Source: an uncultured Acidobacteriia bacterium (GTDB taxonomy: Bacteria; Acidobacteriota; Terriglobia; Bryobacterales; Bryobacteraceae). Taken from it: a stretch of 64,000 nt of DNA. Under the pieces are notes generated by a model. That model was not told the origin of the DNA and did not search any database. It worked only from the letters and a program-made list of their open reading frames with translations. Position 1 is the stretch's first letter. Each line of letters opens with the position of its first letter. Positions 1 to 64,000 of this stretch are shown piece by piece. Both the position numbers and the translations under genes were made by a program. The DNA lies in contig CAIRSA010000473.1 of NCBI GenBank assembly GCA_903881085.1, forward strand, positions 1-64,000. The letters run 5' to 3'.

Positions 1-199
1 ACCCCATCGCCCTGAGCGCGTAGACGCCGACGCCGCCGACCACAATGGCAGTGAGCATCGTTTTCAAGACAGTGAAATCGCGCAAGAGGAATTGGCCGAC
101 AATCACGGAAAACTTAGTCACCTGGCCCTTCTGCAGGAAGAAGCCAAACAGGAATCCAGTAACAAGGCCAAGAAGGATCTTGGAAATTGGGTCAAGCAC
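1..199 (-). CDS. YeeE/YedE-type (DUF6691-like) membrane protein, N-terminal part
   Basis: The reverse strand reads from a GTG at 199 for 66 residues and runs off the window edge. The peptide has a hydrophobic stretch with G-x-L-F-G-F-F-L-Q-K-G, followed by a second hydrophobic segment. This matches the second half of split YeeE/YedE transporters, which carry thiosulfate or related sulfur compounds across the inner membrane. The GTG overlaps the stop of the upstream YeeE gene by 8 bases, so the two are translationally coupled and probably form one transporter. The substrate cannot be told from sequence. Confidence 0.7.
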   Translation of the reverse strand, partial: MLDPISKILLGLVTGFLFGFFLQKGQVTKFSVIVGQFLLRDFTVLKTMLTAIVVGGVGVYALRAMG

Positions 200-719
200 G
201 GGAATTCTCCTTGCCGTAAATCAAAAATGCGGTCGCCAGTCCTGAGACGAAGAGCGATCCGAAGAAGACCCATCCCGAAAGCGCCAGTTGCAGGGATCCG
301 CTGATGCCGTTACCGCTGGTACATCCGCCCGCCAACCGCGCACCGAGAATCAGAATCATTCCGCCGGCAAAGGCCCCGGCGTAGCGCTTCTTAGCAGATG
401 GCCCGAACCTGCTCCGCCAGAGTGGAGGCACATTTGTTTGGGGCTTGTCGCCGGAAAGACGGGAACTGGCGAAGGCTCCGAGTACGATGCCCAAAACCAG
501 CATCCATTCCCAATCGACCGCTGGACGGAATTTCATGAAGTATGGATTCGTTTGAACGTGGACCGGCGCAACGGTGAGTTCCGCCATTCCGGCAGTGCGT
601 GCGAGCGCCGTGGATACCCCGATCGCACGGTCTGCCGTAACGAAAGCGAACCAGGAGAGGACGCCTATCAGGCTCCCAACCAGATATGGTGACCAACGTT
701 GATGTTTTAAGAAGTTCAT
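192..719 (-). CDS. YeeE/YedE family inner-membrane transporter subunit
   Basis: The 175-residue protein is strongly hydrophobic, with about four membrane segments. It has the YeeE/YedE signature G-G-x-x-x-x-x-G-A-R-L-A-G-G-C-T-S-G-N-G at roughly residues 125-140; the Cys in this motif is the sulfur-handling residue in the thiosulfate transporter TsuA (family knowledge). I chose the ATG at 719 over an in-frame TTG at 740. It is followed, with an 8-base overlap, by a second YeeE/YedE gene. A STAS-domain gene diverges from it. Import of thiosulfate or another sulfur compound is inferred. Confidence 0.8.
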   Translation of the reverse strand: MNFLKHQRWSPYLVGSLIGVLSWFAFVTADRAIGVSTALARTAGMAELTVAPVHVQTNPYFMKFRPAVDWEWMLVLGIVLGAFASSRLSGDKPQTNVPPLWRSRFGPSAKKRYAGAFAGGMILILGARLAGGCTSGNGISGSLQLALSGWVFFGSLFVSGLATAFLIYGKENSRA

Positions 720-804
720 GGCTCGATGATGAAGATTCAAACGCAGACGGAAAGTGACAACTCCTGCGTCACTTTCTCTGAACTACCGCATCCATGCTGT
801 AAGA

Positions 805-1212
805 ATGCTGGAAGTATTCCTTCACGACGGAGCCCGGTCGGTTACATTCGTTCTCGCCGGAACATTAACACGCCCCTGGACTCAACAACTCGAAAAGTCC
901 TGGAAGACGGCGACCTCCATCTCGAAGGACAAGCAACTCATTGTCGATTTGGTCCGGTTATCGGGAATCGATGAGGAGGGGATGCGTTTGCTGACGGAAA
1001 TGAGCCTCAGCGGGGCTCGCTTGATCACCGGTTCCGATTCGATGGATCGGCTGGCCCAAGACATTTCCGGCCGCATGCCCATTCTTCTTCCTGCCCCGCC
1101 ACCGAACTTCTTCAACAGAATGCTCTGCCGGTTTACGCGATGCTGTGCGCGATTCGAGTTCCTTCATTTCTTCCGCCGCGGGTGCGGCTCTCCACCACTT
1201 AAGGTATGGTAG
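805..1212 (+). CDS. STAS-domain protein
   Basis: The first 90 or so residues look like a STAS domain: a beta strand (SVTFVLAGTL), a W-containing helix, then LIVDLVRLSGIDEEGMRLL, where anti-sigma-factor antagonists carry the phosphorylatable Ser/Thr and following helix. ATG 805 is chosen because homologous single-domain STAS proteins begin with a short M-L-x-V strand here; a GTG at 754 would add 17 residues. The last 40 residues (Cys-, Phe- and Arg-rich) do not look like STAS and may be a poorly conserved tail. It probably acts as a small regulatory protein, partner unknown. Confidence 0.6.
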   Translation: MLEVFLHDGARSVTFVLAGTLTRPWTQQLEKSWKTATSISKDKQLIVDLVRLSGIDEEGMRLLTEMSLSGARLITGSDSMDRLAQDISGRMPILLPAPPPNFFNRMLCRFTRCCARFEFLHFFRRGCGSPPLKVW

Positions 1213-1355
1213 CTTCCGGCAATGCGGTTCATCGGCGCTGTTACTACGCAGGATTTGCGCTCCATCTGCCCGTTCCCCGCAATGCTTGCAGGGAAGAGAG
1301 CAGGATGAATCTCCGGCTGCGATTTGATTTCAGCGGTTTACGGCGGATCAACCAT

Positions 1356-1371
1356 TGGAGCCACACTTGCC
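1356..1371 (+). promoter_or_regulatory. Candidate sigma-54 (-24/-12) promoter
   Basis: TGG at 1356-1358 and TTGC at 1367-1370 give the invariant GG-N10-GC spacing of sigma-54 promoters. The -12 element TTGC is perfect and the -24 element is partial (TGGAGCC against TGGCACG). It lies about 40 bases before the ATG at 1412. An NtrC-type activator is encoded at 8515. Confidence 0.5.
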
Positions 1372-1411
1372 TTATTGATGGGCGTAGCAAATCTTTCTTA
1401 AGGAGCCCGCA

Positions 1412-2167
1412 ATGAATCGTAGTATTAGAAACCTCTTCACGACGTTAAGCTTGACGGCTGCAATGGCCTTCGCACAAGGGCCGCATGGGCCGGGCGGCAT
1501 GCAATCCGCACAACAGGCAAACTCAGGTTTGAACATGGCGAAACCACAAACGGTGTCAGGCGCCATAACCAGCGTGCAGATTGCCGCTGGCGCCCAATAT
1601 CCATCTATCGTCGTCAACAAGGTTCAGATCAAAGTGGCGCCGGACTGGTATTTGTTGGAGAACGATTTCGAACTGGCCGTCGGCCAATCGGTGCGGATTA
1701 CAGCGGCGCCCTCGAACACAGCGAACGATCCGTACCTTTACGCAATTGACATCACCAAAACATCGGGCGGGGCCAAGATCGCGCTTCGCGACTCGCTCGG
1801 GGTTCCACTCTGGATAAGGTCGGCTCGAATGGGGGGAAACCCACAGGCACCGCGCACCGCGGGCGATTGTGTCGATCCAATCAGCATCAAGACCGCTACC
1901 GGCACGATTGACAGCGTCAACTCGGGTGTTGGAATTCAACAGCCCACGCTCGTGCTGAAGGTAAACGGTACGTTGCTGACCGTTGAACTCGGACCGGAGC
2001 GCATCCTTGCGGCGAACGACTTGGAGCTGAAGCCGGGCGCAACGATCACGGTGAAGTACGCCCAGTCGACTGAGTGTGACGAGTTCGTTGCTCTTCAAAT
2101 CACCGATGCCAGCGGCCATACCGTAGTGCTGCGGCATGACGACGGGACGCCGGCTTGGATGAACTAA
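1412..2167 (+). CDS. Secreted protein with two OB-like LR-x-x-x-G-x-P-x-W domains
   Basis: A 251-residue protein with a clear signal peptide (cleavage near AMA-FA-Q, residue 22) and two copies of one domain, at about residues 48-133 and 155-250. Each copy starts with a G-x-I/T-x-S-V segment, is beta-rich, and ends in LRDSLGVPLW (first) or LRHDDGTPAW (second). The same domain occurs once each in the genes at 6398-6796 and 32719-33204. I do not recognise a named family; the length and strand pattern suggest a small OB-like beta barrel in the periplasm. AAGGAG lies 8 bases before the ATG and a sigma-54-like promoter about 40 bases upstream. A strong hairpin and then a heme cytochrome gene follow. 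Confidence 0.75.
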   Translation: MNRSIRNLFTTLSLTAAMAFAQGPHGPGGMQSAQQANSGLNMAKPQTVSGAITSVQIAAGAQYPSIVVNKVQIKVAPDWYLLENDFELAVGQSVRITAAPSNTANDPYLYAIDITKTSGGAKIALRDSLGVPLWIRSARMGGNPQAPRTAGDCVDPISIKTATGTIDSVNSGVGIQQPTLVLKVNGTLLTVELGPERILAANDLELKPGATITVKYAQSTECDEFVALQITDASGHTVVLRHDDGTPAWMN

Positions 2168-2190
2168 GCCGATCCGCTGTGATTTCGCAT

Positions 2191-2217
2191 CGCGGGAGCG
2201 GCAGGGCTGCTCCCGCG
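2191..2217 (+). terminator. Strong hairpin between the periplasmic-protein and cytochrome genes
   Basis: CGCGGGAGC at 2191-2199 and GCTCCCGCG at 2209-2217 form a perfect 9-bp stem with a 9-base loop. There is no T-run after it, so it could be an attenuator, a transcript stabiliser or a terminator that does not need a U-tract. Confidence 0.45.
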
Positions 2218-2253
2218 AGGACTATGATGAAACTGAGGGGCGGAGGTAACACG

Positions 2254-3790
2254 ATGGCGATCCACCGCTCGATGCAATTGATGATTGTGCTTGCAGCGCT
2301 CGCCCAGGCGGCTGAGCCGCCGAAGTTCCTCTCTGCCTTGGACTGTGCAATGTGTCACAATCGCATACCTGAAGCCGGCGGCGAGTGGTCCACCGGCAAA
2401 TCAGTCGCGCCCTACCCGAACTGGCAGGGCAGCATGATGGCCCATTCGCCAGGACCCTTATTGGAAAGCCAAGGTCAAATTCGAAGTCGAGCAGGCGCCG
2501 GCCCGCCAACAGGAGATTGAGGACACCTGTTCGCGCTGCCATGCACCCATGCAACAGTACCCGCTGCGGATTGCCGGAAAAAAGATGCGCTTGGCGGATA
2601 TGAATGACCTGGGGAAAGATGGTGTCTCTTGCACAGTATGCCACCAGATACTGGCCAAGGGCCTGGGAACCGAGGCGTCATTCACCGCCAACTTCCAGAT
2701 CGGAGCAGGGAATCTTCTTTTCGGTCCACACAAAGACCCCTTTGCCATGCCGATGCTGCATCATACGGGCTTCGAACCTCGCGAGGCGAAACACATCCTT
2801 GACTCAGCACTCTGCGGAAGTTGCCATACGGTGATCACGCAACCGCCTGGGTCGACACCGGAGAAACCGATCCGGTTTGTAGAGCAGGCGCCATTCCTCG
2901 AGTGGATTGCCAGCAGCTATCCGCGAACAGGAAAGACCTGTCAAAGCTGCCATATGCCTCAACTGCAGGACGCGGATGGGCGTCCCGCGGCCCAGTATAT
3001 CGCCCATATGCCGCCCGGCCGTCCATTCCCTCCGACACGTGCGCGAATGCCTTTTGGCGTTCACGAATTCATCGGAGGCAATGCCATCATCCCCGAAATG
3101 ATGGCGAGGGATAACCCGCAGCAGGAGGATCTGTTAAGGACGACAGCGAAGCGTGCCACAGCGCAACTGGAGCGCGCATTGAAGCTCGGCGTTTCAACAC
3201 GCCAGGAAAATGAGTTTCTGTTTGTGGATGTGGAGATCACCAATCTCACCGGCCATAAGCTTCCGACCGGATTCCCGAGCAGGCGGCTTTGGATTCGACT
3301 GGAACTCACAGGCCCGCAAGGTGCGCGATTGTTCGAGTCTGGCGGCTGGGATCCTGCTTCGGGCGAGTTGCGCGCGGGCGAGACGCCGCAGCCTCACTAT
3401 CGATTGATTGAGAAATCAAGCCAGGTCCAGATCTTCGAAAGCCATGCGCTCGATATGCAAGGGAAAATCACGCATTCGTTGCTCAATTCCGCGAGTCACG
3501 GGAAAGACAATCGGATTCTCCCGCTGGGGTTTGACGCACAAAGATTGCCGGCGGCGGGACTGGTGACAGCCGGTATCGAGCCAGTGGGTGTTGAGATCGG
3601 CGATACGTTTCGTCCGGGCTCATCGCGCACGGTCTACAGGATTCCGCTGCCAGCCCTGACAAAGGGTTGTCGAATTCAGGTGGAAGCCCTCTACCAGACC
3701 ATCAAGCCCACGGATCGGCCGTCCTCATTCCCGTTGCAGCAGGATCTGGCGCGGCCGGTAGTGGTTGCCCGCGTCGAGAGGGTTCTCTAG
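2254..3790 (+). pseudogene. Five-heme c-type cytochrome, frameshifted near 2450
   Basis: Translation starts at ATG 2254 (GGAGG 8 bases upstream) with a signal peptide, and the first heme site, CAMCH. After MMAHS (about 2448) the frame goes wrong; the +1 frame from about 2453 continues with DPYWKAKVKFE and four more CxxCH sites (CSRCH, CTVCH, CGSCH, CQSCH) and runs to the stop at 3790. The C-terminal 200 residues contain the segment FVDVEITNLTGHKLPTGFP, a beta-sandwich region typical of cytochrome c554-like multiheme proteins. One base inserted (or two lost) at 2449-2453 explains the break. It is either a real pseudogene or a sequencing error; the rest of the gene shows no decay. The intact product would be an exported electron carrier or oxidoreductase. 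Confidence 0.8.
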
Positions 3791-4242
3791 CGCACTTTCC
3801 TTTTGCGCTTTTTGGCAGTGGCCGCAGCGTTTTTGATGGGAGCGGCTGTTTTTGCGCTCGGCGCAGCTTTGGCTTTTCTGACGAAGCTGACCATGGATTT
3901 CGAAACATGTTCCAGCACGGATACCCACTCATCGAGGTGTTGTTCTCCGTGCGGGGTCAGCTTGTACAACCTCCGTGCGGGCCCTCCTCCGCCGACATCC
4001 CATTCGGATGTAACGCAGTCGTTTTTCTCTAGCTGGCGCAGTGTCCGGTAGAGCGCTGCCACCTCGATTTCGGCATCGGTGAAGGCATACTGAGGTAGTT
4101 CGCCGGCGAGTTCGTAGCCGTAGGAGTGGCCCTTTTTTCGCAGCAGGAACAATAGCACGGGCTCTACAAAGCGATATAGATTGCCCATCGCGCAAGTGCA
4201 TGGAAAATCTTTCCCGTGGCGCGGGCATTGTTTACGTGGCAT
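3787..4242 (-). CDS. PadR family transcriptional regulator with Cys-rich N-terminus
   Basis: The 151-residue protein has a PadR winged helix (about residues 19-105: AMGNLYRFVEPVLLFLLRKKG..., then AALYRTLRQLEKN and GGGPARRLYKLT). The first 17 residues hold Cys6, Cys15 and Cys17 (CPRHG, CTC), a possible metal or redox site. The last 35 residues are Lys/Ala-rich, a basic tail. ATG 4242 is chosen over ATG 4275 because GGAG sits about 10 bases before it. A partial palindrome upstream (4287-4305) resembles one beside the PadR relic at 33377, which suggests autoregulation. Its end overlaps the 3' end of the convergent cytochrome gene by 4 bases. Confidence 0.85.
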   Translation of the reverse strand: MPRKQCPRHGKDFPCTCAMGNLYRFVEPVLLFLLRKKGHSYGYELAGELPQYAFTDAEIEVAALYRTLRQLEKNDCVTSEWDVGGGGPARRLYKLTPHGEQHLDEWVSVLEHVSKSMVSFVRKAKAAPSAKTAAPIKNAAATAKKRKRKVR

Positions 4243-4286
4243 CGGTGCTGCTTCTCCTTTGCGCAATGATACCATCTATCTCACTA

Positions 4287-4305
4287 TATATGTATGTTGC
4301 ATCTA
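4287..4305. promoter_or_regulatory. Candidate PadR operator
   Basis: The 19-base sequence TATATG-TATG-TTGCATCTA matches 15 of 19 bases with 33277-33295, which contains the perfect inverted repeat TGCAA-G-TTGCA. Both lie 43-63 bases before the start (real or reconstructed) of a PadR reading frame. Confidence 0.45.
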
Positions 4306-4348
4306 GTGTGCGGCCTGGCGGCAAACAAGTATTGAATGAATTGCGGAG

Positions 4349-4732
4349 TCAGACCGTCTCGTCGATGATCGCCTTCATTGATGTCTCGACCTCATCCGCC
4401 GTTGCCGCCATCACCGGCGAGGAGCCGAAGGCCTTCATGAGTTCGGATGGCAGAATCGTTGCCACCTGCATTTTGCCGCACTCCGTATAGACAGAAATCC
4501 GGCATGGAAGCGCCGTCGAGACTTCCATCGATTCGAGTAGCACCGTTTTCGCATGATGAGGGTTACAAACCTCATAGACGCGCACTTCGGCATCGAACTC
4601 GACACCCTTGTTCATCATTGCCTGCTTGAGATCGTGGACCCCGAGCACTCCGAATTTGTGGCGGGCGGCCGCCTCTCGCAATGCCAGGTCGAGATCCTCA
4701 AGCGTCTTTGAACTTGTCTTTCGATATACCAT
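4349..4732 (-). CDS. DUF302 domain protein
   Basis: The 127-residue protein begins at ATG 4732 and has no signal peptide. The stretch KFGVLGVHDLKQAMMNKGVEFDAEVRVYEVCNPHHAKTVLL, with ALPCRISVY after it, is the core of DUF302, a small alpha/beta fold of unknown function. DUF302 proteins often accompany sulfur and redox genes, as here, where it is the last gene of the TauE/DUF1634 operon (18 bases after DUF1634). Cys at CNP and LPC could bind a ligand; that is a guess. Confidence 0.85.
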   Translation of the reverse strand: MVYRKTSSKTLEDLDLALREAAARHKFGVLGVHDLKQAMMNKGVEFDAEVRVYEVCNPHHAKTVLLESMEVSTALPCRISVYTECGKMQVATILPSELMKAFGSSPVMAATADEVETSMKAIIDETV

Positions 4733-4750
4733 CGTTCATTCTCCTATCCA

Positions 4751-5137
4751 TCACTTGCTCACGAGCAATCCGTAAAGCAACAGCAAGAGTACAAGTGTCG
4801 AAATACCTGCATACATCCGATCACGTTGGCGGGCAAAACCATAGGCGGCAAATGCGACACGTGCAATGGGCGTGGCGATCAATACCAGCAGCCCTAACTG
4901 AATGATCCCCCGTCCATGGAATTGAGCACTCTCGGAAAGGATCCCCGAAAAAGTGCGCAATGCGGCAGGTTCGCCCCGGAAGTCATGATAGCCGGACACC
5001 TCGTATCCGTGGCGGTAAAGATAGACGATTCCGCCAGTCATAACTGCGCCGGCCGCCACTGTCACTCCAATACGCAGGAGGTTTCCCAGGCGAATTTCCA
5101 ATTCACGTGGCTCGACATGGACATCCGGTGCGCTCAT
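4751..5137 (-). CDS. DUF1634 membrane protein
   Basis: A 128-residue protein with three membrane segments (about residues 20-43, 78-102 and 108-126). DUF1634 proteins occur almost always beside TauE/SafE permeases, as here, where the start overlaps the TauE stop by 4 bases (ATGA). It probably assists the permease in the inner membrane; no catalytic residues are visible. Confidence 0.85.
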   Translation of the reverse strand: MSAPDVHVEPRELEIRLGNLLRIGVTVAAGAVMTGGIVYLYRHGYEVSGYHDFRGEPAALRTFSGILSESAQFHGRGIIQLGLLVLIATPIARVAFAAYGFARQRDRMYAGISTLVLLLLLYGLLVSK

Positions 5138-5994
5138 TGAAACCTTCCAGTGAGGCTGTTGTAGATCATCTCGATTGCCAAGGCAGCGATGACAATGCCA
5201 AAGAGCAATCGAAGTTGCTTCACTGGCGCGTTCGCGAGGAGTTTGGCGCCAAACAGCGACCCGGCCAATACGCCGAGCATCACCGGCATAGAAAGGCCAG
5301 GATCAATATAACCTTTGCCCAGGTAGATACCCGCACTGGCTGCTGCGGTTACGCCGATCATGAAGTTGCTCGTCGTCGTCGAGACCTTGAATGGGAGCTT
5401 CATCACGCGATCCATCGCCAGGACCTTGATCACCCCGGAGCCTATACCCAGCAGGCCGGAGAGGATTCCGGCTACCCCCATCAACGCGAAACCAGCCGGC
5501 ACGGATTGCACATGATAGGCAACCATCCCATGATCCGTTGGGTAGGTTCCGTCAAGGTGGAGCGCGCGTGAAAATCTGTCGTGAGCTGCGATCTCTCCCG
5601 CAAGATCGGCGGGCGAGTTCGACCTCAGTGATGTATATGCGGCATGCAGCAGCACCAGACCCAGGATGAACGCAATCCAGCTCGGATGCACCCACACGGC
5701 AATCACTGCGCCCAGAATCGCGCCCAGACTTGTGGCAATTTCGAGCAGCATCCCGACGCGGATGTTGGTGTATCCTTCACGGACAAAGGCGGCTGCGGCA
5801 CCAGACGAAGTGGCAATGACAGAGACCAGTGACGCGCCCATCGCGTAACGGATATCGACGCCGAAACCGAGCGTAAGCATGGGGATCAGCACAACGCCGC
5901 CTCCCAGGCCAGTCATCGCCCCAGCTACTCCGGCGGCGAAAGAGCCTGCCGCCACTAACAATGAGAAGCTCAGGACAGATAGAGCAGCCATCAT
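5134..5994 (-). CDS. TauE/SafE family sulfite/anion exporter
   Basis: A 286-residue membrane protein with two TauE halves. The first half has GVAGAMTGLGGGVVLIPML near residues 23-41; the second repeats the pattern GVAGILSGLLGIGSGVIKVL. About eight membrane segments are visible. The family exports sulfite, sulfoacetate or related anions across the inner membrane. It starts at ATG 5994 (ATGA overlap with the CcmH-like gene) and is coupled to DUF1634. With the YeeE/YedE genes nearby it suggests sulfur-anion traffic; the substrate is inferred. Confidence 0.88.
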   Translation of the reverse strand: MMAALSVLSFSLLVAAGSFAAGVAGAMTGLGGGVVLIPMLTLGFGVDIRYAMGASLVSVIATSSGAAAAFVREGYTNIRVGMLLEIATSLGAILGAVIAVWVHPSWIAFILGLVLLHAAYTSLRSNSPADLAGEIAAHDRFSRALHLDGTYPTDHGMVAYHVQSVPAGFALMGVAGILSGLLGIGSGVIKVLAMDRVMKLPFKVSTTTSNFMIGVTAAASAGIYLGKGYIDPGLSMPVMLGVLAGSLFGAKLLANAPVKQLRLLFGIVIAALAIEMIYNSLTGRFQ

Positions 5995-6401
5995 GGATGC
6001 ACGGGCAGATCCGCTGGGACGTGGCGCAACAAGCGTCTGATCACAACCAACACTACCAGCAATCCGGCAATGCTCGCAATGGCCGGCACTATGTAGACCA
6101 GCAACCGGGCGCCGCCCTCCGGCTCACGCATGATTCTGGCGCCATAGATACTTTTGTAATGATCCAGGATCTCGCGGTCGGTCTTTCCCTCGGAAACAGA
6201 CTTCGCTATTTCCAGGCGCATGCGCACGGCTATCTCGCTTCGATGGACTGCCACCGACTCGGCCCAGCAACAGGGGGCCAGCATGGAGTCCTCCAATTGC
6301 CGTACCCGCTCCTTCTGAGTAGAATCCTCGGAAGGCTGGTTCATCGTCTGAGCCCACGCCAAGGGGATCAGTAGGAATAGCAATGTGGCACGTTGAATCA
6401 T
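5991..6401 (-). CDS. CcmH-like cytochrome c maturation protein
   Basis: The 136-residue protein has a signal peptide (cleaved near AWA-Q), a CcmH-type core (VRQLEDSMLAPCCW..., then HRSEIAVRMRLEIAKSVSEGKTDREILDHYKSIYG) and a C-terminal membrane anchor (LVYIVPAIASIAGLLVVLVVIRR). In classical CcmH the redox motif is LRCxxC; here it is LAPCCW, with adjacent cysteines, so thiol exchange with apocytochrome may differ. No other ccm genes are in the window, so the role may be a separate thiol function. The start is ATG 6401, overlapping the preceding stop. Confidence 0.78.
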   Translation of the reverse strand: MIQRATLLFLLIPLAWAQTMNQPSEDSTQKERVRQLEDSMLAPCCWAESVAVHRSEIAVRMRLEIAKSVSEGKTDREILDHYKSIYGARIMREPEGGARLLVYIVPAIASIAGLLVVLVVIRRLLRHVPADLPVHP

Positions 6402-6796
6402 TTCTCTTTCCACCCATAGCGACCCATTCGCCACAGCGGTACGCCGTTTTCATCGCGCAGTTGAATGGTCACTTTCTCTGCGGGAATGGAAACGCTTTGG
6501 GCGATGATCGAATCGTTTACGAGGAAGCCCTTGACCGTTGCGATGCTGCCCGCCTTGGGATTGAAGTTCTGCTCCATCAGGTAGCGCATGGAACCGAGCA
6601 TCACGCGCTGGATTCCCTTTTCGCTCTTCAGTTCCAGATACGGCATCCCTTGGCCTTGCGAGATCTGAACGCGCTCAATCGTGCCTTTGATCTCCACTTT
6701 TGGGCTCTTGGCCCATGGTGGTTGCGACGGCGGCATCTGCCCGAAGCCGGCTACCGCATGGCAACCGGCTATAAATACGAGTCGAGTAAAGATCAT
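6398..6796 (-). CDS. Periplasmic OB-like protein (LRDxxGxPxW family)
   Basis: The 132-residue protein starts at ATG 6796 with AGAGAGGGAG just before it and has a signal peptide (end near GFGQ). Its single domain (about residues 35-128) runs from VEIKGTIERVQI through GFLVNDSIIAQSVSI to LRDENGVPLWRMG. It shares that ending and the G-T-I-x-x-V opening with both domains of the protein at 1412 and with the protein at 32719. The function is unknown. Second gene of the operon under the sigma-54-like promoter at 7135-7150. Confidence 0.72.
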   Translation of the reverse strand: MIFTRLVFIAGCHAVAGFGQMPPSQPPWAKSPKVEIKGTIERVQISQGQGMPYLELKSEKGIQRVMLGSMRYLMEQNFNPKAGSIATVKGFLVNDSIIAQSVSIPAEKVTIQLRDENGVPLWRMGRYGWKEK

Positions 6797-6836
6797 GGCT
6801 CCCTCTCTTATGACGTGCGAGGCCCCACAATTCATC

Positions 6837-7112
6837 CTAATTCTTTGGAGCAGGTGCGGAGTTCGGCTGTGCCATCGTGCTCTGTCCCTTGCGGCAACAG
6901 TTGTTCTGCTGGCCCTGACAGCCGCCGCCGTTACGCATGGCAGCCGTCCCCTTGCCGCGGCGCTGCCCCATTTGTTGTCCTGTCGTATTGCACTTGCCGT
7001 CCCTTGCCTTGTCGCAGGATCCGCGCTGGCAGGATCCGTCGCGCATCTGGGCAGTCGCGCTCAGCGAGAGAGCGAAAATCATTGTTCCGAGTCCAAGTAT
7101 CAGGTGTTTCAT
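6837..7112 (-). CDS. Small Cys-rich periplasmic protein
   Basis: The 91-residue exported protein has a signal peptide ending near LSATAQ. The mature part is Gln/Gly/Arg-rich with cysteines in short clusters (GSCQRGSCDK, GKCN, GGCQG, NNCCRK), suited to metal or thiol binding. I do not recognise the family. It heads the minus-strand operon, directly behind a sigma-54-like promoter, and diverges from a histidine kinase/NtrC-type pair. That is the position the periplasmic zinc protein ZraP has next to ZraSR; there is no sequence similarity to ZraP that I can see. GGAG sits 8 bases before ATG 7112. Confidence 0.65.
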   Translation of the reverse strand: MKHLILGLGTMIFALSLSATAQMRDGSCQRGSCDKARDGKCNTTGQQMGQRRGKGTAAMRNGGGCQGQQNNCCRKGQSTMAQPNSAPAPKN

Positions 7113-7134
7113 GTGTATCTCCACCACTTACTAA

Positions 7135-7150
7135 AGCATGCGATGTGCCA
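7135..7150 (-). promoter_or_regulatory. Sigma-54 (-24/-12) promoter of the Cys-rich/OB/CcmH/TauE operon
   Basis: On the minus strand the sequence is TGGCAC at 7150-7145 and ATGCT at 7139-7135, with exact GG-N10-GC spacing. The -24 half is perfect consensus, the -12 half one base off. The predicted start near 7124 leaves a 12-base leader holding the ribosome site of the gene at 7112. Upstream, at 7204-7249, GTGCAA, GTGCGCAA and TTTGCAC half-sites could bind the activator encoded at 8515. Confidence 0.65.
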
Positions 7151-7298
7151 AATTCCACATGGCAGAGAATCAATAGCTTTGAGGGTTACTTGACCGCCAC
7201 CGCGTGCAAGCCCTGCATGGAGGCGGATGGCAGTGCGCAAGATTTGCACGAAATCGGTCAATGACGGTTGGCTCGTCGCGTGCTGGAGATCAAGCACA

Positions 7299-8507
7299 GT
7301 GAAGGCCACTCTCATCAAACCGCTGGGGCTCATCCTAATAACGGTTGCCCTCGGCTTGCCAGCCATGCTCTTCTACAGCGCAGTGCGGACCTACCGTGCG
7401 CTGGAGGACCAAAAGACCGTTTACTTGCGAAGCCGCATGGCGGCAGTCTCATCGCGACTGGAAACGCTCCCGTCGAATATTCCCATCAACCAGGTTCTGG
7501 GTGCACTGGAAGAGGAGCCCGGTTTGCTCGACGTGGTGGTCCTGGATCCACCGGCGGATCTGGCAAAAGGCCCGCTGGCAGCACTGTGGCTCGGTCGCGA
7601 GCTATTTCGAACCGAGGCTGCGCAGGTTCAGGGCAAGGCGGCTTTCCGGGCCTATGTGCCATTTCATAGTCCTCAGGGCCTACGCGTGGCACGAATCGAC
7701 CTCGCCGCGGATACCGCGGACTTCCTTGTGGAGCATGCCCGGCATCATCTGTGGATAGTTACAGCCGGCTGTCTGCTGTTTGTTGTTCTGTCTATCGTTA
7801 CGGCGCGGAGCGTGCTGATGCTGATAGCGTCTCAACAGCGCCAGTTGGAGCTGGAGCACCTGGCCCATATTGGAAAAATGTCGGCGGCACTGGCACATGA
7901 AATACGCAATCCGCTCGGAACCATCAAGGGATTCGCCCAACTGCTTGAAGAGAAGGTTTCGCCGCAGTATGGAGACCTTTTGAAGCCGATACTTTCGGAA
8001 ACTGTCCGGCTGGAAGGTCTCGTGAAAGATCTGCTGCTGTACGGACGCCCGGCCCAACCGTCACTCCATTGGATTGGCTCACTGGAGGTCGCAGACAGGC
8101 TGCGCGCCCACGCCGATCACATCCGGGGCCCTGTCAAGTTTGAATCCCGCATTGTGGATGTCACCTTTGAGTCTGATGTGAATCTATTAGAACAGGCATT
8201 GTTGAACCTGTTGAAGAACGCGATCGAAGCGCTCGAAGATCGCCCATGGGGAGTCGTGGTGCTGGAAGTGGATCGGATCGGCAGCGAAGTCGTGTGGCGC
8301 GTGCTTGATGACGGACCTGGCATCAGCCAAGAGGCGCGCAAGCGGCTATTTGAACCGTTTTATACATCGAAGGCCTTTGGCACCGGGCTCGGATTATCGA
8401 TCACACGCAAACTGGTGGATGCCCTGGGCGGAAAGTTCGCCATTGAGGCTCGGCCCGATGGCGGAACCGTTGCGGAGATCAGGTTACCTTTGGGCAGTGC
8501 CGGATAA
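7299..8507 (+). CDS. Membrane sensor histidine kinase (NtrB/ZraS class)
   Basis: From GTG 7299 the protein has 402 residues: TM1 about 8-27, a periplasmic sensor of about 120 residues, TM2 about 151-177, an H-box LAHEIRNPLG with the phospho-accepting His near residue 200, an N-box LLNLLKNAIEAL, then DDGPGIS and GTGLGLSI ATP-binding loops. GTG 7299 is chosen because GGAG lies about 10 bases upstream and it gives a clean N-terminal membrane helix. Its partner regulator starts 7 bases after its stop. The short periplasmic sensor and divergent Cys-rich gene recall ZraS; the ligand is unknown. Confidence 0.88.
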   Translation: MKATLIKPLGLILITVALGLPAMLFYSAVRTYRALEDQKTVYLRSRMAAVSSRLETLPSNIPINQVLGALEEEPGLLDVVVLDPPADLAKGPLAALWLGRELFRTEAAQVQGKAAFRAYVPFHSPQGLRVARIDLAADTADFLVEHARHHLWIVTAGCLLFVVLSIVTARSVLMLIASQQRQLELEHLAHIGKMSAALAHEIRNPLGTIKGFAQLLEEKVSPQYGDLLKPILSETVRLEGLVKDLLLYGRPAQPSLHWIGSLEVADRLRAHADHIRGPVKFESRIVDVTFESDVNLLEQALLNLLKNAIEALEDRPWGVVVLEVDRIGSEVVWRVLDDGPGISQEARKRLFEPFYTSKAFGTGLGLSITRKLVDALGGKFAIEARPDGGTVAEIRLPLGSAG

Positions 8508-8514
8508 AGACCAT

Positions 8515-9840
8515 ATGGAAGAGATACTCATACTTGACGACGATCCGGGATTCCGGAAATTGCTCGAAACGATTCTCGCCGGCGAGGGATATCGCGTAAC
8601 CACAGCGGGCACGCTATCCGAAGCCCTTAGAAACTGCGAGCGGAAGCAATTTCACCTCATCGTTTCCGACTTACGGCTTCCCGATGGCGAGGGCTTGGAA
8701 CTCCTGCGCTGGTCAAAAGAGCACACGCCCCAGACTCCTGTGATCATGATTACCGGCTTCGGCAGCGTGGCCTCTGCTGTAGAAGCAATGAAGCTCGGCG
8801 CAGTGGACTATCTCGGTAAGCCGCTCAGCAGTCCCGATGAGTTGCGGATATTGGTACGGAGGTCTCTGGATCAGAACCAGTCGGAGTCGGAGCGAGTGAT
8901 GCTGCGCGACGAGCAGCAGAAACGCTTCTCGTGCGGAACTATCGTCGCAGATCATGCGTCCATGCTGAAGGTGATGGAGCTGTCGCGGAAAGTGGCCCCT
9001 ACCGACGCGGCGGTCCTGGTCACCGGTGAGAGCGGCACGGGCAAGGAAATCATCGCTCACTGCATTCACAACAACAGCCGGCGGAGCGGCAAGGCGTTTG
9101 TGGCTGTGAACTGCGCGGCACTTTCTCCAACGCTGATTGAGAGCGAGTTGTTCGGGCACGAAAAAGGATCATTCACGGGTGCCATGGGACAGCACCTGGG
9201 CCGCTTTGAGCGGGCACACGGTGGCACTCTCTTTCTCGATGAGATTGGAGAGCTCGATTCCAATTTGCAGGCGAAGCTCTTACGTGTACTGCAAGGGAAG
9301 ACGTTCGAGCGCGTGGGCGGTTCGCGCGTGATCAACGTGGATGTGCGGATCATCACCGCAACCAATCGCAACCTGAAAGATGCCGTCGCCGAAGGCAAGT
9401 TCCGAGAGGACCTCTACTACCGGCTGAATCTGTTCCCTATTGAAATTCCTCCGCTGCGCGAGCGCGGAACCGACATTCTGAATCTCGCTCGATTTTTTCT
9501 GCAGCGGGCCGGACGGAGCATGCAGAAGCCGGCGCTGCGGCTTACCTCTGAAGCGGAGCAGTCGCTGCTGGGCTACCCCTGGCCCGGCAATGTACGCGAG
9601 ATGGAGAATACCATGGAGCGGATGGCCATCCTTTGCGACGATATTGTGGAAGCAGACGATTTGCCTATTACGGCCAGTGGACCCTCGCGCCCGGTCTTGT
9701 TCAAGGAGATCGAACGCCAGGCAATCCTGGATGCCTTGCAGGTGAACGGCGGCAATCGAACCAGGACCGCCGAGCAGCTTGGAATCAGCTTGCGGACACT
9801 CCAATATCGATTGAAAGACTACGGCATCGCACAAGGATGA
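8515..9840 (+). CDS. Sigma-54-dependent response regulator (NtrC/ZraR class)
   Basis: From ATG 8515 there are 441 residues: receiver domain (1-120) with acidic pocket DDD at 8-10, phospho-acceptor Asp52 and Lys102; an AAA+ domain with Walker A GESGTGKE at 171-178, GSFTGA loop at 218-223 (contacts sigma-54) and Walker B GGTLFLDEIG from 236; then a Fis-type helix-turn-helix (RTRTAEQLGISLRTLQYRL). It needs the kinase at 7299 for phosphorylation. Likely targets are the sigma-54-type promoters at 7135-7150, 1356-1371 and 29482-29497 (inference). Confidence 0.93.
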   Translation: MEEILILDDDPGFRKLLETILAGEGYRVTTAGTLSEALRNCERKQFHLIVSDLRLPDGEGLELLRWSKEHTPQTPVIMITGFGSVASAVEAMKLGAVDYLGKPLSSPDELRILVRRSLDQNQSESERVMLRDEQQKRFSCGTIVADHASMLKVMELSRKVAPTDAAVLVTGESGTGKEIIAHCIHNNSRRSGKAFVAVNCAALSPTLIESELFGHEKGSFTGAMGQHLGRFERAHGGTLFLDEIGELDSNLQAKLLRVLQGKTFERVGGSRVINVDVRIITATNRNLKDAVAEGKFREDLYYRLNLFPIEIPPLRERGTDILNLARFFLQRAGRSMQKPALRLTSEAEQSLLGYPWPGNVREMENTMERMAILCDDIVEADDLPITASGPSRPVLFKEIERQAILDALQVNGGNRTRTAEQLGISLRTLQYRLKDYGIAQG

Positions 9841-9874
9841 CTCGACCTCTGTATCCTACGGTTTTCGTGGATTG

Positions 9875-9893
9875 TTGCCAAACTTGTTGGCAA
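9875..9893. promoter_or_regulatory. Inverted repeat just before the sigma-factor start
   Basis: TTGCCAA at 9875-9881 and TTGGCAA at 9887-9893 are perfect 7-base arms around 5 bases. The repeat ends 4 bases before ATG 9898, so as RNA it would sit where a ribosome site is expected; as DNA it could be an operator. Confidence 0.4.
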
Positions 9894-9897
9894 GGAA

Positions 9898-10566
9898 ATG
9901 TGGGATAACCAGAGCCGGATCACGTATGATTTAGATGTGCAGAGCAGCAAGGAAACCGGCATCGAACTCGCGCGGCATCTCCTCGGCGGAAGCGCGCAGG
10001 CGTTTGATGAATTCGTGAATGCTTATCGAGTGAAACTATTCCAGTACAGTTATCTCATGTGCGGCCACAGGGAGGATGCGGAAGAAGTTGCGCAGGAGAC
10101 CTTGATGAAAGTGTTCCAGAGCCTCGATCAGCTTCGAGAACCCGACAGGCTCAAGCCATGGGTCTTCCGGATTGCCAAGAACGTCTGTTTGATGAAGCGG
10201 CGAAAGAGCATATTCGCTCCACAGGTCGAACTTTCTCTCGATGAATTACGGCCCATGAAGTCGGGTAACGGGGACATGGCCAAGCTTGAAATCGCGGATT
10301 GGTCGATGTTGCCGTACGATGTGGTGCTGGATGGAGAATTGCACGCTGCATTAACCGAAGCAATTCAAAACTTGCCGGAAATCTACAGAAGCGTCGTTCT
10401 GCTGCGGGACGTGGAGGAGTTGAGCACCGAAGAGACGGCTGAAATTCTCGATATGAGGATCGATGCCGTAAAGACACGCCTCCATCGGGCGAGGCTTGCT
10501 CTGCGCAAGGACATGGATCGTTACCTCAGTACAACGAAAGGAGTGGCGGCGCATGAACCAGCATGA
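9898..10566 (+). CDS. ECF-type RNA polymerase sigma factor
   Basis: The 222-residue protein has region 2 (GSAQAFDEFVNAYRVKLFQYSYLMCG..., DAEEVAQETLMKVFQSL, KPWVFRIAKNVCL) and region 4 (LPEIYRSVVLLRDVEELSTEETAEILDM-IDAVKTRLHRARLALR). The 80-residue linker is longer than usual. The ATG has only GGAA directly next to it, and a GTG at 9937 is an alternative start. It overlaps the zinc-finger anti-sigma gene by 14 bases, so the two form a pair. No CCAACCG-type promoter is seen near it, unlike the second ECF factor at 56017. Confidence 0.9.
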   Translation: MWDNQSRITYDLDVQSSKETGIELARHLLGGSAQAFDEFVNAYRVKLFQYSYLMCGHREDAEEVAQETLMKVFQSLDQLREPDRLKPWVFRIAKNVCLMKRRKSIFAPQVELSLDELRPMKSGNGDMAKLEIADWSMLPYDVVLDGELHAALTEAIQNLPEIYRSVVLLRDVEELSTEETAEILDMRIDAVKTRLHRARLALRKDMDRYLSTTKGVAAHEPA

Positions 10567-10816
10567 TTGCGACGAGGTGTTCTCTCTGCTGTCCGAGTAC
10601 CTGGATAATGAACTGCCACCCTCCAATTGTGCAGAGTTGGAGGCCCATCTGCAGGACTGTCCTCCCTGCATTGACTTTGTTCGGAGCCTTCGTCAGAGTG
10701 TTCATCTTTGCCGCAAATTAAGCGGCGCTGGCGCTCTTCCGCCTCCAACGCCTGCTCAGTTGGAAACGCTCAGAGATGCCTATCGGGAAATGATCGGCAG
10801 AAAAGGCAGTGGCTGA
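10553..10816 (+). CDS. Zinc-finger anti-sigma factor (zf-HC2)
   Basis: An 87-residue soluble protein with the anti-sigma zinc motif C-x(27)-H-x3-C-x2-C (AHLQDCPPC at about residues 29-37) after LSEYLDNELPP. It lacks a membrane segment, so it is a cytoplasmic, possibly redox-sensitive, partner of the sigma factor that overlaps its start. GGAG about 10 bases upstream supports ATG 10553. Confidence 0.85.
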   Translation: MNQHDCDEVFSLLSEYLDNELPPSNCAELEAHLQDCPPCIDFVRSLRQSVHLCRKLSGAGALPPPTPAQLETLRDAYREMIGRKGSG

Positions 10817-10882
10817 GCCGGGTTTCATCGGGGCATGATCGAAGGATACTGGAAAGAGCATAAGGAAAATTGCAATGTTTCT

Positions 10883-10904
10883 CATTTGGCGAATTGGCCA
10901 AATG
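10883..10904. promoter_or_regulatory. Candidate ArsR operator
   Basis: CATTTGGC at 10883-10890 and GCCAAATG at 10897-10904 are perfect 8-base arms around GAATTG. The palindrome lies 19 bases before arsR (ATG 10923), the expected place for autorepression of the operon. Confidence 0.6.
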
Positions 10905-10922
10905 GTGATATGCTCGGAGTTG

Positions 10923-11255
10923 ATGGATACCAAGACCCTCGCCCTTTATGAAGCGCGTGCCCAGGTTTTCAAAGCGCTGGCCCATCCTTCCCGTTTATTG
11001 ATCGTGGACGAACTCATGAAGTCGGAGCGCTGTGTCTGCGACCTAACCGCGATTGTCGGCTCGGACATGTCCACAGTCTCCAAGCACTTGTCGGTTTTGA
11101 AAGCGGCTGGGGTGGTGCAGGATGAACGGCGCGGCTCACAGATCTGGTACCGCCTTCGCATGAAGTGCGTCACCAAGTTTTTCGGTTGCGTTGAATCCGA
11201 GTTGCGGAAGCAGGCTGGGGAACATTGGGACCTGGTCCATGCCGTAAGCAGTTAA
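10923..11255 (+). CDS. arsR: ArsR family arsenite-responsive repressor
   Basis: From ATG 10923 (GGAG 4 bases upstream) the protein has 110 residues with an ArsR winged helix. The As(III)-binding segment is RCVCDL, Cys37 and Cys39, close to the classical ELCVCDL motif of ArsR; the recognition helix is DMSTVSKHLSVLKAAGVV. A 22-base palindrome before it is the likely operator. It heads a collinear operon that runs to arsA. Release by trivalent arsenic or antimony is known for the family and inferred here. Confidence 0.88.
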   Translation: MDTKTLALYEARAQVFKALAHPSRLLIVDELMKSERCVCDLTAIVGSDMSTVSKHLSVLKAAGVVQDERRGSQIWYRLRMKCVTKFFGCVESELRKQAGEHWDLVHAVSS

Positions 11256-11272
11256 AGAAGAAAGGAAACGAT

Positions 11273-11671
11273 ATGAACATACAAAGAAAGTGCTCTTGTT
11301 CAGGACATTCGGATCTGATGTTCTCGTGTTCTGGCGCGGCCGATGTTGCCGAGATTGGAGATCGTGCCGTCCGGATGCTCCACAAAGCCGGTGATGCGAA
11401 GATGTTCTGCCTGGCGGGAATCTCAGGTAAAGTCGAGCTCATCGAAGTGAATACGCACGCAGCCGACCGCATCCTCGTGGTGGACGGCTGTGACAGCGAT
11501 TGCGCAAAGAAGACGATGCAGTTCGGCGGATTCACCAAATTCAGCCACCTCCGTGTCAGCGACCTGGGGATGGAAAAAGGCAAGACGCCGGCTACCGACG
11601 AGCGGATCGCCGTGGTTGCAGCAAAATTGCGCGAACTGCTTGGACAGGAACCAAAGACCGCGGAGGCATAA
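11273..11671 (+). CDS. DGC-domain putative zinc-binding protein
   Basis: 132 residues with many cysteines: KCSCSG and FSCSGAADV at the N-terminus, FCLAGISG in the middle and VVDGCDSDCAKK, the Asp-Gly-Cys signature of the DGC family (PF08859-type, putative zinc-binding). Such genes often sit in ars and mercury clusters; the biochemical role is not established. AAAGGAAA precedes ATG 11273. The next gene starts directly after its stop codon. Confidence 0.8.
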   Translation: MNIQRKCSCSGHSDLMFSCSGAADVAEIGDRAVRMLHKAGDAKMFCLAGISGKVELIEVNTHAADRILVVDGCDSDCAKKTMQFGGFTKFSHLRVSDLGMEKGKTPATDERIAVVAAKLRELLGQEPKTAEA

Positions 11672-12136
11672 GTGACTCGAAACCTGACGTCGGCAGGGCT
11701 GTTCTTCCTTGTTGTGGCGGCTCTCGGGGCGATCTACATTCGATCTGTGAAGGCAGGGGCCGCGCGCCCGGCGGCATCGCAGCAGCAGACCACGGACACT
11801 CAGGTGGTTGCCTACTATTTTCATATGACCGCGCGCTGCACGACGTGCGTGAAGATTGAGAGCTACTCGCGTGAAGTAGTCGAACAGAAATTTACTCCCG
11901 ACATCGCGAATGGCCACCTGCGATTCAAGCTGGTGAACGTTCAACTCACTGAGAACCAGCATTTTGTGAATGACTATCAACTCTTCACGAAGTCTCTGGT
12001 GCTTGTGCGCTTCGACAAGGGCAAGCAGGCCGAGTACAAAGTATTGAACGACACCTGGGAACTGGTGGCAGACAAGTCCGCTTTGCAGCGATACGTCGAG
12101 CACGAGGTCCAGTTGTATCTGAAGAGGCTGACATGA
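11672..12136 (+). CDS. ArsF-like thiol-redox protein
   Basis: The 154-residue protein starts at GTG 11672, the base after the previous stop. It has an N-terminal membrane anchor (LTSAGLFFLVVAALGAIYI), then a thioredoxin-like domain with the sequence YYFHMTARCTTCVKIESYSREVV, whose CTTC is a redox motif. It matches the family called ArsF, a part of the arsEFG system linked to reduction and export of nitro-aromatic arsenicals. Its stop overlaps the arsG-like start (ATGA). Confidence 0.75.
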   Translation: MTRNLTSAGLFFLVVAALGAIYIRSVKAGAARPAASQQQTTDTQVVAYYFHMTARCTTCVKIESYSREVVEQKFTPDIANGHLRFKLVNVQLTENQHFVNDYQLFTKSLVLVRFDKGKQAEYKVLNDTWELVADKSALQRYVEHEVQLYLKRLT

Positions 12137-12825
12137 TGTTGCCGGCCGCAGCCGTGTTGACCGCGCTCTGGCTGGGAATTCTGACATCGATCAGTCCGTG
12201 CCCGCTCGCAACCAACGTCGCCGCGATGTCGTTTATCGGCAAGGATCTCGCTTCGGCACGCCGTGTGCTTCTGACGGGAGTTCTGTATACTCTGGGACGA
12301 AGTCTGGCGTATGCAGTGTTGGCGGCTTTGCTCATCGCAGGCGTCTTCGCAATCCCGCAACTCTCCTTCTGGCTCTCCACGTACATGAATCAGTTCCTGG
12401 GGCCTATTCTGATTCTGGCTGGGATCATTGTTCTGGGATTGGTCCCCATCCACTTTGCCACTTCGTGCGTCAGCGACAAGGCCGGAGAGCGTTTGGGAAG
12501 ATCTGGATCGTGGGGAGCTGGATTGCTTGGAATTCTATTCGCTCTTTCGTTTTGTCCGGTGTCGGCGGCACTCTTCTTCGGCAGCCTGCTTCCCCTCGCC
12601 GTAAAGAACGGCTCCAGTTTACTGCTGCCCTCGGCCTATGGCGTAGGCACCGGAGTCCCTGTGTTCGTGTTTGCCGTGCTGATCGCGCTGGGCGCACAGT
12701 GGGTAAACCAGGTGTTTAAGAAACTAGTCCGGTTCGCGCAGTGGGGACGGCGGATCACAGGCGCAATTTTCGTCATCGTAGGAGTCCGCTATTGCCTGAT
12801 CTACATCTTTGAGGTGCAGTTATGA
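12133..12825 (+). CDS. ArsG-like CcdA/DsbD-type membrane protein
   Basis: 230 residues with six membrane segments and two cysteine loops, TSISPCPLATN (near 24) and SFCPVSAALFFGSLLP (near 140), the pattern of CcdA/DsbD electron carriers. It matches the ArsG family described as an efflux permease for aromatic aminoarsenicals; electron transfer to the neighbouring thioredoxin-like proteins is equally plausible. It overlaps by 4 bases both the upstream arsF-like gene and the downstream thioredoxin gene. Confidence 0.78.
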   Translation: MMLPAAAVLTALWLGILTSISPCPLATNVAAMSFIGKDLASARRVLLTGVLYTLGRSLAYAVLAALLIAGVFAIPQLSFWLSTYMNQFLGPILILAGIIVLGLVPIHFATSCVSDKAGERLGRSGSWGAGLLGILFALSFCPVSAALFFGSLLPLAVKNGSSLLLPSAYGVGTGVPVFVFAVLIALGAQWVNQVFKKLVRFAQWGRRITGAIFVIVGVRYCLIYIFEVQL

Positions 12826-13067
12826 AAATTCAAATTGCCGGGCCAGGTTGCCCCAATTGCCTGACGACAGAGAAGAATGTGGTGGACGCATGCAGGGAAC
12901 TCAATCTCGCGGCCGAAATATCTCATGTCACAAACATCGCCGAGATTTTGGATCTCGGGATCATGCGCACTCCAGCCGTGGTGCTGAACGGCAAGGTTGT
13001 GATCTCTGGACGCGTCCCCAGCGTTCTGGACCTGAAGAGCATCCTTGAAAAAAAAAGGGAAGATTAA
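12822..13067 (+). CDS. Small thioredoxin-like protein (CPNC)
   Basis: The 81-residue protein begins MKIQIAGPGCPNCLTTEKNV, with a CPNC active site at residues 10-13 and a cis-Pro-like RTPAVVLNGKVV segment. This is the short archaeal-type thioredoxin fold often paired with CcdA-like permeases, as here (ATGA overlap). It likely takes electrons from the ArsG-like protein. The last codons run through nine A's (13045-13053), a slippage-prone run at the C-terminus only. Confidence 0.85.
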   Translation: MKIQIAGPGCPNCLTTEKNVVDACRELNLAAEISHVTNIAEILDLGIMRTPAVVLNGKVVISGRVPSVLDLKSILEKKRED

Positions 13068-13135
13068 CCCGATCCGTAATGGATACCGGCATGCAGGTAA
13101 TAAGTACGGCGGCGGACAATGCGGTGTTCTCCCGC

Positions 13136-13148
13136 ATTTGCATCAAAT
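13136..13148. promoter_or_regulatory. Small inverted repeat before arsD
   Basis: ATTTG-CAT-CAAAT lies 29 bases before ATG 13177. It shares the half-sites CATTTG and CAAAT with the palindrome before arsR but at different spacing, so ArsR binding is only a possibility. Confidence 0.25.
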
Positions 13149-13176
13149 ACGAAACGCAGCCAAAAAAGGAACAGAA

Positions 13177-13497
13177 ATGAACAAAGTAGAAGTCTTCGAT
13201 CCCGCAATGTGTTGCTCAACCGGGGTGTGCGGACCGAGTGTCGATCCGGCATTGGCAAGGTTCTCCGCAGATCTGCACTGGCTGGCGACTCAGAAGATAG
13301 TCGTCGAGCGCTATAACCTGGCGCAGCAGCCGCAAGCCTTCGCGGCATGCGAAACCGTCATGTCAGCGCTGCGGCTGCAGGGAAACGAGTGCTTGCCACT
13401 GATCCTGCTGAACGGCGTGGTTATCAGCAAGGGCTGCTATCCGGTTCGGGAAGAACTGGCGCGGTTGGCGGGCGTTGACGCGGAGGTGACCGCATGA
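13177..13497 (+). CDS. arsD: ArsD arsenic metallochaperone
   Basis: 106 residues; Cys12, Cys13 and Cys18 (MCCSTGVC) are the three residues by which ArsD binds As(III) and hands it to ArsA. Further family landmarks are ITQK-like RYNLAQQPQAF and CLPLILLNG. AAAGGAA sits 6 bases before ATG 13177. Its stop overlaps the arsA start by 4 bases. It is intact, although the arsA it should feed is truncated. Confidence 0.92.
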   Translation: MNKVEVFDPAMCCSTGVCGPSVDPALARFSADLHWLATQKIVVERYNLAQQPQAFAACETVMSALRLQGNECLPLILLNGVVISKGCYPVREELARLAGVDAEVTA

Positions 13498-15032
13498 AGA
13501 CGGAAAATATCAGCAGTCTGGTAGAGCATGCCACCCGCATCCTCTGCTTCACTGGTAAAGGCGGCGTTGGCAAGACATCCCTCGCTTGTGCGGCTGCTGT
13601 TTCCATGGCGCAGATGGGCAAGAAGGTGCTGCTTGTCAGCACGGACCCGGCGTCGAATCTTGACGAAGTTCTAGGCGTCCGGCTCTCTGGCTCTCCGACA
13701 GCGGTTCCGGGCGCAGATGGTCTATGGGCGTTGAACATCGATCCGGAAGCGGCTGCAAAGACCTACCGGGAGCGCGTGATCGGTCCATACCGCGGAGTGC
13801 TACCTGAGGCCGCTATCACCAGCATGGAAGAACAGTTATCCGGAGCGTGCACCGTCGAGATCGCCGCCTTCGACGAATTCACAAAACTGCTCGGCGATGC
13901 ACATGCGACTTCTGGATTCGATCACATCATCTTCGATACCGCGCCGACCGGGCACACGCTTCGCCTGTTGAAACTCCCGGCCGCATGGACCGGTTTCATA
14001 GCGGAAAACACGACTGGAACGTCGTGCCTTGGCCCACTGAGCGGCCTGGAAACGCAGAAATCTCTCTACGATTCCAGCATGCATACGCTGACCGATGCAG
14101 CAACTACGACGCTGATTTTGGTTAGCCGTCCAGAGCGCTCCGCGCTGGCTGAAGCGAACCGGTCAAGAGCGGAACTGGCTGAAATGGGTGTCGCCAATCA
14201 GCACTTGCTTCTCAACGGCATCTTTGTTGCGCAGGATCGTGGCGATGCTGCCGCGTGCGCAATGGAAGGCCGAGGACGGGAGGCACTTGCGGGAATGCCC
14301 GCCGCTCTGGCGGAACTTCCGCGGACGGAGGTGCCGCTCTTGCCCTATGCCCCAATGGGCGTGGAGTATCTGCGGAGCGTGTTCGGCGGCGTCTCGCCAG
14401 TTCGTAAGGCCGAATACAAAGAGTCTTCTGGTACAACTGATTCCTCACTTTCACTCTCTACCCTCATCGACAAACTGGAACAGATGGGGCATGGTGTTGT
14501 GATGACGATGGGAAAGGGTGGCGTTGGCAAGACGACTGTCGCGGCAGCTATCGCCATCGAATTGGCCCATCGCGGGCATCGGGTGCATCTCAGCACCACT
14601 GATCCAGCCGCTCATGTAGCCGCGACGGTAGGTGGGTCTGTTCCGAACTTGTCGGTAAGCCGGATTGATCCCGCTACCGAGACGCAGCAATACTCCGCGG
14701 CGGTCCTGGCGAAATCGGCGCCCCAACTGGACACGCAAGGGATTGCGTTGCTCGAAGAAGACTTGAGATCGCCCTGCACCGAAGAGATCGCAGTATTCAG
14801 CGCGTTCGCCCGAACGGTGGCCGAAGGCGAGCACGCCTTTGTGGTTCTCGATACGGCTCCCACGGGGCACACGATCCTGTTATTGGATGCTGCCGAGGCA
14901 TACCACCGCGACGTTGCGCGGACAACGAGTGACCTGCCGGAGTCAGTGCGTCAATTGCTGCCCCGGTTGACCGCCTCGCCTGGACGCCGCCGCAGGGCAC
15001 TGTTGAAAAGCTGGAATTCATTGAGGGGATGA
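13494..15032 (+). CDS. arsA: Arsenical pump ATPase ArsA, 3'-truncated
   Basis: The protein has two ArsA halves. A1 has GKGGVGKTS near residues 20-28 and DTAPTGHTLRLL; A2 has GKGGVGKTT near residues 340-350 and LDTAPTGHTILLL. Homology stops after RTTSDLPESVRQLLPRL (about DNA 14970). The last 20 residues are unrelated and come from reading across a methyltransferase fragment in another frame. At 512 residues it lacks about 70 of the usual 580-590, including the end of the A2 fold, so activity is doubtful. No ArsB or Acr3 pump is present in the window. Confidence 0.88.
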   Translation: MKTENISSLVEHATRILCFTGKGGVGKTSLACAAAVSMAQMGKKVLLVSTDPASNLDEVLGVRLSGSPTAVPGADGLWALNIDPEAAAKTYRERVIGPYRGVLPEAAITSMEEQLSGACTVEIAAFDEFTKLLGDAHATSGFDHIIFDTAPTGHTLRLLKLPAAWTGFIAENTTGTSCLGPLSGLETQKSLYDSSMHTLTDAATTTLILVSRPERSALAEANRSRAELAEMGVANQHLLLNGIFVAQDRGDAAACAMEGRGREALAGMPAALAELPRTEVPLLPYAPMGVEYLRSVFGGVSPVRKAEYKESSGTTDSSLSLSTLIDKLEQMGHGVVMTMGKGGVGKTTVAAAIAIELAHRGHRVHLSTTDPAAHVAATVGGSVPNLSVSRIDPATETQQYSAAVLAKSAPQLDTQGIALLEEDLRSPCTEEIAVFSAFARTVAEGEHAFVVLDTAPTGHTILLLDAAEAYHRDVARTTSDLPESVRQLLPRLTASPGRRRRALLKSWNSLRG

Positions 15033-15126
15033 CCATTGCCGATATCGGCGCCGGGACCGGCTTCTCCGCGGCAATATATGGCACGAACTGGTTGATCGCG
15101 CGGAAATCCTCAACGAAGTGGCAATG
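14981..15126 (+). pseudogene. SAM-methyltransferase fragment
   Basis: In the frame of the GAA at 15012 the DNA reads VEKLEFIEGMTIADIGAGTGF (codons from 15009 to about 15071), ending with a stop near 15126. This is the SAM-binding motif I (D-I-G-A-G-T-G) with its preceding strand. It overlaps the end of arsA in another frame and has no start and no later motifs, so it is a relic. Confidence 0.55.
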
Positions 15127-15145
15127 GAAATTGTGAACGCGTTCC

Positions 15146-15247
15146 CTCACCTGCCTCACCGAACAGATCATCGGAACAGAAGTCTTCAAACGGCCGGCGC
15201 CCTTCAATCCGGCCATTACTTCCGGTGGAACGGTTCGCTTTCGGTCA
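15146..15247 (+). pseudogene. Winged-helix regulator fragment (27271 family)
   Basis: The frame with CTC at 15155 reads LTEQIIGTEVFKRPAPFNPA, 14 of 20 identical to residues 54-73 of the membrane-anchored regulator at 27271 (LTEYIIG...). The start of the domain and everything after it are missing. The fragment runs into the 3' end of the DUF1592 gene on the other strand. Confidence 0.6.
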
Positions 15248-17786
15248 CCAAAAGCACAAGGTCCCGCAGACCGCCGCCACGACGATTCAATTCAGCAACG
15301 ATTCTGTCCACATGCTCACCATCGGCGGGTTCAACATTGCGCCCAGTAGAATAAGCGAGCAATTTTGCGGTGAGGCAGCGCGCGAATTGATTGCGGTGGC
15401 TGCTGAGCAGGGTTTGTTTAAAGCTGACAATATCCTTGAACGATTCGCCGCTGGGGAGAACTCCCGAAGCGTCCACTGCCGGCGGCTTCACCTTGCCGGA
15501 GCGCGGATAGTGATCGCGCCATGCTCCGATGGGATCGAAGTTCTCCAGTGCGAAGCCCGGGGCGTCGATCGTCTTGTGACAAGCGTTGCAAGTTTCAAGG
15601 TCGCGGTGCTTGGCCAGTTGTTCGCGAATCGTGGTGGCGCCGCGTATGTCGGGCTCAAGCGGTTTCACGTCGGGCGGAGGCGGCATCGGCGGAGTCCCAA
15701 ACAGATTATTCAACACCCAGACACCACGAATCACCGGCGAAGTATCGATTCCATTGGCGCTGGCGGTGTGGATTGCGGCCATGCCGAGCAGACCTCCGCG
15801 CCGGCGATCCGATAGCGCGACCTTGCGAAACTCCGTGCCATGTACTCCTGGAATTTTGTAGAGCCTCGCAAGTCCGCCATTCACAAAGGTGAAGTCGGAA
15901 TCGAGGAAGCGGTCGATTGGCAAATTCTTTTCGAGCAAGTGTTGAAAGAACATGCGGGCTTCCGTCTTCATTGCTTTTGCCAGGCCGTCAACGTAATACG
16001 ACTGGAATTCCTTGGTGCTGGGCGGCATGGAGCCGATTTTGTACAGTTCCAGCCAGCGGGATGTGAACTGGTCAATGAACGCGCTAGCTCTGGAATCGCT
16101 CAACATTCTAAGCGCAGTATCTCGGAACATCGCGGGATCGCTTAGCCTGGCGGTGGAGGCCTTTTCCATGAGCGCGTTGTCTGGCATGGAGGACCAAAGG
16201 AAATAACTAAGCCTTGAGGCGAGTGCGTATTCGTCCAGCTTGCCCTCATTCTCGCGAAGATACAGAAAGCCCGGTGAGCAGAGTACGCCGCGCAGTCCGG
16301 CCTTTAGTGCGTTCAATGGAGAGTCGCCTTTGGCACTGCGCTGCGCCACCAGCTTAAGCAGGGGCTGCAATTCGTTTTCGCTGGCTGGACGCCTGAAGGC
16401 CCGCGAGGCAAAGCGGCGCAGGATCGGCTCGGCGTTGGCCAGCGTGGGTTCCAGGTTGCCGAACAGCGCCACATGAGAGGATGGCGGCCATTGCTCAAAA
16501 AAGGGCCCCTCGATTTCGATTTCGAAGATGCGTGCGCGCGGTCCCATGTATTCGCTGAAGAAGCTGGCCCAGCCGTCGCGCCTGTTGAACGAGCGTGAGG
16601 TGCCGGCTGTTGTGAGCTTGGTTTTGGAGGCGCCTTCTTTCGATACGCCTCGGGTTAGCGACTCCGCGACAGTTTGTTGGTTCACGGGGCCTTCGTTTAC
16701 AACGTAGTCACGAATGAATTTGGGAAAGGTCTGGTAGTATTCGGTAACGAGCGTTTTGCGCAAGGGTTTGACCCCGTTGGGACCGCTGGGAAAAGTCAAT
16801 CGCGGTTGATACCCCTTGTCCAGCCAGATGCGGGCTTCAAACCACTTCGGAGCATCGTCGGGAAGATCGAAGGACGTGAGTTCCCGGTCTGATGTGGTGC
16901 GCTTGCCCAACTCTCCGTATTGCGCAGCGCCAGCCACTACGGCAACGCGCAGCGGATCGGTCTTCACGACGTTTACGATTGCTTCGTCGTAGGGATAATT
17001 GCGATTGATCCCCTGTGCCTTAATGCGGAGTTTGTAATAGCCATCATATGGCACTCCATTGGGCAGCTTGCTTAGCCATAGGAAGCCGCCCTCATCCATG
17101 GTGTTCTTGCGGATGTTTTGATATTTTCCATCCACGTCCTGGCCATCGTGGCGGTTGCCATCGTAATAGAAGGGTGCCTGAAACGTGTACTTGCGGGTCT
17201 CCGGCTTTGGCCCGGAGGATACGGCGTGATTGACGAAAGCTTCGGCAGCGGAAAGGTAGCCGTTGAGTTGGAAGTCCGAAGTGATCAGTGCCGAACCAAT
17301 ATTGGTGAAACCCTCCTGGGCGGCATCTGGCGGGAAAGCGTCGGTCGGGTCGGCGAGCAGGCCCTGGAGCGAGAGGAGATCACGCATGGTCCGGTCATAC
17401 TCGAACCGATTCATGCGGCGTAGAACGGTGGTTGCACCTGTGCCGCGGGCTACTGTCACGGCCAACTTGAGGCGTGTGGAGAGGAAATCAATCACGCGCT
17501 GGCGCTGATCATTGGCCGGCTGTTTGGCGCCTGCGGGCGGCATTGCGCCAAGATTGAGGCGATCTACTATCTCTCGCCAATGTTGTTGTGTATCGCCTGA
17601 ACTGAGGTCTGCATCCAGCTTATCGAAGCGGCGATGCGCCATGGCCACTTTGGGGCCGTGACAGGTGACGCAATACTGCTTCAGGAATGGCTGCACCACT
17701 TGTTCAAAGTCTTGCGCTTGCGGTGCCGCACACAGAAGCGGCGCAGAAAGCGAAGCTGCTACGTACAGGACTAAGACGAACCTCAT
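15216..17786 (-). CDS. DUF1592/DUF1588 heme c protein (planctomycete-type cytochrome)
   Basis: From ATG 17786 the protein has 856 residues: signal peptide (1-20), N-terminal cytochrome c site CVTCH at 39-43, then the DUF1587, DUF1595, DUF1592, DUF1588 and DUF1585 series (landmarks RRMNRFEYDRTMRDLL, LASRLSYFLWSSMPD, ALSDRRRGGLLGMAAI, CNACHKTIDAPGFALENFD, which holds a second CxxCH). Such proteins are exported, probably as redox enzymes for polymers or sugars; the exact reaction is unknown. The start overlaps the DUF1552 stop (ATGA), so the two genes are coupled. It is the last gene of the minus-strand unit starting at 27151. Confidence 0.9.
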   Translation of the reverse strand: MRFVLVLYVAASLSAPLLCAAPQAQDFEQVVQPFLKQYCVTCHGPKVAMAHRRFDKLDADLSSGDTQQHWREIVDRLNLGAMPPAGAKQPANDQRQRVIDFLSTRLKLAVTVARGTGATTVLRRMNRFEYDRTMRDLLSLQGLLADPTDAFPPDAAQEGFTNIGSALITSDFQLNGYLSAAEAFVNHAVSSGPKPETRKYTFQAPFYYDGNRHDGQDVDGKYQNIRKNTMDEGGFLWLSKLPNGVPYDGYYKLRIKAQGINRNYPYDEAIVNVVKTDPLRVAVVAGAAQYGELGKRTTSDRELTSFDLPDDAPKWFEARIWLDKGYQPRLTFPSGPNGVKPLRKTLVTEYYQTFPKFIRDYVVNEGPVNQQTVAESLTRGVSKEGASKTKLTTAGTSRSFNRRDGWASFFSEYMGPRARIFEIEIEGPFFEQWPPSSHVALFGNLEPTLANAEPILRRFASRAFRRPASENELQPLLKLVAQRSAKGDSPLNALKAGLRGVLCSPGFLYLRENEGKLDEYALASRLSYFLWSSMPDNALMEKASTARLSDPAMFRDTALRMLSDSRASAFIDQFTSRWLELYKIGSMPPSTKEFQSYYVDGLAKAMKTEARMFFQHLLEKNLPIDRFLDSDFTFVNGGLARLYKIPGVHGTEFRKVALSDRRRGGLLGMAAIHTASANGIDTSPVIRGVWVLNNLFGTPPMPPPPDVKPLEPDIRGATTIREQLAKHRDLETCNACHKTIDAPGFALENFDPIGAWRDHYPRSGKVKPPAVDASGVLPSGESFKDIVSFKQTLLSSHRNQFARCLTAKLLAYSTGRNVEPADGEHVDRIVAELNRRGGGLRDLVLLVTESEPFHRK

Positions 17787-19057
17787 GCGAAATCTCCAAT
17801 GGTCCCTGTGGCCTTGTTGAAGCGATCCACTTCCACTCCAAAGCGCTGCAGCATTGTGGTGAAGAGGTTGCACAGGGGTACGCGCCGCTCCTGCGGGTAG
17901 GATTTATGCTGGCCATGACGGAAGCCGCCGCCAGCAAGCAGAATGGGAAGGTCTTTGTTGGAATGAGAGCTGCCGTTGCCCATGCCGCTGCCGAAGAGCA
18001 CGATGGTGCGGTCCAGAAAGCGCGCGCCATCGGCGTCGGTGAGCGAGGATAAGCTCCCCAGGAAATTGGCAAAGTGTTCGACCTGAAATTTTTCAATCAG
18101 CAGCAGCCCGCGTTGCAGAACCTCCGCTTTGCCATGATGCGAAAAGCCATGGTAGGAGCCGCTGAGACCGATGTTCTGGGTGTCGATGACGCCGGGGATT
18201 TCCAGCACCGCAACGCGAGTGGAATCGGTTTGGAGCGCGAGTGTCAGAAGTTGATAGAACACGGAAAGGCTTTCCGTGAAGGGACCATCCTCAGGCAAAG
18301 TCATGCCAATCTTCGGTTTCGGAGTGTCGAGCCAACCGCTGGCTGCGCCGATTTTCTTTTCCACCTCACGAACGGAGGTCAGGTACTCGTCGAGCTTCAG
18401 GCGGTCGAGCTTGCCGAGGCCCTTTTCGATGGTGGCGGCCTGGCCGCGAACCGCGTCGAGGATACTGCCGTTGACGTCGTAACTTTCAGCCGCGCGTTTG
18501 CGGCCCGCAGCGTCGTCAGCCACGAACAGCCCACGGAACAACTCACTGGCTCTGGTAATGGGCGGAATGTTTACGCCATTCCGGGTCCATGACATCTGGG
18601 GCGCCATGTCGCCATCGGCGCCGCCGGCACTTGCAACGATAGACGGGAATCTCGTCCGCCCGCCTACAAATTCCGCCGCACGTTGATCGAGGGAGATGTT
18701 TCGCGAGGGCCACGCCATGGCATCCTGATCCCGAAGGCCGCTGAGGAACGAATGCACAGCCCGGTGCCCGCCACTCACATCGTGGTCGAGGTGCGAAAAG
18801 ATGGTCAAATCCTTGCGGTGCTTTTCAAGGGGCTGGAGCAATTCAGGCATCGCATAGCCGCTGCCGGCGGTGACAGGGAAGAAAGCATCGGGAAGCATTC
18901 CAAGCGGGTTGCCGACACATACCATACGCATCGGCGGAGTCTTTTTATCTTTGGAAATAGCCGATGGCTGCATCGCCTCCAGCATTGGCAATGCGATCGA
19001 CACTCCGGTACCTTTGAGAAATGTTCGGCGGTTTAGCCGCGGACGTAGTATGTACAT
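17783..19057 (-). CDS. DUF1552 Tat-exported protein
   Basis: 424 residues with a twin-arginine signal (NRRTFLKGTGVSIALPM) and the DUF1552 core, including HSFLSGLRDQD, SLDQRAAEF, SGSYHGFSHHGK and a GSGMGNGSSHSNKDLPILL segment near the end. It relates to the DUF1501/alkaline-phosphatase-like superfamily. It is nearly always next to a DUF1592 protein, as here. AGGAAG precedes ATG 19057. The biochemical function of the pair is not established. Confidence 0.9.
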   Translation of the reverse strand: MYILRPRLNRRTFLKGTGVSIALPMLEAMQPSAISKDKKTPPMRMVCVGNPLGMLPDAFFPVTAGSGYAMPELLQPLEKHRKDLTIFSHLDHDVSGGHRAVHSFLSGLRDQDAMAWPSRNISLDQRAAEFVGGRTRFPSIVASAGGADGDMAPQMSWTRNGVNIPPITRASELFRGLFVADDAAGRKRAAESYDVNGSILDAVRGQAATIEKGLGKLDRLKLDEYLTSVREVEKKIGAASGWLDTPKPKIGMTLPEDGPFTESLSVFYQLLTLALQTDSTRVAVLEIPGVIDTQNIGLSGSYHGFSHHGKAEVLQRGLLLIEKFQVEHFANFLGSLSSLTDADGARFLDRTIVLFGSGMGNGSSHSNKDLPILLAGGGFRHGQHKSYPQERRVPLCNLFTTMLQRFGVEVDRFNKATGTIGDFA

Positions 19058-19104
19058 GGAATCTTCCTAAAACCTTTCCTCAGATCATATCAGTGGCGGT
19101 TGGG

Positions 19105-22100
19105 CTAGAAGACGTACTTCAACGCGAGCTGGATGCGGCGCGGGTCGGCCGCCTGCGTAATCTTCCCGGCGGCAGGAGTACCCACCGCTGCGCTCGGCGC
19201 TCCAAAGTTTGGCGTGTTCGTGAAGTTGAACGATTCGAAGCGGAACTGAATCTCGTGGCGCTCCCAGGGCATCTTGAAGTTGCGCGCCATCATGAGATCG
19301 AAATTGACCCGGCCGGGGGCTCGCACCAGGTTGCGGCCGGCATTGCTGATTACGCCGGGTGCGCTGGGAATGACGAAGCCGGTATCGAACCAGCGGTCGA
19401 TGCTGCGTTCACTCGAAGGGAGGTTGGGGCTGCGCACGAAATCTCCACGCACCGAACCGCCCAGGTTCTCGTTGTTGACGTTGATGGAATGCGGGACCGG
19501 CAGGCCGGTGTACTTAGCGAAGATACCGCCCACCTGCCAGCCGCCGAGGATTGCGTTGGCGACGCCCGAGCTCATGTAGTTGTGGCCCTTACCCAACGGA
19601 ATCTCATAGACACTGCTAAGCACGAAGCCCAGCCGCCTGTCCAGGCTGGAGTTGGCGCGTTCACGCCTCATATCCCACACGGTCGCGACACCGCCGCCGC
19701 CGTCAAACAGATCTTCGTTTCCCTGATCGATGCTGTGCGCCCAGGCGAACGAACTGAGCAGCGTCAGCCCTTTGGAAAAGCGCTTTTCCACCTTGGCGGT
19801 GAGCGACTGGTAACTGGAGTTCAGGTTGTTTTCATGCAGTGAGACATTGCTGAAATCCGGCCGCGCCAGGCGCGTGTTGGAGGCCCGCACGGCATCGGGT
19901 GTGCGCGGCAGGTTGATGTTGCGTATGTTGGCCAGATGCGTTCCCTTGGTGCCAATGTAGCCGACGGTCACCAGCGTTTCCCAAGGCAGCGTGCGCTGCA
20001 CGTCGAAGTACCATTGGCCCACATAGAGCGTCGGCCGGAAATCGGGGAACACATACACGGTGGAACCCTTTTGGACAACGCTCGTACTGAACGCCGGAAA
20101 GCCGTTTTGGACGAAGAAGGTAGTGGCGTCCGGCGTGGTCTGCATAGCGACGTCGGCGCTCTTGGGCGGACCCGAGCGGAAGTTCGCATTCTCAGTGCTG
20201 GGACTGTTCGGTTCTCCGTAGAAGATGCCAGCGCCGCCGCGAATCACCGTCTTGCTGTTTAGAGAGTATGCGAAGCCCAGGCGCGGTGCCCAGTTGTTGT
20301 GGTCGTTCGTGCCGCCGGAATCCTTGTCGCCGGTAGGATAGACGAACTTCTCGCCGGCCTGCGTGGCTACGTTGACCCCTTCATAGAGGTAGCGGCTGAC
20401 GGACTGTTTGGCTGCATTCGGGAAGACGGCCTTGTTGAAAACCTCATAACGCAAGCCCACATTCAGTGTCAGCCGGCTGGTGACCTTGAAATCATCCTGC
20501 ACAAAAAGACCGTAATACCAGTTGTTGATATCTTCGCCTTGATTGTTGCCGTAAGTTCCGCTGCCCACATAGCCCAGCAGCATATCCGCCATTCCGTTGC
20601 CTGTATTGGATCGGCTTGCTCCATTGTTCGGGAATTCCGATGTGAAGTTGCCGCTGAAGGCGAAATTCCCGCGTCGATTGCGGGCCGCGTCGCGATAGAC
20701 GTTGGAGAGGCGCAATTCGCCGCCGAACTTAATGGTGTGCCTGCCGCGCTGCCAGACCAGCGCGTCTGCCATTGACACGTTCGCCAAATTGTTCACATTT
20801 GGCCAGAAGCTGCGCGGCCCCATTTCGACGAAGCCGTTGGGCGAAAAACGCGTCCAGCCTTGATCGAGCCCGTCGCCGACGGAATCGCCGGGAGCGTTCT
20901 TGATGCCGTATTTCGCATTCAAATTCTCAGTGAAGGGAATATCGAAGCGCGTATCGAATTCCGAAAAGCCGAAACGAAGTTCATTGAACATCGTCGCGGA
21001 AAGCGAACTACTGAGTGCGCTGGCAATATTGTGGCCCTTCAGCACGACGGTTTGTCCCTGGCCGCCCATCATCGGGTATGGCAGAGTTCCATTCTGATTG
21101 CGGAACTGATCGCGCAGTGAGTAGCGGGCGAAGAAGCGATGCTTGTCGTTGATGTTGTGGTCGGCGCGGAAATCGTACTGGTCGGCGTCGTCGGAATCGC
21201 TCGGCCCGAAGTAGTAGTTGTTCGGCGCGTTTTCGCCGGCGCTGGAGATGTTGGCTTTGGGATATAACCCGACGATGTTTTTGATCACCGGATCCCAGCG
21301 CGTCTGGGGGATTATGTTATTGGCGAAGGGCAGGCGCACGACGGTGGCCGCCGTGCCGGTTTGCGTCCTGGGATCGAAGATGTTGCGGCGCGTGGCTGGT
21401 TGCTTCGAAAAATCGCCACGCTCAACGATGTCCGCACCGGGCACCGAACTGATGTAGCTTTGGCCCGTGCGGATGCGCGTACCCTGATAGCTGGCGAAGA
21501 AAAACGTCTTGTTCTTAATCGCCGGACCGCCCAGTGTGGCGCCATATTGGTTCTGGCGGTACGAAGGTTTTTGGGCCCCCGAACGGTTGGCGAAAAAGTT
21601 GGTGCCGTCCAGTTTCTCATTGCGCAGAAATTCATAGGCCGAGCCGTGAAGCTTATTCGTACCCGACTTGGTCGAAACCAGCACCTTCGCGCCGGCGCGA
21701 TAGCCGTACTCGGCGCTCATGTTGTTGGTGACCACTTTGAATTCAGCCACGGCATCGACCGGCGGTTTCACTTGCTGCGCTTCGTAGCCGAGCGGTCCGC
21801 CCGAAGTGCGCGAACTGTTGTCGTTGCCGTCGAGAAGCACGCTGTTCTGCGCCATTTGCAGGCCGACGGCGGAGAACTGCCCCTCGTCGCGGCCGCGCGC
21901 GCCGGTTCCAATGTCGCCACCAGGCTGCGCGCCGGCGGTGAACTGCGCGAGCTGGAGATAATTTCTGCCGTTGAGCGGCATTTCGAGAATCCGCTTGGAG
22001 TCGATCACCTGGCCGACCTCGCTCGTCTCTGAATTGATCAGGATGCCGCTGGCGGAAACCTCAATGGACTCGACTACGCTCCCGGTCTTGAGCTCAAAGT

Positions 22101-22401
22101 CGAGGCGCGCCGTCTGGCCCACTTCGAGCCGCAGCTCATTCACCTGCCGCAATGCGAAGCCTTGTGCATGGCACTCCACTTTGTAGCGGCCGGTGGAGAG
22201 CGAGGGAAACAGATAGAGACCGCGTTCGTTGGTCACAGCCTTCGCGGAAACCGCGGTCTCAAGGTTGGTAATGGTGACCGTCGCACCAGGCACCATCGCC
22301 TTCGACGGATCGATGACGACGCCTTGCACGCCAGAGTTCTGGGCGGACAGGGCGAACGTCAGGAGCAAGGAACAGCAAAAAGTAATCGGTAAATTGCGCA
22401 A
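19105..22401 (-). CDS. Oar-like TonB-dependent receptor
   Basis: 1098 residues from a TTG start at 22401 (GGAG 8 bases before it; no ATG for 35 codons). Order: signal peptide ending SAQ, carboxypeptidase-regulatory-like domain (about 25-110), plug domain (about 120-230, with MPLNGRNYLQLAQF) and a large beta barrel ending in the aromatic LALKYVF. These receptors sit in the outer membrane and import glycans or peptides with TonB energy. Third gene of a minus-strand unit: 28 bases behind a sulfatase and 47 before DUF1552. Confidence 0.9.
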   Translation of the reverse strand: MRNLPITFCCSLLLTFALSAQNSGVQGVVIDPSKAMVPGATVTITNLETAVSAKAVTNERGLYLFPSLSTGRYKVECHAQGFALRQVNELRLEVGQTARLDFELKTGSVVESIEVSASGILINSETSEVGQVIDSKRILEMPLNGRNYLQLAQFTAGAQPGGDIGTGARGRDEGQFSAVGLQMAQNSVLLDGNDNSSRTSGGPLGYEAQQVKPPVDAVAEFKVVTNNMSAEYGYRAGAKVLVSTKSGTNKLHGSAYEFLRNEKLDGTNFFANRSGAQKPSYRQNQYGATLGGPAIKNKTFFFASYQGTRIRTGQSYISSVPGADIVERGDFSKQPATRRNIFDPRTQTGTAATVVRLPFANNIIPQTRWDPVIKNIVGLYPKANISSAGENAPNNYYFGPSDSDDADQYDFRADHNINDKHRFFARYSLRDQFRNQNGTLPYPMMGGQGQTVVLKGHNIASALSSSLSATMFNELRFGFSEFDTRFDIPFTENLNAKYGIKNAPGDSVGDGLDQGWTRFSPNGFVEMGPRSFWPNVNNLANVSMADALVWQRGRHTIKFGGELRLSNVYRDAARNRRGNFAFSGNFTSEFPNNGASRSNTGNGMADMLLGYVGSGTYGNNQGEDINNWYYGLFVQDDFKVTSRLTLNVGLRYEVFNKAVFPNAAKQSVSRYLYEGVNVATQAGEKFVYPTGDKDSGGTNDHNNWAPRLGFAYSLNSKTVIRGGAGIFYGEPNSPSTENANFRSGPPKSADVAMQTTPDATTFFVQNGFPAFSTSVVQKGSTVYVFPDFRPTLYVGQWYFDVQRTLPWETLVTVGYIGTKGTHLANIRNINLPRTPDAVRASNTRLARPDFSNVSLHENNLNSSYQSLTAKVEKRFSKGLTLLSSFAWAHSIDQGNEDLFDGGGGVATVWDMRRERANSSLDRRLGFVLSSVYEIPLGKGHNYMSSGVANAILGGWQVGGIFAKYTGLPVPHSINVNNENLGGSVRGDFVRSPNLPSSERSIDRWFDTGFVIPSAPGVISNAGRNLVRAPGRVNFDLMMARNFKMPWERHEIQFRFESFNFTNTPNFGAPSAAVGTPAAGKITQAADPRRIQLALKYVF

Positions 22402-22429
22402 TGTGATTTCTCCAGTTTTCGTGTTGTCG

Positions 22430-23956
22430 CTACGGTTGCGGCCGCGAACCGGCTGCCCGAATCGCCTGCAACTTATCCGCCAGTTCCTTCACTTTCCGCG
22501 GATTCTCCGCGGCCAGGTTCTTTGTTTCGCCAAGATCCCTCGACAAGTCGTACAGTTGCGCCTGTGGGTCATTGCCCGTCTCGGTGTTCGTGTTTACCTG
22601 AACCTTCGGTCCATTGGCGGGGGAGATGTACTTCCAGTTTCCATCCCTCAGCGAGAGGATGCTGGCCTGTTCCACCAGAAGCTGCCGCCCGGTCTTTGAT
22701 TCACCGAGGAGTGCGCTCAGCACATTCTCACTGTCCGGCGCTGCGCCGACCGGGAGCTTGGCGTCCGTCAACTGCGCGAAAGAACGGAGCAGGTCCACTT
22801 GCCCGATCAGGGCGTCGGAAACGCCCGGCTTGACGCGTGCCGGCCAATGCACGATGAAGGGAACGCGGGTACCGCCTTCGAAGTTGGAATACTTGCCGCC
22901 ACGCAGCGGCCCATTCGGACGATGAGAGCCCAGCTTCGTGACCGCCTCGTCCTGGTAACCGTCATCCACAACAGCGCCGTTATCGCTTGAGAGAACAATC
23001 AATGTATTCTGGAGCAAACCCCGCTTCTGCAGGGCGGCAACCAGTTCTCCGACGCACCAGTCGAGTTCGGCGATGACGTTGCCGCGACGGCCCATTTCGG
23101 TTGCTTTGCTAAACCGCGGATGGGGCGAACGGGGAACATGGATGTCGTGGGTAGCGAAGTATAAAAAGAAGGGCTGTTTGGCGTTCCGGTCAATGAACGA
23201 TACAGCCTGCCCTGTGAGTTCATCCGCCATCTTGTCGTCATCCCACAGCGCCGCTTTGCCTCCGCTCATATAGCCGATGCGGCTGATGCCGTTGACGATG
23301 GTCATGTCGTGGCCGTGGCTCGGCTTCATCTTCAGCAGTTGCGGATGAGTCTTACCGGTCGGTTGATCGTCGAGCGGCCCGGTGTAGTCGACCTTGATCG
23401 GATCCTTCGGGTCCAGGTTGCGAACGCGGCCATTCTCAACATAAACGCAGGGCACGCGATCGCCGGTGGCGGGGAGGATGAAGCTCTCGTCGAAGCCGAT
23501 TTCGCGCGGCCCGGGAACGATCTCCGTATTCCAATTGACATTGCCATTGCCCAGCCCCAGATGCCACTTGCCGATGGCCTTCGTGCGGTAGCCTCGCTGC
23601 TTCAGCATGGAGGCCATGGTCACGCGTCCGGGCTGAATCAAAGCCGGCGCATCGCCTGGAAGCACCTTCGCTCCCGGAATGCGGAACGAATACTCGCCAG
23701 TGAGTAGCGAGTAGCGCGAGGGAGTACAGGTAGCTGCACTTGTATGAACATCGGTGAACCGAAGCCCACGCTTGGCAAGCGCGTCAATATTCGGCGTTTT
23801 GACGCGTTGCGCGCCATAACAGCCCACATCCCCATAACCCAGGTCATCGGCGTAAATGAGAATGATATTGGGAGCAGCTCCAGCGTAGCCGGACGCGTTG
23901 TGGCCGGCCATCAGTCCCGCGGCGGCGGTGGATGCAAGAAAGCCTCTTCGTGTCAT
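22430..23956 (-). CDS. Type I sulfatase, Tat-exported
   Basis: 508 residues, signal MTRRGFLASTAAAG (twin-arginine). The metal-binding DDLGYGD is near 38-44, the formylglycine site is CTPSR with Cys77, and GKWHLGLG and LSSDNGA follow in the expected order. The Cys must be oxidised to formylglycine by a separate enzyme, not seen in the window. It lies between two TonB receptors (18 and 28 bases), suggesting it removes sulfate from an imported or surface-bound glycan. Confidence 0.93.
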   Translation of the reverse strand: MTRRGFLASTAAAGLMAGHNASGYAGAAPNIILIYADDLGYGDVGCYGAQRVKTPNIDALAKRGLRFTDVHTSAATCTPSRYSLLTGEYSFRIPGAKVLPGDAPALIQPGRVTMASMLKQRGYRTKAIGKWHLGLGNGNVNWNTEIVPGPREIGFDESFILPATGDRVPCVYVENGRVRNLDPKDPIKVDYTGPLDDQPTGKTHPQLLKMKPSHGHDMTIVNGISRIGYMSGGKAALWDDDKMADELTGQAVSFIDRNAKQPFFLYFATHDIHVPRSPHPRFSKATEMGRRGNVIAELDWCVGELVAALQKRGLLQNTLIVLSSDNGAVVDDGYQDEAVTKLGSHRPNGPLRGGKYSNFEGGTRVPFIVHWPARVKPGVSDALIGQVDLLRSFAQLTDAKLPVGAAPDSENVLSALLGESKTGRQLLVEQASILSLRDGNWKYISPANGPKVQVNTNTETGNDPQAQLYDLSRDLGETKNLAAENPRKVKELADKLQAIRAAGSRPQP

Positions 23957-23974
23957 TGCTCTTTTTCTCTCCGA

Positions 23975-26900
23975 TCAAAACATGTATTTCAAGGCGAGTT
24001 GTATAACCCGGGGATTGCCTGCACCCAGGATGCGCCCGAAGTTGCCGTTCGACACGTTGGCCGTCGGACTGTTCAGGTTGGCGTGATTCAGGATATTGAA
24101 GAACTCCGAGCGGAACTGTAGGCGGTGCCCTTCGCGGATCGGAATGTTCTTCATCGCGCCCATGTCGAGATTGCTGCGGAAAGGTCCTCGCAGAATATTG
24201 CGGCCCGCATTGCCGAACGTGCCGGCGGGGTTTTGCGCGAATGCTGCGGTATTGAAATACTGCTGGATCTGGTCTGCCTTCGACCGGCCATCGGGCAGGC
24301 GCCAGTCTCCCACGACGTTTGGCCGGTCGTTGTTTATCGCAGTGCCGGAATTATCCCGGCCCGATACGATCGTGAACGGCCCGGCGCTGTTCAATGTGAG
24401 GATGCCGTTGAGTTCCCAGCCACCCGCGATCTGGCGCACAAGACGGGACTGCTGTTTGAATGCGGGGGCCTGGTAGATCGCCGACGCCACCAGGCGGTGC
24501 GGCACATCCTGATTCGACGGGCCTTTTTCCGCGTCGCGGTTAAAGGGGTTTTGCGAAGCGGCGCCATCGCCTGAGCCGCTATCGAGAAACTTGCTGAACG
24601 TATAGTTGGCCAGCACCGTCATCCCTTTCGACAACCTGCGGTTCGCCGTGAGTTGCAGCGAATGATACGTGGAGTTGCCGGTCGCCGAATAGTCGGTGAT
24701 GGACGAGTACGACGGATAATAAAGCCGGCGCGCATCGACCGTTCTGCCCGGCGCACCAAATACTGCGGGATTCAATTCATTTTGCACGAACAGGTGGTTG
24801 GCCTTCGAACCTACGTAGGCCGCGGTAGTAACCCAGCCTTTCACTTCCTGCTGCAAAGCAAGATTCCACTGCTGCGAAACCTCGTTGCGCATATCCGGAT
24901 TCCATTGCGTGACGTTGAGCGGCAGAATGAACTTGTAGGCTGCAATATCCTTGCTGCTGGAGGGCGCCACAAACGGAAACGGATTGCCGGTATCGGAGTA
25001 TGGGTTCGCCAAACCTCCCGATGGATTTTGCACCGCCAATTTAAGCGAGAACGGCTGGTTGTTCGAGATCTGATTGTTGGCCTGCTGGCGGACCTGCGAA
25101 TAAAACACGCCGTAGCCGCCACGGAAGCTGGTCTTGCCTTTACCCGTTGGGTCGAAGGCAAAGCCGAATCGCGGGCCCCAATCGTTCATCTGGTTTCCGT
25201 AGGTAGCGGCGGGAACACCCTGGTCGCCTGGGAATACATAGCCTTTGGGTGCATTCGGGAACACAGTCGACTGCTGTCCCAGGCGGACCTGGGCAAAGCG
25301 GTTGTCCGGATCGCTGAAGGGGAAGAACGGATCCCAGCGCAGACCCAGGTTGAGGGTCAGTCGGCGTGAAAGCTTCCAGTCATCCTGCACGAAAGCGGCG
25401 AATTCAGTGGTGCGGGGCCGATTGGCAAGCGGCGCGATCTGCGTGAATGAGGTGGGCAGGCCGACAAGCAGGTCGGCCGCAGCGTTGCCGGTAAAGGTTG
25501 CCTGGAACACTACAGCCGGATCGGTCTGGAAGTTCTCCTGCAAGTTCAGGACATTGCGCCGCACATCGGCGCCTATGCGCAGAAAATGAGAACCGAACGT
25601 TAAGCTCAACGAATCGGAAAACTGGAAGTTTTTGCGGTAGTGATGCAGCGGATAGCGGGCCTGTGGCTGAAAGTAGCCGGCGACGTTGGTATCGAAGCCA
25701 ACCACCGTATCCTGCGGCCAGGCGCGCACAAAACCGGCGCCGAAATCGGTCCAACTCTTGTTGCCCGGCACCACCGGCAACTGGTCGCGGTTGATTTCGT
25801 TGTAACTGAAGGTCAACGTGTTGATCATCTTCGGCGAAATGATCCACGAGTCCGTACCTACCGCGCTCCAGTTGCGGTACTGGATCAGCGCGAGAAATCC
25901 TGGCAACGTAACGTTATTCGCGGCCTGGTAATTGTCGCTGGTACTGTACAGCATGCGGCCTGAGAGGCGGTTGTTTTCGCTTAGCGTATGGTCGAGCTTT
26001 GCCACCACCTGGCCGTCGTCAATCTTCTGCTGGCTGGCGAACGAATACTGGTTGAGATCGCGGTTGGGAAGCGGAACAAACGCATCCAGGAACTTCTGCG
26101 CCGGCTGACTCAAGCGTGACGCCGGAATAATGCTGTTGGGGAAGGTGCCGCCGAGCGGATCCTTCAGGGGCGTCTTCAGCCCGGACGCAGACCAGTCGCC
26201 CTTGCGCTGCGCTGCGGTAAGCACCGTGGGGTTGAGTGCACCCGGTGTGCTGCGCTCGCTGGTTTTCTGGTAGGAGGCGAAGAAGAAGGTCTTATCGCGC
26301 CGGATAGGGCCGCCCACCGTGCCGCCAAACTGATTGCGCTTGAACGGTGGCACCGAATTCGAAAAGAAATTGCGCGCGTTGAAGTGCTCATTGCGCAGGA
26401 ACTCGAAGAGCGTTCCGTGCAGCTTGTTTGTGCCTGAGCGGGTGACGGCATTCATAATAGCGCCGGCATTACGGCCGCGGTCGGCGGCATAGCTGCTGGT
26501 CTGCAGGCTGAACTCCTCCAGCGCGTCGGGATTGGGAAATACTGACGGCGTGTTGAAATACGGATCGTGATTGTCGGCTCCGTCGAGCGTGTAGTTATTC
26601 GTATTTGAGCGCGAACCGTTAATGGAGACAGAATCGTTCTGTTCCTGCCCGGCCGTCACCACGCCGCCTGAGCCCGCCACCAGATACTGCAATTGCAGCG
26701 GATTGCGGCCATTGAGCGGCAGATCCACGATGCGCGCCGAATCGATCACTTCCTTCAATGAACCCGACCTGGTCTCGACCTGCGAGCCCTCCGCCTCCAC
26801 AGTAACCGACTCGCTTACCGCGCCGACTGTCATGGAAAAGTTCACCTGGCGGTTTTCGTCCACTTGGACCTGAATGTTGTCCTGCACGGCCGTTTTGAAT

Positions 26901-27151
26901 CCGGCCGCCTCCACTTTCAGGCGATATGTTCCGTTGGTGAGTTGCGAGATCGTGTAATTGCCTGCAGGTCCAGTGGAAACTTGCCTTACCGATCCGGTCT
27001 CCTTATTGATTGCAGTGACGGTGACCGAGGTGATGGCTCCTCCACTCGAATCGGTGACGATACCAAACATAGTCACGCTGCCTTGGCCAAACGCCAGCGC
27101 TTCAAGCAGCATCAGCAAAGATGTCAAAGAAACCAAACGTGGGAGTCTCAT
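23975..27151 (-). CDS. Oar-like TonB-dependent receptor
   Basis: 1058 residues: signal peptide, regulatory-like domain (about 22-105), plug (VDLPLNGRNPLQLQYL near 140) and a beta barrel ending LALKYMF. It is the first gene of a five-gene minus-strand unit (receptor, sulfatase, receptor, DUF1552, DUF1592) and lies divergent from a membrane-anchored winged-helix regulator, with two palindromes in the 119-base gap between them. Confidence 0.9.
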   Translation of the reverse strand: MRLPRLVSLTSLLMLLEALAFGQGSVTMFGIVTDSSGGAITSVTVTAINKETGSVRQVSTGPAGNYTISQLTNGTYRLKVEAAGFKTAVQDNIQVQVDENRQVNFSMTVGAVSESVTVEAEGSQVETRSGSLKEVIDSARIVDLPLNGRNPLQLQYLVAGSGGVVTAGQEQNDSVSINGSRSNTNNYTLDGADNHDPYFNTPSVFPNPDALEEFSLQTSSYAADRGRNAGAIMNAVTRSGTNKLHGTLFEFLRNEHFNARNFFSNSVPPFKRNQFGGTVGGPIRRDKTFFFASYQKTSERSTPGALNPTVLTAAQRKGDWSASGLKTPLKDPLGGTFPNSIIPASRLSQPAQKFLDAFVPLPNRDLNQYSFASQQKIDDGQVVAKLDHTLSENNRLSGRMLYSTSDNYQAANNVTLPGFLALIQYRNWSAVGTDSWIISPKMINTLTFSYNEINRDQLPVVPGNKSWTDFGAGFVRAWPQDTVVGFDTNVAGYFQPQARYPLHHYRKNFQFSDSLSLTFGSHFLRIGADVRRNVLNLQENFQTDPAVVFQATFTGNAAADLLVGLPTSFTQIAPLANRPRTTEFAAFVQDDWKLSRRLTLNLGLRWDPFFPFSDPDNRFAQVRLGQQSTVFPNAPKGYVFPGDQGVPAATYGNQMNDWGPRFGFAFDPTGKGKTSFRGGYGVFYSQVRQQANNQISNNQPFSLKLAVQNPSGGLANPYSDTGNPFPFVAPSSSKDIAAYKFILPLNVTQWNPDMRNEVSQQWNLALQQEVKGWVTTAAYVGSKANHLFVQNELNPAVFGAPGRTVDARRLYYPSYSSITDYSATGNSTYHSLQLTANRRLSKGMTVLANYTFSKFLDSGSGDGAASQNPFNRDAEKGPSNQDVPHRLVASAIYQAPAFKQQSRLVRQIAGGWELNGILTLNSAGPFTIVSGRDNSGTAINNDRPNVVGDWRLPDGRSKADQIQQYFNTAAFAQNPAGTFGNAGRNILRGPFRSNLDMGAMKNIPIREGHRLQFRSEFFNILNHANLNSPTANVSNGNFGRILGAGNPRVIQLALKYMF

Positions 27152-27193
27152 GAGAAAGGTCCTTTTCAGGCGGTTGAAAGAATGCGCCGTCTA

Positions 27194-27205
27194 TGAGTAT
27201 ACTCA
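27194..27205. promoter_or_regulatory. 12-bp palindrome in the receptor/regulator gap
   Basis: TGAGTATACTCA is a perfect 12-bp palindrome 43 bases before the receptor start at 27151 and 66 before the regulator start at 27271. Candidate operator of the regulator. Confidence 0.4.
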
Positions 27206-27225
27206 GGGGGTCAGAAAAGTGCTGA

Positions 27226-27250
27226 GAATCACTGTTAAGGCATGTGATTC
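27226..27250. promoter_or_regulatory. Spaced inverted repeat in the receptor/regulator gap
   Basis: GAATCAC (27226-27232) and GTGATTC (27244-27250) are perfect 7-base arms with 18 bases between their centres, about two helical turns. It lies 21 bases before the regulator ATG and may be an operator for autoregulation. Confidence 0.45.
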
Positions 27251-27270
27251 ACAGATACTTTCCCTTTTGA

Positions 27271-28539
27271 ATGTATGAGATAACCAATAGCGACCCGGAG
27301 ATCGAGGCAGACGAGCGATGGCAATTGGCGCAACGCATTGCACGCTGGGAAGCCTTTCGGCGAGCTCCCCGGCTCCGTTCGTTTCTGCTCTTCGTGGTGG
27401 AAAAAGCAGTTCGCAACCAGCATGCCGAATTGACCGAATACATCATTGGCCGCGAAGTCTTCGAGCGGCCCGTCTCTTTCCACCCGGCGGACGATTCACT
27501 GGTCCGCACCTCGGCGCGCCAGTTACGCGCCAAACTACACGACTACTTCGAAACCGAAGGGCGCAACGAACCGCTCCTGCTCGAGATCCCCAAGGGCTCC
27601 TATGTCCCCGAGTTTGTAGAGCGCACGCCGGCGGAGTCCCAACCTGTCCAGCCTCTCTCGGTGCCGGCCGACAAGGGGCGGAATTCCGGCTTTCTCATCG
27701 CGCTCTGCTTGGTGCTTGCGCTGGCTGCTGCCGTGGGCTGGCTGCGCAACCCTTTCCAGTTGAAAGACCGTACCAAGGTGCGCAGTCTGGTGAATGCCCT
27801 GTTCCCCCCAAAAGGCACGGAGTTGAATGTAGTGCTGGTGGACTCCGCGCTGGTGGTTGTCAATTCCCTGCGCAAGGATCGGATCACGCTCGACGAATAC
27901 ATCCGCCACGAAGAGCAGAAACCTGTTGAAGGGCTGATGGCCGTGCCGGGTGGGGCCTCCCCGGCGACCTTTCCCGGCGGGCGGTTGATCACCAGTTATC
28001 GGGACGCCATCTTCCTCAGCCAGATGGTGGAACTGGGTACAGTGGAGTCGTGGAAGGTTGTGCCCCATCACAGCCGCCTGATGCAGTCGCGCGATTTTCG
28101 GAACGGGAACTTCGTGCTCCTGGGAAGTACATGGTCGAATCCCTGGACGATGCTGTTTGAAGACCACTGCAATTTCCGATTTGCTCGCGACGAAAGCAGC
28201 GGGCTGTTCGGAATCCGCAACACAGCACCGCGCAGTGGGGAACTTTCATTTTACACTTCCACCGCGGAACAGGGCCGCAACGGTACCTCGTATGCAAGAG
28301 TCGCCGCTGTGCCCAACTTGTCGGGTACCGGCAAGGTGTTGCTGATCTCCGGCCTCTACTCGGAAAGCACCGAGGGCGCGTCGGAAGCTGTGCTGGCGCC
28401 GGACTTTCTGCAAGCTGTGGAGCGAATGATCCCTGCCGAACAGATTACGCAAGCAAAAAGCCTCGAGTTGCTGCTCGAGTTACACAGCGTGGAAGGTGCG
28501 GTTCGCGAGCGCAAGTTGCTCTCGGCGCGCGTCAAATAG
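27271..28539 (+). CDS. Membrane-anchored winged-helix regulator
   Basis: The 422-residue protein has an N-terminal DNA-binding-like domain of about 110 residues (LRSFLLFVVEKAV, LTEYIIGREVFERP, SLVRTSARQLRAKLHDYF, LEIPKGSYVPEF), one membrane segment (residues 140-157) and a C-terminal part of about 260 residues, probably outside the inner membrane. This layout recalls CadC/ToxR, but the DNA-binding family is different and, as far as I know, uncharacterised. It diverges from the receptor/sulfatase/DUF1592 unit, so it likely senses its glycan. A relic of the same family lies at 15146-15247. Confidence 0.65.
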   Translation: MYEITNSDPEIEADERWQLAQRIARWEAFRRAPRLRSFLLFVVEKAVRNQHAELTEYIIGREVFERPVSFHPADDSLVRTSARQLRAKLHDYFETEGRNEPLLLEIPKGSYVPEFVERTPAESQPVQPLSVPADKGRNSGFLIALCLVLALAAAVGWLRNPFQLKDRTKVRSLVNALFPPKGTELNVVLVDSALVVVNSLRKDRITLDEYIRHEEQKPVEGLMAVPGGASPATFPGGRLITSYRDAIFLSQMVELGTVESWKVVPHHSRLMQSRDFRNGNFVLLGSTWSNPWTMLFEDHCNFRFARDESSGLFGIRNTAPRSGELSFYTSTAEQGRNGTSYARVAAVPNLSGTGKVLLISGLYSESTEGASEAVLAPDFLQAVERMIPAEQITQAKSLELLLELHSVEGAVRERKLLSARVK

Positions 28540-28699
28540 GAGCCCGCGTTGATTGGTTCCCGTCTTCGTCCGTTTCGTTTTTGCGCCAACACACCACCGG
28601 GTGATCGGGTTAACGACCAATCTGATCTCGCTTTGAAACCAGTTGCTAAAACCGCGGCTTGTGTTGCTGAGGCCGTGGCAAAACCTGGACAATGAGGAT

Positions 28700-29188
28700 A
28701 TGGCGACCTCCTACTCTACTTCTTTCACCCGTCGGTCAGCGCTTAGCGGGCCATTTGGGTTGCTTGGGCTGCTCACAGGCTGCTCCAGTGGTTTATCGGG
28801 ATGGAACCAGGCCGATCTGATCGAGCCGAAAGTGCTGTCGCAACGGTTGAGTGGAAATAGCGACGGGAAGCCCGCGTTGTTTCATGTCGGCTTTCCCTTT
28901 CTTTACCGGAGCAAACATATTCCAGGCTCTCTTTATGCAGGTCCTGGAAACTACCCGGACGGCCTCGAGGCTCTGAAGAAAGCGGTGTCCTCGCTTCCGA
29001 AGACCCAGGAAATCGTCATCTATTGCGGTTGTTGCCCGTGGGCTAACTGTCCCAATATGAAGCCGGCTTTTGCTCTGTTGAAACAGTTGGGGTTCACGCA
29101 GGCGAAGGCGCTGATGATCGAGACTAATATTTCGAAGGATTGGATCCAAATGGGTTATCCAATTGAAAACGGAACGGCCGCCTCATAG
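28700..29188 (+). CDS. Rhodanese-like lipoprotein
   Basis: 162 residues from ATG 28700 (GAGG before it; the in-frame extension to 28643 lacks support). An N-terminal lipobox LLTGC near residue 29 marks it as a lipoprotein, with a preceding TRRSAL. The rhodanese domain follows (LFHVGFPFLYRSKHIPGSLYAG, then VIYCGCCPWANCPNMKPA, with the catalytic Cys in CGCCPW). It should transfer or handle sulfane sulfur at the cell envelope. The 160 bases between it and the regulator before it show no gene. Confidence 0.85.
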   Translation: MATSYSTSFTRRSALSGPFGLLGLLTGCSSGLSGWNQADLIEPKVLSQRLSGNSDGKPALFHVGFPFLYRSKHIPGSLYAGPGNYPDGLEALKKAVSSLPKTQEIVIYCGCCPWANCPNMKPAFALLKQLGFTQAKALMIETNISKDWIQMGYPIENGTAAS

Positions 29189-29481
29189 TCAGGTCCCTTA
29201 TCATCTGGTTGCATCAAGCCTCCGCACGGCCTCTGCACTGCGTCCACGCTGCCTTCGCGCAGTGTCCGCATGGAAAGTGCGAACCGAGTGGACATCCCGG
29301 CTGCACCTCCATGGGACCAACGGCATTTCGAGTTCCTGATGCGAGAATTGCATACCGGTTTTCCCAACCACGCAGGTTCTGCACGAAAACTGTCATTCGT
29401 CCGCACCATAGCTTGCCTTCGTCGTCCGATAAGTCTTTGTAAATCAATGAGTTGTCTAGATAGTCGCTAAGCCCTTGGAAT
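29189..29481. other. Non-coding stretch without a recognised gene
   Basis: About 300 bases between the rhodanese and DUF2202 genes. Open frames exist on both strands but none has family motifs, a ribosome site or a signal peptide. Only the sigma-54-like element at its end (29482-29497) is recognisable. Confidence 0.5.
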
Positions 29482-29497
29482 TGGCGCGGCAGTTGCA
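29482..29497 (+). promoter_or_regulatory. Candidate sigma-54 promoter of the DUF2202 gene
   Basis: TGGCGCG at 29482-29488, four bases, then TTGCA at 29493-29497 give GG-N10-GC spacing and a perfect -12 half. It is 45 bases before ATG 29543. Confidence 0.6.
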
Positions 29498-29542
29498 TTT
29501 GCTCATGGCGAAGTCATGAAAATCAAGACCGAGGAGCAAATC

Positions 29543-30124
29543 ATGAAAAACCAATTATTCGATCGCAGACAGTTCGCGGGTAGTTTAGCACCGGTGCTGT
29601 TTGCGTTTGCGGCGCCCGCGATGGCGCAGAGCTGGTATCGCGTCAACGGACCTGGAACAGGAACACCGGTGGCTGTTGTGCCGGTCACCGCGGAAGAGGT
29701 GCGCTGGCTGGCCTACATGCGGGAAGAGGAGAAGTTGGCGCGCGATGTCTACGAGCAGCTCCTTGCCAAATGGGGCTTGAGTATCTTCCGCAACATCGCA
29801 ATGAGCGAGGAGCAGCACCACACGGCGATTGGGACTCTGCTTGTGCGCTACAGCGTGCCGGATCCTGCGCTGAACAAGCCGACCGGCGTTTACGTAGACG
29901 CCAAACTGGCCGCATTGTACAGCCAGTTGATGGCCAAGGGTCTGCAATCAGCAAAGGATGCGCTGGAGGTGGGCGTGTTGATTGAGAAGACCGACATCGC
30001 CGATCTGGAGGCCGCGCTCAAATCCACTGTGAAGCTGGACATCAAGCGGGTGTACACGAACCTGATGAACGGCTCGTACAACCACCTTGAGGCGTTCGAA
30101 ACGACGCTTGAGATCACAGCCTGA
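29543..30124 (+). CDS. DUF2202 ferritin-like periplasmic protein
   Basis: 193 residues from ATG 29543 (GAGGAG 8 bases upstream). A Tat-type signal (DRRQFAG...) is followed by a four-helix ferritin-like domain with LAYMREEEKLARDVYEQL and AMSEEQHHTAIGTLL, where E-x-x-x-x-R and EEQHH could bind metal. DUF2202 has no proven reaction; iron or redox storage is the likely role. A sigma-54-like promoter lies just upstream, and no related gene is adjacent. Confidence 0.85.
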   Translation: MKNQLFDRRQFAGSLAPVLFAFAAPAMAQSWYRVNGPGTGTPVAVVPVTAEEVRWLAYMREEEKLARDVYEQLLAKWGLSIFRNIAMSEEQHHTAIGTLLVRYSVPDPALNKPTGVYVDAKLAALYSQLMAKGLQSAKDALEVGVLIEKTDIADLEAALKSTVKLDIKRVYTNLMNGSYNHLEAFETTLEITA

Positions 30125-30190
30125 GAGCAGAGCACGACACTTTAGGTGCCTACCTCTTTCGCCTTATGGGTGTCATTGTTGGCGGTTTTA

Positions 30191-30205
30191 CGTCGAGACT
30201 CGACG
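30191..30205. terminator. Short perfect hairpin between converging genes
   Basis: CGTCGA-GAC-TCGACG forms a 6-bp stem with a 3-base loop, midway between the ends of the DUF2202 gene (+) and the small ORF (-). There is a T-run on one side (GGTTTTA before it), so it may stop transcription from the minus strand. Confidence 0.35.
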
Positions 30206-30222
30206 TTGCAGGTGTTGGCCAT

Positions 30223-30309
30223 TCAAGTCTGAACTCCAAATCTCGGCAGCACCCAACGCAGCAGGATCACGTAGGCCGCCAACAGTAGAATTCCATAGTA
30301 ATCAGACAT
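30223..30309 (-). CDS. 28-residue membrane micropeptide
   Basis: ATG 30309 opens MSDYYGILLLAAYVILLRW and the frame ends 28 residues later (VLPRFGVQT, TGA). AAAGGA lies 9 bases before the ATG and the ORF starts 13 bases after the TlpA-like stop, so it is likely co-transcribed. It has one hydrophobic helix followed by a short basic/Pro end, LPRFGV. I have seen such short ORFs with similar endings in other bacteria but cannot name a family. Confidence 0.55.
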   Translation of the reverse strand: MSDYYGILLLAAYVILLRWVLPRFGVQT

Positions 30310-30322
30310 TGTGCATTATCCT

Positions 30323-30862
30323 TTAAGGTTCCGTAGACAGCCTGGCGAAATCTTCCCGCACCGTTGCTTCACTGACCATGCCGGAGTACACTTTCGCTAC
30401 CTTCCCTTGCTTGTCCACGAGGAAGGATATCGGCAACGACTCAATTGTGGCGACGAATGGAGACGACGGTGGCGGCAACAAGACCGGGTAGTTGATCCCG
30501 GCCGATTGTGCAAACTGCCGGATCACGCCGTTGTCCCCCTCATCCATCGCAACGCCAACGATGTCCAGTTCCGGCACACTCTTCGCCAGCCGAATGAAGC
30601 CCGGGATCTCCTCGCGGCAAGGAGGACACCAAGTGGCCCAAAAATTCACCATAACCACTCGCCCGCGATGAGCAGAAATGCTCCATTCCGTTCCGCTTAG
30701 ATCAGGCATTGAGAAATCAAGCATGTCTTTGCGGCTGCCAGCCGTTTTCACTCCGCTGCTCTGATGCCCAATGGGCGGGGAAAACGTGAACGCGATGGCT
30801 CCAAGCGCTATTAACAACACGGCAATCTGGCCGATCCGGGCAGGCTTCAAGTATTCGGGCAT
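30323..30862 (-). CDS. TlpA-like membrane-anchored thioredoxin
   Basis: 179 residues: N-terminal anchor (IAVLLIALGAIAFTF), then a TlpA/AhpC-TSA thioredoxin fold with NFWATWCPPCREEIPGF (WCPPC active site, about residue 80) and the cis-Pro segment LPISFLVDKQGKV. It likely reduces periplasmic disulfides, for example in cytochrome maturation. It diverges from a MauE-like fusion gene and is followed by the 28-residue ORF. Confidence 0.9.
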   Translation of the reverse strand: MPEYLKPARIGQIAVLLIALGAIAFTFSPPIGHQSSGVKTAGSRKDMLDFSMPDLSGTEWSISAHRGRVVMVNFWATWCPPCREEIPGFIRLAKSVPELDIVGVAMDEGDNGVIRQFAQSAGINYPVLLPPPSSPFVATIESLPISFLVDKQGKVAKVYSGMVSEATVREDFARLSTEP

Positions 30863-31058
30863 AATATGCTGCTACTGACTATGATTCAGAATCCGCCACT
30901 TGGTGACAAGTGAATTTCACACGATTACTAAACTTCGAGTTTGTGATCGCCTCGACTATCAAACCGTGAGGCTCCAAATTCCAATGAGCCTCTACGCATT
31001 GCGTCATACGTGGTACGCGCCGATTGTGAGATACTCGCTATGTGCAAGAAGCACCTAC

Positions 31059-31991
31059 ATGCCTCCAATAATCTCCTCCATTGGGGCTTCGCGCTCCCCC
31101 AGGTGGAAAGCGATTTCAGGGCGCGTATGCGCATACATTCTCAGTCTTCTTTTCTTCGTCTCGGGAGTTTGGAAGCTGACGGACCTCGACGCCACTGCCG
31201 ATCGCATGGTCGAGTCCCTTGTCCCATCCGCACTAAGCCTGCCTGCTGCGGTTGCCGTGACCGTCTTCGAATTGTTCGCGGCGATCCTGTTGTTGGTCCC
31301 AAAGTACCGGCGATGGGGCGCATGGATTGCCGGGGGAATGCTTGCCGTCTTCATGCTTTACATTGGAGTTCAATACAACCGGCTGCTGGGGCAGGATTGC
31401 AGTTGTTTCCCCTGGATCCGGCGCGTAGTAGGACCGGCATTTTTCGCCGGCGACGCCGCGATGCTCGTTCTTGCCGGATGTGCCGGAATCTGGTCTGACA
31501 GATCCACCGGTTGGCGGCGTGCCGCCGCACTCTTATTCTCCGTGTGTCTGCTGTCGGGCGGATTCTACGCGGTCACGTCAGTGATGCGAAGCGCTTCCGT
31601 TGTCCCGGAGACGGCGATGGTTGACGGCAAACCTCTCAACTTGCGGCAGGGAAGGGTACTCCTGTACTTCTTCGATCCGGACTGCATGCACTGTTTCGCC
31701 ATTGCACAGGAGATGGGGACGCAAGACTGGGGTGACACCCGCATCGTGGCGCTCGCGACGCGCGAGCAGCATCGTGCTTCCTCGTTCGTAAAAGACACAG
31801 GGCTCCCGGCGAGCACTTCTCCAGATACCGAATTGCTGCGGAAGACGTTTCCGTTCACCAATGCGCCTCATGCCGTCGCCTTGGACAACGGAAAAACTGC
31901 CGCGATATTCCATTTCGGAGATATGGACGGCCCTGAGTATTTCCGGGCCCTGCGGTCCCTTGGCATGCTGAAAGTTGCGAAGGTCCGATAA
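31059..31991 (+). CDS. MauE/DoxX-type membrane protein fused to a thioredoxin-like domain
   Basis: 310 residues from ATG 31059; an in-frame extension to 30900 has no support. The N-terminal half has about four membrane segments (SGVWKLTDLDATADRMV, FELFAAILLLV..., GQDCSCFPWIRR), as in MauE/DoxX proteins that pass electrons. The C-terminal 100 residues are thioredoxin-like with FFDPDCMHCF. Thus it may feed reductant to its own redox domain. A divergent TlpA gene supports a thiol-redox role. Start and exact family are uncertain. Confidence 0.7.
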   Translation: MPPIISSIGASRSPRWKAISGRVCAYILSLLFFVSGVWKLTDLDATADRMVESLVPSALSLPAAVAVTVFELFAAILLLVPKYRRWGAWIAGGMLAVFMLYIGVQYNRLLGQDCSCFPWIRRVVGPAFFAGDAAMLVLAGCAGIWSDRSTGWRRAAALLFSVCLLSGGFYAVTSVMRSASVVPETAMVDGKPLNLRQGRVLLYFFDPDCMHCFAIAQEMGTQDWGDTRIVALATREQHRASSFVKDTGLPASTSPDTELLRKTFPFTNAPHAVALDNGKTAAIFHFGDMDGPEYFRALRSLGMLKVAKVR

Positions 31992-32046
31992 CCTGATCAT
32001 CTAACCGACTGGCACATAAACTCCCGCCCTCGCAGCAACGTTGGGA

Positions 32047-32712
32047 TCAAAGCGATCCGTACTTCAGGTATGCCTCTTTCACCGTAACTCCCCGGCGAAG
32101 TTCCTCGCGCATGGAGCCTTCGCGCCGATACACATCTTCGGCCGCTTCCAACACTTTCAGCGTGATCGACTGGGGAATGATCACAACCCCATCGGTGTCG
32201 CCGAAGACAAAGTCTCCGGGATGAATGACTACGTTTCCAATCTGGATTGGGACTTGATATTCCCGAATCTCCCAGCGTCCAACGGAACTCGCGGAACACT
32301 TGAACCGCGCGAACACTGGATAATTCATTGCATTTACAAAATTGACGTCTCGAACGCCGCCATCGATCACAGCTCCATCGCAGCCTCTCTGCCGGGCCGC
32401 CGTGGACATCATTTCTCCCCAATGCGCGCAATCCACACTCCCTCCGCAAGCCCACACGGACACAGTGCCAGGCGTGATGCTATCCAGCATTCGCAGGCGA
32501 GTCTCCGTGTCGTTGCTGGTTGTGTCCGCACACGGATACCCCTGTCCCGTGAACGCAAAGCCCGCCACTTGATCGGCATTTGTGAAGGGTGTAATCACTT
32601 GAGGAAGAACCTGGTGTCGCAGGCCTTCCTTGTCAAGGATGTCGGCAATCGCGCCAGTATAGAGCCGCCGGTATCTTTGGAGAAGGGAATTAGATTCGTC
32701 AGAGCTGGTCAT
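32047..32712 (-). CDS. RraA-like / HMG aldolase family protein
   Basis: 221 residues with the RraA fold landmarks YTGAIADILDKEG, GGSVDCAHWGEMMSTAA, GAVIDGGVRDVN (catalytic Arg-Asp pair GGVRD) and FVFGDTDGVVIIP. The family includes 4-hydroxy-4-methyl-2-oxoglutarate aldolases and the RNase E inhibitor RraA; the intact R-D pair favours an aldolase or oxaloacetate decarboxylase. It is 6 bases behind the OB-like gene. Confidence 0.88.
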   Translation of the reverse strand: MTSSDESNSLLQRYRRLYTGAIADILDKEGLRHQVLPQVITPFTNADQVAGFAFTGQGYPCADTTSNDTETRLRMLDSITPGTVSVWACGGSVDCAHWGEMMSTAARQRGCDGAVIDGGVRDVNFVNAMNYPVFARFKCSASSVGRWEIREYQVPIQIGNVVIHPGDFVFGDTDGVVIIPQSITLKVLEAAEDVYRREGSMREELRRGVTVKEAYLKYGSL

Positions 32713-32718
32713 AACTTT

Positions 32719-33204
32719 CTACCAGCCTGAACGGCCATGAATGTCCCGGAGACTCAAATTCCTGTCTCCTTGGTGAATCTCAGTAGCGACGATTAGATCC
32801 CCTTCCAATCCCATCACAAGGAAGCCTTTAGCCGCTATGGTTTCACCTTCTCTGAGCCGCATACCGCTGTTTCGCAAGTAACCCGACGGAGCAAGTTTGA
32901 TGAGTGTGGTCTGCCCGCCGGATTGCAGCCGGACCTCAACCATGGCGCTCTCTGGCGCAGCGCCAGGCAGGTAAACCACTTCTGTTATTTTGCCTTCGAC
33001 AGTCTGTAGGCGCGCCGCGACACTTGGGTCCACCACCGCTGGGGACTCGCGCATTGCACCTTGCTTGTAATTCTGCCCACAGTTCTGGCAGCCGCCTTGG
33101 CTGTAGGAATGATGATCACCATGGCAATTATCATGCGCCGCTAAGGGCAACGCGCTCAAGCAGCACAAGAGGGCCATCGGGCCTGTCAATTCAAAAAGTC
33201 TCAT
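32719..33204 (-). CDS. Periplasmic OB-like protein (LRDxxGxPxW family)
   Basis: 161 residues from ATG 33204 (AGAAAGGAAGG 4-8 bases upstream, a strong site; earlier in-frame codons lack it). A signal peptide ends near PLAA; a His/Cys-rich patch (HDNCHGDHHSYSQGGCQNCGQN) follows and may bind metal. The domain (about 75-161) goes VEGKITEVVYL..., GFLVMGLEGDLIVATEI, LRDIHGRSGW, so it is a relative of the proteins at 1412 and 6398. A PadR relic and an operator-like palindrome lie upstream in the opposite direction. Confidence 0.7.
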   Translation of the reverse strand: MRLFELTGPMALLCCLSALPLAAHDNCHGDHHSYSQGGCQNCGQNYKQGAMRESPAVVDPSVAARLQTVEGKITEVVYLPGAAPESAMVEVRLQSGGQTTLIKLAPSGYLRNSGMRLREGETIAAKGFLVMGLEGDLIVATEIHQGDRNLSLRDIHGRSGW

Positions 33205-33276
33205 AATTCCTTCCTTTCTGATCGCCGCGAGAACTGGAGGCGGATCGTTCCCGCGACGAGCAGTTGTATTCGCATC

Positions 33277-33295
33277 TATATGCAAGTTGCACTTA
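33277..33295. promoter_or_regulatory. Candidate PadR operator
   Basis: TGCAA-G-TTGCA at 33281-33291 is a perfect 11-bp inverted repeat, inside a 19-base sequence that matches 15 of 19 bases with 4287-4305 before the intact PadR gene. It is 73-91 bases from the OB-like gene's ATG and 43-61 from the reconstructed start of the PadR relic. Confidence 0.45.
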
Positions 33296-33376
33296 TGATG
33301 ACACGGATTCTAGGATGATGCAAGGGGTGAATCGGGCATGCGACGCCGCGTTGATTCGCACCACGAGCGCGGCTAA

Positions 33377-33421
33377 CATTGCAGTTGCGCGATGGGCAAC
33401 CTGTACCGATTTGTTGAGCCG
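33377..33421 (+). pseudogene. Relic of a PadR regulator
   Basis: HCSCAMGNLYRFVEP is read here (ATG of the A-M at 33392). It equals the start of the PadR domain of the gene at 3787 (CTCAMGNLYRFVEP); the DNA agrees at 35 of 41 bases, mostly with silent third-position changes. Before and after it the frame is broken (a TAA precedes, homology ends after the Pro), so only about 15 codons of a regulator survive. Confidence 0.65.
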
Positions 33422-33493
33422 GCGCGGTGTATCTACAAGTCCGCCGGCCCACGGGGCTGTTCCGAAGACTCTGGCAATTGTAGGATAGAGTCA

Positions 33494-35059
33494 ATGGAAA
33501 CGATCACTCGACGAAGTATGTTTGCATTGCCATGGCTGGCCTTTGGTCCCCTTGTTCGCACTGCCAGTGGGACCGCCGCCGGACGCAATCGCCCCAACAT
33601 CTTGTACATCATGACCGACGATCACGCGTCCCAAGCGATCAGTTGTTATGGCAGCAAGGTTAACCAGACGCCCAATCTCGACCGCATCGCAGCGCAAGGC
33701 ATGCGCATGGACCGGGTCTTTGCCACAAACTCCATCTGCACCCCGAGCCGCGCCACCATTCTCACAGGCAAATATAGCCACATGAACGGAGTGCCTGTAT
33801 TCAATCGTTTTGACGGTTCGCAACCTACGGTAGCGAAGATGCTTCAGCAGGCTGGGTTCTACACGGCGATGGTCGGCAAGTGGCACCTCGGCAGCGATCC
33901 AACCGGCTTCGATTACTGGAACATCCTGCCCGGGCAGGGCGTGTACATCAACCCAACCCTCTATGACAAAGAGGGGTCGAAAGTTTACCAGGGCTATGCG
34001 ACCGATATCATTGCCGATATCAGCATCGACGTGCTCAAGAACCGCCCGAAGGACAAGCCGTTCTTCATGATGTGCCACCACAAAGCGCCACACCGGGAGT
34101 GGACGCCGGATGAGAAACACAGGTTGATGTTCGCGAACCGGCACATCCCCGAACCTGCCAACTTGCGTGATGATTACTCCGGCAGGACGGATGCCCTGCG
34201 TGAGCAGAAACAGTCGGTATTCCGGGACCTGACCCGTCATGACCTAAAGCTAACGCCGCCCGCGGATTTGTCCGGCCCGGCACTGCGCCAGTGGATGCAG
34301 ACCAAGCCAATGGAAGTAGAAATCGAGGTTGATGGCGTCAAGAAGAAACTCACCGGCAAGGAGTTGGAGGCTTGGAAATATCAGCGGTACATGCAGGACT
34401 ATCTGGCCTGCGTGCAGAGTGTGGATGACAATGTGGGCCGCACGCTCGACTGGCTCGACGCAAACGGATTGAGAGACAACACCGTAGTCATCTACTCCAG
34501 CGACCAGGGCTTCTTTCTAGGCGAGCATGGCCTCTTCGATAAGCGTTTCATGTATGACGAGTCGTTGCGTATGCCGTTCCTGGTGCGCTGGCCTGGCGGC
34601 ATCAAGCCGGGCAGCGTTTCGAATGCGATCGGCATCAATTGCGACTTTGCGCCGAGCTTTCTGGATCTTGCCGGGCTCTCCGTCCCGGGCGAAATGCAAG
34701 GCCACAGTTTCGTGCCTCTTTGGAAGGGAAAGAAACCGAAGGATTGGCGGCGTTCGATGTACTATCGCTATTACCACGATCCAGGAGACCACAACACCAG
34801 AGCGCATTACGGGGTTCGCACCAATACCCACAAGCTGATCTACTTTTGGAAAAAGGATCAATGGGAATGCTACGACCTGGTGGCGGACCCACAGGAGATG
34901 CGCAACATATACAGCGATCTCAAGGCGCAGAAAATCGTGGCGAGCCTCAAGCGGGAACTCTACAGGCTCAAAAAGGAACTGAAGGACGATGACCAGTTTG
35001 CCGAAAGTCAGCCTACGGATTCGTCATACGTTCAGCCGCCTCCAGCCAGGAAGCAGTGA
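33494..35059 (+). CDS. Type I sulfatase, Tat-exported
   Basis: 521 residues from ATG 33494 (AGGA upstream); a frame extension into the PadR relic is an accident. Signal ITRRSMFALPW. Metal-site TDDHASQ near 41-47, formylglycine site CTPSR with Cys82, GKWHLGSD and SSDQGFFLGEHGLFDKR in order. The LGEHGLFDKR segment groups it with choline- or heparan-type sulfatases. It stands alone: a receptor gene ends 91 bases after it on the other strand. Confidence 0.93.
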   Translation: METITRRSMFALPWLAFGPLVRTASGTAAGRNRPNILYIMTDDHASQAISCYGSKVNQTPNLDRIAAQGMRMDRVFATNSICTPSRATILTGKYSHMNGVPVFNRFDGSQPTVAKMLQQAGFYTAMVGKWHLGSDPTGFDYWNILPGQGVYINPTLYDKEGSKVYQGYATDIIADISIDVLKNRPKDKPFFMMCHHKAPHREWTPDEKHRLMFANRHIPEPANLRDDYSGRTDALREQKQSVFRDLTRHDLKLTPPADLSGPALRQWMQTKPMEVEIEVDGVKKKLTGKELEAWKYQRYMQDYLACVQSVDDNVGRTLDWLDANGLRDNTVVIYSSDQGFFLGEHGLFDKRFMYDESLRMPFLVRWPGGIKPGSVSNAIGINCDFAPSFLDLAGLSVPGEMQGHSFVPLWKGKKPKDWRRSMYYRYYHDPGDHNTRAHYGVRTNTHKLIYFWKKDQWECYDLVADPQEMRNIYSDLKAQKIVASLKRELYRLKKELKDDDQFAESQPTDSSYVQPPPARKQ

Positions 35060-35150
35060 GTGGTATTAAAGTGCCCGGCTTTAGGAGGCCAAGCACCTGT
35101 GTCCAGTTGAACCTTTAGCAGCGGCGGATTGTCCAGAATCGCTGGCCTTA

Positions 35151-38100
35151 TCAGAACGACAACCTCGCCCCCAACTGCACTGTCCTGGGACTCCGGGCCG
35201 CGGTCAACGAACCGAAGGCCGCATTCGTCTGTGCGCCCGTGGCGGGGTTGAACTGCGCCGTCGTGTTCACGCTGGAGAACTGCGTATGGTTGAACGCGTT
35301 ATATGCTTCCAAACGGATGCGCAGTTGAACACGCTCCACAATGCGGAAACTCTTAGCCATCGATGTGTCCCAATTGTTCACGCCAGGGCCTCGGAATACA
35401 ACCTTGGGTGCCGTTCCAACTGTCCCGACTGGAGCGAGAGCAAACACGCTGGTATCGAAATAGCGTCCAAATGTGCGCTGGTCCTTCGTCAGAATTGCGG
35501 CTCCGGTGATTACCGTGCGAGCCGTTAGATCCGGCGTGCCCGTGGTATCGACAGCAGTGGTCGTGCTGAAGCCTACGCCCGTGGGCGCTCCGCTGACCAT
35601 GCTGACGATGCCCGAAAGCTGCCATCCTTGGAGCACGCCTTTAAGCACCGCATTGTGAACTGGCAGATTCGGTAAATCGTAAAGGTAATTCACCTTCACA
35701 ATGTGGGTCCGGTCAAAGCCGGCGAGGCCGTAATTCCATTGCCGCAGATTCACGATAGGCGTCACGGTAGCAGTGTCGGTATCGGTGAAGTCCATCGCCT
35801 TTGACCACGTCCACGCCGCTCCGAATTGCAGGTTTTTTGAGAAGCGGCGGCGCGCGCTGACCTGCAGCGAGTGATAGCTGCTCGACGAAGCCATCTCAAT
35901 CATGTACATAGGTCCGTAGCCTGGAATACTGCGCAGGAAATTCGCAGGCAGCGCCTTTCCGGGCTGGCTCGGATCCTGGCTGGATGGCAGGAAATTGGTC
36001 CCCAGCGGGATACTGTTGATGGCTCGTTGCCATTGCAGGTTGCGGCCGAGCGAGCCGGCATAGCCGACATCGACGATAGTACCGCCCCACAGGCGACGTT
36101 GAACGGAGAAGCTGAAATTCATTGTCTTGGGCAGTGTGCCCGTTGGATCGGCGGCATAAGTATTGGCCGACGGGAAGATGAATCCATTCGAAGACTTAAG
36201 CTGCGAAAGCTGGCTGTAATAGATGGTGGGCTGCTGAACCAGCGGGGCCTGGCGTACAAAATAGTTGCCGTAAAGTTCGGTGCCATACCCGGTATAGAAC
36301 ATACCGAAGCCGCCGCGGATGGCAGTGCTGCCATCGCCGAACAGGTCATAGGCGAAACCGACACGCGGCGCGACCTTCGTCCCACTGCTGTTCACCATGC
36401 CACGCGGGTAATTCGGACTTGTAGTCGCAAGTACCATTCCGTTGTAGAGTAATCCCGCGCCCGGTGCGAGTGCGCCGATCGACACATCAGGATAGGTCTG
36501 TCCGGTCACCGGATTCTGGCCAACCCGCTTGCCTGCGACGAGAATGGGACGAATCAACTGCATCGGTTTCGACGAGTCGTAGGCGGACGGTACAAACGCG
36601 TCCATGAGATTGTCCCGGTCGACAATCGGCGTGATCCAGTAGAATCGCAATCCCGCATCGATCGTGAGGCGGCTGAAGGGTCTCCAGGTGTCCTGGATGA
36701 AAGCCTCCGTGTTAGTCTGGCTAACGTGCATCCAAGGCGGCGAAGAGACTTCCGTGTAGGTATTGAATGTACCCAGGGCCGCGTTGCCATAGGCGTAGTT
36801 CGTGTTCAAAGGGTTGTTGGCATTGGTGCCGAAATCAATGCTGCCGTTAAACGGCGGAGATCCGGTTGACCCCTTTTGAATGCGGTGGAAGTACTCGTAA
36901 TAAAAGCCGCCCTTGACGATGTGGGAACCGTGCGTCCATGTGAGGTTGTCAGAAAAGCTAAGCACCTGGTAGCGGTTGTAGCGTGGAAATCTCGATTCGA
37001 TGTTCAGATTTGCCGCACCTGTGACGCCGCCGAAGGTCGCATTGGGGATCACGTCCAGAGGATTCGCGGACGGATACAATTGCCCGGCGGTAAAACCGAT
37101 CGAGCTGCGCTGATTGGCTTTCAAATTGGCGTCTTCCGAGGTAACATCCACCGGTTGAGTGAGCCCGCCGACGCGGAATTCATTTAGCAGTGTAGGCGAA
37201 AATATGTGCGTGAAGCGAACGCTGGACGTGGTCGGATGGTTCCTGATGTTATAAACAAACTGCGGCCAGTTACCACTTTGATTTTGAATTGAAGGATTGT
37301 TGAAGTAACTTAACGACCAGCTCAGGATGTTATTGGCGTTGAGATTGTAATCGATCTTCAATGTGTCCGAAAGCTGTGTGTTTGAAACCGGCGAGGCGAA
37401 GACGTAATTGTAATTTCCCAGCGAAACGGCGCGGTTGGTAAAGTTCGGCAATGGGAAAATGTTGAGGATTGCCTGGCCGCTGGGATCGATCCGATTTTTT
37501 GGGATAACGTTTCCAGGGAACTGCACGTTGTTGTTAAATGGATCGCGCACGGGGATCAGTGCACCTGCCAACGTCACCGATTGCGAGAAATCGCCGCTTC
37601 GCTCTAGCGTTGTCGGTGTGGTCACCGTTCCGTTCGTGGTGGTCTTCGTAGGCCAATACTCCTGGTTCCAGAAGAAGAACAGCTTCTGCCGGTCCTTGTT
37701 GAAAACTCCTGGAATGAAGACAGGCCCTCCTACGTTGTAGGTGATGGTGTTAAAGCGGGAAAGCGGGCGGACCAGATTATTGCGGTTGTTGAAAAAGGTG
37801 TTGGCGTTGAGCCATTCGCGGCGCATGAAATACTCGCCTTGCGCGTGAAAATCGCGTGCTCCCGATTTTGTAACGATTTCAATATTCGATCCGGACATGC
37901 GTCCGTATTCGGCCTGGTAGTTGCTGACAAGAACTTTCACTTCGCCTACCGCGCCCATACTGACGACAGCTTTGGTGCTGGTAGCGCTGCCTAGATCGGT
38001 TGCCATCACGCCATCGATGGAAACATTGTTCGCTGTGTTGCGGCTTCCTTGCACGTAGAAGCTGATGCTGCCGCTGAGTGACGTGGATGAGCTATCCATG

Positions 38101-38588
38101 TAGACGCCTGGCACCAGCGATACAAGATCGGTAACGTTGCGGCCCTGCACCAGAGTGTCTTCGATCTGCTTCCCGGTGATCACGTCGCTGCGCTCGGAAC
38201 TGTTGGTCTGCACCATCGCGACCGAGGACGTCACAGAGACCGTCTCTGTCATGGCTCCCAATTCAAGTACGATCGCACCGAGCGAAAACCGGTCACCGGT
38301 GGAGAGGATCATGCCGCGCCTCTCCATCGCCTTGAATCCGGCTTTTTGCACTTTGAGTACGTACTCGCCGCCGTCCACGCCGTTGAACAAAAATTCGCCC
38401 GTCGCGCCCGACTCGGCGTGGCGTGCGACGCCAGTGCTGGTATGGACAAGTGTGAGTGCGGCATTGACGATGGATGCGCCGCTTGAGTCCGTCAAGGTTC
38501 CAGCGATCGAGCCGCTCATAATTTGGGCCCTCGCCCCGGGCATGAGAGCGAGCAACGACAGCAGCAGAAACATGGCTGTTCTAGTCAT
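35151..38588 (-). CDS. Oar-like TonB-dependent receptor
   Basis: 1145 residues from ATG 38588; an upstream in-frame extension overlaps the sulfatase and is not coding. Signal peptide ends near ARAQ; carboxypeptidase-regulatory-like domain about 22-110; plug with TDLVSLVPGVY; barrel ends LGARLSF. Its ATG is inside the last codons of the sulfatase before it (8-base overlap), so translation is coupled. It is the last gene of a unit of three sulfatases plus receptor. Confidence 0.9.
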   Translation of the reverse strand: MTRTAMFLLLSLLALMPGARAQIMSGSIAGTLTDSSGASIVNAALTLVHTSTGVARHAESGATGEFLFNGVDGGEYVLKVQKAGFKAMERRGMILSTGDRFSLGAIVLELGAMTETVSVTSSVAMVQTNSSERSDVITGKQIEDTLVQGRNVTDLVSLVPGVYMDSSSTSLSGSISFYVQGSRNTANNVSIDGVMATDLGSATSTKAVVSMGAVGEVKVLVSNYQAEYGRMSGSNIEIVTKSGARDFHAQGEYFMRREWLNANTFFNNRNNLVRPLSRFNTITYNVGGPVFIPGVFNKDRQKLFFFWNQEYWPTKTTTNGTVTTPTTLERSGDFSQSVTLAGALIPVRDPFNNNVQFPGNVIPKNRIDPSGQAILNIFPLPNFTNRAVSLGNYNYVFASPVSNTQLSDTLKIDYNLNANNILSWSLSYFNNPSIQNQSGNWPQFVYNIRNHPTTSSVRFTHIFSPTLLNEFRVGGLTQPVDVTSEDANLKANQRSSIGFTAGQLYPSANPLDVIPNATFGGVTGAANLNIESRFPRYNRYQVLSFSDNLTWTHGSHIVKGGFYYEYFHRIQKGSTGSPPFNGSIDFGTNANNPLNTNYAYGNAALGTFNTYTEVSSPPWMHVSQTNTEAFIQDTWRPFSRLTIDAGLRFYWITPIVDRDNLMDAFVPSAYDSSKPMQLIRPILVAGKRVGQNPVTGQTYPDVSIGALAPGAGLLYNGMVLATTSPNYPRGMVNSSGTKVAPRVGFAYDLFGDGSTAIRGGFGMFYTGYGTELYGNYFVRQAPLVQQPTIYYSQLSQLKSSNGFIFPSANTYAADPTGTLPKTMNFSFSVQRRLWGGTIVDVGYAGSLGRNLQWQRAINSIPLGTNFLPSSQDPSQPGKALPANFLRSIPGYGPMYMIEMASSSSYHSLQVSARRRFSKNLQFGAAWTWSKAMDFTDTDTATVTPIVNLRQWNYGLAGFDRTHIVKVNYLYDLPNLPVHNAVLKGVLQGWQLSGIVSMVSGAPTGVGFSTTTAVDTTGTPDLTARTVITGAAILTKDQRTFGRYFDTSVFALAPVGTVGTAPKVVFRGPGVNNWDTSMAKSFRIVERVQLRIRLEAYNAFNHTQFSSVNTTAQFNPATGAQTNAAFGSLTAARSPRTVQLGARLSF

Positions 38589-39954
38589 CTTTGGTCGTTT
38601 TCCTTTTGTTCTTTTTGCGGGCGCGGCCGGCGCCGGCTTCCCCTTCATCGTTGGCGCTGCCTTTGCCGATGCGCGGCGCATTCCATTTGCTCCAGGCCTC
38701 GAATTGCTGTCGCAACCGGGCGATGATCTCGGGTTTGGTGGCGGCGAGATCGGTCTTTTCTCCGATGTCCGACTGCAGATCGAAGAGTTCCACTTTACCG
38801 CGATTGTTGACCAGTTTCCAGCGTCCCGCGCGCACGGCGGTCTTCTCTTCCGCGCCGTCCCAGAAGAGTGCGTCATGCAGCGGTGCGGAGGACTTTCCGG
38901 TCAGAACGGGCAGCATGTTGCGGCCCTCGAAAGACTGCCCCGCAGGCATCGTAGCGCCAACGGCGGCAACCAAAGTCGGCATGAGATCCATGAACATCAC
39001 AGGCTCACGGGAAACGGAGCCCGCCTTCAGGCGCCCGGGCCAACTGATCATAAATGGAATGCGGATACCGCCTTCGTACACGCTCTGCTTGTAATCGCGC
39101 AGTGGGCCATTATTCGAAGAGTTCGCGCGTGCGCCGCCGTTATCGGAAACAAACACGATGATCGTATTCTGGTCCAGCTTGCGGCGTTCCAGTTCGTCCA
39201 GCACCTTTCCGATGGCGTTGTTTTCGCATTCGAGCATGGCCATCAGAATATCGCGTTTCGGATCGCCGGTGTCGTACTTTTTGATCACCGCATCTGGGGC
39301 CTGCATGGGAGCGTGCACGGCATTGAAAGCCAGATAGAGAAAGAATGGATGGTTTGCATTGCGGCCGATGAACGCAACCGCCTCGCGTCCAAGATTGTCG
39401 GTAAGGTAGCCGGTTTCGTCGATGGGATCGTAGTTGCGCAGGATCGACAGATAATTCTCGCTCGCGCGTTTCAGATCGTAGTAGTCGTGCGCACCATGGC
39501 CGAGAAATCCATAGAACTCGTCGAATCCACGTTTCATGGGGTGATAGGCGGGCTCGATTCCGAGGTGCCATTTGCCTAATGCGCCCGTTGCATATCCTTC
39601 CTTCTTGAGCACATCGGCGAGCGTGATGCGATTGAGCGGCAAACCTACGCGGGAGTCGGAGGCGGTGTAGAATCCGTACCGTTGCGGATAAGTGCCAGTT
39701 AGGATGGCGGCGCGGCTTGGCGCGCAGACGTAGGCGTTTGCGTACCCCTGCTCAAAGCGCATGCCCATTTTCGCGATGCGGTCCATGTGCGGAGTGCGCA
39801 CCTCTTTCGGGTGCTCATAGCAGCTGATGTCGCCATAGCCCTGGTCGTCAGAGACGATGATGAGCACGTTGGGTCGCCGGGTTTGGGCGCTGCCAGCGCG
39901 TATAGCCGCTAACCCACCGAGCATTGATCGTAGATACGAACGACGAGAAAGCAT
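38581..39954 (-). CDS. Type I sulfatase, Tat-exported
   Basis: 457 residues from ATG 39954, which shares one base with the previous stop. Signal SRRSYLRSMLGG; SDDQGYGD near 35-42; formylglycine site CAPSR with Cys77; GKWHLGI; VSDNGGA. The C-terminus is Lys/Arg-rich. It ends overlapping the receptor start by 8 bases. Confidence 0.93.
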   Translation of the reverse strand: MLSRRSYLRSMLGGLAAIRAGSAQTRRPNVLIIVSDDQGYGDISCYEHPKEVRTPHMDRIAKMGMRFEQGYANAYVCAPSRAAILTGTYPQRYGFYTASDSRVGLPLNRITLADVLKKEGYATGALGKWHLGIEPAYHPMKRGFDEFYGFLGHGAHDYYDLKRASENYLSILRNYDPIDETGYLTDNLGREAVAFIGRNANHPFFLYLAFNAVHAPMQAPDAVIKKYDTGDPKRDILMAMLECENNAIGKVLDELERRKLDQNTIIVFVSDNGGARANSSNNGPLRDYKQSVYEGGIRIPFMISWPGRLKAGSVSREPVMFMDLMPTLVAAVGATMPAGQSFEGRNMLPVLTGKSSAPLHDALFWDGAEEKTAVRAGRWKLVNNRGKVELFDLQSDIGEKTDLAATKPEIIARLRQQFEAWSKWNAPRIGKGSANDEGEAGAGRARKKNKRKTTKDD

Positions 39955-41483
39955 CAGGCGATTCTCCTTTCCTTGACGCCGCCGGCAAGCGGCGAACCGG
40001 CCCTGGCAAGCCATTCCAGCAACCGGCTCTTCAGGTCATCAGCCTGCTGGCGATATTTCGCGCGATCAGCTGCCGCTCCCAAAAGATTTACCATTTCGTA
40101 CGGATCTTCCTTTAGATGGTAGAGCGCATCCTGCGCCCTCGACGCCGGACTCTTCGCCATGATCAGCTTCCAATCCGCGGTCCTCACCATGAAGTTGGGC
40201 ACGTTTTCTCCGGCCCATTCCGATACGCGGTAGTCCGGCAGGTTTGCTTTCCCACCTGCGATCAGAGGTCGCAAACTATAGCCTTCCCGCTGCGGTGCCG
40301 CGACACCCAGGTAATCCAGAATCGTCGCGAACAGATCCATGGTCGAAACCGGATCAGCGATCTTGGTCCCCGGCCGGATCCGTCCCGGGAAGCGCATGAT
40401 AAGCGGAACGTGAACGGACTCTTCGTAGAACACCATCTTCGAGCCCATGCCGTGCGACCCCATCATCTCGCCGTGATCTGACAGGAACACAACCATGGTG
40501 TTGTCCGCCAAGCCTAGTTGCTCCAACCGCGCCAACAGCCGTCCGATGTTGTCATCGGCCTCTTTCACCATGCCGTAATAGATGGAGAGCCCGGCGCGGA
40601 TATTCTCTGGCACTTGGTACTTCTGCATTCGCGGCTGCCTTTCGCGATAAGGTGACCGGGTCATGTCGTGACGGAAGTTCGGCGGCAGGGGAATGTCTTT
40701 AGCTGGATACATGCCCCAATAGGGAGACACGTTCATAAACGGCGGATGCGGTGGGCCAATGGAACAGGTCAGGCTGAACGGACCGTTGGATACTCTGTTC
40801 AGCGCACCGATCGTTTCGTCCACTGTATATGCGGCATGCGTATGTTCTTTCGGGACCTGCAGCCAGCCATAGACTTCGCCCTGGCTGGACGGGGCGTTGG
40901 GGTCTTTGTAACGCGCATCCAGGATTGCCGGAACGTACGGACGATCGAAGTCCTTGCTCAGTAGCTCGCCCGGTCGCAGCGGACGCGCCGGCGAATGTTT
41001 GTCAAGGTATTCAAGGTATTGCTTCCGTTCCGAAGGCGCGCCTTCCACGCGGGCTCCGGCGTACGCCACTTTGTTCTTGTAAGTCGTCGCCATTTTATAA
41101 GGCGCATGGTATTTGCCGAAGTACTCGCTATGGTAGCCGCGTGCGGCCAGCAGGTTGTCAAACGACGGACCGCAGTCGAGCACAATATCGGTAGCGGCGG
41201 CGTTTGCGGTAACCGTTGTTCCTGCCATGCTCTTGCCTGTGAGGATGCTGGTCCGCGCGGGCACGCAAACCGGGCAGGGGGTGACCGCGGTTTGGAATAT
41301 CGCGCCTTCGCGAGCCAGGCGGTCGAGGTTCGGTGTTTTCACAACACCATTGCCGGCGCAGGACAACGCGCTGAACCGCTGCTGATCAGTCAAGATCACA
41401 AGCAGGTTGGACGGCTTTTCAGCGGCGGCGCGAAGCGAAATCGGAAGGCCCGCTGCCGTTGTTAGAAAGTTGCGGCGGTGCAT
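39954..41483 (-). CDS. Type I sulfatase, Tat-exported
   Basis: 509 residues from ATG 41483, one base after the previous gene's stop. Short signal HRRNFLTTAAG; TDQQRFSALSC; formylglycine site CVPAR with Cys73 (C-x-P-x-R); LSDHGEMMGSHGMGSK. The DHGEMMGSHG form differs from the DNG form of its neighbours, so the three sulfatases of this unit are probably different subfamilies with different positional or linkage specificities. Confidence 0.92.
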   Translation of the reverse strand: MHRRNFLTTAAGLPISLRAAAEKPSNLLVILTDQQRFSALSCAGNGVVKTPNLDRLAREGAIFQTAVTPCPVCVPARTSILTGKSMAGTTVTANAAATDIVLDCGPSFDNLLAARGYHSEYFGKYHAPYKMATTYKNKVAYAGARVEGAPSERKQYLEYLDKHSPARPLRPGELLSKDFDRPYVPAILDARYKDPNAPSSQGEVYGWLQVPKEHTHAAYTVDETIGALNRVSNGPFSLTCSIGPPHPPFMNVSPYWGMYPAKDIPLPPNFRHDMTRSPYRERQPRMQKYQVPENIRAGLSIYYGMVKEADDNIGRLLARLEQLGLADNTMVVFLSDHGEMMGSHGMGSKMVFYEESVHVPLIMRFPGRIRPGTKIADPVSTMDLFATILDYLGVAAPQREGYSLRPLIAGGKANLPDYRVSEWAGENVPNFMVRTADWKLIMAKSPASRAQDALYHLKEDPYEMVNLLGAAADRAKYRQQADDLKSRLLEWLARAGSPLAGGVKERRIA

Positions 41484-41484
41484 G

Positions 41485-43023
41485 CTATCTTCCCGTCCTG
41501 CGCGGAACTCGGGCTGGGATCGCTGCTCCTGGTTCGTACTTCAGGTCGCCGCCTTTGATGTCGCGGAGCCCCTGCCACTTGGGGCGGATCGGCGGAAAAT
41601 CGGGTACCTGCACGTCCAGCTTCTCAAACATGCCGTGCAGGCGTTTAACAACCTCGGGATTGCTGGCGGCAACATCGTGCTGTTCTGACGGGTCTTTCGC
41701 AAGGTCGAACAGCATCATCGCTTTGGGCGCATCGCCAGACTGGATGCCGGGGTATTTCGATGGCCTTGCCTGTTCGAACGGGGCAATCAGTGTCAGCCCG
41801 TCTGGACCGCGAGGGTCCACCCAATCAGGCCCGGCGTCAATGCTAGTCGAGGCGCCGGGAGTGCGCACGTGCAGCTTCCATTTGCCCGAGCGGATGATGT
41901 GCAGCTTTGCCCCGGACATGGCATAGATGGCTTCGTGCGGTGAAGCAGCGCCGGGTTTGGTCATCAACGGAAGAATGTCCTTGCCATCGATGACGCGGTC
42001 AGCCGGCAGCTTGACGTCCGCCAATCCGCACAGAGTCGGGAAGATATCGATGATGCCGCAGATTTCCTTGCTGACCAGTCCCGCGGGAATCCGTCCCGGC
42101 CACTGCGCGATCATCGGAATGCGAATGCCGCCTTCCCATGGGCGAGCCTTCATGCCGCGGAGTGAACCTGTGCTGCCCCCGTACCAGGGACCGTTGTCAG
42201 AGAGAAACACCACCACGGTGTCCCGCTCCAAATGTAATTCCTTCAGCCGGCTCAGAACCTGGCCCACTGACCAATCCAATTCGCGGATCACATCCGCGTA
42301 GAGCCCGCCCGGCTTACGCGAGTAAAACTCCTCGGACGCGGCCAGAGGCTTGTGCGGCATGGCATGCGCGAGGTAGAGCAGGAACGGATTGTTCTTGTTG
42401 CGTCCAATGAAATCCAACGCGCGGCGGGTATAGTCGCGCGTGATGTGGCCCTGGACGACCGGATACTGGACCACCTCCTCGTTGTGCACGATTTGCACCG
42501 GACGCATGTCATTGGAATAGGGGATGCCGTAATACTCGTCGAAGCCCTGGCTGCGCGGTAGAAACTCCGGCGTGTGCCCGAGGTGCCATTTGCCGATGCA
42601 GATGCTCGCATAGCCGCGCGGCTTCAGCGCCTCGGCGAGAGTGATCTCGCTCAACGCCAGTCCGATATCGACGCCGGAATCGGGAGCCGGGTTGGACCAC
42701 ATCCCATGGCGGAATGGGTAGCGGCCGGTCAGAAGCGACGCTCGCGACGGGGCGCAGTAAGGCATGGGGACGTAGCAGTCCGTGAACCGGACTCCATCTG
42801 CGGCCATTCGATCCAGGAAGGGTGTTTCGTTCGTTGAACTGCCGAAACACTTCAGATCTCCGTACCCCAGATCGTCAGCGAGGATGATGATGAAATTCGG
42901 ACTCCGCCCGGCTGCAGCAGCGCTGGCAGCAAGGCCGGAAAACAGGAATTGTCGTCGGTTTGTGAGTGTCACTATAGCAGTGTACTTCTGAAGTTTGAAT
43001 TTGAAAAGCGTCTTCAAAAACAT
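41485..43023 (-). CDS. Type I sulfatase
   Basis: 512 residues if started at ATG 43023. A GTG at 42972 (VTLTNRRQFLFSG) would begin just before the Tat-like NRRQFLFSG signal and is an equally good start; neither has a clear ribosome site. DDLGYGD near 50-56; formylglycine site CAPSR with Cys90 in that numbering; GKWHLG; LSDNGPWYGG. First gene of the three-sulfatase/receptor unit. The receptor at 43282 diverges from it. Confidence 0.92.
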   Translation of the reverse strand: MFLKTLFKFKLQKYTAIVTLTNRRQFLFSGLAASAAAAGRSPNFIIILADDLGYGDLKCFGSSTNETPFLDRMAADGVRFTDCYVPMPYCAPSRASLLTGRYPFRHGMWSNPAPDSGVDIGLALSEITLAEALKPRGYASICIGKWHLGHTPEFLPRSQGFDEYYGIPYSNDMRPVQIVHNEEVVQYPVVQGHITRDYTRRALDFIGRNKNNPFLLYLAHAMPHKPLAASEEFYSRKPGGLYADVIRELDWSVGQVLSRLKELHLERDTVVVFLSDNGPWYGGSTGSLRGMKARPWEGGIRIPMIAQWPGRIPAGLVSKEICGIIDIFPTLCGLADVKLPADRVIDGKDILPLMTKPGAASPHEAIYAMSGAKLHIIRSGKWKLHVRTPGASTSIDAGPDWVDPRGPDGLTLIAPFEQARPSKYPGIQSGDAPKAMMLFDLAKDPSEQHDVAASNPEVVKRLHGMFEKLDVQVPDFPPIRPKWQGLRDIKGGDLKYEPGAAIPARVPRRTGR

Positions 43024-43160
43024 GCGGTGGAAACTTCTGTATCATCACCTCCGACCGGGACCGAAGAGTGCGAGAAGAGTGAACTGGTCAGGTGCATCAG
43101 TACCACGCTCGCTTTTCGCAATGCGCCCCCCGTCAGGGATCTTCTGTACTTTTGTTCCAA

Positions 43161-43189
43161 TTGACACACGGTGCTGTTTGATTCATAAT
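43161..43189 (+). promoter_or_regulatory. Sigma-70-like promoter of the receptor at 43282
   Basis: TTGACA at 43161-43166, a 17-base spacer, and CATAAT at 43184-43189, a near-consensus housekeeping promoter. It lies about 93 bases before ATG 43282. No CCAACCG-type ECF element is present here. Confidence 0.6.
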
Positions 43190-43281
43190 CAAGCCACTTA
43201 GTGCATTTCTCAGGGAGAAGTCCGAGCGGATTGCGTCCATGTCATTTTATTCCGGCACACTTCCGGCTTTGGAAGACTATT

Positions 43282-46200
43282 ATGAATAAACTCTTTTTTG
43301 CTTCTATGCTGCTTGCTGCCTCCGCCTTTGCCCAGACAGCACAATTGAGCGGTCGCGTGACGGACGCGTCTGGAGCAGTGGTTCCCGGTACGAACCTCAT
43401 TTTGCGAAACGTGGCCAATGGCAGGGAACGTCAGACCGTAACCAACGAACTTGGCCTTTACTCCGTGCCTCTTCTGACGCCTGGGAGCTATCAGTTCCGC
43501 GTACAGCATCAAGGGTTCAAACCCATCGTTCGGGACGGAGTGAATCTTGACATCGACCAGCGGGCGACGGTTGACTTCGCATTGGAGCTTGGCGCAGCGA
43601 CCGAACAGATTCAGGTGAGCGCCTCGGTGAGCCGGTTGAACACGGTGGAGGCCTCGCAGGGACAGGTGATCGACAATCAGCGCATCGTCGATATGCCACT
43701 GAACGGCCGCAACTACCTCGACTTGGCGCTAATGTCAGGCGGCGCAGTTCAGCCGGACCCTGGTTCCCGTATCGGCGGTTTCTCCTCCGGTGGACAGCGC
43801 GTCAGCCAGAACAACTACATCATGGACGGCATCGATAACAATTCTGTCGAACTCGCCGCCGCCGGTCGGCGAGCCGAAATGGTGGAGCCTTCTATCGACG
43901 CCATCCAGGAATTCAAAGTGCAGACCAATGCCTATTCGGCCGAGTTCGGTCGCGGCATGGGAGCGGTAGTGAACCTGACGATAAAGAGCGGCGCCAACGA
44001 TGTCCATGGCACTGCGTTTGAATTCATCCGGAACGAGGTCTTCGACGCCAAGAACTTCTTTACGCCTGCCACCAGCGCCAAGCCACCTTTCAAACGCAAC
44101 CAATATGGATTCAGTATGGGGGGCCCGGTGGTGATCCCGCATGTTTATAACGGCCGCAATAAAACCTTCTTTTTCGGCGACTTCGAGCGGGCCCGCATCC
44201 GTCAGACGTCTACAATAGCTAATACTCTTCCAACCACGAAGATGCGCAGCGGCGATTTTTCGGAACTCTCAAAGAAGCTCAACGATCCCGGCAGCAGCCT
44301 GCCTTTTGCGGGAAACGTCATTCCAGCCTCACGTTTTGACCCGGTGGCGGCGACGCTGATCAAGCTCTATCCCGCAGTGCAAAGTTCCACTCTGGCGAAC
44401 AACTTCACCTATCTTTCCCCTCAGAATCAGGACGTCGACAAATGGGATCTGCGAATCGACCAGAATGCCGGAACCAAAGACAATTTTTTCTTCCGCTTCA
44501 GCACGCATGATAGTTTCCTCCCGGACACGCCTGCTTTGCCGGCCCCCGCCTACGGCAGCGGTAACCTCGACTACATCACTGAAGGCATTAACACTGGCAT
44601 TGGCTGGAACCACATCTTCACCTCCAACCTGATCATGAGCGTGCGCGGCGGTTGGAACTTCGCGCGTTTCAAGCGCAATAACCCGGCATCTGCGCTGGGA
44701 CACAACTTTAACAAGGAATTTGGCATCCCCGGAGCGTCCTACGTCCCTGACGGCGGCTTTTCACAGGTGAGCATAACCGGATATCGCGCATTGGGAATCG
44801 GAGCCAACAATCCGGTTGATCGCAACTCCCAAAACCGGCAGGTGAGCGGAGATCTGAGTTGGAATCACCAGCGGCATGCGGTCAAAGCTGGTGTTTCTTT
44901 CATCCGCAGCCAGAACCCGATCTACAACATCCGCAATACCCTTGGCACGTTCACGTTCAACGGTGCTTATACCGGAGATGGAGCGGCCGACTTCCTGCTG
45001 GGACAGGTCAACCAGTGGGCCTGGCAGTCGCCGGTGATCGTGTCCATGCGCACTTACAACTTCGCCACTTACTTGCAGGACGACTGGAAAATCAATAATC
45101 GCCTGACTGTCAATCTGGGTATTCGCTACGAGATCTCGCCTCCGTGGTACGAGAAGTACAACAAGATGGGGAACTTCGATATCGATACGGCGCCGAATTC
45201 GCCAACATTGGTGTTGGCTGCCAATGGTTCGCACACCAGTCGGGCCACGGTCTCAACCGATTACGGAGAAGTGATGCCGCGAATCGGCCTGGCATTTAAG
45301 CTCAACAACAAGACCGTGATTCGCTCAGGCTATGGAATTTACTATCAATACATGGAGAATCTGGGCGACGCCGAATACCTGATCGGCAACGCGCCATTTG
45401 CATATGGCGTGACGCTTACTGGTTCTTCGAGCACGCCCCTTATGAAGTTCTCCACCGGGCCGGCCAGTGGCGCAACCGACCTGGCCAAAGCCACCGGCCT
45501 GCAGTTTTCCTCCTATCAGCGCGATCCCAAACAGGCTGCGGCGCATCAGTGGAATTTCAACATCCAGCGCGAGTTTGGCCAGAACTGGCTGTTTGAAATC
45601 GCTTACTCCGGATCGCGTGGGTTGCACTTGGTGAGGCGCTACGACGGCAACTTCTCGCCCGCTGGCCCCGGCAACATCGACGCTAAGCGCGTCTATAAGA
45701 GTCTGTTGATTCCCGGAACCAGCATCGTCTCCTCCCCTCTGGGTCCAATTTACAGTTATCGAGCCAACGGCAATTCCATTTACGACGCGATGGTTGCGAA
45801 GATCGAAAAACGGTTTTCGAAAGGCTTAACCGTACTCGGATCCTACACGTGGTCAAAAAGCATTGGAGATACCTGCGGGTCTGCCGTTGGGGGCGATGCC
45901 ACAGGCTGCGGCTATCAGAACATATTCAATCTTCGTCCGGAGCGGTCGCTCGATAACCAGGATGTGCCGCATCGCTTCGTTGCTTCCGTGCTTTATGATT
46001 TGCCAGCAGGCAAGGGGCGGACATATATGGCCAATGCCCCACGCGCTGTAGATGCGGTGCTCGGCGGTTGGTCGCTTGGTTCCATCTGGAGTGCCTCCTC
46101 ACAGGTCCCGTTTAGTCCAACCGTCTCTGGAAATCCAGCAAACACCGGGACCTATACTGTGGTGCAGCGTCCGGATGTTGTTGGCGATCCCCACAACGGC

Positions 46201-46503
46201 ACGCGCACGCTGCAAGCCGACTTCAATACCGCCGCTTTCGCCAGACCGGCAAACTATACCTATGGCAGCGCGGGGCGAAACATTCTGCGTGGCCGGCCAC
46301 AGTTCAACTGGGACTTTTCGGCGCATAAGAACTTTCAGATCGTGGAACGTGTAAGGCTGCAGTTCCGATTTGAAGCGTTCACGCTCACCAATACGCCCCG
46401 CTTTGGGGCTCCCGGCAACGTGTTGGGTACCGCAGCGTTCGGCGTCATCGCCAGTGCCTCCACTCCTCGCAACTTGCAATTCGGCCTGAAACTCATATGG
46501 TAA
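43282..46503 (+). CDS. Oar-like TonB-dependent receptor
   Basis: 1073 residues from ATG 43282 (GGAAG 6 bases upstream). Signal peptide ends SAFAQ; regulatory-like domain (LSGRVTDASGAVVPG...), plug with VDMPLNGRNYLDLALM and a barrel ending FGLKLIW. It has its own sigma-70-like promoter and no coupled downstream gene; a sulfatase relic lies after it on the other strand. Confidence 0.9.
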   Translation: MNKLFFASMLLAASAFAQTAQLSGRVTDASGAVVPGTNLILRNVANGRERQTVTNELGLYSVPLLTPGSYQFRVQHQGFKPIVRDGVNLDIDQRATVDFALELGAATEQIQVSASVSRLNTVEASQGQVIDNQRIVDMPLNGRNYLDLALMSGGAVQPDPGSRIGGFSSGGQRVSQNNYIMDGIDNNSVELAAAGRRAEMVEPSIDAIQEFKVQTNAYSAEFGRGMGAVVNLTIKSGANDVHGTAFEFIRNEVFDAKNFFTPATSAKPPFKRNQYGFSMGGPVVIPHVYNGRNKTFFFGDFERARIRQTSTIANTLPTTKMRSGDFSELSKKLNDPGSSLPFAGNVIPASRFDPVAATLIKLYPAVQSSTLANNFTYLSPQNQDVDKWDLRIDQNAGTKDNFFFRFSTHDSFLPDTPALPAPAYGSGNLDYITEGINTGIGWNHIFTSNLIMSVRGGWNFARFKRNNPASALGHNFNKEFGIPGASYVPDGGFSQVSITGYRALGIGANNPVDRNSQNRQVSGDLSWNHQRHAVKAGVSFIRSQNPIYNIRNTLGTFTFNGAYTGDGAADFLLGQVNQWAWQSPVIVSMRTYNFATYLQDDWKINNRLTVNLGIRYEISPPWYEKYNKMGNFDIDTAPNSPTLVLAANGSHTSRATVSTDYGEVMPRIGLAFKLNNKTVIRSGYGIYYQYMENLGDAEYLIGNAPFAYGVTLTGSSSTPLMKFSTGPASGATDLAKATGLQFSSYQRDPKQAAAHQWNFNIQREFGQNWLFEIAYSGSRGLHLVRRYDGNFSPAGPGNIDAKRVYKSLLIPGTSIVSSPLGPIYSYRANGNSIYDAMVAKIEKRFSKGLTVLGSYTWSKSIGDTCGSAVGGDATGCGYQNIFNLRPERSLDNQDVPHRFVASVLYDLPAGKGRTYMANAPRAVDAVLGGWSLGSIWSASSQVPFSPTVSGNPANTGTYTVVQRPDVVGDPHNGTRTLQADFNTAAFARPANYTYGSAGRNILRGRPQFNWDFSAHKNFQIVERVRLQFRFEAFTLTNTPRFGAPGNVLGTAAFGVIASASTPRNLQFGLKLIW

Positions 46504-46581
46504 GAGTGCCAGACAGCAAGGGGCCGTAGGGCTAGGCACCTGGCCAACGCCTGCCGCTTGCAATCCGTAGCATGCAGCGGC

Positions 46582-46633
46582 CGGGCCGTTGTCTGAGAGA
46601 GACAGCATGACAATATCACGCTGAACAAGCAGG
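46582..46633 (-). pseudogene. Sulfatase relic
   Basis: On the minus strand a frame reads LLVQRDIVMLSLSDNGP, matching the LHLERDTVVVFLSDNGP metal-site strand of the sulfatase at 41485 at 10 of 17 positions. There is no further match on either side. The gap between the receptor at 43282 and the gene at 46726 (222 bases) holds nothing else I recognise. Confidence 0.4.
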
Positions 46634-46725
46634 TGGTGGTGACAAATCACGCACGATTACACCCACCGCGTGCTAAATTTCATCGGACGCACGTCAAGGG
46701 TTCGTCAGTGAGGTCGAGCTTAGTT

Positions 46726-47415
46726 TTAGTGGCGGCGCAGAAGCTTCATCAGTTTGTCGCCTTCGGGTGCAAACTCGCGCCCGACGTTGAACACCGCGCC
46801 GTAGATCAACTGCTCGTTGCCGGCGCGCAATCCCTGTGCCGACCACTTCGAGTGCGGTTGCCACATCGTCGCAATCATCCCAGCGCCATAGCCGGAAGCG
46901 ATACGCGAAATATGCAGGGTAGTGTGCCCATCGCGATTCACGGTAAGCACGTTCTGCAAAATGGCGTGCCCAATTCTTGCCGCAACTTTGTGCGACTTCG
47001 CAGGTACATAACGCGTATCGTGCCCCAATCCCCAGGCACCCACGGTCAGAAAGGAGTTCCTGATCACATAAGTCGCATATTGTGATGCATAACGCTTGCC
47101 ATAACCTTCCACTCCACCACCCCAGGAATACTGACGCATCTGGATCTGCGAAATGCCAGCCGAGATCGATGTCCTGAGCCATGGGTTCGCTGTGGTAAAT
47201 GTCTGCCTGAGGTACAGTTTAATTCGCTGATCGCCAGTAAGCGGCACGTAAGCTCCCAGAGGGACCGCTGCGCCAAACAACGGGTGAACCGCGATCGGGT
47301 CAACCGCATCGGCAACAGTCTCAATCGGCGCGGAAACTGGCGGGATGGTACTGCTCTGGGCGTTGCAGGCCGAGGCAAGACAAAAGAATAGACTGGCGTA
47401 CCACTGAAGCTTCAT
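46726..47415 (-). CDS. Secreted protein of unknown function
   Basis: 229 residues from ATG 47415, with a signal peptide (LQWYASLFFCLASACNAQ). The mature part has a repeated GYGK/GAWGLGHD pattern (EGYGKRYASQYATYVIRNSFLTVG, RIGHAILQNVLT) and a Ser/Thr-rich middle. It may be an outer-membrane or periplasmic protein. I do not recognise the family. It follows a receptor gene after 61 bases and may share its transcript. Confidence 0.55.
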   Translation of the reverse strand: MKLQWYASLFFCLASACNAQSSTIPPVSAPIETVADAVDPIAVHPLFGAAVPLGAYVPLTGDQRIKLYLRQTFTTANPWLRTSISAGISQIQMRQYSWGGGVEGYGKRYASQYATYVIRNSFLTVGAWGLGHDTRYVPAKSHKVAARIGHAILQNVLTVNRDGHTTLHISRIASGYGAGMIATMWQPHSKWSAQGLRAGNEQLIYGAVFNVGREFAPEGDKLMKLLRRH

Positions 47416-47476
47416 TTGCTTCAAGCATACCACCCTTGTTTTTGAGCTTCCCTGCATCTACTAAGCCCAAGACGGG

Positions 47477-50400
47477 TCAGAACTGCATCCGTACCGCCCA
47501 CTGCATGATGCGCGGGTCACGCGCCGCCGTGTACTGCCCGAACTGCGAGTTGGTATTGACGCCGGCCGCATTGAACGTCGCCGAGGTGTTCATCGCACTG
47601 AACTGGGTGTGATTGAACGCGTTGAACATCTCCAGCCGGAACTGCATCTGAACGCGCTCCCAGATGGGTATGCCTTTCACCAGTGAGATGTTGAAGTTTT
47701 CTATTCCCGGGCCGCGAATCAGGTTCTTCGCCGGATTACCCAGGGTGCCGACTGCCGGCAGCGCAAAGACTGTCGGATTGAAGGCTTGCAGCGGTCCGTA
47801 CTCGCTGCCCAGTTGATACGGATTTCCGGTGAGGTTGATCTTTGCGGTCACGCTTGGCGAACCGGTAATGTTGGTGGCGTTGGTCTGGCTGTAGGTGACT
47901 GCTGCCGGAGCACCCTTCGAGAATTGTGCCACGCCAAAAAGATGCCAGTCGTTGACGACGGCGCGAACCGGCGCTACGGCCGACTTCCATTTCGGGACAT
48001 CCCAAATCCAGTTAAGGTTCAGTATCTGGGTACGATCGAAGCCTGCGAGGCCATAGTTCCAGGCCCGGAAGATCGAGGCAGGCACTGCGTTGTTCACGGC
48101 TCCGAAGTCGGCATCGACCCAGTCCATGGCTTTCGACCACGTGTAGGCGAGTCCGAACTTGGCTCCCCGGGCGAAGCGGCGGTTGGCCGATACCTGCAGT
48201 GAATGGTAGTTCGAAGTGGCGTCGTTCGCTTTATAGGAAATGGCGCTGTAGCCTTGAATGGGGACGAGAAAAGCATTGGGAAGAGGCGTGCTGGGCAGCA
48301 CCGGGTTCGCGTTGGACGGCAGGAACTGCGCGCCTAGCGGAACCGGTTCCAGGTCCTGTGCCCAAGAGAGATGCCTGCCCTGCGAACCGACATAGCCGGC
48401 GGACACAACCGTGCCCCAGCCGACTTTGCGCTGCACGGTCAGGCTCATATTCATCACCGTTGAAGCTTTCATGTCCTTCTGAAGGGCAACCACGGAGGGC
48501 GGCGAAATGAAACCCTGCGCGGAAGTGAAGGTCGACAACGTGCCGAACTGCACCACCGGCGTTTGCACGATCGGATAGGAGCTGGTGCCCGAAATGTTGG
48601 AGAGCGGCCGGTTGTAGAATACTCCGAAGCCGCCTCGGATGGCAGTCTTGCCGTCGCCGAACGGGTCGTACGCGAAGCCAAACCGGGGAGCCGGCAGCGG
48701 CCCCATATTATTGACCAGAGCACGCGGATAGTTGGGAGTGTTTGCGGCCACCACCATTCCGTTGGTAAGGTTGCCAGAGCCCGGAGCGATGAAGCCGACC
48801 AGAACGGACGAATAGACCTGCCCGGTGACCGGGTTCACGCCAACGCTCTTGCCGCCCACCAGCGCAGGACGGATCAACTGCACCGCCTGGCTGGGATTGT
48901 ACAGACTTGGCGCGAAGCCAGCCGTTTGGTTGCTATCGGTGAAGAACGGCTGGTACCAACTAATCCGTATACCGTAATCGAGGGTCAGTTTCTTCGTTAC
49001 CCGCCACGTGTCCTCGACAAAGGTGTCGAGGCCGTTTGCCTTTGGCGCAGTCACCGGACGGTTCGTCGCTTCGGTGTAGCTGTTAAAGACGCCGATCAAG
49101 GCGTTGGAATATGGATTTCCGGTATTCAGCGGATTATTCGCGTTCGTACCAAAATTAAACGTACCGTTAAAGTTGGCCGAGTTACCCCCGTCGTAGGTAC
49201 GCATGTGTTCGAAGGTGAAGCCTGCCTTAACTGTATGCGACCCGGCAATATAGGTAATGTTGTCGGCGATGTTAGTCAGGTAACGAGTCAGATAATAGGG
49301 AAAGCGGCCGTCGAATGAGATGTTGGGCGGAAGGTTAACGCCGGCAAACGACATGCCGGGCAGAAGATTCAGCGGGTTGCCCGCGGGGCTCAACTGTCCG
49401 GCTTTGAAGCCGTAGGTGGCGCGCTGCAGACCCGCCAGTGCATCCTTCTCGAAGGAATCGGTCGGGCCGTTATCCAGGGCGTACCCGAAGATCAATTGGT
49501 TCACAATCGTAGGCGAGAAGATGTGCGTATAGTGTCCGCTCACCATCTCTCCGGTGGTCTTAGTGATGAGTCCTTTGAACAGCGGGAACCCGATCGTGAG
49601 CCCTGTGACAGCGGCGGAGTTGGCGGGACCGTTATCTGTCTCCCAATTGCCTAGCAGCGTGAAGGAGAAAACATCGGAAGTGCGAGCGTTGAAATCGAGT
49701 TTCAAGGTGGCCAGTTTGACGGGTTCGTTCGTCGTCGCCTGGCTCACGTAGTTATAGGCAGTCGAACCCGATGTGTTCGGCAGGGGAAACACGTTGAGCA
49801 GTGCCCGGCCATTGGGATCAATCCGGCTTGCAGGAATGACGTTTCCTGGAAAGACCTTTCCGGTGTCCGGATCGGTCACATTGACAGTTCCGAAATTGCC
49901 CGAACGCTGCGCCTCCGTGGGCATCGTGATATTGACCGGGTTCCCGGAGACTCTCTTTGGCAGGAACTCCTGGTTCCCAAAAAAGAACAGCTTGTTGTGC
50001 AGCGCCGGCAACTTGCCAGGCACCCAGATGGGACCGCCAATGTTATAGGTCACGGCGTTAAAGCGATTGACCGGCCTTGCAAGTCCCAGCCGGTTATTAA
50101 AAAAGTTGCTGGCATTGAAAAACTCGTTGCGTCCGTAGTACATGCCCATGCCGTGATACTGGAGGGTGCCCGATTTCGTCACCATCTGCACTTCGCTGCC
50201 AGAGAGCCGGCCGTATTCCGCCTGGTAGTTGCTCTGCAGAACCTTGACTTCGGAAATCGATTCCATGCTGGGCATGAACGTGCCATTGGCCGCGCCTCCC
50301 AGGGCCGACATCGTAACGCCATCGACGGCGAAATTATTGGAAGTTGCGCGATTCCCGGAGACGTTGAAGTTGGTCGCGTTGGTGCCGCCGAGGCTGCGGG

Positions 50401-50941
50401 AGCCTGCGCCGACTGGATCCACCACGCCCGGCGCGATGCCCAACAGTGAGGTAACCGTGCGTCCATAGACGGGGAGATCCTCGGTTTGTTCGGCGGTGAT
50501 TGAGGTTGAGTGTTCCGAACTTCCGGTCTGGACGGCCGCCCCCTCAGCCGTAACTGTGATGTGCTGGTCTACGCCACCCAGTTCGAGGGATTGGTTTCCG
50601 AGGGCAAGCCGTTCCGACGGACTCAATTGGATTCCTTTGCGATCCAATGTCTTAAATCCGGAGGCTTTCATTGTGACCGAATACTCGCCGGGCTCGATGC
50701 TGTCAAATACAAATTCGCCGGAACTGGTTGCCTTAACGGTGCGTTGAGAGCCGTTCGTGATGCTGACCAGTTTGATTTCCACCTGCGGAATTGCACTTCC
50801 GCTGGCGTCGGTCACCGAACCGAAGATCGCTCCGGTCGTCGCCTGGCCAAAGACAAGGCCCACACATAGCAGGAGAGCGAGTATTGGGGTAACCGCACAC
50901 TCCAATGAACCGCGGTTGGCACGACGCGAATGGGTCTTCAT
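47477..50941 (-). CDS. Oar-like TonB-dependent receptor
   Basis: 1154 residues from ATG 50941, with AGGAGG 8 bases before it (a TTG at 50947 is the other start). Signal peptide ends LVFGQ; regulatory-like domain; plug region VTSLLGIAPGVVDPVG; barrel ends WAVRMQF. It is transcribed from the minus-strand ECF promoter at 50974-51002 and diverges from the sulfatase at 51085, which has its own copy of the promoter. Confidence 0.9.
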   Translation of the reverse strand: MKTHSRRANRGSLECAVTPILALLLCVGLVFGQATTGAIFGSVTDASGSAIPQVEIKLVSITNGSQRTVKATSSGEFVFDSIEPGEYSVTMKASGFKTLDRKGIQLSPSERLALGNQSLELGGVDQHITVTAEGAAVQTGSSEHSTSITAEQTEDLPVYGRTVTSLLGIAPGVVDPVGAGSRSLGGTNATNFNVSGNRATSNNFAVDGVTMSALGGAANGTFMPSMESISEVKVLQSNYQAEYGRLSGSEVQMVTKSGTLQYHGMGMYYGRNEFFNASNFFNNRLGLARPVNRFNAVTYNIGGPIWVPGKLPALHNKLFFFGNQEFLPKRVSGNPVNITMPTEAQRSGNFGTVNVTDPDTGKVFPGNVIPASRIDPNGRALLNVFPLPNTSGSTAYNYVSQATTNEPVKLATLKLDFNARTSDVFSFTLLGNWETDNGPANSAAVTGLTIGFPLFKGLITKTTGEMVSGHYTHIFSPTIVNQLIFGYALDNGPTDSFEKDALAGLQRATYGFKAGQLSPAGNPLNLLPGMSFAGVNLPPNISFDGRFPYYLTRYLTNIADNITYIAGSHTVKAGFTFEHMRTYDGGNSANFNGTFNFGTNANNPLNTGNPYSNALIGVFNSYTEATNRPVTAPKANGLDTFVEDTWRVTKKLTLDYGIRISWYQPFFTDSNQTAGFAPSLYNPSQAVQLIRPALVGGKSVGVNPVTGQVYSSVLVGFIAPGSGNLTNGMVVAANTPNYPRALVNNMGPLPAPRFGFAYDPFGDGKTAIRGGFGVFYNRPLSNISGTSSYPIVQTPVVQFGTLSTFTSAQGFISPPSVVALQKDMKASTVMNMSLTVQRKVGWGTVVSAGYVGSQGRHLSWAQDLEPVPLGAQFLPSNANPVLPSTPLPNAFLVPIQGYSAISYKANDATSNYHSLQVSANRRFARGAKFGLAYTWSKAMDWVDADFGAVNNAVPASIFRAWNYGLAGFDRTQILNLNWIWDVPKWKSAVAPVRAVVNDWHLFGVAQFSKGAPAAVTYSQTNATNITGSPSVTAKINLTGNPYQLGSEYGPLQAFNPTVFALPAVGTLGNPAKNLIRGPGIENFNISLVKGIPIWERVQMQFRLEMFNAFNHTQFSAMNTSATFNAAGVNTNSQFGQYTAARDPRIMQWAVRMQF

Positions 50942-50973
50942 GGACAAACCTCCTGAATTTGCTTCTTAACTAC

Positions 50974-51002
50974 AAGATGCAGGCACTGAACAGTCCGGTT
51001 GG
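50974..51002 (-). promoter_or_regulatory. ECF promoter copy 1, drives the receptor at 47477-50941
   Basis: On the minus strand: CCAACCG (51002-50996), 15 bases, GCATCTT (50980-50974). It lies 33 bases before the receptor ATG. It shares every base of both elements and the spacing with copies at 51038 and 63685. Confidence 0.85.
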
Positions 51003-51037
51003 AAATAGGGCTGCCAAGACAGGTTATCGTAGATTCG

Positions 51038-51066
51038 CCAACCGTTGCACATGAAGAACGCATCTT
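51038..51066 (+). promoter_or_regulatory. ECF promoter copy 2, drives the sulfatase at 51085
   Basis: CCAACCG (51038-51044), 15 bases, GCATCTT (51060-51066). Only 18 bases separate it from ATG 51085, so the leader is very short. Its -35 element is 35 bases from the -35 element of the divergent copy 1. Confidence 0.85.
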
Positions 51067-51084
51067 GATGGTATAAGGTCAACC

Positions 51085-52605
51085 ATGGAAACTCTGAATT
51101 CAGGTGGAATCACCCGCAGATCGCTATTGAGCGGCATTGCGGCCGCTCCAATTGCCGCAACTGCCGAGGCGCAAACACGGCGACGGCCCAATCTGCTGTT
51201 CCTGTTTTCAGACCAGCACTCTTACGACATGATGGGCTGCTCCGGAAACAAGCAGGTGCACACTCCCGTGATGGACCAGTTGTCCTCGGAAGGGGTCCAC
51301 TTCAGTCACTGCTTTTCGACTTCGCCGGTGTGCTCCCCTTATCGTGCGATGTTGCTGTCGGGATTGCATTCTCTGCGTAGCGGAGTTTTCTTCAACGACG
51401 TGACGCTGATTCCAGGCCAGGGGAAGTACTTTGGCGAGTCTCTGCGGGATTCAGGCTATCGCACAGGCTATTTCGGCAAATGGCACATCCTCGGCGGAAA
51501 CCGCGTGCGGCCCATTCCGCCGGGCGAACTGCGCTACGGTTTCGATGGCTCCTTCCTGAGTAATAACTGCACCACCATGTTCGACGCCGCACGCGCCTAT
51601 TACTGGAATCAGAATGGCGAGCGAACGTTGTATGGAGATTGGGAGCCCTACGCGCAGTCGCGCCAGGCGTGCGGCTTTTTGGACCAGCAGCAGGCCGACA
51701 AACCTTTCGCTATGTTCCTCTCCTGGCATCCGCCGCACGACCATGGCAAACGCGATCAGTATTTCGTCTACGACACGCAGCCGGACCTGATGGAGCAATA
51801 CTCGAAATCCGATCCGGAACTGCGCCCGGCCGCGGCGCAACTGGATTCGAGCGAGCGGCGTAAGCAGCAGTGCCGGGATTATATGGCGCAGACCACCGGT
51901 GTCGATCGTGCCCTCGGCATGGTGTTGGACAAACTGAAAGAGAAAGGGCTCGATCGCGACACGATTGTCGTTTACACGTCCGATCATGGTGACTGCCTCG
52001 GTGCCTATGGCTGGCACGCCAGCGCGAAGGACATCCCGCAGGACTGTTCCTCGCGTGTGCCTTTCCTGCTGCGGTATCCGGGAGTGTTGAAGCCTCGCCG
52101 CAGCGATCTGATGATGGGACCCCTTGACCTTATGCCCACCCTGCTCGGACTGATGGGGATTGAACCGCCATCGAGCTGCCAGGGACGCAACCTGGCTCAG
52201 GCGATTTTGAAGGCGGACGACCGCGCAACGGATTCCGTGCCAATGATGATGATTCACAGCGGACCCGAAGAGTATCGCGGTGTCATCACTCGCGACTGGA
52301 CCTTCGCCGCGCAGCGCAGCGACAAGGCGTTCCATCCGGCTATGAACGTACTCTATGACCGGCATGAAGATCCTCATCAGGTTCGAAATCAATTCGCGGA
52401 TAACAAGAAGGTGCGCCGCCAAATGATGGACTTGACCCGCTCGTGGATGAAGCGATTCGACGACCCATTTGTAAGTCATCGGGAGTTGATGGCGTCTGGC
52501 ATTCCTTGGAAATATCCGGATGCGGGTGGTGCGATCAACCGCACTACGCCTTTGGAATGGATCAAGAAGAATCCGATGCCGGCAGCGAAGTTTCGCGAGG
52601 AGTAA
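51085..52605 (+). CDS. Type I sulfatase, Tat-exported
   Basis: 506 residues. Signal ITRRSLLSGIAA; SDQHSYDMMGCSG; formylglycine site CSPYR with Cys83; GKWHILGG; TSDHGDCLGAYGW. The DHGD form and the CSPYR site suggest a subfamily distinct from the CTPSR/CAPSR ones. It is driven by ECF promoter copy 2, and the next receptor, 52661, starts 55 bases after its stop from copy 3. Confidence 0.92.
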   Translation: METLNSGGITRRSLLSGIAAAPIAATAEAQTRRRPNLLFLFSDQHSYDMMGCSGNKQVHTPVMDQLSSEGVHFSHCFSTSPVCSPYRAMLLSGLHSLRSGVFFNDVTLIPGQGKYFGESLRDSGYRTGYFGKWHILGGNRVRPIPPGELRYGFDGSFLSNNCTTMFDAARAYYWNQNGERTLYGDWEPYAQSRQACGFLDQQQADKPFAMFLSWHPPHDHGKRDQYFVYDTQPDLMEQYSKSDPELRPAAAQLDSSERRKQQCRDYMAQTTGVDRALGMVLDKLKEKGLDRDTIVVYTSDHGDCLGAYGWHASAKDIPQDCSSRVPFLLRYPGVLKPRRSDLMMGPLDLMPTLLGLMGIEPPSSCQGRNLAQAILKADDRATDSVPMMMIHSGPEEYRGVITRDWTFAAQRSDKAFHPAMNVLYDRHEDPHQVRNQFADNKKVRRQMMDLTRSWMKRFDDPFVSHRELMASGIPWKYPDAGGAINRTTPLEWIKKNPMPAAKFREE

Positions 52606-52612
52606 GATTTCG

Positions 52613-52641
52613 CCAACCGCCGCGCCAGAGACGTGCATCCT
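52613..52641 (+). promoter_or_regulatory. ECF promoter copy 3, drives the receptor at 52661
   Basis: CCAACCG (52613-52619), 15 bases, GCATCCT (52635-52641), 20 bases before ATG 52661 and starting 7 bases after the sulfatase stop. Confidence 0.83.
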
Positions 52642-52660
52642 AACAGTGCAAGGGGTAACT

Positions 52661-55600
52661 ATGCACGTCTCCGTTCGACACTTGTCCATCCTACTTATAT
52701 GCGCCGCCGCGCTGGCAGTCAGCGCCTCGCCGGCAGCAGCGCAATCACTTTTCGGGTCCATCCTGGGAACCATTACCGACAACACCCAGGCCGTGGTCCC
52801 TCAAGCCACCGTAAAGATTCTCAGCCTTGAAACCGGCGCGGTACGCACCGTTACCGCCGATACGGCTGGAGACTATCAGGCTCCCGCGCTCCCGGTCGGC
52901 AACTACGAAATATCCTGCGAACTGCCGGGTTTTAAACGTGCTATCGTCTCCGGCGTGAAACTCGAAGTCGATCAACGCGCCCGAATCGATATTCGCTTGG
53001 AAGTGGGCTCGATTGACCAGAAAGTGCAGGTGACGGCCGCGGCAGCGCTGCTGGAAACCGATACGGCAAGCCAGGGCACTGTCGTCAACAGTCAGACCAT
53101 TACCGATCTACCCCTGAATGGCAGGGACTTCCAGCAGTTGGCGACGCTCGGCCCAGGTGTCGTCGCGCCAGTCGCAGGCGCCACCAATGCCTCCTACTTC
53201 AGCGTGGCGGGCACTCGCGGCATCAGCAACAGCTTCATGATGGACGGCGCTACCAACACCAATTCCAACGCCAACGTTACTTTCATCAGTCCCTCCATCG
53301 ATCTTATCGAGGAGTTCAAAATCCAGCGCAATACGTTCAGCGCCGAGTTCGGGCGTGGCGCTTCCCAGATCAATGTGGTCACAAAGTCCGGTTCCAATAC
53401 CATTCATGGCTCGCTGTTTGAGTTTTTCCGCAACGATGATCTCAATGCCAGGAGTTTCTTCGATCCCGCCAATAAACCCCAGCTTCGGCTCAACCAGTTC
53501 GGCGGAACCGTAGGCGGTCCCGTCGTGCTGCCAAAAGTTTACAACGGGCGTAATAGGACTTTCTGGCTGTTCAACTATGAAGGCAAGCGCCAACGCGTGC
53601 CTAACACCAGGAACTCCGCGCTCCCCACCCAGGCCCAATTGGGTGGCGACCTCTCCACGGTTGCCCAGGCAAGCATCAAGAACCCGCTCGCCGGCGGAGC
53701 GGTCTTCCCGGGCAAACAGATCCCCGCTTCGTTGATCGACCCTACCAGCAAGGTGTTTTCGGGTTACATTCCGGCGGTTACTGCACTGCCAGGGGTCCTA
53801 GGCCCGGGCATCAACCTGGTGACGCCCATCAGCACCAGGGTAAGTTTCGATCAGTTCACTCTCAAATTCGATCAGCAGATTAGTAGTAACAACCGTGCCT
53901 TCCTGCGCTATACCAAGAACACAGCGGCCAACATCGGTCCTGGCTTGGTGCCGCAGTACCAAACAGCCGCGCCTACCTTGGATCTGAGCATTGTGGCTGG
54001 GCTTAACACGATCATCCGACCCACCTTGATCAATGAGTTTCGCGCCAGCTTTTCGCGCCATACGCTGCATCAGGGGCCGGACTTCGCGAATGCTTCTAAC
54101 TTCGCCGATCAGCTGGGCATTCAGAACACTCTCAGTCACCAACCGCAATTCAACTCACTCCCCACGGTCGCCATCACTGGCTACACATCCGTCGGTGGAT
54201 CGGCACTGATTACGCAGCGTGGAAACACCTTTTCGTATCTCGACAATCTGACCTGGCTGCTTGGCAACCATACTGTCAAAACCGGCTTCGATATTCGCCG
54301 AGCGATGCTCGACATCCGCAATATCGGCGCTACCCAAGGCACCTTCAACTTCACTGGAACTTTAGCCGGCAATGCCATCGCCGATTACCTGCTGGGCGTT
54401 CCGGCTTCGGCCAGCGCGGCCGCGCCGCCCGGACCGGACGGCGTGAACAGCAGCAACGTGTGGCAAGGCTTCGTCCAGGATGATTGGAAGGTCAGGAGTG
54501 ATCTGACCTTGAATATCGGCGTGCGCTACGAATATCAGTCGCCCTTTGAGAACGATCGCGGGCAGCGTTCCATATTCGATCCCACCTTCCCTGGCGGCCG
54601 CCTCATCTACTCCAATTTGGCTTCTTACTACGTCCCCGGAAAAGGTCTGATCTCGAGCCCTACTGGCAAGCCGCTGGCCACTGACGGCCTGGTTCCAGGC
54701 GAACACAAGAATCTCGCCCCGCGCTTTGGCTTTGCCTGGCGGCCTCTGAAGAGCGATAAGTGGGTGGTGCGTGGCAGTTACGGCATCTTCTATGAAGCGC
54801 AGAATGCTAACAACGATATCCTCTTCGGCAGCTTTAACTATCCTTTCCAACTTAGTTACTCGCTGACCAACCCGGTGACAAACCCAACCTATATCTGGTC
54901 GAAGAATGTATTTCCCGCAGGCGGCGCCAGCGGCACGGTCACCTTCAGTTCACTGAGTCCCAAGATGCCGCTCGGCTACTTACAACAATGGAGCTTTAAC
55001 TTACAACGCCAGCTTCGGCCCAACCTTGTTTTCGAGGTGGGCTACCTGGGTTCCAAGGGAACCAAGCTCGACTGGCGCGAACAGCCCAATCAGGCTGTTC
55101 CGGAAGACCCCGCCAATCCGACAACGGTCGTCAGCCGGCAGCCGTTTCCACTCTGGGGTGCGGGCGCTGGCATCATCTCCCGAGACGGGTTCTCAACCTA
55201 TCACGCCATGGCTGCGCGTTTGGAGCGGAAGTTCTCCCACGGGCTACAATTCCTCGCCTCCTACACCTTCTCCCACTCCATCGACAATTCCTCGTTTGCC
55301 GGCAACATCGGATCACAGCCCGCGACGCCTGAGAACAATTCCAACAGGAAGGGCGAAAAAGGAAGCTCGTATTTCGACGTGCCCCAACGTTTTGTTCTGA
55401 GCCACGTGTGGAACATCCCATTCAATCCCGGTCATGGTGTCGTCAAATCGTTATTGGGTGGTTGGCAGCTAACGGGAATTACGCAGATGCAGAGTGGCAA
55501 TCCGTGGTCGATTCTGATTTCGACAGACACCGCGGTTGTAGGAACCACCAGCCAGAGGGCACAGCTGGTGGGCGAGGTCTATCCCGCGGGGTTCGTCTCG

Positions 55601-55903
55601 GGCGGCCCTTCACGCCTGGCGTTTAACAAAGCCGCGTTTGCCCTGCCGGCCAGCGGGACGTTCGGCAACACCGGCCGCAACATCGTACGGACCGCAGGCA
55701 TGAGTAATTGGGACATGGGTATAAACAAGTCCTTCCAACTCAAAGAGCGTGTTCGCTTACAATTCCGTGGCGAAATCTTCAACATCTGGAATCACACGCA
55801 GTACCTGCAATTTGATAATACGTTCCAGAACGTCGGCTTCGGAACCTGGACGAGCGCGCGCGACCCTCGCATCGTTCAGTTTGCATTGAAGCTGCTTTAT
55901 TAG
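52661..55903 (+). CDS. Oar-like TonB-dependent receptor
   Basis: 1080 residues from ATG 52661 (AAGGGG upstream; a longer in-frame start would lie inside the sulfatase gene). Signal ends SPAAAQ; regulatory-like domain; plug with ITDLPLNGRDFQQLATLGPG; barrel ends FALKLLY. ECF copy 3 lies before it, copy 4 after its stop. Confidence 0.9.
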   Translation: MHVSVRHLSILLICAAALAVSASPAAAQSLFGSILGTITDNTQAVVPQATVKILSLETGAVRTVTADTAGDYQAPALPVGNYEISCELPGFKRAIVSGVKLEVDQRARIDIRLEVGSIDQKVQVTAAAALLETDTASQGTVVNSQTITDLPLNGRDFQQLATLGPGVVAPVAGATNASYFSVAGTRGISNSFMMDGATNTNSNANVTFISPSIDLIEEFKIQRNTFSAEFGRGASQINVVTKSGSNTIHGSLFEFFRNDDLNARSFFDPANKPQLRLNQFGGTVGGPVVLPKVYNGRNRTFWLFNYEGKRQRVPNTRNSALPTQAQLGGDLSTVAQASIKNPLAGGAVFPGKQIPASLIDPTSKVFSGYIPAVTALPGVLGPGINLVTPISTRVSFDQFTLKFDQQISSNNRAFLRYTKNTAANIGPGLVPQYQTAAPTLDLSIVAGLNTIIRPTLINEFRASFSRHTLHQGPDFANASNFADQLGIQNTLSHQPQFNSLPTVAITGYTSVGGSALITQRGNTFSYLDNLTWLLGNHTVKTGFDIRRAMLDIRNIGATQGTFNFTGTLAGNAIADYLLGVPASASAAAPPGPDGVNSSNVWQGFVQDDWKVRSDLTLNIGVRYEYQSPFENDRGQRSIFDPTFPGGRLIYSNLASYYVPGKGLISSPTGKPLATDGLVPGEHKNLAPRFGFAWRPLKSDKWVVRGSYGIFYEAQNANNDILFGSFNYPFQLSYSLTNPVTNPTYIWSKNVFPAGGASGTVTFSSLSPKMPLGYLQQWSFNLQRQLRPNLVFEVGYLGSKGTKLDWREQPNQAVPEDPANPTTVVSRQPFPLWGAGAGIISRDGFSTYHAMAARLERKFSHGLQFLASYTFSHSIDNSSFAGNIGSQPATPENNSNRKGEKGSSYFDVPQRFVLSHVWNIPFNPGHGVVKSLLGGWQLTGITQMQSGNPWSILISTDTAVVGTTSQRAQLVGEVYPAGFVSGGPSRLAFNKAAFALPASGTFGNTGRNIVRTAGMSNWDMGINKSFQLKERVRLQFRGEIFNIWNHTQYLQFDNTFQNVGFGTWTSARDPRIVQFALKLLY

Positions 55904-55947
55904 GAATGCATCCAGCGAAACATGGCGTCGCAGGATGGTGGAAAGTC

Positions 55948-55976
55948 CCAACCGTTGGTACATGAGCACGCATCCT
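55948..55976 (+). promoter_or_regulatory. ECF promoter copy 4, drives the sigma operon itself
   Basis: CCAACCG (55948-55954), 15 bases, GCATCCT (55970-55976), about 41 bases before the sigma-factor ATG 56017. Its spacer also resembles that of copy 2 (TTG, ACATGA and AC at matching places). Confidence 0.85.
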
Positions 55977-56016
55977 TAGATTTAGATAGACTCGGTAGTC
56001 CCGGCCAAGATGCCGG

Positions 56017-56586
56017 ATGCGAATGAGTACGGCAAGCGACGAAAAAGAGCGTCAGGCGATCGCCGAGTTTCTGTCTGAGCGGACAGAGGAGCGGTTTTGT
56101 GCGCTTTTCGATGCTTTTTACGGGAGATTGTGCCGCTATTTCTCGGCGCGTGACGTAGATAGTTACATTGCCGAGGAACTTGCGGAGAACGTCATGTTTC
56201 AGGTCTACCGGCATGTATCTCAATTGCGGGATGGTATGTCGTTTCACGGTTGGCTGTTCCAAATTGCGCGCAACGAGTATCTGCAGTATCGCCGAAAATC
56301 GGCGACAGCTCTTCCGACCGTGTCATTCGAGCCGTTGGCGGGGCGCCTGGCGGAAACGCTGGATTCGGGGATTCGCCAGCAAGAGGAAGGACCATTCCGG
56401 GAATGGATGACGCACATGGATGAAACAGAGCGTGAAATCCTGATTCTGCGGTTTATGGAAGACCTGGATTATCACGAAATCTCGGATGTGCTGGGAATAC
56501 CGGTTGGAACGATTAAATGGAAAGTGTTCAACGCCAAAACGAAGCTGGCTGCCGTGGTAAGAAGAAAGACCGCTAAATCGAGATGA
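56017..56586 (+). CDS. ECF sigma factor, likely regulon controller
   Basis: 189 residues (a second ATG at 56023 is possible). Region 2: AELAENVMFQVYRHV after ARDVDSYIAEE, then FHGWLFQIARNEYLQYRRK; region 4: EREILILRFMEDLDYHEISDVLGIPVGTIKWKVFNAKTKL. Directly before it is a CCAACCG-N15-GCATC(T/C)T promoter, repeated before four more transcription units nearby, so it probably recognises that sequence and also autoregulates. The stop overlaps the anti-sigma start (ATGA). Confidence 0.9.
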   Translation: MRMSTASDEKERQAIAEFLSERTEERFCALFDAFYGRLCRYFSARDVDSYIAEELAENVMFQVYRHVSQLRDGMSFHGWLFQIARNEYLQYRRKSATALPTVSFEPLAGRLAETLDSGIRQQEEGPFREWMTHMDETEREILILRFMEDLDYHEISDVLGIPVGTIKWKVFNAKTKLAAVVRRKTAKSR

Positions 56587-57089
56587 AGCACCCCATCGAC
56601 TACGACGATTGGCTCGGCTATCTGGATGGCGACCTGGACCAGGTCGGGACGGCGCGAGTCCGAGAACACATCGGGCATTGCAGCGAATGCCGCTCAACCT
56701 GGGATGAACTGCTGGAAGCGACGGCCGCAATGCGTTCAGCGGCCCGCGAATTCGCAGCAGTGCATGCGGTTGGTGCGAACGAAGTTCGATCCGGTAGGGA
56801 ACGGGTGCTGGCGCGCATCCGGACACTGGAATCAAGCCCCAGCTTGGAATCGGTCGCGGCAGGCGAGCTTACCGTGGGACGCCTGCGTAAGTTGCAGCTC
56901 GTGGTGGCGCCGGTATGCGGCGCGCGGACTGCGTTCCGACTGATTGTGGCAGCGGTTGGGCGGACGCCGGTTCCGCAAAGTGCGGCCGCGTGGCTGGTTT
57001 TTCTGGAGCAGTTGACTGACCTGACCTCTGCGCTATGCGGGCGGTCCACGGCGCGACTGATATGGGAGATTGGCAATTCATTGCCGTAG
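56583..57089 (+). CDS. Zinc-finger anti-sigma factor
   Basis: 168 residues. N-terminal zinc-finger motif HIGHCSECRS (H-x3-C-x2-C, near residues 30-37) of the anti-sigma type after YLDGDLDQVGTARVREH. A helix-rich segment of about 130 residues follows with no confident membrane helix, so it is probably cytoplasmic or peripheral, unlike FecR. ATG 56583 overlaps the sigma stop. It should hold the sigma factor inactive; how the glycan signal reaches it is unknown, but the membrane protein at 57097 is a candidate partner. Confidence 0.82.
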   Translation: MKHPIDYDDWLGYLDGDLDQVGTARVREHIGHCSECRSTWDELLEATAAMRSAAREFAAVHAVGANEVRSGRERVLARIRTLESSPSLESVAAGELTVGRLRKLQLVVAPVCGARTAFRLIVAAVGRTPVPQSAAAWLVFLEQLTDLTSALCGRSTARLIWEIGNSLP

Positions 57090-57096
57090 ACACTCA

Positions 57097-57921
57097 ATGC
57101 TGGCACGGTGGATCAATCCGGCTTTTTTAGGAATCGTTGCGGCGTCCGCCATTGCTGCAAATCTGGCAATGCCGGAACTGCGGCCGTACATTCACTCCGC
57201 GGTGTATCTGCTGGCCGGGTTACTCTGCGTGGAGATTGCACGTGACTACGACCACAAACTCATGCGGTTTTCCTGGTTGCTGTTTTCAGGCGAGGCATTT
57301 CTACTTGCGTTGCACTTTCCGTTAGCAACGCCGGCGGCGACTGCCTGGCTAGGCGCCGCGCAGCGCGATCTTATCGCGCTGGCGATGGTCCAGATGGGCC
57401 TCACTGCTCTGCTCGCCGGAATGTTGGTCACGTGGTGGCAACTGCGGCAGTTCGGGTTGGGATTTCATGCGCGGGGTGTGGATTGGGCAGCGGTTGGGGC
57501 GATTCTGACGGGAATGGCCGTCTTCTTTGGACTCTCCTGGCATGGCGGATGGATGTATCCGATGATGGCCGGAGCCCGCGTGCTTTTATTCCTGGCCGCG
57601 GCGGTGAGCATCTTACTGAACAGGTTTTGCCAACAGATGGGCGGTGGTGAGATCGCGCGCGTAATCCGTTTCATCATCGCTTATGTTGCCACCCGATGCG
57701 TCATGAATCTGGTGTTTGCGGTGAACAAGACCTGGGCTCCGGTGGCGCTGGAACTGGAAGATTTGCTGAACGTCGTTTTCCCGTGGATTTTTCTCTTCGG
57801 AGTCACGTTGCGCGCGCGGGTGGCGGTGCGGGCCGAAGCGGAACTGGCCCGTGTGCCAAAGCCTGCAGCGTGGAATCCCAAGCCCTCCACTGGTTGGGAT
57901 GGCGGTCGGCCTTCTTATTAG
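57097..57921 (+). CDS. Multi-pass membrane protein of unknown function
   Basis: 274 residues with about eight membrane segments (near 6-25, 31-50, 54-75, 89-112, 129-150, 155-176, 188-208, 225-243) and a Pro/Gly-rich cytoplasmic tail. No transporter or enzyme motif is visible. Start ATG 57097 lies 7 bases after the anti-sigma stop, so it is in the sigma operon and could act as sensor or partner for the anti-sigma factor (inference). Confidence 0.65.
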   Translation: MLARWINPAFLGIVAASAIAANLAMPELRPYIHSAVYLLAGLLCVEIARDYDHKLMRFSWLLFSGEAFLLALHFPLATPAATAWLGAAQRDLIALAMVQMGLTALLAGMLVTWWQLRQFGLGFHARGVDWAAVGAILTGMAVFFGLSWHGGWMYPMMAGARVLLFLAAAVSILLNRFCQQMGGGEIARVIRFIIAYVATRCVMNLVFAVNKTWAPVALELEDLLNVVFPWIFLFGVTLRARVAVRAEAELARVPKPAAWNPKPSTGWDGGRPSY

Positions 57922-57958
57922 ACGTAAATGTGCAATTTTGTTAACAGGAGCATATTCC

Positions 57959-60900
57959 ATGATTCGTATTTTCCTAACTTTGCTGGCATTTGGCGCAATG
58001 TTAAGCGCCCAGACAAATACGGCGGTGATTCGCGGCGTAGTATCGGATCCGGGCGGTGCCAATGTCGCCAGCGCCAAGATCGCAGCAAAGAACAACCAGA
58101 CGGCGATTGTTTATTCCGCGGTGACCAATGATACCGGTCTTTACCTGCTTCCCGACGCGCCCGCGGGTAATTACACAATCACGGTGGAGCATCCCGGCTT
58201 CCGAGGCCATGTGCGGAAATCTGTGACGGTATCGACAGGAGCGACCCTCGCGCTCGACGTCAAACTGGAACTGGGCGAACTGAGCCAGTCGGTGACGGTG
58301 AGCGGTGAAGTGGCGATGGTGCAGAGTTCGACTTCAGGCGTCGACCAGTTGATCGAGTCAAAAAGTATCGCCGATATCCCGTTGGGTGACCGGCGGACGA
58401 TGAACGTAGTGCAATTGAGCGGAGCGGCGGTTTTCGCCGGTTACGACAGTGGCCAGAAGCCGAATTTCTCGCTTGCCGGCGGGCGTGCGCAAAGCCAGAT
58501 GTTCTGGATCGATGGCGCCAGCGGGCAGAACATGCGGCTGGGAATTGGGCAGATGGACACCGATCCACCGGTGGAACTCATTCAGGAAATCAAGGTCCTG
58601 AGCAACAACTACTCGGCGGAGTTCGGAGGCTCCAACGGCGGAGTCATTATTGAAACCACCAAGAGCGGAACGAACGAATTCCACGGCAGCGCGCTTGAGT
58701 ATTTGCGCAATGACCTGATGGACGCGCCGGGCTTCTTCGCGCCGATCGTAAACGGCGATAAGAGCAAGCCGAAACTGCGCTATAACTTGTTCGGCGGAAC
58801 CATCGGAGGTCCGATCATTAAGAACAAAACGTTCTTCTTCTTCGACTATGAAGGCAGCCGGCGCAGCACAGGTTTCACCTCGACGCTTACCGTACCCACG
58901 CTGCTACAGCGCACGGGCGATTTCTCGAAGACCACCACAGCTGCGGGTGCGCTGGTGGCTATCTACGATCCAAGCACTACCGTTGCGTCGGGTGCGACAT
59001 CTACGCGGCAGCTGTATTCGGGAAACATCATACCAACCGCGAAGCTGGATCCGGTCGCCCTCAAAATTCTCAGCTATTATCCGCTTCCCAACCGCACCCC
59101 GGACAATGCCACCGGCGCAAACAACTTCCGTGCCAACGGTGCGAACACCGTGGTTCACGATTTCTGGTCAATCAAGGGCGACCACAACTTCGGCCCTAAA
59201 GACCGCCTTACCGGCCGCTACATGTTCAACCGCGACAATACCAACATTCTTAGCGTGTTTCCCGATAAGGGGGCTGATACGAATGCTTTCAATATCGCCA
59301 ACCAGAAGAGCGCCCTGGGCGACTGGATCCACACCATCAACCCGACAACGGTGAATGAATTTCGCGTCAACATCGCACGGCGCGTTGCGCACGCGTTGAC
59401 GGCCGGGGTGGGTGGCGATTATCCCACCAAACTCGGCCTGTAGGGCGTTTCGAACAATGCGTTTCCGAATATCGCGCCCACCGGCTTCGCCGCGTTGGGT
59501 ACAACTAACCAGGAGCGCCAACAGTACCCCATCGATCAGCAGCAGTTTGTCGAAAACATTTCTGCCGTGCGTGGCCGCCACTCGCTTAAGGCGGGCTTTG
59601 AATATCGTCGCTCGCGCAATCACGAAATCAATCTCCAAACTGCTTCTGGCCAATTCGCATTTGCCACGACGCCGACCGGCCAGCCGGGCAATGCCGCCAC
59701 CGGCAACGGACTGGCGTCCATGCTGATCGGCTTTCCTACTGCATTCACCGCACTGCAGACCGACGAACTCGATCGCCACAGCTACTATCTGGCGGCGTTC
59801 TTTCAGGACGATTGGACGATCAGCCGCAATCTGACGTTGAATCTGGGAGTGCGCTGGGAAACCGACACACCCATGACCGACACGAAGAGCAAAATGAATG
59901 GATTCGATCAGACAGCGACCAATCCCGTAAGTGGTACGCCGGGCGTGGTGAAATTCATGGGCCTGAACGGCTTCCGTTCGCAGCCCTACGATGGCGATTA
60001 CAATAACTTCGGCCCGCGTCTGGGATTCGCCTATAAGCTGTTCGGGAGTGAGCGCACCGTGCTGCGCGGCGGCTTCGGAGCCTTTTTCGCACATCCGTTC
60101 GATGCCGGCGTGCCCAACGCCGTCGCCCTCGGCTTCAGCCAGTCTGTAAGCATCAATACGCCGGATAACGGTATAACCGCTCCGTTCTATCTGCGCAATG
60201 GTGTTCCGGGCGCCACCGCTACCCGGCCTGCTTTGAACGACTCGTTCGGCGCCGTGGCGGTGGGGCAGAACCCAAGCACCGCGGTGACTTTCTTTGAAAC
60301 CAACCGCCGCACCGGTTACTCCGAGCAATTCAATCTGGGAATTCAGCGGCAGCTGACGAAGACACTGGTGTGGGAAGTGAGCGGCCTCGGCAATCTGGCG
60401 CGCAAACTTCCAAGCGCGAACCTCTCGATCAACCAAATCCGCCCGGAGATTTTGAATGCGGCGCACCAATCGCAACGCGATCGTCCCTTCCCGCAGTTTT
60501 CGGGGGTGACAATTCAAGGCCCGACGCTGGGTGTTTCCAGTTATCTGGCCGGTATGACGCGCGTTGAGAAACGTTATTCGAATGGCTTCAATGTGAACGC
60601 CAGTTACACGTTCTCGAAGTTCCTCGAAAATACCAACGATCCGGGGACGACGATCGGGCGCGACGCCGGGCCCTACTCAAACCTGTATAACCGGCGTGCG
60701 GATTATGGTCCTTCTGCTAACGACGTAAGGAACCGGGTCTCTTTCAGTTCGGTGTACGAACTGCCATTTGGTCCCGGTAAGCCGCATCTGACCAAGAGCG
60801 TTTTGGGGCAGATCATTGGCGGCTGGACGCTAGGCAACGTAACGGTGGTGCAGAGTGGGCCGCCGATGTCGGTCACCACGCAGAATAACAATACCTTCGC

Positions 60901-61260
60901 CCAGTCAGCGGGCTCGCAGCGCCCGATGTTTCGCGCGATCCGAATCTGCCCTCGGACCAGCGCAGCGTTCTCAAGTGGTTTGATACGGCCGCTTTCACAC
61001 AACCGGCGAACTTCACCTTCGGAAGTTCCGGTCGTAATATTGTACGCGCGCCGGGCCTGGTGAACTTCGACTTCTCGCTGATGCGTAATTTCAAGTTTCA
61101 CGAGCGCTACAACCTGCAGATGCGCGGCGAATCGTTCAATGCATTTAACCACACCAACTTTTCAGCTCCTGGCGGCACCTTCGGCGGAGCGGGTTTTGGC
61201 ACAATCAGCGCATCGGGACCGGCGCGGCAGTTGCAGGTCGGAATGCGGTTTGCGTTTTAA
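57959..61260 (+). pseudogene. Oar-like TonB-dependent receptor, amber codon plus frameshift
   Basis: Starts at ATG 57959 (AGGAG 9 bases before). Signal peptide, regulatory-like domain and plug (IADIPLGDRRTMNVVQLSG) are intact. TAG at 59441-59443 interrupts the frame after PTKLGL; the same frame then continues (GVSNNAFPNIAPTGF...) to near 60920, where one missing base (60920-60925) shifts it. The other frame goes on with DVSRDPNLP and DQRSVLKWFDTAAF to NFDFSLMRNFKFHERYNLQ, ending GMRFAF and TAA at 61260. Two independent breaks make a non-functional receptor likely unless both are read errors. It is fourth in the sigma operon. Confidence 0.85.
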
Positions 61261-61272
61261 CGGGGAGTTGCT

Positions 61273-62670
61273 ATGAATTCATCGCAAATAACGCGGCGGT
61301 CTTTGGCCGCCGCGCTGGGCGCTCCGCTTGTTCCTGCGGCGGCTGAAACGCATCCGAATGTGCTGCTGCTCCATTGTCACGATCTGGGGCAGCATCTGCA
61401 CTGCTATGGCGTAGATGGCGTGAATTCGCCGCACCTCGATCAACTGGCTGCAGAGGGCGTGCTTTTTGAGAACCACTTCTGTTCGGCGCCACAATGCAGC
61501 CCGTCGCGGGCCTCGATCTTCACCGGACGGTATCCACATTCGAACGGTGTGATGGGCCTGACGCACGCCGATTTCGCCTGGGATTTGCACGAAGGGGAGC
61601 GGCACCTGGGGCAGATTCTGGGCGATGCGGGTTACGCCACTGCGTGCGTGGGTGTGATCCACGAAACGCGCTTGGGCGCCAAGCGTTGCGGTTTTGAAAG
61701 CTACGTCAATGCTTCGATGGCGGTGCCCATGGCCGACGCAGCGATTGCGCGCATGAAGGAGTTTGCGAAATCGCCGGGCAAGCCGTTTTATCTGCAGGCC
61801 GGTTGTATTGAGCCGCACCGTCTGCCGAGGCGCGACCGGGACGCGGATCAGGATTTTCTCGGCGTTAATCTGCAGCCTGATACCTCACGCGGCGTGACCG
61901 TGCCTCCGTACCTGAAAGACACGCCTGGCACGCGCGCGGAACTGGCCGAGTTGCAGGGCGCGGTGCGGCACATGGATGCGCAGATGGGGCGCGTGATTAC
62001 CGCGGTTCGCGAACTGGGGCTCGAAAAGAATACGCTGGTGATCTTCACCACCGACCACGGTATCGCCATGCCGCGTTCGAAGTGCTCAGTCTATGAGCCT
62101 GGTCTGCGCACGGCCTTCATCCTTCGCTACCCCGGACGGAACGGGTGGCACGGAGGAGTGCGCCATAAGCATCTGGTGTCGAACATCGATTGCGTTCCCA
62201 CGGTGCTCGACTTGGCTGGCGTGGCGGTTCCGGCGGCAGTGCAAGGCCGGTCGCTCGCGCCGTTGCTCAACGGGCAGCTTTACACGGCGCGCGACCGGAT
62301 ATTCGGCGAGATCACGTATCACGATTACTACGATCCTCGGCGCAGCATCCGCACTGCGACGCATAAGCTGATCGTCAATTTTTCCAGTGCCCCGGCGTTC
62401 ATGGATCCTTCGCAATCGTGGCGCCCCAGGGCGGATACGATTGTACCGGCCAATCACGCGCTGGCCTATCATGCGCCCTATGAACTGTACGATCTGACGC
62501 GCGATCCGTGGGAGCAGCACGACCTGTCGCGCGATGCGGCGTCGGCAAGTGTGTTGAATCAACTGCGACTGCAACTGGTCGAGCACATGAGGGCAACCGG
62601 CGATCCGATATTGAAGGGCGCGGTGACAGGCCCGCTCCATCAGCGCTCGCAGGCCTGGCTGTTGGGGTAG
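61273..62670 (+). CDS. Type I sulfatase, Tat-exported
   Basis: 465 residues from ATG 61273 (GGGGAG before it). Signal ITRRSLAAALGAP; HCHDLGQHLHCYG replaces the usual DD-x-G-x-x-D, so the first metal residues are altered; formylglycine site CSPSR with Cys75; the GKWHLG motif is replaced (VGVIHETRLGAKRCGF); TTDHGIAMP. It resembles heparan-N-sulfatase-like enzymes. Gene 5 in the sigma operon, 12 bases after the broken receptor. Confidence 0.88.
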   Translation: MNSSQITRRSLAAALGAPLVPAAAETHPNVLLLHCHDLGQHLHCYGVDGVNSPHLDQLAAEGVLFENHFCSAPQCSPSRASIFTGRYPHSNGVMGLTHADFAWDLHEGERHLGQILGDAGYATACVGVIHETRLGAKRCGFESYVNASMAVPMADAAIARMKEFAKSPGKPFYLQAGCIEPHRLPRRDRDADQDFLGVNLQPDTSRGVTVPPYLKDTPGTRAELAELQGAVRHMDAQMGRVITAVRELGLEKNTLVIFTTDHGIAMPRSKCSVYEPGLRTAFILRYPGRNGWHGGVRHKHLVSNIDCVPTVLDLAGVAVPAAVQGRSLAPLLNGQLYTARDRIFGEITYHDYYDPRRSIRTATHKLIVNFSSAPAFMDPSQSWRPRADTIVPANHALAYHAPYELYDLTRDPWEQHDLSRDAASASVLNQLRLQLVEHMRATGDPILKGAVTGPLHQRSQAWLLG

Positions 62671-62675
62671 TTGAA

Positions 62676-63683
62676 ATGACTTATACACGATTCGTATTCA
62701 TGCTCCTGGCCGCATGCCCGATTGCCCCGGCCGCTGACACTTACACCAATCCGGTGGGCAACAAGCCTGTGGTGATCGGTGATCCTTTTGTTCTCCAGCA
62801 TGCCGGAAAATACTACTTGTTCGGAACGAACGCGCCGGATGGATTCCGCGTCTCCGTTTCCACAGACCTCGTGCATTGGACTGACGCCGGTTACGCCTGG
62901 CGTAAGACCGCCGATTCCTGGTCCGATCCCCCATACTGGGCGCCCGAAGTGAAGTATTACCAGGGCAAGTTTTACATGACATACAGCGGCAGGGTACGTG
63001 GGTCGAAACCGGCAAGGTTGCTGACAGCCCTAGCCGTGAGCGATCGCCCCGAAGGCCCCTACAAGGACCTGCACGCCCCGTGGTTCGACCCGGGGTACTC
63101 CGTGATTGACGCAGATATCTTTGTCGATACCGATGGAACGCCGTACCTGTATTTCAGCCGTAACGGTTCGCAGGATGGTTATTCCTACGGAATTGTCTAC
63201 GGGGTAAAACTGACTCGAGACCTCGCAAAACTTGTGGGCGAACCAGTCAAGCTGCTTGAGGCCAGCCAACCATGGGAGCGCATCAACTGGGCGGACAATC
63301 GCTGTAATGAAGGGCCGACCGTACTCAAACATAACGGAAGGTACCTCATGACTTACTCGGCCAATCACACTGGGCGTCCGGGTTATGGCATCGGCGTCGC
63401 TTCGTCGGACAATCCGCTTGGGCCGTGGGTAAAAAACAAAGCAAATCCGATTCTGGCCAGTCACCTCGATATTGGCGTTTCATCGCCTGGCCACAACTCC
63501 ATCACGCTTTCGCCCGATGGCACGGAGATGTTCATCGTGTATCACACGCATGCCGACCCCAAGAATCCGGCAGGCGATCGCGTAATGAACATCGACCGGA
63601 TGGTTTTCGATGGCGATGGACTGCGCGTTATAGGACCTACGCGAACGCCCCAACCAATGCCATCGGGTACCCCGGTAAAATAG
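62676..63683 (+). CDS. Glycoside hydrolase family 43 enzyme
   Basis: 335 residues from ATG 62676, 5 bases after the sulfatase stop. Signal peptide ends near PAAD. The five-bladed propeller carries the GH43 triad: base Asp36 (VIGDPFV), pKa-modulating Asp145 (SVIDADIF) and acid Glu212 (NEGPTV). Known family activities are on arabinose, xylose or galactose linkages. With the sulfatase it fits removal of sulfate and side sugars from one polysaccharide. Last gene of the sigma operon. Confidence 0.9.
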   Translation: MTYTRFVFMLLAACPIAPAADTYTNPVGNKPVVIGDPFVLQHAGKYYLFGTNAPDGFRVSVSTDLVHWTDAGYAWRKTADSWSDPPYWAPEVKYYQGKFYMTYSGRVRGSKPARLLTALAVSDRPEGPYKDLHAPWFDPGYSVIDADIFVDTDGTPYLYFSRNGSQDGYSYGIVYGVKLTRDLAKLVGEPVKLLEASQPWERINWADNRCNEGPTVLKHNGRYLMTYSANHTGRPGYGIGVASSDNPLGPWVKNKANPILASHLDIGVSSPGHNSITLSPDGTEMFIVYHTHADPKNPAGDRVMNIDRMVFDGDGLRVIGPTRTPQPMPSGTPVK

Positions 63684-63684
63684 C

Positions 63685-63713
63685 CCAACCGTTAGGCAAG
63701 GCGCCTGCATCTT
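63685..63713 (+). promoter_or_regulatory. ECF promoter copy 5, drives the receptor at 63755
   Basis: CCAACCG (63685-63691), 15 bases, GCATCTT (63707-63713), starting one base after the GH43 stop and 41 bases before ATG 63755. Confidence 0.85.
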
Positions 63714-63754
63714 CACTTAACAGGACTCATACTGGCCTTAATTGAGGAGATGTC

Positions 63755-64000
63755 ATGACCAAGAATGTCTGGCGCGCATGTACTGTCGCTGCCCTGCTGG
63801 CCTCCATTTGCCTGGCCCAGCGCGATCGCGGAGTCATCACGGGAAACGTGACCGACTCGACCGGCGCGGTGCTGGCCAATGCTCAATTGAAGGTGATCCA
63901 GGTGGAAACCAACTCCACACTGCAATCACACACCTCTGACGCGGGAGCTTATACTGTGCCGAACCTCGCGATCGGAGCTTACCGCATCGAAGTCGAGGCC
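63755..64000 (+). CDS. Oar-like TonB-dependent receptor, N-terminal part
   Basis: 82 codons from ATG 63755 (GAGGAG upstream) to the window edge. Signal peptide ends near CLAQ, followed by a carboxypeptidase-regulatory-like domain (VITGNVTDSTGAVLANAQL...). Fifth unit under the CCAACCG/GCATC promoter and possibly the functional replacement for the broken receptor at 57959. Confidence 0.8.
   Translation, partial: MTKNVWRACTVAALLASICLAQRDRGVITGNVTDSTGAVLANAQLKVIQVETNSTLQSHTSDAGAYTVPNLAIGAYRIEVEA

Follow-up and report, generated by a model that had tools for sequence, protein, structure and literature searches.

The stretch of DNA analysed here, the window, comprises 64,000 nucleotides and corresponds to positions 1–64000 of contig G000:C473, so that window and contig coordinates coincide. 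From 47,477 onward it carries genes for TonB-type outer-membrane receptors, sulfatases and an ECF sigma factor, with the last receptor gene running past the window's edge:

47477–50941, minus strand: receptor A, an Oar/TonB-type outer-membrane receptor (Pfam: CarboxypepD_reg, Plug, OMP_b-brl_4)
51085–52605, plus strand: sulfatase A (Pfam PF00884)
52661–55903, plus strand: receptor B (Pfam: CarboxypepD_reg, Plug, OMP_b-brl_4)
56017–56586, plus strand: ECF sigma factor, 189 aa
56583–57089, plus strand: anti-sigma factor of the zf-HC2 type (Pfam), 168 aa
57097–57921, plus strand: ORF6, a conserved multi-pass membrane protein, 274 aa
57966–61150 (approximate limits), plus strand: receptor D, TonB-type, broken, directly downstream of the sigma operon and with no element of its own
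61273–62670, plus strand: sulfatase B (Pfam PF00884), no element of its own
62508–63683, plus strand: reading frame of a GH43 glycoside hydrolase (Pfam), no element of its own
63755–64000, plus strand, continuing to contig position 67333: receptor C (Pfam)

The GH43 frame overlaps sulfatase B, and its true start probably lies near or after 62670. Receptor D is interrupted by an in-frame TAG and by a frameshift beyond it, which reflect either a decaying gene or assembly errors. After receptor C come PSD1/DUF1501 and enolase-type genes; farther along the contig lie a gene for a 220-aa protein of no known function, read on the minus strand and succeeded by another sulfatase gene, and sulfatase C on the plus strand.

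Several of these genes are preceded by a bipartite element, CCAACCG-N15-GCATC(T/C)T, of which the following exact copies were found (gaps are counted from the end of the downstream box, the putative -10 box, to the ATG):

50974–51002, minus strand: element 1 (CCAACCG-N15-GCATCTT), 32 bases before receptor A
51038–51066, plus strand: element 2, 18 bases before sulfatase A and divergent from element 1
52613–52641, plus strand: element 3, 19 bases before receptor B
55948–55976, plus strand: element 4, 40 bases before the ECF sigma gene
63685–63713, plus strand: element 5, 41 bases before receptor C
77630, minus strand, beyond the window: 30 bases before the gene for the 220-aa protein
77676, plus strand, beyond the window: 10 bases before the ATG of sulfatase C
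81042–81070, minus strand, beyond the window: no credible gene ahead

The first-pass annotation had described five copies, each 18–41 bases from a gene. All five were recovered at the same positions and on the same strands, with measured gaps of 32, 18, 19, 40 and 41 bases; the count was nevertheless incomplete, as three more copies lie past the window's edge and the genome total is eight. None would be expected in the 64-kb window from 100 dinucleotide shuffles. The window holds 31 CCAACCG strings, and GCATC follows at any spacer of 12–20 bases in only five of them, each time with a spacer of exactly 15; the other 26 have none, as had been proposed. The suggestion that the spacers are mostly unrelated was likewise borne out by a mean pairwise identity of 0.29 among the eight sites of this genome.

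We then scanned the whole genome (11.88 Mb in 588 contigs). All eight exact matches to the element fall on this one contig, in the span from 50974 to 81070. As a control we used the reversed pattern, which gave no strict match; about 0.24 strict matches would be expected genome-wide from composition, and the chance of eight random matches falling within one such span is about 5e-18. Seven of the eight sites lie 10–41 bases upstream of a gene, these being three TonB-type receptors, two sulfatases, the ECF sigma operon and the gene of no known function. Allowing two mismatches raised the number of genome matches to 263 versus 172 in the reversed control, so a scan of this kind is swamped by background and conclusions can be drawn from exact matches only. 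Loosening the pattern to CCAACC-N17-CATC(C/T)T yielded four extra matches in this genome; the three examined (all but the one on contig C557) lie inside genes, and the four are read as background. For the strict element, a spread over coding regions was not seen.

The element-bearing units are thus receptor A, sulfatase A, receptor B, the operon of sigma factor, anti-sigma factor and ORF6, receptor C with the PSD1/DUF1501 and enolase-type genes behind it, the gene for the 220-aa protein with the sulfatase gene that succeeds it, and sulfatase C. The downstream genes in these units may be co-transcribed with the first, and receptor D, sulfatase B and GH43 perhaps belong to the transcript of the sigma operon. 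A further block at 33392–46503 encodes four sulfatases and two receptors and contains no copy of the element, and the enzyme genes from 82160 onward also lack it. Hence, the regulon corresponds to the block of about 47.5–81 kb that includes the sigma gene, and a second, differently controlled sulfatase cluster abuts it. The original description of a sulfatase/receptor regulon therefore holds for the cluster but not as a general statement, as many receptors and sulfatases of the same contig, such as those at 33392–46503, have no site. Two further genes of the contig are split over overlapping reading frames, a Reg_prop/LuxR-type regulator at 81135–82147 and a TonB-type receptor at 91027–95881, which suggests further broken genes or errors.

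The sigma factor matches Sigma70_r2 and Sigma70_r4/r4_2, and these regions only, above the Pfam cut-offs and NCBIfam TIGR02937 above its cut-off; its best relative in the PDB is E. coli sigma-E. Among the other sequences of its own genome 27 match it at E ≤ 0.001, all at 30% identity or less, so it has no close paralogue. The start of the zf-HC2 gene (56583) lies inside the end of the sigma gene (stop at 56586), an arrangement that suggests co-transcription of the two. The anti-sigma factor contains the zinc-finger motif HIGHCSEC and a conserved C-terminal domain and is predicted to be soluble. Its NCBIfam matches were to zinc-finger type anti-sigma models alone, and weak. The fold search with its structural model (pLDDT 74.7, weaker than the ORF6 model) returned nothing significant; a local match to the RsiW zinc finger, over 45 residues, ranked 14. 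ORF6 matches no Pfam or NCBIfam family. It contains several hydrophobic helices, and the AlphaFold2 model (pLDDT 84.8) is a helical bundle with 7–8 long helices. Its best Foldseek match had an E value of 0.038, with weak matches to seven-helix proteins, and the best VIA-align matches were seven-helix receptors with a Z score of 12.1, where helical bundles become informative from about 13. As this score does not rise above noise, no family is claimed for ORF6, neither a GPCR-like nor a rhodopsin-like 7TM receptor.

To determine how the element is distributed we scanned 257 genomes of the order, the present one included. Close orthologues of the sigma factor are found in only two others, G222 (MAG SZAS-9, JAFDVU010000033; 71% identical) and G020 (AlinenLipids_bin-6195, CAIXXM010000129; 68%), both labelled Acidobacteria; all others are at most 46% identical, and no further close sigma factor was found in 396 genomes drawn from the phylum. 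Across the 257 genomes the strict element gave scattered matches near the control rate except in G222, G020 and the present genome, and matches linked to a receptor/sulfatase/sigma cluster occurred only where a close sigma orthologue was present. In all three genomes the element precedes the sigma gene, the overlap of the sigma and anti-sigma genes is kept, the sigma-4 helix reads PVGTIKWKVFNAK, a sequence not kept by the more remote sigma factors in the alignment, and the ORF6 proteins are 67–70% identical.

The sites in G222 precede a receptor gene and a sulfatase gene that diverge from each other, as well as the sigma gene, where the variant ACATCTT is found. G020 has sites ahead of its sigma gene, one receptor gene, a sulfatase gene (variant CCAACCA/ACATCCT), an alpha-rhamnosidase gene (variant TCATCCT) and a second sulfatase gene; the last of these is located on contig C59, immediately following ORF6. 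C59 appears to continue C129 of that genome, since each of the two contigs carries part of the anti-sigma reading frame. The receptor and both sulfatases among the G020 targets are orthologous to genes described here: receptor B is 81% identical and carries the same element, sulfatase A is 75% identical and carries the element variant, and sulfatase C is 85% identical. For the G222 targets, the best matches in the present genome reach no more than about 33% (receptor) and 28% (sulfatase) identity, and they are not orthologues. As these different targets nonetheless carry the element, the element follows the sigma factor. Conversely, six receptor-B homologues (49–62% identical) from genomes without a close sigma factor lack the upstream element. 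In G149, a broken receptor B, sulfatase A (83%) and sulfatase C (~60%) lie in a row (locus L140, G149:C75, 4865–11082), with neither a close sigma factor nor the element. A broken piece of ORF6 is found in G148, of the same genus as G149, at locus L141 (G148:C95, 18086–18447), again with no close sigma factor. The cluster survives in broken form in this other genus.

Combining the three genomes gives a set of 16 sites (eight from this genome, three from G222 and the remainder from G020). CCAACC is present in 16 of 16, the following G in 15, then come 15 bases, a G in 13, CATC in 16, a C or T, and a T in 16. Spacer identity across the set is about 0.27, and 15 of the sites face a gene start within about 50 bases. 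The best explanation of this pattern is that CCAACC(G) is the -35 box and (G)CATC(C/T)T the -10 box recognised by the sigma factor encoded at 56017–56586. The boxes are spaced as is usual for E. coli sigma-E promoters. We consider it very probable that the elements are promoters of this sigma factor and that they define an autoregulated regulon restricted to the cluster. The self-controlling ECF factor with its receptors and sulfatases, put forward in the first-pass annotation, is also the reading that the confinement of the matches to this cluster, and their co-occurrence elsewhere with a close sigma orthologue, support.

In the set of ECF factors studied early, the hallmarks are AAC in the -35 box, CGT in the -10 box, a co-transcribed anti-sigma factor and positive autoregulation (PMC8103513). 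The CGT core characterises that early-studied subset and is not required in the later classification. Here the AAC core is present in every site, while CGT is replaced by CATC in every site. The promoter type had been described as different from the well-known GGAAC/GTC pattern; a departure is seen in the -10 box, but the -35 core is ordinary for ECF factors, and the promoter is therefore less unusual than was implied. Several observations do count against the promoter reading: the missing CGT hallmark, the lack of a credible gene at 81042–81070, the mere 10 bases that 77676 leaves to an ATG, the presence of the close sigma family in just three genomes, and the fact that G222 has just three sites. 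With so short a distance (77676–77715), a promoter at sulfatase C would need a nearly leaderless transcript; the spacing at the G020 orthologue is equally tight.

A different possibility is that a separate activator or repressor binds the element as its operator. Two half-boxes at a fixed spacing could take a dimer, and a LuxR-type regulator remnant lies on the same contig (81135–82147). However, the boxes are asymmetric, 15 of the 16 sites point to a gene start within about 50 bases, the presence of the element tracks the ECF sigma factor while the target genes change, and no other regulator is common to all three loci in the regions read. We regard an operator as improbable. Less probable again is that another ECF sigma factor of the genome reads the sites and the neighbouring one is incidental. 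Candidates for such a role are offered by the 27 further matching sequences, but none exceeds 30% identity; moreover, the sites surround this sigma gene, its own promoter included, in three genomes, and genomes with only distant relatives have no sites linked to such a cluster. The least credible alternative, that the elements are copies left by a recent local promoter duplication with boxes under no selection, can draw on the similar leaders of the 77630 and 81042 sites, which align with the start codon included (score 32 versus 29 for the best of 200 shuffles), but spacers and flanks are otherwise unrelated (identity 0.29 in the genome and 0.27 over the 16 sites) and the same boxes are kept in genomes whose sigma proteins are ~70% identical. 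That leader similarity does suggest that the 81042–81070 site itself arose as a truncated copy of the 77630 leader.

The promoter reading places the cluster within a known kind of architecture, the autoregulated ECF regulon. As in the SigW/RsiW and RpoE/ChrR types, a two-domain sigma factor is followed by an overlapping gene for an HxxxCxxC zinc-finger anti-sigma factor, and an element with a -35 AAC stands before the operon itself; unlike those systems, the -10 box has CATC rather than CGT, the anti-sigma factor seems to be soluble with a separate multi-pass membrane protein beside it, and the targets are receptors and sulfatases. In Bacteroides, control of polysaccharide utilization loci involves a two-domain membrane anti-sigma factor whose periplasmic part touches a SusC-like porin (PMC3878776), and the likeness to these systems lies in an ECF sigma gene with TonB-type receptor and sulfatase genes as neighbours, presumably induced by glycans. 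The present system differs in its zf-HC2 anti-sigma factor, its Oar-like receptors and its phylum; among the cluster proteins scanned (a few small frames left out) no SusD family was found, so that no SusC/SusD pair was seen. FecI/FecR/FecA likewise place outer-membrane receptor genes under a neighbouring ECF sigma factor, and FecI-like systems are an exception to ECF autoregulation (PMC8103513). Here the sigma gene has its own element, the anti-sigma factor matches zf-HC2 and no FecR-type anti-sigma factor was found by Pfam, and the receptors consist of CarboxypepD_reg, Plug and OMP_b-brl_4, with no N-terminal STN signalling domain detected.

Knowledge of these families suggests how the regulon may work. 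The zinc-finger anti-sigma factor (56583–57089) would hold the sigma factor until a signal tied to a sulfated glycan, possibly received via ORF6, frees it. The freed sigma factor would then transcribe its own operon, giving positive feedback, together with the receptor and sulfatase units around it, and no other genes of the genome. The receptors would import released oligosaccharides and the sulfatases would desulfate them, and the regulon thus probably serves the use of sulfated glycans. ORF6, an uncharacterised membrane protein, is a possible signal input.

The authors of a study of Bacteroides regulons noted that ECF-controlled promoters are challenging to predict without start-site data (PMC3878776). 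In this soil-type acidobacterium a complete regulon, with its promoter and boundaries, can be read from the DNA, and nature provides the controls, as target genes have been swapped and the sigma factor is absent from some relatives. The case supplies a defined candidate pair of sigma factor and promoter with a variant -10 box. Acidobacteriota carry many ECF sigma factors and TonB-type receptors, yet a partial search of the literature found no acidobacterial regulon of this type in the papers searched.

Related sigma/anti-sigma/ORF6 trios, with sigma factors ~34–41% identical to the present one, occur in G146, G018, G020 (contig C83), G060 and G225. In G060, G225 and G020:C83, at least, the trio adjoins a receptor-like frame, recognised from its CarboxypepD_reg-type start sequence only. 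It is conceivable, though we hold it only tentatively, that these three proteins form a distinct signalling module of Acidobacteriota: a seven-helix membrane protein would sense the signal and release the sigma factor from its soluble anti-sigma factor, and each copy would have its own promoter code, used otherwise by none but the receptor and enzyme genes next to it. A de novo search for pairs of words in the regions of the distant trios gave no clear repeated element. Direct comparison of the sequences upstream of sigma and receptor genes found nothing in G018 and G020:C83 and suggestive module-specific pairs in G060 and G225, a lead to the idea that each trio may have its own promoter code. 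In G060 the pair is CCAACA-N15-GCAACT, present upstream of both the sigma and the receptor gene, though further copies of it elsewhere are as frequent as background. The pair in G225, GCAAACAAA-N14-GATC, is common to the sigma and receptor genes, which are divergent there; it occurs twice in that genome, both times within the region between these genes (locus L126, G225:C251, 4561–4639).
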